Shown piece by piece: positions 1-40,017 of a stretch of 40,017 nt of DNA. The notes under the pieces were generated by a model that saw only the letters and a program-made list of their open reading frames with translations, was not told where the DNA came from and ran no database searches. The DNA is taken from assembly GCA_001874005.1 (NCBI GenBank), contig MNYJ01000134.1, forward strand, positions 1-40,017, written 5' to 3'. How positions within the stretch are numbered: position 1 is the stretch's first letter; each line of letters begins with the position of its first letter. The DNA comes from Desulfobacteraceae bacterium CG2_30_51_40. GTDB lineage: Bacteria; Desulfobacterota; DSM-4660; Desulfatiglandales; Desulfatiglandaceae. The translations under genes and the position numbers were made by a program.

Positions 1-2
1 AA

Positions 3-71
3 CACTGCTACCGTGAGTTTCTGCATAACGGACCAAGGATGGAAGCGCCCGGGTTCTTAGAATATAACTAG
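3..71 (+). CDS. Possible C-terminal tail of an upstream gene
   Basis: The frame starting at base 3 is open from the window edge and ends at a TAG at 69-71, giving about 22 residues ending in GFLEYN. The TAG coincides with the first bases of the MITE-like element at 69, so if the frame is real the insertion may supply the stop codon. Frame 1 is also open, up to a TAG at 58-60. Too little is visible to name a product, and it may be non-coding. Confidence 0.2.
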   Translation, partial: HCYREFLHNGPRMEAPGFLEYN

Positions 72-214
72 TGCCCATCCGGAAACGAGATAGTTTCGTC
101 GAGTTCAAGGCGGGCGATAATTTTAACCATAGGAATACATTGACGTATTTCGAGGATTAAAATTTGAGCCCAACGCCGAAATCGGTGAAAATAGCCATTT
201 CCGGATGGACACTA
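69..214 (+). mobile_element. MITE-like element, family 1, copy 1 (146 bp)
   Basis: The ends are inverted repeats: TAGTGCCCATCCGGAAA at 69-85 and TTTCCGGATGGACACTA at 198-214. A second 146-bp copy lies in inverted orientation at 17171-17316 with about four mismatches by eye. There is no room for a transposase, so this fits a non-autonomous miniature inverted-repeat element. The outermost TA at each end could be a TA target duplication of the Tc1/mariner/IS630 kind; that is inference. It lies 51 nt upstream of the sulfatase start. A TTG-initiated frame at 164, inside the element, runs in frame into the sulfatase. Confidence 0.85.
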
Positions 215-265
215 ACTAAGCAAAGCAGGCCAGGCTCTGTACACATAAAGCGGAGAGACTTCGCC

Positions 266-2041
266 ATGAAAATAAAAGCATCGGCTTCAATGATCTTCCT
301 CCTCTCTCTTCCCTTTTTTATGGGATGCGGGCCGCACCATCTTCAAAAAGGTCAATCTTTGAAACCAGACATTCAGACGGAAGAGGCCCTTAGAAAACAC
401 ACCGATATTTTTAAGCAGGCCGTGGAGCGGATCGCGAAAAACGTATATGTGGCAATTGGATACGGGCTCGCCAACTCCATCATGATCGAAGGCTACGACG
501 GCCTCATTATCGTAGATACCATGGAGACCAGGGAGACAGCCCGCTCGGTGCTGGCAGAGTTTCGAAAAATATCGGCAAAGCCTGTAAAGGCAATAATCTA
601 CACGCACAACCACACTGACCACGTTTTCGGTGCCGATGTCTTTGCCTCCGGAAGCGAGCCGGCCATATACGCCCATGAAACCACTGATTACCTTGTCAAC
701 CGTGTGGTTGGAGAACTCCGCCCCGCTATCAACACCCGGGCCATGAGAATGTTCGGCACCTTTCTGGACCAGGACGGTCTGGTCAATGCCGGTATCGGGC
801 CATTTCTGGGCGTGGGCAAAGAAGAAAGCACACTGGGATACATGCCTCCCACCGTTACTTTCAAGGACAGGCTGGAGGCCAGGGTAGCTGGCATCCGCTT
901 TGAACTGATCCATGCTCCGGGCGAGACAGACGACCAGCTCTACGTGTGGCTGCCTGACCAGCGGGTGCTGATCTGCGGTGACAATTTCTACTGGGCCTTT
1001 CCCAACCTCTACACCATCCGCGGCACCTCGTTTCGCAGCCTGAAACAATGGTATCAAAGCATTGATATCATCAGGGCCATTCGCCCCGAATATCTGGTGC
1101 CTTGCCACACCAGGCCCATCCAGGGCGCTGACCGGATTTATGAGATCTTGACCGATTACCGGGATGCCATTCAGTTTGTCCATGACCAGTCCATAAGAGG
1201 CATCAACATGGGAATGACTCCGGGCGAACTGGTGGAGTTTGTGACACTTCCGCCCCACCTGAAGGACGCGCCCTATCTTCAGCCGTTTTACGGCACTGTG
1301 GCCTGGTCGGTGCGGGCCATGTTTTCAGGGAACATGGGGTGGTTTGACGGGGATTCTGCCAGCCTTGATCCGCTTTCCCGAAAAGCGCAGGCGCGTCTGA
1401 TGGCCGAACTGGCCGGAGGTGAAGCTGGCCTGTACCAACACGCAAAAAACGCCCTCGAAAAAGGTGAATACCAGGCGGCCCTGCAATTATCCGGGCATTT
1501 GCTGCAACTGTGGTGTGACAATACGGATTACAAAGGCTTGCGTTTTCTCGCGCTCACAGCCCTTGGCGAAAAGGCGCAAAACCCCAACGCTAGGCACTAT
1601 TACCTGACTGAGGCCCTGGAGATCCGCGAAGGCTTTGTCGCCTCCTCTCCGGTGAAACCGGGTACGGAAATGCTTCGCCGTCTCCCGCTCGCCAACTTTT
1701 TCAGCGCCCTTGCCGTATCGCTGAATGCCGAGGAAAGCCGGGAAAAGGATATCAGGGCGATCGTGAAGTTCCCGGATACGAGGCAGGCTTTTTTCGTGCA
1801 TGTCCGCTTCGGCGTGGCTGAAATCAACGAACGCAGGCCTGACGCCGTAACCCTTGCTGACGCCGACATCATTGTCACGGCAGACGCCCAGAAGTGGAAA
1901 GAGATGCTCGCCAGGGTCAGGAGCCCGCTTTTGGTCCTGCCGACTTTTGACTATGAAAAAGGGAACCTTTTGTCTTTTGCAGGATTCATGAAGCTATTCG
2001 AGCCGCAGGCAGCCAAGCTGCCTCATGAACCGGCCCGATAG
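266..2041 (+). CDS. Alkyl/aryl sulfatase, metallo-beta-lactamase fold, predicted lipoprotein
   Basis: Predicted 591-residue class III alkylsulfatase (SdsA/BDS1 family), which hydrolyses sulfate esters such as alkyl sulfates using a two-zinc centre. The zinc motif THNHTDH appears near residue 115, followed by HAPGETDDQ, the metal-bridging segment ICGDNFYW, and CHTRP. The middle holds the helical dimerisation region; the last ~120 residues (ending around FDYEKGNLLSFAGFMKLF) match the SCP2-like C-terminal domain. The N-terminus is a signal sequence ending in a lipobox-like FFMGC, so the enzyme is probably membrane-anchored and faces the periplasm. The ATG at 266 was chosen because the signal peptide starts there and GGAGAG precedes it; a longer frame from 164 only adds MITE-derived residues. 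The gene stands alone and converges on an antitoxin gene. The substrate is not resolved. Confidence 0.88.
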   Translation: MKIKASASMIFLLSLPFFMGCGPHHLQKGQSLKPDIQTEEALRKHTDIFKQAVERIAKNVYVAIGYGLANSIMIEGYDGLIIVDTMETRETARSVLAEFRKISAKPVKAIIYTHNHTDHVFGADVFASGSEPAIYAHETTDYLVNRVVGELRPAINTRAMRMFGTFLDQDGLVNAGIGPFLGVGKEESTLGYMPPTVTFKDRLEARVAGIRFELIHAPGETDDQLYVWLPDQRVLICGDNFYWAFPNLYTIRGTSFRSLKQWYQSIDIIRAIRPEYLVPCHTRPIQGADRIYEILTDYRDAIQFVHDQSIRGINMGMTPGELVEFVTLPPHLKDAPYLQPFYGTVAWSVRAMFSGNMGWFDGDSASLDPLSRKAQARLMAELAGGEAGLYQHAKNALEKGEYQAALQLSGHLLQLWCDNTDYKGLRFLALTALGEKAQNPNARHYYLTEALEIREGFVASSPVKPGTEMLRRLPLANFFSALAVSLNAEESREKDIRAIVKFPDTRQAFFVHVRFGVAEINERRPDAVTLADADIIVTADAQKWKEMLARVRSPLLVLPTFDYEKGNLLSFAGFMKLFEPQAAKLPHEPAR

Positions 2042-2059
2042 GAGAACCGCTTCTGCTTT

Positions 2060-2272
2060 TCAACAAATCCTTGCCTCAAGCAGTAAATCTACCAATGACT
2101 CTCCCTTCGCCGATCCCCTAAGCGCCCCGATCGGATCCGAGGGAATTGGGATGACTTTCATCCCGGCGCCAGTGTCTATCCACTGTAACCGCATGCCAGG
2201 AAATATTTTGTATTTTTTCCGCAAGGGCCCCGGCACCACCACCTGTCCCCTTGATGTGACAACCGATTCCAT
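2060..2272 (-). CDS. AbrB/MazE-type antitoxin, apparently orphan
   Basis: A 70-residue protein beginning MESVVTSRGQVVVPGPLRKK, the typical swapped-hairpin AbrB/SpoVT DNA-binding fold of MazE/VapB-like antitoxins, which autoregulate and neutralise a PIN or MazF toxin. The C-terminal half (PIPSDPIGALRGSAKGESLVDLLLEARIC) resembles the toxin-binding tail of VapB-type proteins. The ATG at 2272 is preceded by GAGAGG; a longer frame to 2422 has no domain support. A toxin gene would normally follow the stop, but the stop is only 18 bp from the end of the convergent sulfatase gene, so no partner is present. It is probably a remnant or a stand-alone regulator. Confidence 0.7.
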   Translation of the reverse strand: MESVVTSRGQVVVPGPLRKKYKIFPGMRLQWIDTGAGMKVIPIPSDPIGALRGSAKGESLVDLLLEARIC

Positions 2273-2710
2273 TTTTTTCAGCCTCTCAGGCAATAAATAA
2301 GATTTTTTGATAATATACATTACTATTGTATCCTGGCAAGATGAAGTTAGTTTTTCAACGAAATATGAGGTCTGCGGCATTGAAAGCGTTTCACCGGCCT
2401 TTTGCCGGGTGGGCATCTCCATTCCTCTAAAACTGTAAATCTGAAGAACCTACCTCAAGGGAAGGCGTACCCCGCAGCAAAGAACGCCCCCCCCCGGCGG
2501 CTTTCGTATTCCTACCGGACGCAGGGGGGGACTGAAGCCGATAGGCCGGGTCTGTCTTTGAAATGAAACATGAGCCCTCCCCCAAAGGCAACGATGTCGG
2601 ATAATCACCGCCGTACAGGTCCCCAGCAATACTACGAGGATCACAATGAAAGCAGATGAACAGGCGGGTGTCAATAATCAGTTTCTCCGGGGGGACCCTA
2701 TGGGGTCTTG
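2273..2710. other. Intergenic region between two antitoxin genes
   Basis: I see no convincing gene. It contains a run of nine C (about 2489-2497) and a facing G-run near 2525-2531, giving a C/G-rich inverted region that could fold. Frames on the minus strand (for example 2450-2674) show no recognisable domain. A riboswitch was considered and not supported. Confidence 0.4.
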
Positions 2711-2998
2711 TCAGTCCTGAATCTCACTTACTCCCCTGCCTAGATCTTTATCTATCCGTTCCCTGAGATATACTTTGATAAGGGACTGATATGGAACATC
2801 CATTTTGTTTGCAAGTAATTTCAACTCATTCAACATCGTCTCAGACATACGCAAAGAAATTGTCTTTGTTGACGATCTCAGCTTCGGGAGGACCACTGGT
2901 TCCCCTAGCTTCCAGTCCAAATATTCTGTCGAGTCTTGTTGTACCCAAAATTCTTGCTCATCATCTTCAGTACTAAAATCAGGAATTGGTTTTAGCAT
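2711..2998 (-). CDS. CopG-family antitoxin (BrnA-like partner of BrnT)
   Basis: A 95-residue protein beginning MLKPIPDFSTEDDEQEFW, with DSTEYLDWK, then STKTISLRMSETMLNELKLL and VPYQSLIKVYLRERI. This matches the CopG_antitoxin family that pairs with BrnT-type ribonuclease toxins: an acidic N-terminal toxin-binding region followed by a ribbon-helix-helix DNA-binding domain. The ATG at 2998 matches the family N-terminus; a start at 3034 would add twelve atypical residues. BrnT normally lies immediately upstream and slightly overlaps, but only a 19-codon frame is found there. The toxin therefore appears lost or truncated. Confidence 0.78.
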   Translation of the reverse strand: MLKPIPDFSTEDDEQEFWVQQDSTEYLDWKLGEPVVLPKLRSSTKTISLRMSETMLNELKLLANKMDVPYQSLIKVYLRERIDKDLGRGVSEIQD

Positions 2999-3002
2999 AT
3001 GC

Positions 3003-3062
3003 TTATCTGTCTTTATTCTCCTCGTCCCAATCATAATCCTCTATATGCTTAAGATTCAACAT
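3003..3062 (-). pseudogene. Possible truncated BrnT toxin (19 codons)
   Basis: On the minus strand directly upstream of the CopG antitoxin, an ATG at 3062 opens a 19-codon frame ending in YDWDEENKDR before a TAA. BrnT toxins typically start with a short segment resembling FEWDEEKN, so this looks like the first residues of BrnT followed by an early stop or deletion. The similarity is short and may be chance. Confidence 0.3.
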
Positions 3063-3589
3063 GTCAGTATATTATTATCGTATACTAGGAGAGTCAAGAA
3101 TGGGCTTTTTCTCGATCAAAAAACACCGGCTCTGAAGACTTGGAGCCGAACAAGGCGCCTGGATGCAACTCTGTGATTGCTTACCAGGGCACAATAACGC
3201 GACGGTTGCATTGCGCCTTCAGGCGGCTTCTCCAATCAAGATTTTCGCTTGAAAAATTGCTTAGTGAAATGTATTTTAAGGAAAATCATTACCATAGGAT
3301 CAGGCACTGGTGGGTGCATACGACATAGCCTCAGAGGTTATCCTTACACACTGCCGAAAGGCAGCTGTTGAGTTTTTTATGGGCATTGCGGTCAAGGAGT
3401 GTAACTGATTAGTCTTTGTAAGTTTCAACCTTCTAGTGCCCTCAAAGCAGGGGCAACAATCGTTATTCGACCTGCACTCAGGGTGGGGCTTCTTCCGCTG
3501 CAGCTCATCAACCTTTGGCTTGGCAGCAGGCCTAACTCTCGAAATCTGTAGATGTAAAGGGCGTTAGTATAATTTTGTATAGAGGGGGT
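3063..3589. other. Intergenic region upstream of ydbH
   Basis: About 530 bp without a recognisable gene. A GCGCCTTCAGGCG-like palindromic stretch near 3210-3226 shares its core with the 133-bp repeat family but not its ends. TAGTGCCC at 3434 matches only eight bases of the 146-bp element terminus. No tRNA or clear promoter was recognised; the ydbH promoter should lie in the last 100-200 bp. Confidence 0.35.
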
Positions 3590-6064
3590 ATGGTTTCCCG
3601 TTCCAGAAAAAAGTTGACGATTGCCTTAATCGCCGGAGTCCTCGCGATGATCGCTATCGTCATAGCCGCCCGCCTGTATCTGCCAGTCTATCTGCAAAAG
3701 GAGCTGCTGCCGGCCCTGGTGAGCAAGACCGGCTTGACCCTGGAAAGGATAGAGATTCAGCGCATCGGTTGGACCGCTGCCGACCTTGGACCGATCCGCA
3801 TCGCCAAAGCTCAATCCCCCGTCCTTGAATTGGATGCCATCCAAATACGTTACGGCCTGAAGGCTTTGCTGCAGCGTAAAGTTGACTCCATTATCCTGAT
3901 CGGTCCGCGCCTGCAGGTGACCATCGAAGACGAGGGTGTTATTGTGGCTGGCTGGAGCATACCAGCGCGGCCAACCCATTCCACCGCCACGAGTCCTGGC
4001 CCTATGCGCCTCGAGACGATTCTGCCGCTGGAAATAAAATCAATCGCCCTCCGCGATGGTATAATCACCTTCAACTGGCGCCGGCACAAAATCGAAGGCG
4101 CTCTAAACATCGAACTGGATATGGCCGATTTGCGAAACGGTAATGTCCGCGCTGCCCTTTCGCTCTCAAGTCGCGGAAATAAACTGGAAGCCACCGCCGC
4201 TCTCGACAGCCGGAACGACATGGCCATTGTGGAGGTAACCGGAGGAAATCTGAACCCTGAGAGTTTTCCCGACCTCCTAAATGAGATCGGGCCACTGTCA
4301 CTGAAGGGTATCATACAACTGGCAGGCCGATGTGAATTTCAGATCACCTCCTTACAGATGAGAGCTTTAACCGCTAGGGTGGAATTTTCCCGGCTTGGCA
4401 TCAACGGCTATGGCGTTACCATGGAAAACGCCTTGAACCCTCAAGGTCACGAACAGCCGCTGGTGGTGAGCCTGAAAGCCGACAACCCCCGGCACTGGAA
4501 AATGACCAGCAGCCCCTTTCGATTAAGTCACCCGGTTCTGGCTCTGCTTCCTGAAATTGTATTAACTGCCGCATGGATAACAGATGCCTGGGAGCTTTCG
4601 GCAGCGAGCGGCCCTGTGGATGTACGCCTGCCCAACGCAGAGTTGGTCATGCCCTCCATTGGGCTGACCGGTCGGGCCGTGGCAGGCGACCAATCGCGAT
4701 TGCAGGTCAACTTCCATCTGCCGAAACCCGTTTTAACCCATGACAAGGTCAGTGCAAAAGCGGACCAGATCGCATTGGCCATTGATGTAGAAGGAAGCCG
4801 GGGTAAGGCGTTGGAAGCCCTTGGAAAAGTGGAGATAACCGGCGCTCAGGTTGATCTCCCGGACCAGGAATTGCGACTCCATCAGATGTCCATGCACCTT
4901 CCCTTGCAGTGGCCGCTGCCCTCCAAAGGCGCCGAAGGTCACATCAAAGCCGGTATCCAGTGGAAAAATAAGTCCATCGGCAGCCTGAGCGGCAAATTGC
5001 GATCCTCGGCAAATGGACTGAGTGCAAACTTGACGCACCTCAGTCAACTTTTTCCGGCCATGAACGTCTTGATACAGGCCGATGTAAGGCCGAACAGCGT
5101 CCGCATGGACCTTAAATTGCCGGTTTATAAACCGGATAAGGCGATCGAACTGGGAAGTCTTTTTCCCGCCGCTGCCGGCGTGAATTTCAACGGCCAGATG
5201 CAAGCACAGGCTGCGCTGGCCCTCAACGGTAGCGTGCTGACGGGCAAGGGAAGTCTCAAGCTCGATCAGGGACGTGTAAACCAGCAAGAAACCGACCTGA
5301 AGCTGGATGGGATTTTCATATCATTGGCTTTCGACAACCTCCCCTCCCTGCAGAGCGCTCCGAGGCAAACGCTGCGAGTTGCCGCCCTGCAACTCGGAAA
5401 CATTGCCGCAGAGGAAATGAAAGCGTATTTTCAAATCGAGGCAGACGGTTCCATATTCATTGAAAACGTCAGCATGAAATGGTGCGAAGGCAACATCAGC
5501 AGCAAATCTATTCGCCTCCAGCCGAAAAATCCGGATTTGAATCTCACCCTTATTTGCGATCGGATCAACCTGGCCAAAGTTTTGAATCAACTCGGGGTGG
5601 CCGAAGGAGAAGGCGAAGGTGACATCAGCGGCCGGATTCCTATTCGCTGGTCCAAAAATCAGATTTATTTTGACAATGGCGAATTAACTTCGGCTCCGGG
5701 ACAAACCGGAACCATCCAACTGCGCAATACCCAGACTTTTTTGCAGGGCCTGGCCCCCGGGACCCCGCAGCATACACAGTTGGATATTGCCACCGAAGCG
5801 CTGAAAGACTACACTTACGATTGGGCCAAGCTCCAACTGAACAGTCGCAAAGAGTTCCTGCTGGTTGCCTTGCAACTCGATGGTCGTCCCAACCGCCTGC
5901 TGCCCTTTGCCTACGACACCGCCAAGGGCACATTTATCCGCTTTGAGGGAAATGCCCAGGCGGAATTCAAAGGCATCCGCCTCGACCTGAATTTTCAAAG
6001 CCCCATCAACCAACTCCTCCGATACAAGGAGCTGCTAAAACCCAATGAACCACATGCACGATAG
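3590..6064 (+). CDS. ydbH: YdbH-family AsmA-like intermembrane protein
   Basis: Predicted 824-residue envelope protein with one N-terminal membrane anchor (about residues 9-28, LTIALIAGVLAMIAIVIAAR) followed by a long beta-rich periplasmic region. The C-terminal third (for example GDISGRIPIRWSKNQIYFDNGEL, cited around residues 690-715) matches the YdbH family. In E. coli, YdbH acts with TamB and YhdP in moving phospholipids between inner and outer membranes, and YnbE forms its outer-membrane end. The identification is strengthened by YnbE- and YdbL-like genes directly downstream in the same order as in E. coli. The start is uncertain: the ATG at 3590 follows AGAGGGGG very closely, and a TTG at 3575 is in frame. 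The lipid-transport role is inferred from the family. Confidence 0.8.
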   Translation: MVSRSRKKLTIALIAGVLAMIAIVIAARLYLPVYLQKELLPALVSKTGLTLERIEIQRIGWTAADLGPIRIAKAQSPVLELDAIQIRYGLKALLQRKVDSIILIGPRLQVTIEDEGVIVAGWSIPARPTHSTATSPGPMRLETILPLEIKSIALRDGIITFNWRRHKIEGALNIELDMADLRNGNVRAALSLSSRGNKLEATAALDSRNDMAIVEVTGGNLNPESFPDLLNEIGPLSLKGIIQLAGRCEFQITSLQMRALTARVEFSRLGINGYGVTMENALNPQGHEQPLVVSLKADNPRHWKMTSSPFRLSHPVLALLPEIVLTAAWITDAWELSAASGPVDVRLPNAELVMPSIGLTGRAVAGDQSRLQVNFHLPKPVLTHDKVSAKADQIALAIDVEGSRGKALEALGKVEITGAQVDLPDQELRLHQMSMHLPLQWPLPSKGAEGHIKAGIQWKNKSIGSLSGKLRSSANGLSANLTHLSQLFPAMNVLIQADVRPNSVRMDLKLPVYKPDKAIELGSLFPAAAGVNFNGQMQAQAALALNGSVLTGKGSLKLDQGRVNQQETDLKLDGIFISLAFDNLPSLQSAPRQTLRVAALQLGNIAAEEMKAYFQIEADGSIFIENVSMKWCEGNISSKSIRLQPKNPDLNLTLICDRINLAKVLNQLGVAEGEGEGDISGRIPIRWSKNQIYFDNGELTSAPGQTGTIQLRNTQTFLQGLAPGTPQHTQLDIATEALKDYTYDWAKLQLNSRKEFLLVALQLDGRPNRLLPFAYDTAKGTFIRFEGNAQAEFKGIRLDLNFQSPINQLLRYKELLKPNEPHAR

Positions 6065-6078
6065 AAAAGGAGAATTTT

Positions 6079-6291
6079 ATGACCAGGACTAAGATATCCA
6101 TCATTCTCGCGGCCGGGCTGATCGGCATCGCCGGCTGTCAGACCGAACACAAGGTGGAAACGGTGCACCGAATCGAAGTAGCGCCCATGCACATCACCAT
6201 AGATGTCAATGTAAAGGTGGACAAAGCGTTGGATGACTTCTTTGGAGATATTGACAAAGCCAAAGAAGAAATTAAACCCGTCACACCATAG
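6079..6291 (+). CDS. ynbE: YnbE-like outer-membrane lipoprotein
   Basis: A 70-residue lipoprotein precursor: signal ILAAGLIGIAGC with a lipobox Cys near residue 20, then a short mature part containing HRIEVAPMHITIDVNVKVD, which is the conserved core of YnbE. In E. coli YnbE multimerises by beta-strand stacking on the C-terminus of YdbH to complete a bridge to the outer membrane. It starts 14 bp after ydbH, with AAAGGAG before the ATG, so the two are almost certainly cotranscribed. The acidic tail KALDDFFGDIDKAKEE extends beyond the core. The family assignment is good; function is by homology. Confidence 0.82.
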   Translation: MTRTKISIILAAGLIGIAGCQTEHKVETVHRIEVAPMHITIDVNVKVDKALDDFFGDIDKAKEEIKPVTP

Positions 6292-6423
6292 CGCGCCATA
6301 GGCCGCATGTAGGCGTCTAACGCTGAACGGACATCTACAGGGAATTGATAATGAGCGCCATGGCGTTTGAAAAAAAATGATTGAAATAGCAATGACCCTG
6401 TCACGTAAGAAGGAGACTTAAAC

Positions 6424-6792
6424 ATGCCTATGAACACAAGAGCGACATTTGTTTTAATTTTGGCGGCAATCACCCTTTTGGCAGGGACAGCCTGGTCCCA
6501 GGATGTAAAAACCCGGATGAAAGAGCGATTGCCAATAATCATCGCCCTCAAGGCGCGGGGTGTGGTCGGCGAAAACAACCAGGGCTATCTTGAAATGCTC
6601 AAGGGGCAATCTGAGAACAAAGAGGCGGTTATGGCGGAAAACCAGGATCGCAAAGCCGTCTATGAGGAGATTGCACAAAAAACCGGCACCAGCATGCAGG
6701 TGGTCGGGCAGAGACGCGCCATTCAAATCGCGGAAAAGGCAGCCTCAGGAGAATGGGTTCAAACGCCATCCGGTCAATGGAAAAAGAAATAA
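6424..6792 (+). CDS. ydbL: YdbL-family (DUF1318) periplasmic protein
   Basis: A 122-residue secreted protein. The signal peptide ends near AWSQ (about residue 26). The mature part has the family pattern: a KARGVVGENNQGYLE segment, AENQDRKAVYEEIAQKTG, and a C-terminal tail GEWVQTPSGQWKKK. YdbL has been linked to proper YdbH-YnbE assembly in E. coli. AAGGAG precedes the ATG. The 132-bp gap after ynbE contains no recognisable gene and no obvious terminator, so it probably belongs to the same operon. Confidence 0.85.
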   Translation: MPMNTRATFVLILAAITLLAGTAWSQDVKTRMKERLPIIIALKARGVVGENNQGYLEMLKGQSENKEAVMAENQDRKAVYEEIAQKTGTSMQVVGQRRAIQIAEKAASGEWVQTPSGQWKKK

Positions 6793-6833
6793 TCCATGGA
6801 AGGCACCCTCGAAATTGCCGATAAAGCATCGAG

Positions 6834-6873
6834 CATTCGTGGGAGGTAAACCACAGGCTTCCTCCCATGAATG
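6834..6873. terminator. Inverted repeat between convergent genes, likely bidirectional terminator
   Basis: CATTCGTGGGAGG at 6834-6846 pairs with CCTCCCATGAATG at 6861-6873 over 13 bp with one G-U pair and a 14-nt loop. It sits between the ends of ydbL and the convergent acyl-CoA dehydrogenase. No T-tract follows on either side, so termination is inferred from position and stem strength. Confidence 0.55.
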
Positions 6874-6885
6874 CCCTTGGAGGTA

Positions 6886-8022
6886 CTAGAGGTAGCGCTT
6901 GGCGATGACGGTGCGCTGGATCTCGGAGGTGCCTTCATATATGGTGAAGACGCGGGCGTCGCGGTAGTAGCGCTCGATCGGGAAATCCTTTGTGTATCCG
7001 TAGCCGCCGTGAATCTGGAGGGCCTTGTAGGCCACCTGATTGGCGGTCTCCGAGGCGAATAGCTTTGCCATTGAGGCTGCTGCGGTGAAGTTCTCCCCCC
7101 TGTCCTTCATGGCTGCGGCGTTAAAGGTAAGGAGCCTTGCCGCCTCCACCTGGGTAGCCATATCGGCGATCATCCAGCTTATGCCCTGGAACTGGGCGAT
7201 GGGTTTGTTGAACTGGACCCTCTCCCTTGCATAGCAGATGGCGGCATCCAGGCAGGCCTGGGAAAGCCCAACCGACTGGGAGGCGATCCCGATACGACCG
7301 CCGTCAAGAGATGTCATGGCGACCGTAAAACCGTCCCCCTCCTGGCCCAGGAGGTTTTCGGCAGGAACGCGGCAGTCCTCGAAGATAAGTTCCACTGTGT
7401 CTGAGGCCAGGAGGCCCATCTTTTCCTCCTGCTTGCCTACATAGAAGCCGGGAGTGCCCTTTTCCACCACAAAGGCGCTTATGCCCTTGTGCTTTCTGTC
7501 CCGGTCGGTGTAGGCGGTTACAACAGTGATGTTGGAGTTTTTTCCGGTTGATATGAATATCTTGTTTCCGTTTAGAACATAGCTGTCCCCGTCTCTTGCG
7601 GCACGAGTTCTCTGACCTGCCGGGTCTGAGCCAGCGCCCGGCTCTGTTATAGCAAATGAGCCGATCAGCTCCCCAGTGGTAAGACGCTTGAGATAGTGTT
7701 CCTTCAGATAGTCTGAGCCGAAAAGATAGATGGGGCCACAGGCAACCGAGTTGTGAACCGACATGACAACTGCGACGGAGGCGTCCGCATAGGCGATCTC
7801 CTGCATCGCAACCGAATAGCTGACGGTATCAACTCCGGCTCCATTGTATTCAGTCGGGACATTCATGCCCATAAGGCCAAGTTCTCCCATGCTTTTTATA
7901 ATCTCCATAGGAAATTCCTTGGTTTTGTCTCTTTCCGCAGCTCCCGGCATGATCACATCCCTTGCGAAATCCCGCACCATGGTCTGGATCATGCGCTGTT
8001 CTTCAGTGAGATGATAAGCCAT
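6886..8022 (-). CDS. Acyl-CoA dehydrogenase (short-chain type)
   Basis: A 378-residue flavoenzyme that oxidises acyl-CoA to trans-2-enoyl-CoA and passes electrons to an electron-transfer flavoprotein. The family order is complete: helical N-domain with LTEEQRMIQTMVRDFA, the beta-domain FAD/substrate segments FAITEPGAGSDPAG and KIFISTGKNSN, and the C-terminal QIHGGYGYTKDFPIERYYRD. The catalytic Glu lies in IYEGTSEIQRTVIAKRYL. GGGAGG precedes the ATG. It lies 15 bp downstream of the XRE-cupin regulator and ends the fatty-acid block. A second, divergent dehydrogenase sits at 12111-13259, so the two probably act on different acyl-CoAs, for example butyryl- and branched or longer chain. ETF genes are not in the window. 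Confidence 0.94.
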   Translation of the reverse strand: MAYHLTEEQRMIQTMVRDFARDVIMPGAAERDKTKEFPMEIIKSMGELGLMGMNVPTEYNGAGVDTVSYSVAMQEIAYADASVAVVMSVHNSVACGPIYLFGSDYLKEHYLKRLTTGELIGSFAITEPGAGSDPAGQRTRAARDGDSYVLNGNKIFISTGKNSNITVVTAYTDRDRKHKGISAFVVEKGTPGFYVGKQEEKMGLLASDTVELIFEDCRVPAENLLGQEGDGFTVAMTSLDGGRIGIASQSVGLSQACLDAAICYARERVQFNKPIAQFQGISWMIADMATQVEAARLLTFNAAAMKDRGENFTAAASMAKLFASETANQVAYKALQIHGGYGYTKDFPIERYYRDARVFTIYEGTSEIQRTVIAKRYL

Positions 8023-8037
8023 TAGAAAACCTCCCTC

Positions 8038-8586
8038 TCACGGAGTATAAAGGATCACCAGGAGTTCCGCTTGCTCCGGGCTCAGGTTTCTCATCTTGTG
8101 AATGATCGAGGAATTGAAATGAAGCGACTGATGGGGTTCGAGGACATTTTTGCTCTCTCCCACCATGATCTCGACCTTTCCCTTGAGGACATAGGCGAAC
8201 TCCTCTCCCACGTGCTGATAACTCACGCCCTTATGTTCGGACAGGGGGTCAATATGTATTCGAAATGCCTGTAGGTGTTTGTTGGGGGCCTGTGGCGTAA
8301 GGACCCGGTAGCTGTAAGCCTCAGTCCTTTTTTCATAATCCCTGGCAGAGGTTTCCTTTTCCTTCTTTTTCTCTGTAGAAAGAAGAATGCTCGAATCAAC
8401 CTCCATCGCCCTCGAGAGTTGAAGGATTACAGCCACAGGGGGCATCACCCCGCCCTTTTCTACCTTTGAGATGTAATCAGGAGCAAGACCTGTTTCATTT
8501 GCAAGCTGCTTAAGGGTGAGCTTTTTGGCCCTGCGCAGGGCCAAAAGCTTTTTTCCGATGGGTTTTCCCTCTTTTTGTGTTGCCAT
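8038..8586 (-). CDS. XRE-family transcriptional regulator with cupin domain
   Basis: A 182-residue predicted regulator. Residues about 11-65 form a lambda-repressor-type helix-turn-helix (ALRRAKKLTLKQLANETGL and APDYISKVEKG). Residues about 110-180 are a Cupin_2 beta-barrel (HIDPLSEHKGVSYQHVGEEF, VLKGKVEIMVGE, HFNSSIIHKMRN). Such proteins sense a small ligand through the cupin and repress or activate adjacent metabolic genes. Lying between the MeaB and acyl-CoA dehydrogenase genes on the same strand, it is a candidate regulator of this short-chain acyl-CoA cluster. TAGGAG lies before the ATG. The ligand is unknown; an acyl-CoA or free acid is a guess. Confidence 0.88.
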   Translation of the reverse strand: MATQKEGKPIGKKLLALRRAKKLTLKQLANETGLAPDYISKVEKGGVMPPVAVILQLSRAMEVDSSILLSTEKKKEKETSARDYEKRTEAYSYRVLTPQAPNKHLQAFRIHIDPLSEHKGVSYQHVGEEFAYVLKGKVEIMVGESKNVLEPHQSLHFNSSIIHKMRNLSPEQAELLVILYTP

Positions 8587-8608
8587 AACAGACTCCTATA
8601 ATAAATAG

Positions 8609-8863
8609 TTAATCTTTATTGCTAGATATATTCTCCCCCTGCCCTCCTCCTTCTCTGATCCTCTTCACCATGCGCAGTATGAATCCCAGGATGAGGACAG
8701 CGCTGATCAGGATTATTAGATTTGAGGCAAAAAATGTCAGAATGAAATAGGATGGGTTATTGAGATGGTAAGCAGCCACAAGAAGCTGAATACCGAACAT
8801 GAGAAAAAAAAGTCCGCCGAGAGTAAGACCTGCGTTACGTATCCACCACCAGGCAGCTGCCAC
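8609..8863 (-). CDS. Small two-helix membrane protein
   Basis: An 84-residue hydrophobic protein with two predicted membrane helices, about residues 12-32 (LTLGGLFFLMFGIQLLVAA) and 40-63 (YFILTFFASNLIILISAVLILGF), then a basic, Gly-rich tail. It starts at GTG with GGGAG nine bases upstream and begins 18 bp after the MeaB stop, so it is cotranscribed with the mutase genes. I do not recognise the family. Genes of this kind next to acyl-CoA dehydrogenases might anchor electron-transfer partners, but nothing in the sequence proves it. Confidence 0.65.
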   Translation of the reverse strand: MAAAWWWIRNAGLTLGGLFFLMFGIQLLVAAYHLNNPSYFILTFFASNLIILISAVLILGFILRMVKRIREGGGQGENISSNKD

Positions 8864-8881
8864 GGCATCAATCTCCCGGCG

Positions 8882-9847
8882 TCATGGCCTTTTACCCAGG
8901 ACAGGAATCACTATCCGTTCGCAGGCCGTGTAAGGGTCAAGCTTTCCTGAAACGATCTCCTCGACCACCATATCGAAGGCCCCGCTTTCAACAAGACCTC
9001 CAATTACCTCCTCTATCAGCCGGGCCTTGACCATCTCTGCCAGCTCCTGACCCACCCTGTCCTTTCTTTTTCTGAAGGGCAGATCTCCGTGGGTCTTAAA
9101 GTTGTAGAGCCTGTGCTCCTCGATGGTGTCCATGAGTTCCTTCACACCCTGATCAAACACGGCCTGTGTCTTGAGTATGGGAGGCTTCCATTTCCCGTCC
9201 TTATACTTCTTTTGATCCATGTCAATCATGAGCCTGAGATCACTCATGGTCTTGTCGGTCCCATCCCTGTCGGCCTTGTTGATTACGAAGATATCCCCCA
9301 CTTCAAGTATCCCCGCTTTTATGGCCTGGATGTCGTCCCCCATACCCGGGATTACGATTATGAGTGTAGTGTGGGCGCTTCTCACCACATCCACCTCGTC
9401 CTGGCCCACGCCCACGGTCTCAACCAGGATGTAATCCTTACCCATGGCGTCAAGAACGTCAATAGCGCTGCGGGTGGACTGGGTGAGGCCTCCGAAGTGC
9501 CCCCTTGTCGCAAGCGACCGGATAAATACCCCTTCGTCCATGCTATGGCGCTGCATCCTCACCCTGTCTCCAAGGATGGCCCCGCCGCTAAAGGGACTGG
9601 TGGGATCAACCGCCAACACCCCCACGGTCTTACCGTTTTTCCTGAGGTGGCTTATCATTTGATCCACAAGGGTGCTCTTGCCCACCCCTGGAGCGCCGGT
9701 GATACCTATGACATAGGCCCTGCCGGTATGAGGAAAGAGCCTTTTTAGGGCATCCCTTACATGGGGCATGCCGTCGTCAATGTCCCTTATGAGGCGAGCA
9801 ACAGTGCGTACATCGCCGGCAACCACCTTTTCAGCAATCTCTTTCAT
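8882..9847 (-). CDS. meaB: MeaB/ArgK-type G-protein chaperone of a B12-dependent mutase
   Basis: A 321-residue P-loop GTPase. Walker A is GAPGVGKS at about residues 51-58; switch and base-binding segments include VDPTSPFSGGAILGDR, VETVGVGQDE and NKAD. MeaB proteins gate delivery of adenosylcobalamin to, and protect, methylmalonyl-CoA and isobutyryl-CoA mutases. The position directly after the mutase small-subunit gene, in the same direction with a 51-bp gap, identifies the partner. The older name ArgK (transport kinase) is a misnomer for this family. The ribosome-binding site is weak (AGACAGG). Confidence 0.92.
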   Translation of the reverse strand: MKEIAEKVVAGDVRTVARLIRDIDDGMPHVRDALKRLFPHTGRAYVIGITGAPGVGKSTLVDQMISHLRKNGKTVGVLAVDPTSPFSGGAILGDRVRMQRHSMDEGVFIRSLATRGHFGGLTQSTRSAIDVLDAMGKDYILVETVGVGQDEVDVVRSAHTTLIIVIPGMGDDIQAIKAGILEVGDIFVINKADRDGTDKTMSDLRLMIDMDQKKYKDGKWKPPILKTQAVFDQGVKELMDTIEEHRLYNFKTHGDLPFRKRKDRVGQELAEMVKARLIEEVIGGLVESGAFDMVVEEIVSGKLDPYTACERIVIPVLGKRP

Positions 9848-9898
9848 AAGACCTGTCTCTTAGCTAAAACGCCGGGTTTACAGCCCCGGTATTAATAC

Positions 9899-10303
9899 TC
9901 ATCTAGGTTTCACGTTGGCGTTGACCCATGCGACTATGGAATCAAGAGTGGTGCCTGGTGTAAATATCTCTTTTAGGCCCGCCTTCTTCATGACCGGTAT
10001 ATCGGCCTCGGGTACGATTCCGCCACCGCAAACCATTATGTCTTCCGCCTTCCTTTCCCTCAGTATCTCAACCACTCTTGGGAAAAGATACCTGTGGGCT
10101 CCCGCGAGGCTCGAAAGCCCTATAAGATCAACGTCTTCCTGAATGGCGGCATCCACGATCTGCTCAGGGGTCTGATGAAGTCCCGTATAGACCACCTCGA
10201 AACCCGCATCCCTGAACGCCCTTGCAATGATTCTGGCTCCCCGGTCGTGGCCGTCAAGACCAGGCTTGGCCACCATCACCCTCAACCTTCGTTTCTGAAC
10301 CAT
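9899..10303 (-). CDS. icmB: B12-binding small subunit of acyl-CoA mutase (IcmB-like)
   Basis: A 134-residue cobalamin-binding protein. The base-off/His-on motif DGHDRG places the lower-axial His at residue 19; GLSSLAGAH and VCGGGIV complete the flavodoxin-like B12 fold. It supplies adenosylcobalamin to the large subunit encoded just upstream. The separate ~134-residue plus ~560-residue architecture is typical of two-gene isobutyryl-CoA mutases (IcmA/IcmB), and is also seen for some archaeal and bacterial methylmalonyl-CoA mutases. GGGGGAG lies before the ATG. The symbol follows from the large-subunit active-site residues, not from this protein itself. Confidence 0.88.
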   Translation of the reverse strand: MVQKRRLRVMVAKPGLDGHDRGARIIARAFRDAGFEVVYTGLHQTPEQIVDAAIQEDVDLIGLSSLAGAHRYLFPRVVEILRERKAEDIMVCGGGIVPEADIPVMKKAGLKEIFTPGTTLDSIVAWVNANVKPR

Positions 10304-10388
10304 GTACTCCCCCGCTCAAAAAAATCCGGTTCTATAAACTCCTCCGGGAACAAACGCCAAGCCCGTCCCGGCGCATAAGCCTAGTTTT

Positions 10389-12074
<1,686 letters not shown>

Positions 12075-12110
12075 CAGACAACCTCCACGCACCCCGGGTG
12101 CGGAAAAAAT

Positions 12111-13259
12111 CTATAGTCCTTTAAGCAAGTTTCTTGCTATGACAAGGCGCATGATCTCGTTAGTGCCTTCGTAGATCTGGCAGATCTTGGCATCCCTCAT
12201 GTGCCTCTCCATTGGATATTCCCGGCAGTAACCATAGCCGCCAAGAACCTGGACTCCTTCAACCGCCGCCCTCATGGCGGCATCGGATGCGTACATCTTC
12301 GCCATGGCGGCCTCCTTTTCGTAAGGTTTCTTATGGTCTTCAAGCCATGCCGCCCTCAGGGTGAGAAGTTCGGCGGCGTCAAGCTCGGTGGCCATGTCGG
12401 CAAGCTTCCACTGTATGGCCTGGAATGAGCCTATGGTCTTTCCGAACTGCTCCCTTGTCTTGGCGTAGGCGACAGCCTCTTCCAGCACTGAACGTCCTAT
12501 CCCTATGGCCTGGGAGGCTATACCTATCCTTCCCCCGTCCAGGGTGGTGAGCATCTGCTTGAAGCCCTCACCCTGCACTCCCAAAAGGGAGTCCGCAGGC
12601 AGACGAGCATCTTCAAAAACAAGTTCCGAAGTGCCGGAGGCGAGTATGCCCATCTTTTCCTCGACCCTTCCCACCTTGAATCCGGGCGTATTGGCAAGAT
12701 CCACGATGAAAGAGCTGATTCCCTTGTAGCCTTTACCCTTGTCTGTGACAGCGGCAACGACCGCGTAGGATGCGACGTTTCCATTGGTTATGAATTTTTT
12801 TTCGCCGTTCAGCACCCATCCCTCTCCATCCTTGACCGCAGTCGTGCGCATGCCTGCCGGGTCTGAGCCAGCCCCGGCCTCGGTAAGGCCGTAGCAGCCC
12901 AATTTCTCTCCCGATGCAACGGGAGAGAGGTATTTTTTCTTCTGCTCCTCCGTCCCATAGTGATATACGGGAAAGCAGTAAAGAGAGTTGTTAACGGACA
13001 TTATGACGCCCGTTGAAGCGCAGGCCTTGGAGATCTCAATCAGAGAGAGCACGTAGCTCACATAGTCCATGCCTCCTCCGCCATACTCTTCGGGCACCGC
13101 AATACCCAGCATCTTCAGCTCGGCGAGCTTTTCCACTATCTCCTTTGGGTGTCTGTGTGTGGCGTCAAGTTCTGCTGCCTTTGGTTTGACTTCTGTCTCC
13201 GCAAACCTGCGGGCCATGTCTTGAACCATCTTCTGTTCTTCGGTAAGTTCAAAGTCCAT
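12111..13259 (-). CDS. Acyl-CoA dehydrogenase (butyryl-CoA type)
   Basis: A 382-residue acyl-CoA dehydrogenase with all family blocks: LTEEQKMVQDMARRFAETEV, CYGLTEAGAGSDPAGM, EKKFITNGNVASY, QVLGGYGYCREYPMERHMRD, and the catalytic-Glu segment IYEGTNEIMRLVIARNLL. It sits three bases after the enoyl-CoA hydratase stop and 36 bp before the mutase start, the tightest part of the operon. A role in butyryl-CoA to crotonyl-CoA oxidation, directly after isobutyryl/butyryl isomerisation, is the natural reading. Substrate length cannot be fixed from sequence. Electrons would pass to ETF encoded elsewhere. Confidence 0.94.
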   Translation of the reverse strand: MDFELTEEQKMVQDMARRFAETEVKPKAAELDATHRHPKEIVEKLAELKMLGIAVPEEYGGGGMDYVSYVLSLIEISKACASTGVIMSVNNSLYCFPVYHYGTEEQKKKYLSPVASGEKLGCYGLTEAGAGSDPAGMRTTAVKDGEGWVLNGEKKFITNGNVASYAVVAAVTDKGKGYKGISSFIVDLANTPGFKVGRVEEKMGILASGTSELVFEDARLPADSLLGVQGEGFKQMLTTLDGGRIGIASQAIGIGRSVLEEAVAYAKTREQFGKTIGSFQAIQWKLADMATELDAAELLTLRAAWLEDHKKPYEKEAAMAKMYASDAAMRAAVEGVQVLGGYGYCREYPMERHMRDAKICQIYEGTNEIMRLVIARNLLKGL

Positions 13260-13262
13260 TTA

Positions 13263-14051
13263 TCAGCTAAGCTCCCCTTTGAATTGAGGTTTTCTCTTCT
13301 CAAGAAACGCGTTCATACCCTCGGCAGCATCAGTGCTGGTCTTACAGAGTGCAAAGGCGTCCGCCTCCATGTAGCAGCCGGATCTAAGATCCACGTCAAG
13401 ACCTCTGTTTATCATCTGCTTTACAGCCCTGACAGAGACCCTGCCCTTTGAGGCTATTACCTTTGCGGTCTTCATGGTCTCCTCCCATAGGCTTTCGAGT
13501 GGAAATACCTTGTTTACAAGGCCTATCCTCATGGCCTCCTCCGCTGTAATCATAACCCCTGTCATGCAGAGTTCCTTGGCCAGTCCTCTACCCACCAGGC
13601 GGGAGAGCCTCTGGGTGCCTCCAAAACCGGGTATGATCCCAAGGTTTATCTCCGGCTGCCCGAACTTGGCATTGGTCGAGGCGTAGATAAAATCACAGGC
13701 CATGGCTATCTCGGTTCCCCCTCCAAGGGCGAAGCCGTTGACACACGCTATGACGGGTATGGGCAGAGACTCGATCCTGAAGAGAAGATCCTGGCCTGCC
13801 CTTGAAAAGTTTCCGCCTTCAAGAGGGCTCTGTTTAGCCATTACCGCTATATCCGCGCCTGCGACAAACGCCTTTTCCCCTTCACCCGTGAGAATAAGAA
13901 CCTTGCATTTTCCCTCGATTTCAATAAGGTCAACCGCCTTTGCCACTTCGGCTACCACCGTGGGATTGATAGCGTTAAGGGCCTCGGGTCTGTTGAACTT
14001 AATGATTCCAATGTCGCCTTCCTGCTTAACTATGATTGTTTCGTATGCCAT
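13263..14051 (-). CDS. Enoyl-CoA hydratase / crotonase
   Basis: A 262-residue crotonase-fold enzyme that hydrates crotonyl-CoA-type enoyl-CoA to 3-hydroxyacyl-CoA. The oxyanion-hole segments are AFVAGADIAVMA and NGFALGGG. Both hydratase Glu residues are present, in GGTEIAMACDF and GQPEINLGIIPG. The start at 14051 follows AAGGAGG; a longer frame to 14093 runs into the 133-bp repeat and was rejected. It is coupled to the downstream dehydrogenase. The 393-bp gap before it, filled by repeats, may hold its own promoter. 3-hydroxybutyryl-CoA dehydrogenase, the next pathway enzyme, is absent here. Confidence 0.93.
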   Translation of the reverse strand: MAYETIIVKQEGDIGIIKFNRPEALNAINPTVVAEVAKAVDLIEIEGKCKVLILTGEGEKAFVAGADIAVMAKQSPLEGGNFSRAGQDLLFRIESLPIPVIACVNGFALGGGTEIAMACDFIYASTNAKFGQPEINLGIIPGFGGTQRLSRLVGRGLAKELCMTGVMITAEEAMRIGLVNKVFPLESLWEETMKTAKVIASKGRVSVRAVKQMINRGLDVDLRSGCYMEADAFALCKTSTDAAEGMNAFLEKRKPQFKGELS

Positions 14052-14081
14052 TATCGCCTCCTTTATCGTTATCTTAAAAAT

Positions 14082-14214
14082 GTATGAACTCAAAAATTCG
14101 GGGTAGGTGCGGCTTCAGCCGCACGTTAACCGTGCGCCCTGCACCTGAAGGCGCACCTACAGAAGCTGATTCCTGGTCTGCGCAAAGCCATCCCCCCAAT
14201 TATTGAGCTGATAC
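14082..14214 (-). repeat. 133-bp inverted-repeat element, family 2, copy A
   Basis: The termini are GTATGAACTCAA and TTGAGCTGATAC, imperfect inverted repeats. Copy B lies inverted at 28804-28936, also 133 bp, with about ten differences by eye. Internal hairpins include GCGGCTTCAGCCGC and a GGTGCGCC/GGCGCACC-type stem. It has no coding capacity. It lies between the crotonase start and the thiolase end, probably MITE-like. Confidence 0.8.
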
Positions 14215-14234
14215 TTAAAAATCAACCCAAGCAT

Positions 14235-14336
14235 TCACGGCAGAAAGATTGTGTCGCCACCGCTCTTCTGGATTTCGATTGCTACCCCGGTGCCGACTCC
14301 AAAATAAATTGGGATATTTCCATCACTGACCGCCAT
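14235..14336 (-). pseudogene. Short frame between repeats, possible gene remnant (33 codons)
   Basis: Between the 133-bp element and the G/C-hairpin repeat, the minus strand has a 33-codon frame from ATG (14336) to TGA containing PIYFGVGTGVAIEIQKSGGD. It has no ribosome-binding site and its ATG lies at the edge of the repeat. The composition looks protein-like, so it may be the surviving C-terminus of a gene broken by repeat insertion. No family recognised; coding status unproven. Confidence 0.25.
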
Positions 14337-14411
14337 GCCCGAATGGGGCACAACGAAGCATGAAAATCACCCCCACCCCTGCCTCCCCCGTCGAGGGGGA
14401 GGGGTACCGGA
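14334..14411 (+). repeat. G/C-hairpin dispersed repeat, family 3, copy a
   Basis: The core hairpin CCTCCCCC (14382-14389) pairs with GGGGGAGG (14395-14402) around a five-base loop. It is preceded by GGGGCACAACGAAGCATG and AAATCACCCCCACCCC, which recur in the copies at 34531 (same orientation) and 15835 (inverted). It is located between two genes of one strand. It could act as a terminator or RNA-processing site, but the wide spread suggests a REP/MITE-type element. Confidence 0.75.
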
Positions 14412-14444
14412 ACCGCTTGGCAGTAAGGCCTTTCTACCGCTACC

Positions 14445-15728
14445 CTATGCAAGCTCAAGAACCATAGCCATACCCTGACCGCCTCCGATGCACAAAGAGG
14501 CAAGCCCAAGAGGAGTCTGTCTCCTGCTCATCTCCTTCATCAGCGTCACAAGTATCCTTGCCCCGCTGCACCCGATCGGATGCCCTATGGATATTCCGCT
14601 TCCGTGGACATTGGTCTTCTCGGGATCGCATTTCAGTTCCCTCATGCAGGCTATTGCCTGAACTGCAAATGCTTCATTGAGTTCTACGACTCCGAAATCC
14701 CCTATAGTGAGTTTTTCTTTAGCAAGTATCTTTCTGACGGCCGGTATGGGGCCAAGACCCATGTAGGCAGGGTCCGTTCCTGCTGAGGCGAAGGCCTTTA
14801 TCCTTGCTAAGGGCTTTAGTCCCAGTTCCTTAGCCTTATCAGCGCTCATGAGAAGCAGGGCCGCGGCGGCATCGTTTATTCCGGATGCGTTTCCTGCTGT
14901 AACCGTTCCGTCCTTTTTGAAGGCTGGGGCAAGTTTTGCCATCTTCTCGACGCTTGTCTCCATGGGGCGTTCATCCGTATCGAATACCACCGGCTCTCCC
15001 TTTCTCTGGGGGATCAATACCGGGACAATCTCCTTCTTGAATGTACCATCCTTTATAGCAGCCATTGCCCTCCTGTGGCTCATGGCGCCGAGTTCATCCT
15101 GCTCCTGTCTGGTAATGCCGTATTTTGCGGCGATGTTTTCTGCGGTAAGGCCCATGTGATAGCCGTAGAAGATCTCAAATAGGCCGTCATAGACCATAAT
15201 GTCAACAAGGTTTGTATTGTTCATCCTTGCCCCCCATCTCGCGGCGGGAAGCACGTATGGTATAAGACTCATGTTTTCCATACCGCCTGCAAGCATAACA
15301 TCCGCGCTGCCTGCGGCAATGCTCTGAGCCGCCAAGGCCACGGCCTTCATTCCCGAGGCACAGACCTTATTGACCGTAAAGGCGCTAGTCTCCTTTGAAA
15401 TGCCTGCCTTTATCATCGCCTGGCGGGTGACATTCTGGCCCTGTCCAGCGCCCACCACGTTCCCCATTATAACCTCATCAACCTGAACCGGGTGAAACTC
15501 CTGCTTATAATCATAGCCCCTCTTCTCAAGCTCAATCATCCCTATGCCTTTTTGGGAATCAGGCTCGAATCGGGTGAAAGCCTCATCCACAACTGGTCTC
15601 AGATTCACGAGGCGCAAGGCTTCCCTCAACACCGTCGCCCCTAGACTAACAACAGGCGTTGTCTTAAGTCCACCTCCAAAGGTACCCACCGGAGTTCTGA
15701 CGCCCGAAACTATCACTACCTCTCTCAT
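14445..15728 (-). CDS. Acetyl-CoA C-acyltransferase (thiolase) with an N-domain insertion
   Basis: A 427-residue thiolase, about 35 residues longer than usual. All catalytic elements are present: nucleophilic Cys in [11 protein letters not shown], the NEAFAVQA segment, GHPIGCSG with the catalytic His, and the second Cys in LCIGGGQG. The extra residues lie at about 45-80 ([18 protein letters not shown] and [15 protein letters not shown]), before [15 protein letters not shown]. That region contains no known added domain; it may alter the tetramer or substrate loop. It would cleave acetoacetyl-CoA or a longer 3-ketoacyl-CoA. AAGGAG precedes the ATG. A second thiolase lies just upstream in the same direction. 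Confidence 0.92.
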
Positions 15729-15834
15729 CTCATATTTCTCCTTATTTCAATAAAATATAATGTATAGTTAAATTGTAATCTCTATTTAAGCTGCTCAGGT
15801 TATCCGATTAGTGAATCCCTGAACTTTGAACCTG

Positions 15835-15942
15835 TTTATATGAAAATGTCCCTTCCCTTTATCCCTCCCCCTTGACAGGGGAGGGAGGGGTGGGGGTGAT
15901 TTTCATATTTCGCTGTGCCCTGCCCGGGCATGGGGGTTAGTA
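15835..15942 (-). repeat. G/C-hairpin dispersed repeat, family 3, copy b
   Basis: Same family as 14334-14411 but inverted, and more complete: TTTATATGAAAAT at one end, CCTTCCCTTTATCCC, the hairpin CCCTCCCC (15863-15870) with GGGGAGGG (15878-15885), then GGTGGGGGTGATTTTCAT and GCATGGGGGTTAGTAGC at the other end. It fills the gap between the two thiolase genes. Confidence 0.75.
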
Positions 15943-15949
15943 GCTATCT

Positions 15950-17137
15950 CTATTGGTTATACACCACCAGGGTAACGGCCTCCCCTCCTCCAAGGCAAAG
16001 AGACACCTCTCCTGTCTTTGCGCCCTTATCTTTCATGGCATAAATGAGTGTTGTCAGAAGCCTGGCTCCGCTTGCGCCTATCGGGTGCCCCAAGGCCACC
16101 GAACCGCCTTTGACATTTACGGTGGCTGGATCAATCTCAAGAACCCTGTTGATGGCAACGGAAGAAGAGCTGAAGGCTTCGTTTATTTCGTGTATATCAA
16201 TATCGGAAACCTTCAATCCATCCTTTGCAAGCACCTTCGGGATTGAGTAGATCGGGGCTATGAGCACATACTTCATATCAACACCTGCCGCACCTTGAGC
16301 TCCGACCCTTGCCATAACCTTGCATCCCAGTTCTTCAGCCTTTTCTCTGGACATAAGGACTACCGCAGCTGCCCCGTCGCTTATCTTTGAGGCGTTTCCG
16401 GCAGTGACGATCCCGCCCTTCTTAAAGGCGGGAGCTAATCTGGAGAGGGCCTCCAGAGATGTCCCGGGTTTTCTGAAAGGTATCTCATCCCGGACAAATT
16501 GATTGACCTCCCCTTTTCTTCCTGGGACCGGCACAGAAACGATCTCGTTTACGAATCCTCCATCTTCGATAGCCTTCCAGGCCTTTTCATAGGATTTAAA
16601 GGCGAACTGGTCCATGTCGTCTCTCGTTACACCATATTTTTCGGCAACCAGTTCGGCGCTCATGCCCATGTGAAAGTCATTTACGTGGTCCCAGAGCCCG
16701 TCGCAGACCATCCCGTCCAGGACGGTCCCGTTATTCATTCTATAACCGGTTCTTGCCTTTGGGAGCATATAGGGGCAGAGATTCATGTTCTCCATTCCGC
16801 CTGCCACAATCACATCGGCGTCGCCGCACTTGATTGCCTGGGCCGCCAGCATTACTGCCTTCAGACCTGAGCCGCAAACCTTGTTTACGGTTATCGCTCC
16901 GACATCCCACGGAAGCCCCGCCTTAACCATGGCCTGCCTTGCCGGGTTCTGACCAAGACCGTGGGGGAGCACACAGCCCATGATGACTTCATTTACAGCC
17001 TCCTTGGCTATTCCTGCCCTTCTTATGGCCTCTTCCATAACAAGTGCGCCCAGATCAGTAGCCTTTATATTGCTCAAAGAACCTGCAAAATCCCCTATCG
17101 GAGTTCTGCAGGCGCTCACAATAACCACCTCTCTCAT
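15950..17137 (-). CDS. Acetyl-CoA acetyltransferase (thiolase)
   Basis: A 395-residue biosynthetic/degradative thiolase of normal length. The catalytic Cys is in VNKVCGSGLKA (near residue 88), followed by INEAFSSSSVA, LGHPIGASG and the C-terminal CLGGGEAVTL. It probably performs acetoacetyl-CoA + CoA to two acetyl-CoA in the oxidative direction, ending the butyrate route. The start at 17137 has AAAGGGG upstream and begins [13 protein letters not shown], the canonical thiolase N-terminus. A longer frame to 17221 would add residues from the 146-bp MITE-like element, whose end is 33 bp upstream. This is the first gene of the minus-strand block, so its promoter must lie in or beyond the element. 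Confidence 0.94.
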   Translation of the reverse strand: MREVVIVSACRTPIGDFAGSLSNIKATDLGALVMEEAIRRAGIAKEAVNEVIMGCVLPHGLGQNPARQAMVKAGLPWDVGAITVNKVCGSGLKAVMLAAQAIKCGDADVIVAGGMENMNLCPYMLPKARTGYRMNNGTVLDGMVCDGLWDHVNDFHMGMSAELVAEKYGVTRDDMDQFAFKSYEKAWKAIEDGGFVNEIVSVPVPGRKGEVNQFVRDEIPFRKPGTSLEALSRLAPAFKKGGIVTAGNASKISDGAAAVVLMSREKAEELGCKVMARVGAQGAAGVDMKYVLIAPIYSIPKVLAKDGLKVSDIDIHEINEAFSSSSVAINRVLEIDPATVNVKGGSVALGHPIGASGARLLTTLIYAMKDKGAKTGEVSLCLGGGEAVTLVVYNQ

Positions 17138-17170
17138 CGCCGATCCCCTTTCCCCTAAATATTCCTTACA

Positions 17171-17316
17171 TAGTGTCCATCCGGAAATGGCTATTTTCAC
17201 CGATTTCGGCGTTGGGCTCAAATTTTAATCCTCGAAATACGTCAATGTATTCCTGTGGTTAAAATTATCGCCCGCCTTGAACTCGACGAAACTATCTCAT
17301 TTCGGGATGGACACTA
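17171..17316 (-). mobile_element. MITE-like element, family 1, copy 2 (146 bp)
   Basis: Inverted copy of the element at 69-214, same length, about four mismatches. Termini are TAGTGTCCATCCGGAAA at 17171-17187 and the slightly diverged TTTCGGGATGGACACTA at 17300-17316. In both copies the same end faces the downstream gene (sulfatase or thiolase), and the internal TTG-initiated frame is in phase with that gene. Outer TA dinucleotides could be target-site duplication. Confidence 0.87.
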
Positions 17317-17390
17317 CATAGCAACTCAGTTCATAATAAAGGCGGTTCATTAAGTCAAGACAATTTGCCTGTCAGCACACGCCATTTCCC

Positions 17391-17418
17391 TTGACAAATT
17401 AAGACCTGAACATGTAAG
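17391..17418 (+). promoter_or_regulatory. Putative sigma-70 promoter for the aminotransferase
   Basis: TTGACA at 17391-17396 (perfect -35) is followed after 16 bp by TGTAAG at 17413-17418 (four of six matches to the -10 box). It is 56 bp upstream of the aminotransferase ATG in the divergent intergenic region. Confidence 0.5.
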
Positions 17419-17473
17419 ACCTAAAAAAATTATCAAGACCGCCGGGAGCGGTTTATGAAAGGGATATGAGGCT

Positions 17474-18787
17474 ATGAATCTGCTGGCAAAAGAACTAAAT
17501 GATATTATCCGAGACGTGAACGAGCATGTCTATGAGATGCTTTCTAATGTTGGTAAGGAATTGTTTTTCCCCAAGGGAATTCTTTCCCAGAGCGCGGAGG
17601 CTAAGGCCAAGGCTAAGAAGAACCTTAACGCCACTATAGGCATGGCAACTGAGAAGGGAAAAACCATGCACCTTGCCTCCCTTACCAGGATGCTTACAGG
17701 CGTCACCCCTGAGGAGGCCCTCACATACGCACCTTCCTTCGGCATACTCCCTCTGAGGCAGAAATGGCATGAACTCCAGGTTAAGAAGAATCCTTCCTTG
17801 TCCCGGGTGCCCATAAGTCTTCCAATAGTAACAAACGCCATCACCCACGGCCTTAGCGTTGTCTCCGACATGTGGGTTGATCCAGGGGACGCTATAATCC
17901 TTCCTGATAAGCTCTGGGGAAATTACAATCTCATATTCGCCGTTAGAAGGGCCGCCAGGATGGTCACTTTCCCCTTCTTCGACCAAAAGGGCGGATTCAA
18001 TCTTAAGGCATTCGAGGAATGCGTGCAGAAAGAAAGCGTGGGCAGAAAAAAGATCATAATACTTCTTAACTTCCCTAACAACCCTACCGGCTATACGATT
18101 AGCGATAAAGAGGGAGAAGGTATTGCCGACATCCTCTCAAAGAGTGCGGCATCAGGAACAAACGTAATCGTGCTTTGCGACGATGCCTATTTCGGTCTCT
18201 TTTATGGAGAAGATACACTCAAGGAGTCCATATTTACCAAGCTCATCGGTAGAGAACCCAGGCTGCTTGCCCTCAAGCTGGATGCCGCCACAAAGGAGGA
18301 CTTCGTATGGGGGCTCAGGGTTGGTTTCATTACATACGGCCTTAAGGCGCAAGACCGACATGCGGCGGCCTACGATGCCCTGGAGAGAAAAACCGCCGGA
18401 GCTGTGAGGGGATCCATCTCCAATGCCTCTCATCTGAGCCAGGAGCTTGTCTTGAAGGCCTTCGACTCTCCGTCTTACTGGGAAGAGAAAAAAGATAAAT
18501 TTGAGATACTTAAGGAACGAGCCCTTGAGGTAAAGAAGGTGATTGCCGACCCCAAATACAAGGGCTCATTTGAGGCATATCCTTTCAATTCTGGTTATTT
18601 CATGTGCCTTAAGATACTTAAGACTGACGCTGAAAAACTAAGGCTGCATCTGCTGGATAAATACGGCGTGGGTCTCATAAGCCTCGGCGCAACGGACTTA
18701 AGGGTCGCCTTTTCATCCCTTGAAAAGGACGATATCCAAACGCTTTTCGATATCGTGCTTTCAGGAATCAACGATATCGCCTCCTGA
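17474..18787 (+). CDS. PLP-dependent class I/II aminotransferase (aspartate/tyrosine type)
   Basis: A 437-residue fold-type I aminotransferase. The substrate/PLP segments run in order: NAITHG, LNFPNNPTGYTI, VIVLCDDAYFGLFY, then the Schiff-base Lys at about residue 274 in LDAATKEDFVWGLRVGF, and an Arg-bearing C-terminal segment (ATDLRVAFSSLE) for the substrate carboxylate. The LDAATKEDFVWG sequence around the Lys differs from the common SFSK pattern and marks a less-studied subgroup often annotated aromatic-amino-acid/aspartate transaminase. The gene is monocistronic, with a likely promoter at 17391 and a G/C-hairpin repeat after the stop. Exact amino donor and acceptor are unknown. Confidence 0.88.
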   Translation: MNLLAKELNDIIRDVNEHVYEMLSNVGKELFFPKGILSQSAEAKAKAKKNLNATIGMATEKGKTMHLASLTRMLTGVTPEEALTYAPSFGILPLRQKWHELQVKKNPSLSRVPISLPIVTNAITHGLSVVSDMWVDPGDAIILPDKLWGNYNLIFAVRRAARMVTFPFFDQKGGFNLKAFEECVQKESVGRKKIIILLNFPNNPTGYTISDKEGEGIADILSKSAASGTNVIVLCDDAYFGLFYGEDTLKESIFTKLIGREPRLLALKLDAATKEDFVWGLRVGFITYGLKAQDRHAAAYDALERKTAGAVRGSISNASHLSQELVLKAFDSPSYWEEKKDKFEILKERALEVKKVIADPKYKGSFEAYPFNSGYFMCLKILKTDAEKLRLHLLDKYGVGLISLGATDLRVAFSSLEKDDIQTLFDIVLSGINDIAS

Positions 18788-18788
18788 G

Positions 18789-18885
18789 TTTATATGAAAA
18801 CCATCCCAACCCTTCCCTCCCCCATCGCGGGTGAGGGATAAATGAACTGGAGAGGTTTTTACTCTTCGCTATGCCCCCTGCGGAG
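18789..18885 (-). repeat. G/C-hairpin dispersed repeat, family 3, copy c (degenerate)
   Basis: Begins TTTATATGAAAAC directly after the aminotransferase stop and contains CCTTCCCTCCCCCATCG with a partial GGGTGAGGG arm, then TTCGCTATGCCCCCTG. Same orientation as copy b at 15835 but more diverged. It may serve as the aminotransferase terminator. Confidence 0.6.
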
Positions 18886-19113
18886 ATAATAAATTAAAGA
18901 GGCATTTCACCCCACTTGATACATTTTAACCCATTATTGACTTTATATACATATTCCAATTAGATAAGCCCTTTCACCAGTTTCTGATGGGGAGAGTTTT
19001 ACTCATATAAATCTCCATTTACTCCCTCCATGCACCAGCCTGGTTTTCCCGTTATGAAACTTTAAGACTACTTTCCCTATCCTCTTCAATATGTTGAGCT
19101 GATCACCGCTTAG
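18886..19113. other. Intergenic AT-rich region upstream of the sigma-54 promoter
   Basis: No gene recognised. TTGACT at about 18938 followed by TAGATA after roughly 18 bp is a weak sigma-70-like candidate. Activator sites for the sigma-54 promoter at 19114 would be expected here, but I could not identify a clear dyad. Confidence 0.3.
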
Positions 19114-19129
19114 CGGCACGAGAGTTGCT
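19114..19129 (+). promoter_or_regulatory. Sigma-54 (-24/-12) promoter
   Basis: CGGCACGAGAGTTGCT matches the sigma-54 consensus TGGCACG-N4-TTGCW at every position except the first T. The invariant GG (19115-19116) and GC (19127-19128) are separated by ten bases. Transcription would start near 19140, giving a ~58-nt leader before the ATG at 19198. Such a promoter needs an AAA+ enhancer-binding activator, which is not in the window. Confidence 0.78.
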
Positions 19130-19197
19130 TGGAACTTGGGGCTCAGAATGATTGTGATGTCGCGGAGAGCACCCGTAATATTGCTGGAGAGAGGGGA

Positions 19198-19596
19198 ATG
19201 ATAAGGGAAAGGGCCAGGGAAACTGTGTTGCGCAAAGTACTTATCGCAGATCCGAAAATGGCCCTCCCAGATGAGCTTAGCACCTTTTTTCAGAAACGCG
19301 ATATCACTATAATAGGGGTCGCGAATATGAAGGAAACCCTCCTCACGCTCCAGAAGGATGCGGTTGATGTGATGATACTGGGCTCATCCATGCTTGGGGA
19401 GGACTGCAGCCTGATTCCCATTGTAAAAGGGATTCAGCACAGCATTCCTATTATTGTATGCGCCGATGTAAACAGCCCCGAACTCGAAAGGTGCGCCCGT
19501 CAGAAGGGAATATTCTTTTACCATATAAAATCCTTTGGGAACCAGGATCTGGAGATGGCCATTGAGGGCGCCCTGCAAAAATCGTCCCGGCAATGA
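19198..19596 (+). CDS. Receiver-like protein lacking the phospho-acceptor Asp
   Basis: A 132-residue single-domain protein with the layout of a CheY-like receiver: RKVLIADPKMALPDEL (beta-1 and acidic loop, D18), DVMILGSSMLGED (beta-3), IPIIVCADV (beta-4) and FFYHIKSFG, where the conserved Lys is retained. At the position where receivers carry the phosphorylated Asp there is Gly62 (ILG for ILD), and only one Asp remains in the acidic pocket. It is therefore probably a pseudo-receiver that cannot be phosphorylated in the usual way. The ATG at 19198 follows GGAGAGAGGGG; a longer TTG frame at 19129 overlaps the promoter and is rejected. It is read from a sigma-54 promoter and is followed 228 bp later by the metF-hdrA cluster, whose expression it may share or influence. 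Confidence 0.7.
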   Translation: MIRERARETVLRKVLIADPKMALPDELSTFFQKRDITIIGVANMKETLLTLQKDAVDVMILGSSMLGEDCSLIPIVKGIQHSIPIIVCADVNSPELERCARQKGIFFYHIKSFGNQDLEMAIEGALQKSSRQ

Positions 19597-19824
19597 TGGG
19601 CCCGCAGGAAATCATGATCGGGACGGGAAAGCATAAGGAAACGGTTACAAGGCGCTTGCACTTTAGAGCCGCCTGAATGGTGAGGCGTCAAGGCGCAGCA
19701 GAGAGCACGCTCCGGAGAAATAAAAAAGCGCAGTCATCCCCACTCCGTGACGATGGGGGATGCAGCGAGTGCATTTGACGGGCTCTATACGAAGCCCTCA
19801 ACAAGAGGATTGGAGGATCATGAC
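19597..19824. other. Gap before metF1, with a hairpin
   Basis: No gene recognised. CATCCCC (19735-19741) can pair with GGGGATG (19756-19762) across a 14-nt loop. There is no clear sigma-70 promoter, so read-through from the sigma-54 promoter at 19114 is possible. Confidence 0.35.
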
Positions 19825-20700
19825 ATGCCGTTGAAGGAAAAGATAGAGGCAGGCGGTTTTGCGGTTCTTGCCGAGCTTGAACCCCCAAAGGGCGCGGATT
19901 TTCATTCGCTTCTCGCAAATGCCGACCTTGTAAAGGGAAGGGTGGATGCGTTTATGGTGCCCGAGATGGCCAACTCGGTTGTGAAGGCCAGTTCCCTTGG
20001 AGGATGTGCCTTTCTTCAGAACAGGGGCTTTGAAACAGTTCTTCAGGTTTGCTGCCGTGACAGAAACAGGCTGGCTCTGCAGGCTGATATCCTTGCCGCA
20101 GGAGCGATAGGCATAAAGACTGTAATGGTCGTTCAGGGAGATGACATAACTTTTGGAGATCACCATCAGGCAAGGGCCGTAAACGATGTTACCCTCATGC
20201 AGCTTTTGGAGGCCATAGCCGGTCTGAAAAATGGAAAGGACATGGCGGGCATAGAACTAAAAGGCGCTCCTGACTTCTTTGTGGGCTCGACATTCAACGC
20301 CGGCGCGGCCGGCGGTGCCCTTGATCTGGAGATTGAAGAGCTGAAAAAGAAAAAGGGTCTGGGTGCGGCCTTTGTTGTCACAACCCCGGTATTTGACACG
20401 GATATATTCGAAAAACTCCTTGTAAAACTTAAGCCCGTAGGAGTGAGTGTAATACCCACCGTGCTTCTCCTGAAGTCCGCCGGAATGGCTCGCTATATTG
20501 ATCGTAATGTCAAAAACATATTCATTCCGTCCCAGTTGATAGAATCCATTCAGAAAGCCCCTGATAAGCCGGTCGAGTGTGTAAGTATAGCTGGCAAACT
20601 AATATCTAGATTTAAGGAAATGGGCGCTCCCGGGGTGCTTGTCTCAACAATCGGATGGGAAGAAAAGCTGCCTCAGGTTCTTGACGAGGCCAGGTTATAG
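19825..20700 (+). CDS. metF: Methylenetetrahydrofolate reductase, MetF paralogue 1
   Basis: A 291-residue TIM-barrel protein of the MetF family, which reduces 5,10-methylene-tetrahydrofolate to 5-methyl-tetrahydrofolate using FAD (or the reverse in acetate/fatty-acid oxidizers). The catalytic Glu lies in LAELEPPKGADF near the N-terminus; VCCRDRNRLALQAD, VVQGDD and GSTFNAGA are the flavin and folate regions. GGAGG is eight bases before the ATG. It is 16 bp ahead of hdrA, so they are cotranscribed. A second MetF closes the same gene run at 26299; the two are clearly divergent. One may be the catalytic subunit of the Hdr/MetV complex and the other an auxiliary or differently specific enzyme. Which is which is not decided by sequence. 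Confidence 0.85.
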   Translation: MPLKEKIEAGGFAVLAELEPPKGADFHSLLANADLVKGRVDAFMVPEMANSVVKASSLGGCAFLQNRGFETVLQVCCRDRNRLALQADILAAGAIGIKTVMVVQGDDITFGDHHQARAVNDVTLMQLLEAIAGLKNGKDMAGIELKGAPDFFVGSTFNAGAAGGALDLEIEELKKKKGLGAAFVVTTPVFDTDIFEKLLVKLKPVGVSVIPTVLLLKSAGMARYIDRNVKNIFIPSQLIESIQKAPDKPVECVSIAGKLISRFKEMGAPGVLVSTIGWEEKLPQVLDEARL

Positions 20701-20716
20701 GAAAGGATTGAAGATT

Positions 20717-23700
20717 ATGACCGAGCAGGAAACTAACAGAATATCAGGCTCCGTTATGGTCCTGGGCGGAGGCATTGCAGGAATGCAGTCCGCCCTGGAC
20801 CTAGCAAATTCAGGTTATTATGTCTATCTGGTCGAGGGCACCTCTGCCATTGGAGGGATGATGTCGCAGCTTGACAAGACATTTCCCACCAATGACTGCG
20901 CCATGTGAGTGATCTCCCCCAAACTGGTCGAGGTCGGCCGGCATCTGAACATAGAACTTCTCACAAATACGGAGCTGTTAGATCTGGAAGGAGGACCGGG
21001 CAATTTCAAGGCGCACATAAGGCAGAACCCCAGATATATTGACTTATCGAAATGCACGAGTTGCGGAGAATGCGCCAAGGTATGCCCCATAGAGTTGGAA
21101 AACGAATTCGATAAGAACCTCTCAAAGAGAAAGGCCGCCTTCAAGAGATATCCCCAGGCCATACCCGGCGCCTTTGCGATAGCCAAGAGGGGCACCGCCC
21201 CCTGCAAGGCCACCTGCCCTGCCCATGTAAGCATACAGGGATATGTGGCCCTTACAAATCAGGGGAAATACAGAGAAGCGCTTGAACTCTTCAAGGAAGC
21301 CCATCCCTTTCCAGCCATCTGCGGAAGGGTGTGCCATCATCCATGTGAGGGTGTCTGCACAAGAGGGGATGTAGAGGAGCCAATAGCAATTCAGCACCTC
21401 CACAGATTTCTTGCAGATACCGACCTCAATTCTGGTGACAGGTACACTCCGCAGGTAAAGGAGGAGCGTGAGGAGAAAGTGGCCGTGATAGGAGCAGGCC
21501 CTGCCGGGCTTTCGGCTGCGTATTTTCTGAGGCTTAGAGGCTACAAGATCACCATATTTGAAAAGCTGCCGGTTGTGGGCGGCATGATGGCTGTGGGTAT
21601 CCCGGCATACAGGCTTCCAAGAGACGTTCTTAAGGCCGAGATAAAGGTTATCGAGGATATGGGTGTTAAGATCAAGACCGGGGTTTGTTTTGGAACCGAT
21701 ATAACCGCCCAAGGATTAAAGAGTGAAGGGTTTAAGGCAATATTTATAGCGACGGGACTTCATCTGAGCAGAAAACTCGGAGTCGAAGGGGAAGACTCGC
21801 CTGGTGTTCTCAAAGGTGTTGATTTTTTAAGAGAAGTAGCACTTGAGGGCAAGGCCGCAGTTGGGAAAAAAGTCGTCGTTGTTGGCGGAGGAAACGTAGC
21901 AATAGATGTCGCCCTTTCCGCGCTCAGGGTCGGTGCCGAGGATGTAACCCTCGTGTGCCTTGAAAAGCGCGATGAGATGCCTGCCTGGAAGTATGAAATC
22001 GAAGAGGCCCTGGAGGAAGGCGTTAAGATAGTAAACAGCCTTGGGCCTAAGAAATTCCTTTCAGAGGGAGGAAGGCTCACCGGCATCACCTTCAAGTGCT
22101 GCACAAGGGTCTTTGACGACATGGGGAGATTCAATCCTCAGTACGATGAGAATGCCCTCACCTCTTTTGATGCCGATACCGTAATTGTCGCAATCGGACA
22201 GGCGGCGGATCTCTCATTTGCCGAAGGTAACGGCATAGCAAAGACGCAGCGCGGCGGACTCGAGGCAGACCGTCTCACGCTTGCAACGCCCCTGGAAGGG
22301 GTATTTGCCGGCGGAGACGTCTTTTACGGTCCCAGGTCGGTGGTGGAAGCGGTGGAATGCGGCAAGGAGGCAGCGGAGAGCATTCACAGGTTCGTCAACG
22401 GGATGGATATTAAAGAGGGCAGGGAAAAAGACTGGTCATATGAAAAGCCCGACATCTCCAACGAAACCTTTCTTCCCAGGACAGGTATGAGAACAATGCC
22501 AGTTGAAAGCAGAAAGGGCAACTTCGATGAAATAGCCCTTGGCTTCAGCGAAGATGAGGCAAGGAAGGAGGCGCTGCGCTGTCTTAAATGCGGAATATGT
22601 TCAGAATGCTATCAGTGCGTGAAGGCCTGCCTTGCCGGGGCAGTCAACCACGACCAGAAGGCGGTGGAAAGAGATCTTACAATAGGCTCCCTCGTTCTCT
22701 GCCCCGGAAGCGATCCCTTTGATCCCCTCCCGCTTGAGAACTTCTATCACCACGGGTCTCATCCCAATGTTCTTACAAGCCTTGAGTTTGAAAGGATTCT
22801 GAGCGCATCAGGTCCCACCATGGGGCATCTGGAAAGACCCTCCGACAAGAAGGAGCCTGAAAGGATCGCCTGGCTTCAATGCGTTGGCTCCCGTGACATG
22901 AACCGCTGCGGAAATGGTTACTGCTCAGCTGTGTGCTGCATGTACGCTACGAAGGAGGCAGTTATAGCAAAAGACCACAGTCATGGAGGTCTTGAGGCGA
23001 CCATATTTTATATGGATATGCGCACCTTTGGAAAGGACTACGAGAAATACTACGACCGGGCCGTGAACGAGCACGGAGTGAGGTTCGTCCGCTCAAGGGT
23101 GCACACGGTTGCGCCCATAGAGGGAACAGGCGACCTTATGCTCAGCTACTCGGATGAGGACGGAGTCATACATGAAGAAGTATTCGATATGGTCGTCCTC
23201 TCGGTGGGCCTTACCATAAACAAGAAAACTTTAGAGCTGGCCGAAAAGCTGGGTCTTGCGGTTGACAAGTATGGATTTGCAAGCACAGAGACCTTCAAGC
23301 CGGTTTCCACTTCAAGACCTGGGGTCTTTGCCTGCGGCGTGTTCCAGGGGCCCAAAGACATCCCAAGTTCGGTTACAGAGGCAAGCGCAGCAGCCGCAGC
23401 CGCAGGAAAGATTATGAGCGGGGCGAGAGGAACAGACGTAAAGGTACTGCATCTGCCGGAGGAGCGTGACGTCCTGGGAGAAGAACCCAGGGTCGGCGTC
23501 TTTGTCTGTAACTGCGGCATAAATATCGCCGGGGTAGTGGATGTGCCCAACGTGGTTGAATACGCCAAGAGACTGCCTAATGTAGTTTTTGCCGATCACA
23601 ACCTGTTCACCTGCGCTCAGGATACTCAGGAGAAGATGAAACAGGTCATAAAGGAGCAAAACCTCAACCGCATAGTGGTTGCATCCTGCACTCCAAGGAC

Positions 23701-25153
23701 TCATGAGCCATTGTTTCAGGAGACTCTTCAGGCATGCGGCCTGAACAAGTACCTTTTCGAGATGGCCAACATAAGGGATCAGAACTCCTGGGTGCACGGG
23801 GATAATCCAGAGGGAGCGACCGTAAAGGCCAAGGACTTGGTAAGGATGGCTGTGGCGAGGGTGGCTCTACTGTCTCCCCTCAGGGAAAAGAAGATATCAA
23901 TAAAGCGCAGGGCGCTTGTGATAGGCGGAGGTGTCGCGGGAATAAACGCGGCCCTCACTCTGGGAGATCAGGGCTTTGAATGCGTGCTTGTGGAAAAGGA
24001 GCCTGAGCTTGGAGGGCTTTCCAGGAGGCTCACAACCACGATTGACGGCTCCGACATAAGGAAATATCTCGAAGAGCTTATTGAAAAGGTAAAGAAACAT
24101 TCAAAGATACAGGTTCTTACAAACTCCCTGATAGTGAACTTCAAGGGCTTTAAGGGAAACTTCACGACAGAGGTGCTCGTCGGCCCCGGAATGTATGAAA
24201 GAAAGATAGAGCACGGGGTCGTAATCGTAGCGACGGGAGCCAGGGAATACCGGCCCACCGAGTTTCTCTACGGTCAGCACGAAGGAATAATCACCCAGAT
24301 AGATCTATCCAGGCGTATCGAAGAAAAGGGGGCATCTGATCTCTCAAGCGTAGTCATGATCCAGTGTGTAGGATCGAGAAACGAGCAAAATCCGATATGC
24401 TCCAGAGTCTGCTGTCAAAGCGCTGTCAAAAACGCTCTTCACATAAAGGAACTCAATCCTGACGCACAGGTCTTTATCCTCTATAGAGACCTTCGCACCT
24501 ACGGCCTGCTTGAGGACTACTATAGAGAGGCGAGGCGCAAAGGAGTAATGTTCTTCCGATATAAGAAGGAGGCGCCTCCTATGGTTGAGAATCTGAACGG
24601 TGCTCTCACCGTGACATTCCGCGATCATGTCCTCGGAAGGGATATAAGGGTAGGAGCAGACCTAGTAACGCTGAGCGCGGGCATGGTCGCTGAGGACACG
24701 GAGGAACTTGCCTCCATCCTGAAACTTGCAAGAAACAAGGAAGGGTATTTTCTTGAGGCCCATGTAAAACTCAGACCGGTGGATATGGCCGGCGAAGGAA
24801 TCTTCCTTTGCGGAACAGCACACAGTCCGAAACTTATATCCGAGTCCATATCCCAGGCCCTGGCAGCAGCATCGAGGGCGACCACCTTCCTGTCCCAGAA
24901 AGAACTTACACTTTCCGCGGTAACGGCAAAGGTGAACCAGGATAAATGCGCCTCCTGTCTTATTTGCGTCAGATCATGCCCGGCAGGGGTGCCCAGGATA
25001 AACGAACAGGGTGTGAGCGAGATAGACGAGGCATTGTGTCTGGGATGCGGAATCTGCGCAGCCGAATGCCCGGCCAAGGCCATAGAGCTTAATTGGTATG
25101 AGGATGAACAGGTAATGAGCAAGGTGGATGCACTATTGGAAGGAGTGATGTAA
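20717..25153 (+). CDS. hdrA: Composite HdrA with NAD(P)H module; in-frame UGA read as selenocysteine
   Basis: Read through the TGA at 20906-20908 this is one 1478-residue flavo-iron-sulfur protein. It begins with an HdrA FAD site (VLGGGIAGMQSALDLA), then FPTNDCAM-U64-VISPKL; HdrA normally has Cys at the U position and both flanks are family-conserved. Next come a 4Fe-4S site CTSCGECAKVCP (~113-124), an inserted GltD/NfnB-like unit with its own Cys cluster (~163-214) and two Rossmann folds (VIGAGPAGLSAA ~257; VVVGGGNVAIDVA), and CLKCGICSECYQCVKAC (~622). A second HdrA-like half follows (VFVCNCGINIAG ~926; VIGGGVAGINAAL ~1068), then two C-terminal 4Fe-4S sites (CASCLICVRSCP ~1411; CLGCGICAAECP ~1442). 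HdrA proteins carry out flavin-based electron bifurcation; the insert suggests NAD(P)H use. It overlaps mvhD by one base. Confidence 0.9.
20909..20945 (+). promoter_or_regulatory. Candidate bacterial SECIS stem-loop after the hdrA UGA
   Basis: CTGGTC (20924-20929) can pair with GGCCGG (20936-20941), using G-U pairs, around the six-base loop GAGGTC. The loop holds a GGU of the kind that SelB recognises in bacterial SECIS hairpins, and starts 22 bases after the UGA, within the usual distance. Folded by eye only. Confidence 0.5.
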
Positions 25154-25584
25154 TGGATGATTTCAAGCCGATCATAATAGCGTTTTGCTGTAATTTCTGA
25201 GGGTACACAGCCGCGGACCTGGCAGGTTCCATGAGGCTCAGATACCCTGACACAATAAGAATCGTAAGGCTTCCGTGCACCGGAAAGGTTGATGTAGGCT
25301 ATATACTCAGAGCTTTTGAAAAGGGCGCGGACGGGGTCTATGTAGTCGGGTGCATGGAGGGTGACTGCAGATACAACAGGGGCAATCTAAGGGCCAAAAA
25401 GAGGGTCGCTGAAGCTAGGAGGATACTGAACATCGTGGGCATAGGAGGTGAGAGGGTTCAGATGTTCAATCTCTCATCCGCCGAAGGTCCCAAGTTCGCC
25501 CAGATAGCCCTGGATATGACTGAGAAGATAAAGGCCATGGGCCCTAATCCCGTTAAACTGAAAAAAATGAAGAAAGCTGCATAA
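25153..25584 (+). CDS. mvhD: MvhD-type [2Fe-2S] electron-transfer protein; in-frame UGA read as selenocysteine
   Basis: Read through the TGA at 25198-25200 this is 143 residues, beginning MDDFKPIIIAFCCNF-U16-GYTAADLAGSMRL. MvhD/FrhD family proteins normally have CCNWC at this position, so U replaces the last Cys of the motif; selenocysteine versions (VhuD) are known in some methanogens. The remaining conserved Cys lie in RLPCTGKVD and VVGCMEGDCRYNRGN. The protein passes electrons between a donor and HdrA through a 2Fe-2S centre. The ATG at 25153 overlaps the hdrA stop (TAATG), indicating translational coupling. Without read-through, only an in-frame ATG at 25231 would remain, losing the cluster motif. 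Confidence 0.9.
25201..25240 (+). promoter_or_regulatory. Candidate bacterial SECIS stem-loop after the mvhD UGA
   Basis: An outer stem AGCC (25209-25212) with GGCT (25235-25238) encloses GGACCT (25215-25220) pairing with AGG and TCC separated by one bulged T, around a GGC loop (25221-25223). A small G-containing loop and a bulged U are the hallmarks of bacterial SECIS hairpins. Folded by eye only. Confidence 0.5.
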
Positions 25585-25633
25585 AAAGGCCTGTGGGTAG
25601 AAAGCCCGCAACCGTTTAAAGGAGGTCAACCAG

Positions 25634-26302
25634 ATGATCGTTGCCGATAGGAAGCCCATTGAGGAGATAATCGAATACATAAAGGACAGGGACAAGGTCC
25701 TTATTGTGGGATGTAACGAATGCGTGACCGTATGTGAGGCAGGCGGGAAAAAAGAGGTTGGGGTCCTCGCCTCAGCCCTGCGAATGTATTTCATGAACCA
25801 GGGTAAGGAGATCAAGATAGACGAAGTAACCCTGGAGAGGCAATGCGACCACGAATACCTAGAGGAGATACGCAACATCGTGGATCAATACCAGGCCATC
25901 GTATCGCTTGCATGCGGTGTGGGCGTTCAGTTCATGAGCGAGAAGTACTTCAAGACACAGGTCTATCCAGGGGTTAATACCTGCTTTATGGGTGTCACTG
26001 AGGAGCGGGGTGTATGGAGCGAAAGATGCCAGGGTTGCGGCCAGTGCATCCTTGCAACCACCGGGGGCATTTGCCCTGTTTCAAGGTGTGCCAAGAGGCT
26101 TTTGAACGGCCCGTGCGGAGGATCGAGCAAGGGCATGTGCGAAATAGGAGGCGAAGTGCCCTGCGCCTGGCAGATCATTATTGACAAGCTCACGGCCCTT
26201 GGGAGGCTCGATGACTATGAGAAGCTGGCGCCCTTAAAGGACTGGTCAAAAGAAAGGGCCGGAGGCCCGCGTAAAGTGGTAAGGGAGGATGTCAGACAAT
26301 GA
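25634..26302 (+). CDS. metV: MetV: zinc/iron-sulfur subunit of methylenetetrahydrofolate reductase
   Basis: A 222-residue protein of the MTHFR C-terminal-domain family (MetV). Conserved Cys-rich segments are VGCNECVTVCEAGGKK (near residue 23), QCDHEYL, SLACGVGVQ, RCQGCGQCILATTGGICPVSRCAKRLLNGPCGG and MCEIGGEVPC, cited in parts. In Moorella and relatives MetV forms a core with MetF, binding iron-sulfur clusters, and links MetF to HdrA/MvhD. The start follows GGAGG. It begins 49 bp after mvhD and its stop overlaps metF2 by four bases (ATGA), so the order MvhD-MetV-MetF is translationally organised as a complex. Confidence 0.92.
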   Translation: MIVADRKPIEEIIEYIKDRDKVLIVGCNECVTVCEAGGKKEVGVLASALRMYFMNQGKEIKIDEVTLERQCDHEYLEEIRNIVDQYQAIVSLACGVGVQFMSEKYFKTQVYPGVNTCFMGVTEERGVWSERCQGCGQCILATTGGICPVSRCAKRLLNGPCGGSSKGMCEIGGEVPCAWQIIIDKLTALGRLDDYEKLAPLKDWSKERAGGPRKVVREDVRQ

Positions 26303-27249
26303 ATCAGACTCGTGCAGTTAAGACCGACAGCAAACTTGAAAAGATACTGGCGGCGGGACACCTTGCAGTTACGTCGGAATGCGGGCCTCCAAGAGGAAGC
26401 GACTCCGATCTGATCAAGAAGAAAGCTGAGTTGATCAAAAACCATGTGGATGCGATCAACATAACGGACAACCAGACATCGGTAACAAGGCTTTGCAGCC
26501 TTGCCTCCTGCATCCATCTTAAGCTGATGGGGCTGGAGCCGGTTCTTCAGATGGTGGTAAGGGATAGAAACCGCATCGCCATTCAAAGCGACGTTCTGGG
26601 AGCAGCTTCATTCGACATAAGAAACATGCTCTGCTTGTCCGGAGACCACCAGAGATTCGGCGACTCCTCCCAGGGGCAGAACGTCTTTGATCTTGATTCC
26701 ATGCAACTCATTCAGACCGTGAGAAGAATGCGCGACGAAGGCAAGTTTCTCGGCGGAGACGAGATAAAGAGGCCGCCTAAACTCTTTGTTGGAGCTGCCG
26801 CAAATCCATTTGCTGACCCCTTCGAGATAAGGGTGCGGCGTCTGGCTAAAAAGGCTGCGGCAGGGGCTGAATTCATTCAGACTCAATGCATCTACAACCT
26901 TGATAGATTTGAGGAATGGATGAAGCAGGTCAGAGACAGAGGTCTTCACGAAAAGGTCTATATACTTGCAGGGCTTACCCCGCTGAAATCAGCCGGCATG
27001 GCCAAATATATGAAAAACAGGGTTCCGGGAATGGATGTTCCTGATGATGTTGTAAAGCGAATGTCTGGTGTGCCAAAGGAAAAACAGCCGGAGGAAGGAA
27101 TCAAGATATGTGTTGAATCCGTCCAGAGACTCAAAGAACTGGAGGGTGTGGCCGGTTTCCATATCATGGCTATAGAGTGGGAAGAAAAAGTGCCGGAGAT
27201 AGTTGAAATGGGAGGGCTTTATCCCAGGCCCAATCCGGATGCAATTTGA
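26299..27249 (+). CDS. metF: Methylenetetrahydrofolate reductase, MetF paralogue 2
   Basis: A 316-residue MetF TIM-barrel protein. Catalytic Glu is in VTSECGPPRGSDSD; VVRDRNRIAIQSD, MLCLSGDH and FVGAAANPFADP are the flavin/folate regions, and FIQTQCIYN and LAGLTPLKSAGMAKY complete the family pattern. It is longer than paralogue 1 by about 25 residues. ATGA overlap with metV makes this the likely partner of MetV in the reductase core. In the oxidative Wood-Ljungdahl pathway it would oxidise methyl-tetrahydrofolate and send electrons through MetV to MvhD/HdrA. I see no strong terminator after the stop. Confidence 0.92.
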   Translation: MNQTRAVKTDSKLEKILAAGHLAVTSECGPPRGSDSDLIKKKAELIKNHVDAINITDNQTSVTRLCSLASCIHLKLMGLEPVLQMVVRDRNRIAIQSDVLGAASFDIRNMLCLSGDHQRFGDSSQGQNVFDLDSMQLIQTVRRMRDEGKFLGGDEIKRPPKLFVGAAANPFADPFEIRVRRLAKKAAAGAEFIQTQCIYNLDRFEEWMKQVRDRGLHEKVYILAGLTPLKSAGMAKYMKNRVPGMDVPDDVVKRMSGVPKEKQPEEGIKICVESVQRLKELEGVAGFHIMAIEWEEKVPEIVEMGGLYPRPNPDAI

Positions 27250-27273
27250 TTGCTGATAATGGACAACTGTAGC

Positions 27274-27302
27274 TTGAAAATGGCTTTTGTTTGGTCTAGG
27301 AT
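27274..27302 (+). promoter_or_regulatory. Putative sigma-70 promoter for the receiver gene
   Basis: TTGAAA at 27274-27279 and TAGGAT at 27297-27302 are separated by 17 bp. They match the -35 and -10 consensus at five and four of six positions, 66 bp before the ATG of the CheY-like gene. Confidence 0.45.
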
Positions 27303-27368
27303 ACAAAACTTAAAGAAAGCCCGTGTCTTTGATTTCTTCAAGGCGAAATTTTATAGGAGGGATTCCCT

Positions 27369-27749
27369 ATGTCCAAGAAATATGTGCTTGTGGTTGACGA
27401 TGATCCCGATCTGGTAGAAACTGTTGGAATGATGCTTGAAAGCAAGGGCTGCGAGGTCGGACGCGCCTATGACGGAGTGGAAGCCGAAGAATCTATTAAG
27501 ATGAGGCGCCCTGACCTGATAGTACTTGATGTCATGATGCCTCGTAAGGACGGTTATGTCCTGTGCGCTGAACTTAAGGCTGATGCCAAGACAAGGGATA
27601 TTCCTGTCGTGCTGCTCACAGCGGTGGGAGAAGCAGTCCCTACGACCAGGTATAGCCACGCGGACGGTATGACAACAGAGGCAGACGATTACGTGCCTAA
27701 ACCGATTGACACCGAAGGGCTCTGGCGGGTTGTAAGTGCCCTTATGTAA
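27369..27749 (+). CDS. CheY-like single-domain response regulator
   Basis: A 126-residue stand-alone receiver. The acidic pocket is VVDDDPD (D10-D12), the phosphorylation site is D54 in LIVLDVMMPRKDGY, and the conserved Thr and Lys lie in LLTAV and YVPKPID (K111). There is no output domain, so it acts by protein-protein contact or in a phosphorelay. A segment of about ten extra residues (VPTTRYSHADGMTTEADD) sits between beta-4 and beta-5. AGGAGGG precedes the ATG. It contrasts with the receiver-like protein at 19198, which lacks the Asp; the two bracket the metF-hdrA run. No histidine kinase is in the window. Confidence 0.9.
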   Translation: MSKKYVLVVDDDPDLVETVGMMLESKGCEVGRAYDGVEAEESIKMRRPDLIVLDVMMPRKDGYVLCAELKADAKTRDIPVVLLTAVGEAVPTTRYSHADGMTTEADDYVPKPIDTEGLWRVVSALM

Positions 27750-27779
27750 AGGGCGGTTTACTTCTCAGCCGGGATCTAT

Positions 27780-28793
27780 ATGCCTCGGCCCGAACCATTA
27801 GGCGGCTTTAAGATACTGCGCCCCGCGCTGTTCCTTTCAATGCACGGAGGAAAGGATGCGTACGGGGCGCCACGTTTGTTCTGTGAAGACATTGCCCGCC
27901 ATAAGATCAACCTGGTTTTCCTTAATGTTGATTTTTACCCCCACGGCACAGGAGCGGTTTTCGGTATTCAGGGGGATCAGGCCCGGGAGGCATCCCGTCT
28001 GATAAAGATCCCCGGAACGGTCATTTCCGGTAAGCCGGTCAATTCATCTATAATTTCCCTTTTTCCTCACAAGACCAGACCCGAGGTATCGGGGCTGCTT
28101 ATCGAAAGCCTCGCAAAGAGGGCTCTTATGCCTCTTGCCTTTGCTCAGTCCGCCTCTGCTATTTCAGCGGCCCTCTCAGAGGAGATAACAGATCAGGTCA
28201 CTGAGGCGGTTTTTGAGCCTTTTTCCTTCGGCCCCTACAGGACGCCTGAGGATTGGTCCCTGGCCCAGAAAGGCAAGGAACAGATATATAAAGAAGTGAT
28301 CGCCAGTTATCAGGAAAAGAGGCCGAAGGTCTATGCCCTTGCATGGCAGGGAGGGCAGACCCTTGCAAGGACGGTACTCAGAGAAAAGGCATTTATGAAC
28401 CTGGCTAGCGCCCTCCATGCGATGAACCGACAAGGAACACCGCTGAGCTTTTTTGTCGGAACACCGGCGGATCAGGGAGAATCTATTGCCTTTTCATTGA
28501 CAGTGCCTCACCGGCAGAACTCTGAGATACTGATCCAGTATCTTTCCCGCGATAGTATCGAGATAGGCGAAGGCCTTACCGCAGTTTTTCACATGAACGG
28601 CCCCCATTTCGGAGACAGATACGGAATCGCAGGAATGTTGCTTAAGGCTTTCGACAATGCCGGGCTGAGCCTTATCTCTCTTAGCTGCTCTGTGGCTTCA
28701 ATAACCGGTGTAATAGCCGCTGAAGATATGGAAGCTGCCACGATCGCACTTTCATCTGTTTTCGAAATACCCTCCGTATCGGGAATGAATTGA
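27780..28793 (+). CDS. ACT-domain protein related to aspartokinase regulatory regions
   Basis: A 337-residue soluble protein of uncertain function. The C-terminal ~70 residues (VFHMNGPHFGDRYGIAGM, then KAFDNAGLSLISLSCSVA, then DMEAATIALSSVFEIP) follow the ACT pattern at the end of aspartokinases. A similar ligand-binding-like pattern appears near the N-terminus (LSMHGGKDAYGAPRLFCEDI, KINLVFLNVDF). No kinase domain is present. It starts 30 bp after the response regulator, so the two are probably cotranscribed. An amino-acid-sensing partner for that receiver is a possible reading, not shown by the sequence. The ribosome-binding site is weak, so the start could be further in. Confidence 0.55.
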   Translation: MPRPEPLGGFKILRPALFLSMHGGKDAYGAPRLFCEDIARHKINLVFLNVDFYPHGTGAVFGIQGDQAREASRLIKIPGTVISGKPVNSSIISLFPHKTRPEVSGLLIESLAKRALMPLAFAQSASAISAALSEEITDQVTEAVFEPFSFGPYRTPEDWSLAQKGKEQIYKEVIASYQEKRPKVYALAWQGGQTLARTVLREKAFMNLASALHAMNRQGTPLSFFVGTPADQGESIAFSLTVPHRQNSEILIQYLSRDSIEIGEGLTAVFHMNGPHFGDRYGIAGMLLKAFDNAGLSLISLSCSVASITGVIAAEDMEAATIALSSVFEIPSVSGMN

Positions 28794-28803
28794 AAATAGA
28801 TTT

Positions 28804-28936
28804 GTATCAGCTCAATAATTGGGGGGATGGCTTTGCGCAGACCAGTAGTCAGCTTCTGTAGGTGCGCCTTCAGGCGCAGGGCGCACGGTTCCCATGCGGC
28901 TGAAGCCGCATCTACCCCGGATTTTTGAGCTGATAC
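28804..28936 (+). repeat. 133-bp inverted-repeat element, family 2, copy B
   Basis: Starts GTATCAGCTCAATAATT and ends TTTTTGAGCTGATAC, so the terminal inverted repeats are clearer than in copy A at 14082-14214, to which it is inverted. Internal GGTGCGCCTTCAGGCG and GCGGCTGAAGCCGC hairpins are conserved. It begins 10 bp after the ACT-domain gene, where it may also end transcription. Confidence 0.82.
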
Positions 28937-28984
28937 ATAGATTTATATTATATTTTACCTTTTATTAAAGGCTGTTAGAATAAT

Positions 28985-29479
28985 ATGTTAAGGCTAAATA
29001 TGACATTATCAGCCCTGGCGGCGGCCCTCATCTTGTCCGTTCTTTCAGGTGGATGCCGATATGCCTCCGTGGAAAGAAGCAAGGATGAGGGGGACATCCA
29101 CGCCTTTATAGAAGCGCGATTAGCCGATTCCATAGTAAGTTTCTCAGGCTACCAGGAAAGGCCCGGCGCAATCCTGTTTGACCTTACAGACGACCCAAGG
29201 CCTCTCGGAGGTATGGGCTGGCATAAGGTAGCGGACAGAACTCAAGTCCATGCTTTGGCAGACGCTATGGCGGTTGCCTACCGCTTCTGGGGTAAAGACG
29301 CAGGGGGGCCGAGGCTTTCGATCATTCTTGATCCTGACAGGCAGCCCCTGGGATATATCTATTCTCCGGTGGAGGATTCGGCAGTGATCCCCTCGGGTGA
29401 TGGTTTCCTGGTGGAATCCATCAGTGAGGCGGAGATACAGAAGAGGGCAAACCCGGGCATAAGAGGGGCCGGGGGCTGA
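28985..29479 (+). CDS. Predicted lipoprotein of unknown function
   Basis: A 164-residue protein with a lipoprotein signal (LAAALILSVLSGGC, Cys near residue 24), so the mature protein is membrane-anchored outside the cytoplasm. The rest is a mixed soluble domain with GYQERPGAILFDL, HKVADRTQVHALADAMA and GPRLSIILDPDRQPLGYIY; I do not recognise the family. Two in-frame ATGs are possible (28985 and 29000); the second has AAGG upstream but would lose the Arg of the signal. It is a single gene, converging on the M20 peptidase with only 7 bp between stops. Confidence 0.65.
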   Translation: MLRLNMTLSALAAALILSVLSGGCRYASVERSKDEGDIHAFIEARLADSIVSFSGYQERPGAILFDLTDDPRPLGGMGWHKVADRTQVHALADAMAVAYRFWGKDAGGPRLSIILDPDRQPLGYIYSPVEDSAVIPSGDGFLVESISEAEIQKRANPGIRGAGG

Positions 29480-29486
29480 TATCCTC

Positions 29487-30719
29487 TCAGGGCGCAATAA
29501 ACAGTCGTGCTAACATCTTTGAGTCTGCTATGATATTTGAAATGAGACAATATTCATTCGGTTGGTGAATTGTCTCGGTAAGGGTTGACCATACTGCCAC
29601 GGGAAGGCCTGCCTTCCTGAAGAAGGCCGCAACCGTCCCACCACCGATGCCTGTAGGGCGGGCGTCTTTACCCGTTACTTCTTTTATGGCTTCGGACAGG
29701 GCTTTTACCACAGGCGCATCGGCTGGAGTCGGGAGCGCCGCATCGTTTCTTGTAACAATATCCACCTTTATTTCAAGACCTAGCGCGGAACCGATCTCTT
29801 GGGAGATTGCCTCACACTCCCTGATCACATGGTCCAAAGAGACCTCCGGCAGCACCCGACAATCAAGGTAGAAGACATCCCTTCCGGGTATCGTGTTCAC
29901 ATTAGGTACATTGGCCTCGACCTTTGTCGGCTCAAACGTTGAGTTTGTCGGAGTAAATAGATCATTTTGTCCCGGAAAGGACTCCTTCAGACGATCCAGT
30001 GCCACAATGAGATGGGCCGCACCCCTGAGAGTGTTTCTTCCGTTCCCAGGTGTGCTTGCGTGGCACTGCTTTCCAAGCAGAGTGAAGCGAAGCCACAGCA
30101 TTGACTTTTCAGCCACTTCGATCATTGTGCCCTCCTCGTTTCCGAAATCGGGCACCACTATCATGTCATCCATTCTGAAGAGATCCCGCCGATTGGATAG
30201 GACATACTGAAGCCCCATACCGCTTCCGGTCTCTTCATCGGCAACAATAGCAAGGGCGATACCCCTTGGGGGTCTCGATCCTTCCTTCAGTACCGCCTTG
30301 ACAGCGAGATAGGAACTAACGATCCCGTGCTGATTGTCCTCCACACCTCTTCCGTAGATGCGGTCGCCGGCCACTCTTATCTTATAAGGGTCTCCCTGCC
30401 ATAGCGCCAGATCGCCCGGAGGGACGATATCGGAGTGAGACAGCACCCATGTCGAGCTTTGCCTTTCAGCCCCATTCCATACGGCAAGAAGATTAGGTCT
30501 ATAGCCGGCCTCTACACGCTCATCCGGGGCATCTACTTCTTCCAGGAAATCGGGTTTGAGGGCCTCAAGAAGCCTTTTTACGTACCCGGCTTTTTCATGT
30601 TCCCCTGAACCACCGTTTTCAGGCCCCAGGGCTACCCTTGCTGTAAGCTCCCTCTGAAGATCTATGATCTCATCACGACTTTCTTCCAGACTCTTAAATA
30701 TCCGCAGACAAGATTGCAT
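29487..30719 (-). CDS. M20-family metallopeptidase / amidohydrolase
   Basis: A 410-residue zinc enzyme of the ArgE/DapE/carboxypeptidase G2 superfamily. Metal ligands and catalytic residues are visible: His and Asp in VLSHSDIVPPG, the bridging Asp in GRGVEDNQHG, catalytic Glu-Glu in VADEETGS, Asp in VVPDFGNEEG, the dimerisation-domain HASTPGNGRN, and a late His in TETIHQPNEY. It removes an acyl or amino-acid group; the substrate cannot be fixed. GGAGGAG precedes the ATG. It is the last gene of the serS-PBP-glmS-plsC strand run, 62 bp after plsC. DapE-like action is one option, but this subfamily is not the standard DapE. Confidence 0.88.
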   Translation of the reverse strand: MQSCLRIFKSLEESRDEIIDLQRELTARVALGPENGGSGEHEKAGYVKRLLEALKPDFLEEVDAPDERVEAGYRPNLLAVWNGAERQSSTWVLSHSDIVPPGDLALWQGDPYKIRVAGDRIYGRGVEDNQHGIVSSYLAVKAVLKEGSRPPRGIALAIVADEETGSGMGLQYVLSNRRDLFRMDDMIVVPDFGNEEGTMIEVAEKSMLWLRFTLLGKQCHASTPGNGRNTLRGAAHLIVALDRLKESFPGQNDLFTPTNSTFEPTKVEANVPNVNTIPGRDVFYLDCRVLPEVSLDHVIRECEAISQEIGSALGLEIKVDIVTRNDAALPTPADAPVVKALSEAIKEVTGKDARPTGIGGGTVAAFFRKAGLPVAVWSTLTETIHQPNEYCLISNIIADSKMLARLFIAP

Positions 30720-30781
30720 TCAGGAAAATCTCCTCCATCATAACCAATTAAAATCAGATTGTTAGAAAACCGCTCCATCCC

Positions 30782-31411
30782 TCATCCAAGTCCCGACAGC
30801 CTGGCTATTTCATGCATGATCCCATCGAGCAAAGAATCCGGGGCCGCTTTTCCGGAATCCACAAATGGCCTCCCTATCCTTATTGAGACCGATGTTCTCG
30901 GAATCCCCTTCCTGTATTTGATCCCTACGGGCAGGAAAGGCACATCATAGCGGGTTGAAAGGAACCTCAGTACCCCTTCTCTTCCCCGGCCCATCCTGTT
31001 GCTGAAATAGGTGCCCTCGGGAAAAAAGACCAGGCCCGCCTTCTCTGAAAGTATTGCGCCGATCAGCCTCAGCGACTCCCGGCTCTCGATGGGCCTTTTT
31101 CTGTTTAGGGATACCCCTCCAAGTGCGCTCATAATCCATCTCATGACACGTCCTCTGAAAAGCTCGGCCTTGGCAATGTAGTAAAGGTCAATAGGCATGG
31201 CAAGGGCCAGAAGCGGGATATCCTCCCAACGCTGATGCTTTGCAGCGATTACAACTCCCCTTCCCCGCGGGATGTTTTCAAGTCCGGAGACCTTGGTATG
31301 AAAGCGTAAAGGAAGTATGAGTCTCACTATAAACATAGCTACCCCTGTCAGCCATTTCTTGCGGGGAAGTCGTCCCGTAAAACGCTGAAGGGGCATGGGA
31401 TAAGCCCCCAT
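30782..31411 (-). CDS. plsC: PlsC-type lysophospholipid acyltransferase
   Basis: A 209-residue 1-acyl-glycerol-3-phosphate acyltransferase family protein. The catalytic HX4D is KHQRWEDIP, followed by the glycerophosphate-binding FPEGTYFS, with KAELFRGRVMRWIM between them. It transfers a fatty acyl group to lysophosphatidate or a related acceptor at the inner membrane. The N-terminus is hydrophobic (VAMFIVRLILPL). It begins two bases after the glmS stop, so it is translationally linked to it. The family also includes acyltransferases for other lipids, so acceptor identity is inferred. Confidence 0.88.
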   Translation of the reverse strand: MGAYPMPLQRFTGRLPRKKWLTGVAMFIVRLILPLRFHTKVSGLENIPRGRGVVIAAKHQRWEDIPLLALAMPIDLYYIAKAELFRGRVMRWIMSALGGVSLNRKRPIESRESLRLIGAILSEKAGLVFFPEGTYFSNRMGRGREGVLRFLSTRYDVPFLPVGIKYRKGIPRTSVSIRIGRPFVDSGKAAPDSLLDGIMHEIARLSGLG

Positions 31412-31413
31412 AA

Positions 31414-33240
31414 CTATTCCACCGTAACGCTCTTTGCGAGGTTTCTGGGTTTGTCTATGTCCCTGTGCAGGAATTTTGCGCAGTAATAGGCAAGCAGTTG
31501 AAGGGGAATCACCGAAAGTATTGGATAAAGGAACTCCAGTGTCCGAGGTATCTCTATTACATCGTCTGCAATCTCCCTTATCTCTTCGTCCCCCTCGGTC
31601 ACAAGAGCGATCACAGGTCCCCTTCTGCTCTTTATCTCCTGTATATTGCTTACCATCTTTTCATATACGCTGTCCTGCGGGGCTATAGCAACTGTAGGCA
31701 TGTCCGGGTTTACCAGCGCTATGGGGCCGTGCTTCATCTCCCCGGCCGCATAACCCTCGGCATGTATATATGATATCTCCTTGAGCTTCAGGGCGCCTTC
31801 CATGGCTATCGGGTAGTTGTATTTCCGTCCGAGGAAAAGCCAATTGGACTTGAGGTGATATTTCTCCGCCATTGCCTCTATGGCGTGAGCCAGGGACAGA
31901 ACCCTGCTTATCTGCCCGGGAAGCGCGTCAACAGCCCTTATGGCCTCGATACCTTCTGTAAGAGAAAGCGAGTGATGCCTGCCCAAAAGCAGTGCCAGCA
32001 GGCTCATGATGGTCAGTTGGGAGGTAAATATCTTGGTTGAAGCCACCCCTATCTCAGGCCCCGCGTGATTATACACCCCGGCGCCTGCCTCCCGCGCTAT
32101 AGAGCTTCCCACAACATTAACCACTCCCATGAGGCTTGCGCCCTTCCTCCTCGCTTCCCTTATGGCCGCGAGTGTATCGGCGGTCTCACCCGACTGGCTG
32201 AGTGCCAGAACGAAAGTGTTTGGGGCGAAGTTGATCCGCCTGTACCTGAATTCGCTGGCGAGTTCAACCGTAACATCAATATCCGTAAGCTTTTCAAATA
32301 TGTATCTGCCGACAAAGCCCGCATAGTAAGAGGTCCCGCACCCAACAATGACAAGATGGCGGCACTGCTTGAGGCCCTCCCAGACTGGCGCTATGCCACC
32401 CAGCCTCGGAATACCTTCCGAATAATCAAGCCTGCCCCTGATAGCGTTTCTAACGGTCTCGGGCTGTTCAAAAATCTCCTTCAGCATGAAATGGGGAAAA
32501 CCGTTTAATTCCGCGTCGTCCGCCTGCCAGTCAACCGTCTCTGTTACCCTTTCAATGGGGGTGGCCTGCACTGTTGAGATGGAAAACTCATCTGAGGAAA
32601 GAACCGCAAGTTCATTGTCCAGAAGATGCACCACCTTGTTGGTGTGCCTTACCATGGCAGATACATCGGAGGCGGCCAGGTGGCAGTTTTCACCAATGCC
32701 TATAATGAGCGGGCTTCCCCGTCTTGCCACCACTATCTTTCCAGGCACCTGCCTGTGAATAACGGCGATCCCGAATGTGCCTTCAAGCTGCAGCATGGTC
32801 TTCCTGACTGCTTCGCAAAGATCGCCTTCAAAGTGAAGCGCCACGAGATGGGCTATCACCTCGGTGTCTGTCTCCGACCTGAAGGAAACCCCCCTCCCCT
32901 CAAGCTTCTTCTTCAGTGCCCGATAGTTTTCGATTATACCGTTATGAATTACAAAAACATTCCCATCCCTATCTCGGTGCGGATGGGCATTTGCCTCACT
33001 GGGCTCTCCGTGGGTGGCCCATCTTGTGTGGGCTATTCCGGCTGTACCATCGAGCGGCCTGGTTCCTATCTTACGCTCCAGATCCGCAATCCTGCCCACA
33101 GCCCTTTCAAAATGGACACCGGATCCGTTTTGTATTGCGACTCCGGCAGAGTCATAACCCCGGTATTCAAGCCTCTTTAAGCCCTCAAGAAGGATGCCCT
33201 TTGCCTCTCTCTCACCCACATAGCAAACAATCCCGCACAT
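31414..33240 (-). CDS. glmS: Glutamine-fructose-6-phosphate aminotransferase
   Basis: A 608-residue enzyme of full length that makes glucosamine-6-phosphate from fructose-6-phosphate and glutamine, the first step to UDP-GlcNAc for peptidoglycan and LPS. Catalytic Cys2 (MCGIVCYVG) starts the N-terminal glutaminase domain (RGYDSAGVA, HTRWATHG, SETDTEVIAHL). Two SIS domains follow, with VGCGTSYYAG and LALSQSGETADT in the first and KEISYIHAEGYAAGEMKHGP in the second. The C-terminus DKPRNLAKSVTVE is canonical. No glmS ribozyme is present, as the penicillin-binding gene lies only 15 bp upstream. AGGGAGGGG precedes the ATG. It clusters with other envelope and translation genes. Confidence 0.97.
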   Translation of the reverse strand: MCGIVCYVGEREAKGILLEGLKRLEYRGYDSAGVAIQNGSGVHFERAVGRIADLERKIGTRPLDGTAGIAHTRWATHGEPSEANAHPHRDRDGNVFVIHNGIIENYRALKKKLEGRGVSFRSETDTEVIAHLVALHFEGDLCEAVRKTMLQLEGTFGIAVIHRQVPGKIVVARRGSPLIIGIGENCHLAASDVSAMVRHTNKVVHLLDNELAVLSSDEFSISTVQATPIERVTETVDWQADDAELNGFPHFMLKEIFEQPETVRNAIRGRLDYSEGIPRLGGIAPVWEGLKQCRHLVIVGCGTSYYAGFVGRYIFEKLTDIDVTVELASEFRYRRINFAPNTFVLALSQSGETADTLAAIREARRKGASLMGVVNVVGSSIAREAGAGVYNHAGPEIGVASTKIFTSQLTIMSLLALLLGRHHSLSLTEGIEAIRAVDALPGQISRVLSLAHAIEAMAEKYHLKSNWLFLGRKYNYPIAMEGALKLKEISYIHAEGYAAGEMKHGPIALVNPDMPTVAIAPQDSVYEKMVSNIQEIKSRRGPVIALVTEGDEEIREIADDVIEIPRTLEFLYPILSVIPLQLLAYYCAKFLHRDIDKPRNLAKSVTVE

Positions 33241-33255
33241 AGCTAACCCCCTCCC

Positions 33256-34527
33256 TTACCTCAACCAACGCTTGATCATCATGCTTGCTATCTCATTGGC
33301 CTTTATGCCCATTTTTTCGCCGTGAACATTCATAACCGCAACCGTTATCGGATTTCGACTATCCGGAGGAAGGGCAAAGGCCGTTGTCCAGTCTAATTTA
33401 AAACGGCCCAGACGATCGTGAATCGAGCCGGTCTTGGCCCCCAGCGTTACATTTTTTGCGGATTTACTGCGCACCAGCTTCGAGAAGGACTTCTTGCAGG
33501 TTCCCTTTGTGACCGTCTCTTTCATAAGCACTCTAAGAGCGGCTGCGGTCTCCGAACTTATCACCCTTGAAATAATGCCACCCTTACCCCTGTAAACTAT
33601 CTTTCCCTCATCATTCATGACCGAATCAACTATCCGGGGCCTTACCATCACACCGTCGTTTGCCGCAGACGCCGCTAGCAACGCCGCGTGAAGAGGAGAC
33701 ATGACCGTATCCTTGTTGAAGCCCGATGCCACTTCCGCAAGCCCGAAGCTGTCCGCAGGCACATCCAGTCTGCTCAGGCTCATCGGCATATCAAAGGGAA
33801 TTTTCCTGTTGAAATAGAAACGTTCGCCATAGCTCTTGAGCACATCATGCCCGAGGTAGTAGATGCCTATCTTTCCAAAGACAGGATTGATGGAGGAAGC
33901 AAATGCCTTCCTGAAGCTGGTCTTTGTTGTGTATCTGCTATTTTTCTCTTTCAACTGTGATTTATAAAGAGTGTGCTGGTTTCCGGAAAAAGATACCGTT
34001 TTTTCAGGACTGAAGCCGGCCCTCTCAAGGGCTGCCGCGGCAGAGACTACTTTAAAGATGCTTGCCGCCGGATAATCCGCGTTGAGCGATAAAAATCCCC
34101 TACTACCGAGCTGGTCATTCTCGGCCAGGGCAATGATCCTCCCGTCACGGGGATCCATTGCCACAACCGATGTCTGAAGGGCACTGGAATCTGCCGCAAG
34201 CTTTGTCGCATAGTCCTGCATGACCGGATCAATGGTCAGAGTAAGTTTCAAAATCCGGCCACTTTTGGATCTCAGGCTTAATTTGCTGTCAATCTGATCA
34301 GGCTTCACGCGGGCCATGATCCTCAATACATCCTCAGAGGTAAGAAGGGACGACTGGTTCCCCTTAGCCTGAGAGACTCTGCCGGTTGATGATTTCTGTC
34401 CGGCCTCCGTTGAGGCTCCATAAAGGGCAAAGATTGCGGCGATCGCAAGCACGATAACACAGATAATCCCTCCGCCCGCTAGAAGGATATTACCTCTCAA
34501 ATGGATCAAGCCCTTATGAGTAACCAC
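33256..34527 (-). CDS. Penicillin-binding protein, transpeptidase domain
   Basis: A 423-residue membrane-anchored transpeptidase-type protein. A single N-terminal helix (about residues 15-37) is followed by a short linker and the penicillin-binding fold with SIFK (S156, K159), the SxN motif SIN (S212, N214) and KTGS near the C-terminus. It lacks a glycosyltransferase domain and the long dimerisation module of FtsI/PBP2, so it is short for a class B enzyme. The start is GTG, and the GGGGG ten bases upstream belongs to a dispersed repeat. It is cotranscribed with glmS. A DD-transpeptidase role in cross-linking is likely; L,D-type activity or regulatory roles are not supported. Confidence 0.85.
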   Translation of the reverse strand: MVTHKGLIHLRGNILLAGGGIICVIVLAIAAIFALYGASTEAGQKSSTGRVSQAKGNQSSLLTSEDVLRIMARVKPDQIDSKLSLRSKSGRILKLTLTIDPVMQDYATKLAADSSALQTSVVAMDPRDGRIIALAENDQLGSRGFLSLNADYPAASIFKVVSAAAALERAGFSPEKTVSFSGNQHTLYKSQLKEKNSRYTTKTSFRKAFASSINPVFGKIGIYYLGHDVLKSYGERFYFNRKIPFDMPMSLSRLDVPADSFGLAEVASGFNKDTVMSPLHAALLAASAANDGVMVRPRIVDSVMNDEGKIVYRGKGGIISRVISSETAAALRVLMKETVTKGTCKKSFSKLVRSKSAKNVTLGAKTGSIHDRLGRFKLDWTTAFALPPDSRNPITVAVMNVHGEKMGIKANEIASMMIKRWLR

Positions 34528-34530
34528 TTA

Positions 34531-34679
34531 ACTATAACCCCCATGCCCTTGTGGGGCACAACGAAAGATGGAGATCACCCTCACCCTATCCTCCGCCGTC
34601 GAGGGGGAGGGAATAATACCGGCGCATCCCGACATCTCGACGGGGAAGGGATAAAGGGAAGGTGCATTTTCATATAAAA
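34531..34679 (+). repeat. G/C-hairpin dispersed repeat, family 3, copy d
   Basis: The longest copy (~149 bp): TATAACCCCCATGCCC, GGGGCACAACGAAAGATG, a CCGCCGTCGAGGGGGAGGG-type arm, a second GACGGGGAAGGG segment, then AAGGGAAGGTGCATTTTCAT. Same orientation as copy a at 14334. It fills the serS-PBP gap, and its GGGGG (minus strand) overlaps the PBP ribosome-binding region. Confidence 0.75.
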
Positions 34680-34684
34680 GTCCG

Positions 34685-35965
34685 TCATACCGGCTGTTCA
34701 ATGAATTCAACTCCGCCCATATAGGGCCTCAATGCCTCAGGTATCTCCACTTTCCCGTCCTTTCTCTGGTAGTTCTCGAGAACCGCCACAAACGTTCTTC
34801 CCACAGCAAGACCTGAGCCGTTGAGGGTGTGTACAAGCTCTGTCCCGCGTCCGCCGCTTCGTTTGAACCTTATTGCCGCCCTTCTTGCCTGAAAATCGGT
34901 AAAAATACTACATGACGATATCTCCCTGTAGAGTCCCTGGCCGGGGAGCCAAACCTCCAGGTCATAGGTCTTTGCCGCTGAAAAACCCAGATCTCCCGTG
35001 CAAAGAGTTACAACCCTGTAAGGCAGCTTGAGTCTCTTGAGTATTTCCTCAGCATCAGCAGTAAGCCTTTCCAGTTCCGATTCAGAGTCTTCAGGCCTTG
35101 TGAGCTTTACCAGTTCAACTTTATTGAACTGATGCTGCCTTATAAGCCCCCTTGTATCCTTTCCGTATGAGCCCGCCTCGGATCTGAAACAGGGCGTATA
35201 GGCTACATAATAGAGGGGAAGCTCGTCCTCCGCAAGTACCTCGTCCCTGTGGATATTTGTCACAGGAACCTCTGCGGTTGGGATAAGATACAAATCCCAT
35301 CCTTCGACCTTGAATAGGTCCTCGGCGAATTTGGGAAGCTGACCGGTGCCTGTCATTGAAGCGCTGTTGACCATAAAAGGCGGAAGCACCTCTGTATAGC
35401 CGTGTTCTCTTGTGTGAATATCAAGCATAAAATTGATAAGCGCCCTCTCAAGCCTTGCGCCCAATCCCCTGTAAAGGGCAAATCTAGCACCCGAGATCTT
35501 GGATGCCCTCGGCAAATCTAGAATACCGAGCCTTTCCCCAATGTCCCAGTGAGCCAACGGCTCAAAATCAAAATGAGGCGGCTCGCCCCAACTCCGAATA
35601 ACCGGGTTGTCCTCAGCTCCATGACCGAATGGAACACTCTGGTGTGGAAGATTAGGGATAAACATGAGAAGACTTTGAAGTCTCTCTTCATAGGAAGGAA
35701 GTTCCTTTTCAAGCACCTTTATTGAAGCCCCAACCTCCTTCATATCAGTAACGGCTGCGGAGGCGTCTTCCCCCCTTTTTTTCATGGCTGCAATCTCTTC
35801 GCTGACCTGATTGCGACGCCTTCTCATATCTTCAAGAACCGCCAAGCGCTCCCGCCTTTCTTTGTCAAGGGATAAGAACTCCGACATATCAAGCGAGACA
35901 TTCCTTTTCTTGAGCATATCTCCTATAAGGTCAAGATTTGACCTGACAAAACGTAAATCCAGCAT
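34685..35965 (-). CDS. serS: Seryl-tRNA synthetase
   Basis: A 426-residue class II synthetase that charges tRNA-Ser (and tRNA-Sec, the precursor for selenocysteine). The N-terminal coiled-coil arm (about residues 30-105, [18 protein letters not shown]) binds the tRNA. Motif 2 is [20 protein letters not shown] and motif 3 is [17 protein letters not shown], ending with the family tail [16 protein letters not shown] precedes the ATG. It leads the minus-strand run serS-PBP-glmS-plsC-M20. Its link to selenoprotein synthesis is general, not specific evidence for the UGA read-through in this window. Confidence 0.97.
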
Positions 35966-36255
35966 ATAAAATCCTTTACATCAGCCCGTTAGAGCATATA
36001 TTTTGAACTCAAGCGCCCATGACGCTATTTAAGGGGGGACTGTTTCCCCGTAATTTAATTACATCATTAAAGAGCAGCGGTCAAATGCTTTGGAAAAGAC
36101 CCCATTCTGAAGGTCCTACCATTGAAACGGGATTTTTATGTTCAACCCTATTCCTGCCACGCATAGCGTGAGCCATCAGCGTATTATCAGGCAGGGAGTG
36201 AGGCCTTTTGGGCCATAGATATCATCTATTGCCGTCGCGGTTGCGGAAGGCAGTT
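35966..36255. other. Divergent intergenic region between serS and resB
   Basis: About 290 bp with promoters for both directions expected but none clear. Small hairpins are visible: GGGGACTGTTTCCCC near 36035-36050 and CACGCATAGCGTG near 36159. No tRNA or small gene recognised. Confidence 0.35.
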
Positions 36256-37647
36256 ATGGAGGAAATCGGGAAAGTGAGTAATCCTGTCTGGAAGTTTTTT
36301 GCTTCCGTGAAGCTAACCATCGTTTTCCTTGTTCTACTCGCGATATTCTCTGTTGCGGGCACTATGATACCGCAGAAGGAAGGGGCCATGGAGTTCGTCC
36401 AGAGACTTAACCCCACAACCTTCAACCTTATGGACTTTTTCGGCCTCTTCGATCTCTATCACGCCGGTTGGTTCCGGTTCCTGATAGCTATGCTGGTTCT
36501 GAATCTGGTGGTATGTTCGCTTGAGCGATTCCCCTCGGCATGGAAAAGGGTCAAAGCAAGGCCATCTGTTGAAAGAACTAAGCCCTTTGAGGAACTGCCT
36601 GACACACTTCTTATTTCGACAGAAAGGGGCTACCAGGAAGCACTCGGCAACTGCCTGAATCTGTTTAAAAAGCGCTTCAGCGCTTTTCGCTCTGAAGAAA
36701 CGGAATACGGCACATTTTTCCTTGCAGAAAAGGGACGCTTTTCCCCCCTAGGGGTCTATATTGTTCATCTGAGCGTCTTGGTAATACTCATCGGAGCACT
36801 TGCGGGTTCATTTTTCGGTTTTGAAGGTTTTGTTAAGATTCCGGAGGGCGAGACTGTTGATTCCATTATGGTCAGAGGTGGCAACCAGTCTCTTTCCCCG
36901 GGTTTTGAGATTAGATGCGACAAATTCACGGTTGAGTTTTACGAAAACGGTTCTCCCAAAGAGTACAAATCAGAGGTAACCTTTCTTTCAGGCGGCAAGG
37001 AGATTGAAAAAAGGGATATCCTGGTCAATCACCCCGCCACCTTCAAGGGCATAACATTTTACCAGTCAACCTATGAAAAGGTTGCAGGAAAAGAACTCCG
37101 CATCAAGCTCAGAAAAGGGTTAGACGAAGACCTCGAAACTATTGATGCAGAAATAGGAAAGAAAATGGAACTCCCAGGCAAGGAGGGCTTTTTTCAGATA
37201 CTCGACGTTAGGCACATGGGTACCGTGCCTGCTGCCCTTGTATCAGTAGAGATACAAGGAGCGGAACCTACGCGATTCTGGATTTTCGAGGACTTCGAAC
37301 ATATAAAATCACGTCTTCCGGCTCAGATGATTAATTCACCCAAGTTCGATCCGGCAGCTTTCAAGCCCTATACCTTCCTGCTGCTGGGCGTTCAGGAAAG
37401 ATACGCCACAGGGCTTCAGGCAAATCAAGACCCGGGTGTTCCAGTAGTTTGGGCGGGCTTCATACTCATAATACTTGGTTTCATAGTTACCTTTTTTACC
37501 TCACATCAAACCATAAGAATGTTCGTCGAGAACAAGGGCAAAAAGACGGTCATACGAGTGACTGGATCTGCAAGCAGAAACAGGCCTGCCCTTGACCGTG
37601 ACATTCAAAGACTTGCCGAAGATATAAGGTCGCTTTTTGCCGCCTAA
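36256..37647 (+). CDS. resB: ResB/Ccs1-like cytochrome c maturation protein
   Basis: A 463-residue membrane protein of system II cytochrome c biogenesis. Four membrane helices are predicted: about residues 14-36 (KLTIVFLVLLAIFSVAG), 72-92 (FLIAMLVLNLVVC), 170-193 (IVHLSVLVILIGALAG) and near the end (VWAGFILIILGFIVTFF), enclosing a large periplasmic domain. ResB pairs with ResC/CcsA to export heme and attach it to apocytochromes c. The ATG at 36256 has GGAAGG upstream; a TTG start at 36208 adds sixteen polar residues without family support. It is 14 bp before ccsA. Presence of this system implies periplasmic c-type cytochromes in the organism. Confidence 0.92.
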   Translation: MEEIGKVSNPVWKFFASVKLTIVFLVLLAIFSVAGTMIPQKEGAMEFVQRLNPTTFNLMDFFGLFDLYHAGWFRFLIAMLVLNLVVCSLERFPSAWKRVKARPSVERTKPFEELPDTLLISTERGYQEALGNCLNLFKKRFSAFRSEETEYGTFFLAEKGRFSPLGVYIVHLSVLVILIGALAGSFFGFEGFVKIPEGETVDSIMVRGGNQSLSPGFEIRCDKFTVEFYENGSPKEYKSEVTFLSGGKEIEKRDILVNHPATFKGITFYQSTYEKVAGKELRIKLRKGLDEDLETIDAEIGKKMELPGKEGFFQILDVRHMGTVPAALVSVEIQGAEPTRFWIFEDFEHIKSRLPAQMINSPKFDPAAFKPYTFLLLGVQERYATGLQANQDPGVPVVWAGFILIILGFIVTFFTSHQTIRMFVENKGKKTVIRVTGSASRNRPALDRDIQRLAEDIRSLFAA

Positions 37648-37661
37648 GGAGAGATTATTTT

Positions 37662-38504
37662 ATGACAAGTTCAGCAATAATAAGTTATCTTACCTTCGTT
37701 TATTTCTTAGCTTTTGTTTTTTATCTCGTAATGATGGTCATGGGCCGCAGGCTTCCCGGCACACTTGCAACATATACTCTTCTAGGCTCGTTTGCCGCCC
37801 AAACAGCAGCCATAATCCTGCGCTGGCAGGAGTCCTACGCCCTGGGCATGGGAAGGGCTCCTTTTTCAAATCTCTACGAATCTCTGATCTTCTTTGCATG
37901 GACACTGGTACTTCTTTATCTCATTGTCGAATGGAGGACGAAAAACAAGAGCGCAGGGGCCTTTGTAACTCCCCTTATCTTTCTGGCCCTGGCCTATGCC
38001 TCCTTTTCCCCTAACATAAGCAGTAAGATCATGCCGCTCATTCCGGCCCTAAAGAGTAACTGGCTCATTACGCATGTGATCACATGCTTTCTGGGCTACG
38101 CCGCATTTGCCCTCTCCTTCGGATTCAGCCTGATGTATCTCTTCAAGGGAAATGACTCAGCCAACAACACAGCCTCTTTTCTGAGACTCATCCCGGCCAG
38201 AGGTATCCTTGATGAGCTTAACTATCAGATGGTGGTCATAGGTTTCCTGATGCTGACCCTCGGAATAATCACGGGAAGCGTCTGGGCCCATTCCGCATGG
38301 GGGAGCTATTGGAGCTGGGACCCCAAAGAGACATGGTCTCTGATAACCTGGCTTGTGTATGCGGCAGTGATCCATTCAAGGCTTGTCCGCGGCTGGAAAG
38401 GCAGGAAGATTATAATTCTTTGCATCGTCGGATTTGCCTGCGTTCTGTTTACCTATTTCGGAGTTAATTATCTGGCAGGTCTTCACAGCTATGCGACAAG
38501 CTGA
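37662..38504 (+). CDS. ccsA: CcsA/ResC cytochrome c assembly protein
   Basis: A 280-residue, roughly eight-helix membrane protein of the CcmC/CcsA/ResC family. The heme-handling Trp-rich WWD motif is WGSYWSWDPKETWSLITWLV, followed by conserved His (AAVIHSRL) and the C-terminal NYLAGLHSY with another conserved His. It works with ResB as the heme exporter and cytochrome c synthetase. AAGGAGAG precedes the ATG. The next gene starts 26 bp after its stop, on the same strand. Confidence 0.95.
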   Translation: MTSSAIISYLTFVYFLAFVFYLVMMVMGRRLPGTLATYTLLGSFAAQTAAIILRWQESYALGMGRAPFSNLYESLIFFAWTLVLLYLIVEWRTKNKSAGAFVTPLIFLALAYASFSPNISSKIMPLIPALKSNWLITHVITCFLGYAAFALSFGFSLMYLFKGNDSANNTASFLRLIPARGILDELNYQMVVIGFLMLTLGIITGSVWAHSAWGSYWSWDPKETWSLITWLVYAAVIHSRLVRGWKGRKIIILCIVGFACVLFTYFGVNYLAGLHSYATS

Positions 38505-38530
38505 CCTCTGACTCCTCCCGGGGCATTCAC

Positions 38531-39886
38531 GTGTTACAAAAAAACCCAGGAGAGCTAATCGAAAAACCGGCAGTTGCAGCACTGCTCGTCCCACGGCCTG
38601 TGCTTGAGATATGCACGCGCTTGAGAGATGCGGGCTTTGAGGCATTTGCTGTCGGAGGAGCTGTAAGAGATATGCTTCTCAATAGAGGTGCCGCCGACTG
38701 GGACATTGCTACGTCGGCAACGGTTGATCAGGTAGAATCCCTCTTCCCAGACAGCAGGAAATTCACCGCAAACTACAGGACGATCACCCTCATCTTTGAA
38801 GGCTCCGGTTTCGAGATCACCCCTTTCAGAGGCTCTCAGCTTTCAATCGAATCGGACCTTACCCTCAGGGATTTCACAATTGATGCCATTGCCCTTGAGC
38901 CGGAAAAAGGGACTTTGCTCGATCCTGGAAGTGGTATAAGAGACCTTAAAAAAAGGATCATAAGATGCGTAGGCGATCCTTTAGCTCGATTTCATGAAGA
39001 CCCTTTAAGACTTTTAAGGGCTGTAAGAATCTCGGCCCAACTCCGCTTCAGGATAGAGGATGCGACCCGGGAGGCTCTCAGTCAATGCGCTCCGCTTCTC
39101 GCTCGGGCCGCGCCTGAGAGAATAAGAGACGAACTTTCAAAGATATTAATGACCCAAGAGCCTGTCAAAGCTCTGAGGCTTCTCCTGAAAACAGGACTCC
39201 TCTCCATCATACTTCCGGAAATGATGGAAGGATACCGCAGGAGACAGTCCCCCCCTCACAGACACACCATACTTGAACATGCCCTTCTTACCGTTGGCCA
39301 TACCCCTTCTGTTTTACATCTTCGCATAGCGGCCCTTCTCCACGACGTTGCCAAACCCGGACTCAGGACAAGATCCGATAGGAAATATCATTTCTATGGT
39401 CATGAAAAAAGGGGAGCGGAGATAGCTGCCCTCATTCTGGATCGCCTCAGGTTTGGAAATGTTATGAGGGAGCTTGTGACAAATCTTATCACCAACCACA
39501 TGATAGTATATGATTCAGGCTGGAGCGATGGTGCCGTCAGGCGCCTTATAGCGCGGGCGGGGAAGGACGGAATCAAGGACCTTCTCGCGCTCAAGAGGGC
39601 GGATATGATGGCGCAGGATGGAGAGGAGAATAGGGATAATACAGATGAACTGCAAAGGAGGATAGACTCCATCCTCTCGAAAGCGAAGACAAGCGGGCTT
39701 GAACCGCTAAGGGTAAGCGGTCGAGACGTTATGGAGGCGCTCGGCATCGGGCCGGGCCCTAAGGTAGGTGCGGCAATGGCCTTTCTAAAAGAAAAAGTCC
39801 TCGATGATCCTTTCGTCAACTCAAGAGATAGCCTAATGGAAATCCTCCTTGGCATGAAGAATAGCCGTACTTATAAACGTATATAA
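38531..39886 (+). CDS. CCA-adding/poly(A) polymerase family nucleotidyltransferase with HD domain
   Basis: A 451-residue protein of the class II tRNA nucleotidyltransferase superfamily. The catalytic Pol-beta motif is VGGAVRDMLLNRG followed by ADWDIATSA (D56, D58); FTANYRTITLIF and LRDFTIDAIAL follow, then the RNA-binding RLLRAVRISAQL. The C-terminal half has an HD phosphohydrolase domain (ALLHDVAKPGLRT, HEKRGAEIA). It adds CCA to tRNA 3' ends; an A-only or CC-only enzyme is possible where these activities are split. The start is GTG with GGGG about nine bases upstream; no nearby in-frame ATG exists. It is loosely linked to the cytochrome c genes. Confidence 0.88.
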   Translation: MLQKNPGELIEKPAVAALLVPRPVLEICTRLRDAGFEAFAVGGAVRDMLLNRGAADWDIATSATVDQVESLFPDSRKFTANYRTITLIFEGSGFEITPFRGSQLSIESDLTLRDFTIDAIALEPEKGTLLDPGSGIRDLKKRIIRCVGDPLARFHEDPLRLLRAVRISAQLRFRIEDATREALSQCAPLLARAAPERIRDELSKILMTQEPVKALRLLLKTGLLSIILPEMMEGYRRRQSPPHRHTILEHALLTVGHTPSVLHLRIAALLHDVAKPGLRTRSDRKYHFYGHEKRGAEIAALILDRLRFGNVMRELVTNLITNHMIVYDSGWSDGAVRRLIARAGKDGIKDLLALKRADMMAQDGEENRDNTDELQRRIDSILSKAKTSGLEPLRVSGRDVMEALGIGPGPKVGAAMAFLKEKVLDDPFVNSRDSLMEILLGMKNSRTYKRI

Positions 39887-40017
39887 AAACAATATGTTAT
39901 CTCTCCGGTGTATGAAAATTCGTAAGGGTTCACAGGTTCTGGGTTCAACGTTCAGGGTTAGGGACAGGGATAGAATTGAAGCCCTGATCGGCTGATAAAC
40001 CCTGTTAACTTTGCCAA
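39887..40017. other. Window end, no gene recognised
   Basis: 131 bp after the nucleotidyltransferase gene. It contains GGTTCACAGGTTCTGGGTTCAA, cited as short GGTTCA repeats spaced 8-14 bp, of a kind common in intergenic regions. No start of a further gene is supported. Confidence 0.3.

Follow-up and report, generated by a model that had tools for sequence, protein, structure and literature searches.

Shared enhancer sites, a sigma-54 promoter and an NtrC-type activator appear to switch on a MetF-Hdr operon in sediment-dwelling sulfate-reducer relatives

To our knowledge, the regulation of Hdr/MetF electron transfer in strict anaerobes that live close to the thermodynamic limit is largely open, and the locus described here raises the question of how such a gene set is controlled and what a degenerate receiver gene contributes at its head. 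The window, i.e., the whole stretch of 40,017 nucleotides that was analysed, carries this gene (named recP here) ahead of metF1 and hdrA (Table 1). A preliminary description had proposed enhancer-dependent control of central energy metabolism, with an unphosphorylatable receiver serving as interaction module. The first part of this proposal is supported by the promoter, its upstream sites, the operon order, rpoN and an NtrC-type activator, and the interaction-module part is plausible. Homologues of recP were searched for in 60 related genomes and in that of the window, which are mostly fragmented metagenome assemblies and related to one another. As a separate observation, two unrelated open reading frames of the window, at 164-214 (+) and about 17171-17221 (-), share the opening translated stretch MSPTPKSVKIAISGWTL, which points to a short DNA repeat upstream of both genes.

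Table 1. Coordinates of the features in the window and the evidence for them.
Feature	Position	Strand	Evidence or remark
Activator site A, GAGGCATTTCACCCC	18899..18913	.	-215 from the -24 element; aligns with the relatives' palindrome at about -185
Activator site B, GATACATTTTAACCC (reverse complement GGGTTAAAATGTATC)	18918..18932	.	15.8 bits
Weak candidate site C, GGGGAGAGTTTTACTC	18989..19004	.	-2.7 bits; position agrees with the relatives' site C
Sigma-54 promoter CGGCACG-AGAG-TTGCT, i.e., CGGCACGAGAGTTGCT	19114..19129	+	-24 GG, -12 GC; consensus match and conservation
recP, pseudo-receiver gene, 132 aa, Gly62 at the phospho-Asp position	19198..19596	+	Pfam, AlphaFold, Foldseek, alignment
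228-nt recP-metF1 spacer	19597..19824	+	this genome only; single-copy
metF1, methylenetetrahydrofolate reductase family	19825..20700	+	PF02219 E 4e-22; ortholog after recP in 22/22 relatives
hdrA with GltD-like NAD(P)H domain	20717..25153	+	HdrA2/HdrA and glutamate-synthase-type matches
mvhD (FlpD family)	25231..25584	+	PF02662 E 3e-37
metV-like protein	25634..26302	+	PF12225 'MTHFR C terminal' E 3e-36
metF2, methylenetetrahydrofolate reductase family	26299..27249	+	PF02219 E 1e-34
Single-domain receiver, canonical residues (VDDD, LDV, LTA, KPI)	27369..27749	+	PF00072 E 6e-24
ACT-domain-like protein	27780..28793	+	weak PF22468 match under its cut-off; same place in relatives

Translation of recP probably starts at the ATG at 19198, which lies behind GGAGAGAGGGG, rather than at the TTG at 19129, which starts within the -12 element. 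The encoded protein (P0001) scores 28.2 bits against the Pfam receiver model, just under the cut-off of 30.2. Its AlphaFold prediction, a step for which the preliminary description had called, adopts a CheY fold (pLDDT 84.8), and receivers were the best Foldseek matches of this predicted structure (E 2e-6); together with the alignment (G62) this agrees with the earlier reading of a CheY-like fold with glycine in place of the phosphorylated aspartate. Clear homologues, with E of about 1e-29 or better and ordinary receivers following only from about 1e-8, were identified in 23 of the 61 genomes, and the plasmid records searched gave no match. Among 53 homologues the phospho-acceptor position is Asp in 46 and another residue in seven (His in three); Gly at this position is peculiar to the window's lineage, and most relatives keep Asp. 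The second acidic residue of receivers holds the metal; this position is never acidic in the 53 homologues, the lysine is kept in 40 and absent in 13, the Ser/Thr position is occupied by Cys in 29, and all five receiver catalytic residues together occur in none. A receiver that lacks one or more of the five catalytic residues counts as a pseudo-receiver (PMC12632262), and judged from the alignment the whole recP family falls under this definition, since the second acidic residue is missing in every homologue; the window's protein is, by the same alignment, additionally aspartate-less. The earlier notion of an unphosphorylatable module is corrected in that the exchange of Asp for Gly is not the hallmark of a family in which 46 of 53 members keep Asp.

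The frequent retention of Asp (46/53) and Lys (40/53) could be taken to mean that recP encodes, in most species, an ordinary phosphate-accepting receiver acting as sink or relay, whereby Gly would reflect a lineage-specific loss. This reading is unlikely, as the metal-holding acidic residue is absent in 53/53, Ser/Thr has become Cys in 29, and several lineages have lost Asp or Lys yet keep both the gene and its promoter. For a receiver fold that probably lacks the normal phospho-chemistry, a role as unphosphorylatable interaction module is plausible. Across the 53 homologues, beta5 and the beta5-alpha5 loop are the most conserved parts, with beta4 and alpha4 next; the alpha4-beta5-alpha5 face is commonly used by receivers for dimerisation (PMC12632262), so that the best-conserved face of the recP protein fits an interaction module, the partner of which is a guess. 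Its nearest kin are NtrC-type receivers. An origin as duplicate of the cognate activator's receiver is not claimed, because other receivers score at least as high against recP (57.0 and 55.9 bits) as the cognate one (55.8 bits).

The activator meant here is the product of an NtrC-type gene which four relatives (L051, L056, L058 and L065) carry upstream of the recP promoter, directly so in three of them and with one divergent gene intervening in L056. According to Pfam, the L051 copy combines a receiver, a Sigma54_activat AAA+ domain and a Fis-type HTH. A gene for a receiver-PAS-kinase hybrid precedes the activator gene in L051, L056 and L058, and that of a sensor kinase precedes the hybrid in L051 and L058. 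In other families the activator gene lies directly upstream of recP in L166, L179-L181, L183 and L184, and distant recP homologues stand beside the activator gene in records labelled Actinomycetes, KSB1 and Neomarinimicrobiota (L094, L095 and L097, loci outside the phylum). The ortholog in the window's own genome is encoded on a contig other than that of the window (C79, 1905-3272, minus strand); it is 68% identical to the L051 protein over its length, the next paralog reaching 45%, matches NtrC/AtoC models and contains a GSFTGA loop. Among the 61 genomes, 21 possess both recP and the activator, two recP alone (G026 and G034, fragmented assemblies in which no activator ortholog was found), three the activator alone (G001, G009 and G038) and 35 neither, corresponding to a Fisher p of 4e-11 which, being uncorrected for relatedness, overstates independence because the genomes are related. 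As a side observation, one in-frame TAG is reported inside each of the activator orthologs G009:C265, G015:C5 and G032:C1, which could be due to a broken gene, to an alignment running past the gene's end or to recoding.

All 11 genomes with a close metF1 ortholog that lack recP lack the activator as well, no sigma-54 element with fewer than four mismatches was found upstream of their metF1, and most of them carry a receiver-PAS-kinase gene there instead. Two of these genomes, which have lost both activator and sigma-54 element, carry what look like decayed recP remnants just upstream of metF1 (L117 and L125). The distribution of recP bears on a further reading, namely that its product belongs to the MetF-Hdr enzyme complex as a subunit, or regulates it locally, and stands outside the signalling circuit, for which the constant adjacency of recP and metF1 in 22/22 relatives, with overlapping frames in four, can be put forward. 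Such a role is quite unlikely, given that genomes of another family retain metF1 without recP, that L181, L094, L095 and L097 have recP beside the activator gene but show no match to metF1 within the region covered, and that the presence of recP tracks the activator and not the enzyme. A function as feedback adaptor is favoured over one as enzyme subunit because recP tracks the activator and adjoins its gene where no metF1 is seen.

In the 22 relatives metF1 is without exception the next gene after recP, and it is followed, as far as the respective contig extends, by hdrA, mvhD, metV, metF2, the canonical receiver gene and that of the ACT-like protein; departures, seen in a few loci, concern details only: L058 carries hdrA twice, and L051, L053 and L057 show an additional hdrA match of lesser length. 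What lies upstream of recP varies between genomes, so that the unit is taken to start at the recP promoter. Genes of the metF, metV, hdrA and mvhD type occurring together are the gene set of the MetF-HdrA-MvhD electron-transfer complex, and the products encoded here are putative members of such a complex. An in-frame TGA of hdrA (20906-20908, NDCAM-TGA-VISPK) is probably a selenocysteine codon, as TGA is likewise present in 21/21 hdrA copies read in relatives. The canonical receiver at 27369-27749 occupies the same place in relatives; with about 85% identity it is much better conserved than the pseudo-receiver (43-54%).

Within this conserved arrangement the junction of recP and metF1 is where the window's genome stands apart: it measures -23 to +25 nt in the 22 relatives, the frames overlapping in four loci, as compared to 228 nt here. 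The spacer is single-copy, hence a repeat or mobile element was ruled out, and the search for a riboswitch or structured RNA gave no Rfam match and a fold no better than that of shuffled sequences (z 0.39). A simple scan of the spacer matched neither a sigma-70-type promoter nor a terminator on the + strand, in line with the earlier statement that no clear terminator or sigma-70 promoter precedes metF1, and across 18700-20000 the scan gave 0 sigma-70-type matches, 1.4 being expected. Being specific to this genome, the spacer could hide a second start, and it can be put forward for the reading that the sigma-54 promoter is real but serves recP only, with metF1-hdrA transcribed from a start of their own within 19597-19824. 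The absence of matches in that scan, the operon order kept in relatives and the overlapping recP and metF1 frames of four loci make this decidedly improbable.

The promoter from which the unit would be transcribed agrees with the sigma-54 consensus TGGCACG-N4-TTGCW in 11 of the 12 specified positions, including the GG-N10-GC core, and no other site in the window comes within one mismatch of the consensus. Genome-wide (3.44 Mb), 17 such matches compare with 14 for a reversed-pattern control, so that the bare motif match taken alone is not significant; the element is considered real because it is conserved in relatives. The preliminary description had stated that only the first T of the consensus differs (it is a C here), and it had proposed judging the element by its conservation or non-conservation in relatives; the first statement is borne out, and the -24/-12 element is kept, a GG-N10-GC element preceding recP in all 23 recP-containing genomes among the 61 searched. 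Allowing at most three mismatches and a distance of at most 200 bp from the recP start, the element was identified in 21 of the 23 genomes (2.8% per locus in shuffled sequence), and with at most two mismatches in 18 (0.6%). In the two exceptions it is located at -325 and -392, yet its distance to the activator sites is the usual one. At recP homologue loci in other families of the phylum a sigma-54 element is mostly present too; upstream of the distant loci L180 and L182-L185, which have recP-metF1, none was recognisable. The genome encodes one rpoN and 24 proteins with strong PF00158 (AAA+ activator) matches, and transcription is predicted to start near 19140. One of the 17 genome matches, L013 (G000:C183:8162-8177, TGGCACAAAGGTTGCT), lies 56 bp upstream of a gene which we take to encode an amtB-like ammonium transporter. 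Genes of amtB-type transporters are classical sigma-54 targets, and this site is a usable positive control for sigma-54 in the window's genome.

When the sequences preceding the sigma-54 element of 44 promoters were searched for motifs without supervision, a palindrome-like motif, GGGKMAWWWTKMCCC, was recovered, with variants such as GGGTAATTTTGTAACA. At a threshold of at least 12 bits, 74 sites were counted in 42 of the 44 promoters, as compared to 0.25 on average in shuffled sets. These putative activator sites cluster in relatives near -185, -165 and -90 (site C at about -90 to -95), and those of the window are found at about -215, -197 and -125, i.e., all three are shifted outward by about 30 bp, equalling three helical turns. 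Site B is the window's best match, scored with the window excluded from training and equalled in 1 of 1000 shuffles, site A resides within a match to the enhancer-block model (G000:C62:18894-18997, E 8.9e-10), and the assignment of site C is tentative. The block model, with which further targets of the regulon were sought across the 61 genomes, returned as top matches exactly the 23 recP promoters, one per genome (E 1e-21 to 9e-10), the next match falling to 25 bits; six of the 23 genomes lay outside the training set and the window inside. A site model trained on near relatives alone still recognised sites in the majority of promoters from other families, several of them with low scores. An IHF-like site with at most one mismatch is present in 20 of the 44 promoters of relatives (11% expected), the one in the window being a poor match. 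The span given in the preliminary description covers promoter and gene and omits the enhancer sites at 18899-19004. That the -24/-12 match arose by chance and the gene is read from upstream or from a sigma-70 promoter, for which the genome-wide counts of 17 and 14 might be quoted, is hardly credible, given that the distance of the element to the activator sites is fixed across 23 genomes and that the block occurs once per genome.

The activator gene on C79 closes an operon (1905-11974, L156) which starts with a second cluster, hdrA'-mvhD'-metV'-metF', and continues with genes for a sensor kinase and a hybrid kinase. The activator palindrome recurs at C79 11996-12011, where it is the one site in 21 kb to score above 10.5 bits; here, as in five relatives, it precedes the hdrA'-kinase-activator operon by 20-130 bp. 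As the operon encoding the activator has the same palindrome upstream, the activator may regulate its own operon, the sign of this regulation being a guess; a sigma-54 site with at most two mismatches was sought upstream of that operon on C79 and none was found. Adjacency, co-occurrence and the shared site suggest that the C79 protein is likely the activator of the recP promoter, its binding to the sites being putative. The sensor kinase has an N-terminal Rossmann-like domain and two PAS domains. Pfam gave no match for its first 120-130 residues; their predicted fold (pLDDT 82.5, from a three-sequence alignment) resembles NAD(P)-binding Rossmann domains (best E 1e-4), with likenesses to acetaldehyde dehydrogenase and GFO/IDH-type oxidoreductases and, less closely, to Rex. 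A GltD-like NAD(P)H domain is also present in the HdrA of the target operon. A redox input into the circuit is an attractive possibility.

Taken together, the following model is suggested. The element at 19114-19129 would be a working sigma-54 promoter from which an operon of eight genes is transcribed (pseudo-receiver, metF1, hdrA, mvhD, metV, metF2, canonical receiver and ACT-like protein). One dedicated NtrC-type activator (C79 1905-3272) would bind the palindromes at 18899-18932 and reach the promoter by DNA looping; it would be driven, presumably by phospho-relay, by two kinases: the sensor kinase, in which two PAS domains follow the NAD(P)-binding-like Rossmann domain, and the receiver-PAS-kinase hybrid encoded between sensor and activator. 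The activator would probably also control the operon in which it is itself encoded. The recP product, a receiver fold without normal phospho-chemistry, would most likely use its conserved alpha4-beta5-alpha5 face to dock on one of the circuit's receivers and tune that receiver as a feedback adaptor, the particular partner again being a guess. Promoter, sites, operon and activator identity are supported by comparative sequence analysis, and the model as a whole, comprising sigma-54 operon, dedicated activator, kinases, autoregulation and pseudo-receiver adaptor, is considered probable; the 228-nt recP-metF1 gap, the location of the activator on another contig, the weak third site and the poor IHF-like site speak against it in this genome, and so do, among the other genomes, the distant recP-metF1 loci with no recognisable sigma-54 element and the five genomes that have only one of recP and activator. 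The wider proposal of a dedicated redox-sensing sigma-54 circuit for the MetF-Hdr operon, in which stand-alone pseudo-receivers act as receiver-binding feedback adaptors, is put forward tentatively and may well not hold. What is gained is a specific and testable circuit, conserved in the group, with a named activator, a candidate NAD(P)H-binding sensor, predicted binding sites and a target operon. The recP family, naturally stand-alone pseudo-receivers linked by co-occurrence to a single regulator, is moreover relevant to how pseudo-receivers function without phosphorylation.

No report of this regulon was found in the open-licence papers that were searched; the main text of the Desulfovibrio vulgaris sigma-54 study (PMC4641369) contains neither 'hdr' nor 'metF', and a multi-phylum sigma-54 study neither 'heterodisulfide' nor 'methylenetetrahydrofolate'. 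By the features tested, the system would be classed as an NtrC-type sigma-54 system: with NtrC/AtoC-type systems and the D. vulgaris sigma-54 regulome (PMC4641369) it shares the activator architecture of receiver, AAA+ and Fis-type HTH, the -24/-12 promoter, the palindromic upstream sites and a sensor kinase encoded alongside. It differs from these in that the target is a MetF-HdrA-MvhD operon headed by a pseudo-receiver gene, that two kinases belong to one set and that the same site precedes the activator's own operon. Like bacterial pseudo-receivers and aspartate-less receivers described before (PMC12632262, PMC4395418), the window's recP protein lacks the Asp; unlike them, it belongs to a family of stand-alone proteins whose co-occurrence links it to a single sigma-54 activator, and the loss common to this family is that of the second acidic residue, Asp being mostly kept. 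Selenocysteine-containing HdrA/HdrL is known from Desulfobacterium autotrophicum, and no transcriptional control of its Hdr clusters is described in the passages considered here (PMC2702500). The HdrA/HdrL-MvhD clusters of D. autotrophicum resemble the present one in their selenocysteine type, the NAD(P)H domain and the adjoining mvhD, but the cluster described here unites these genes with metF1, metV and metF2 in what appears to be one operon with a regulator of its own.
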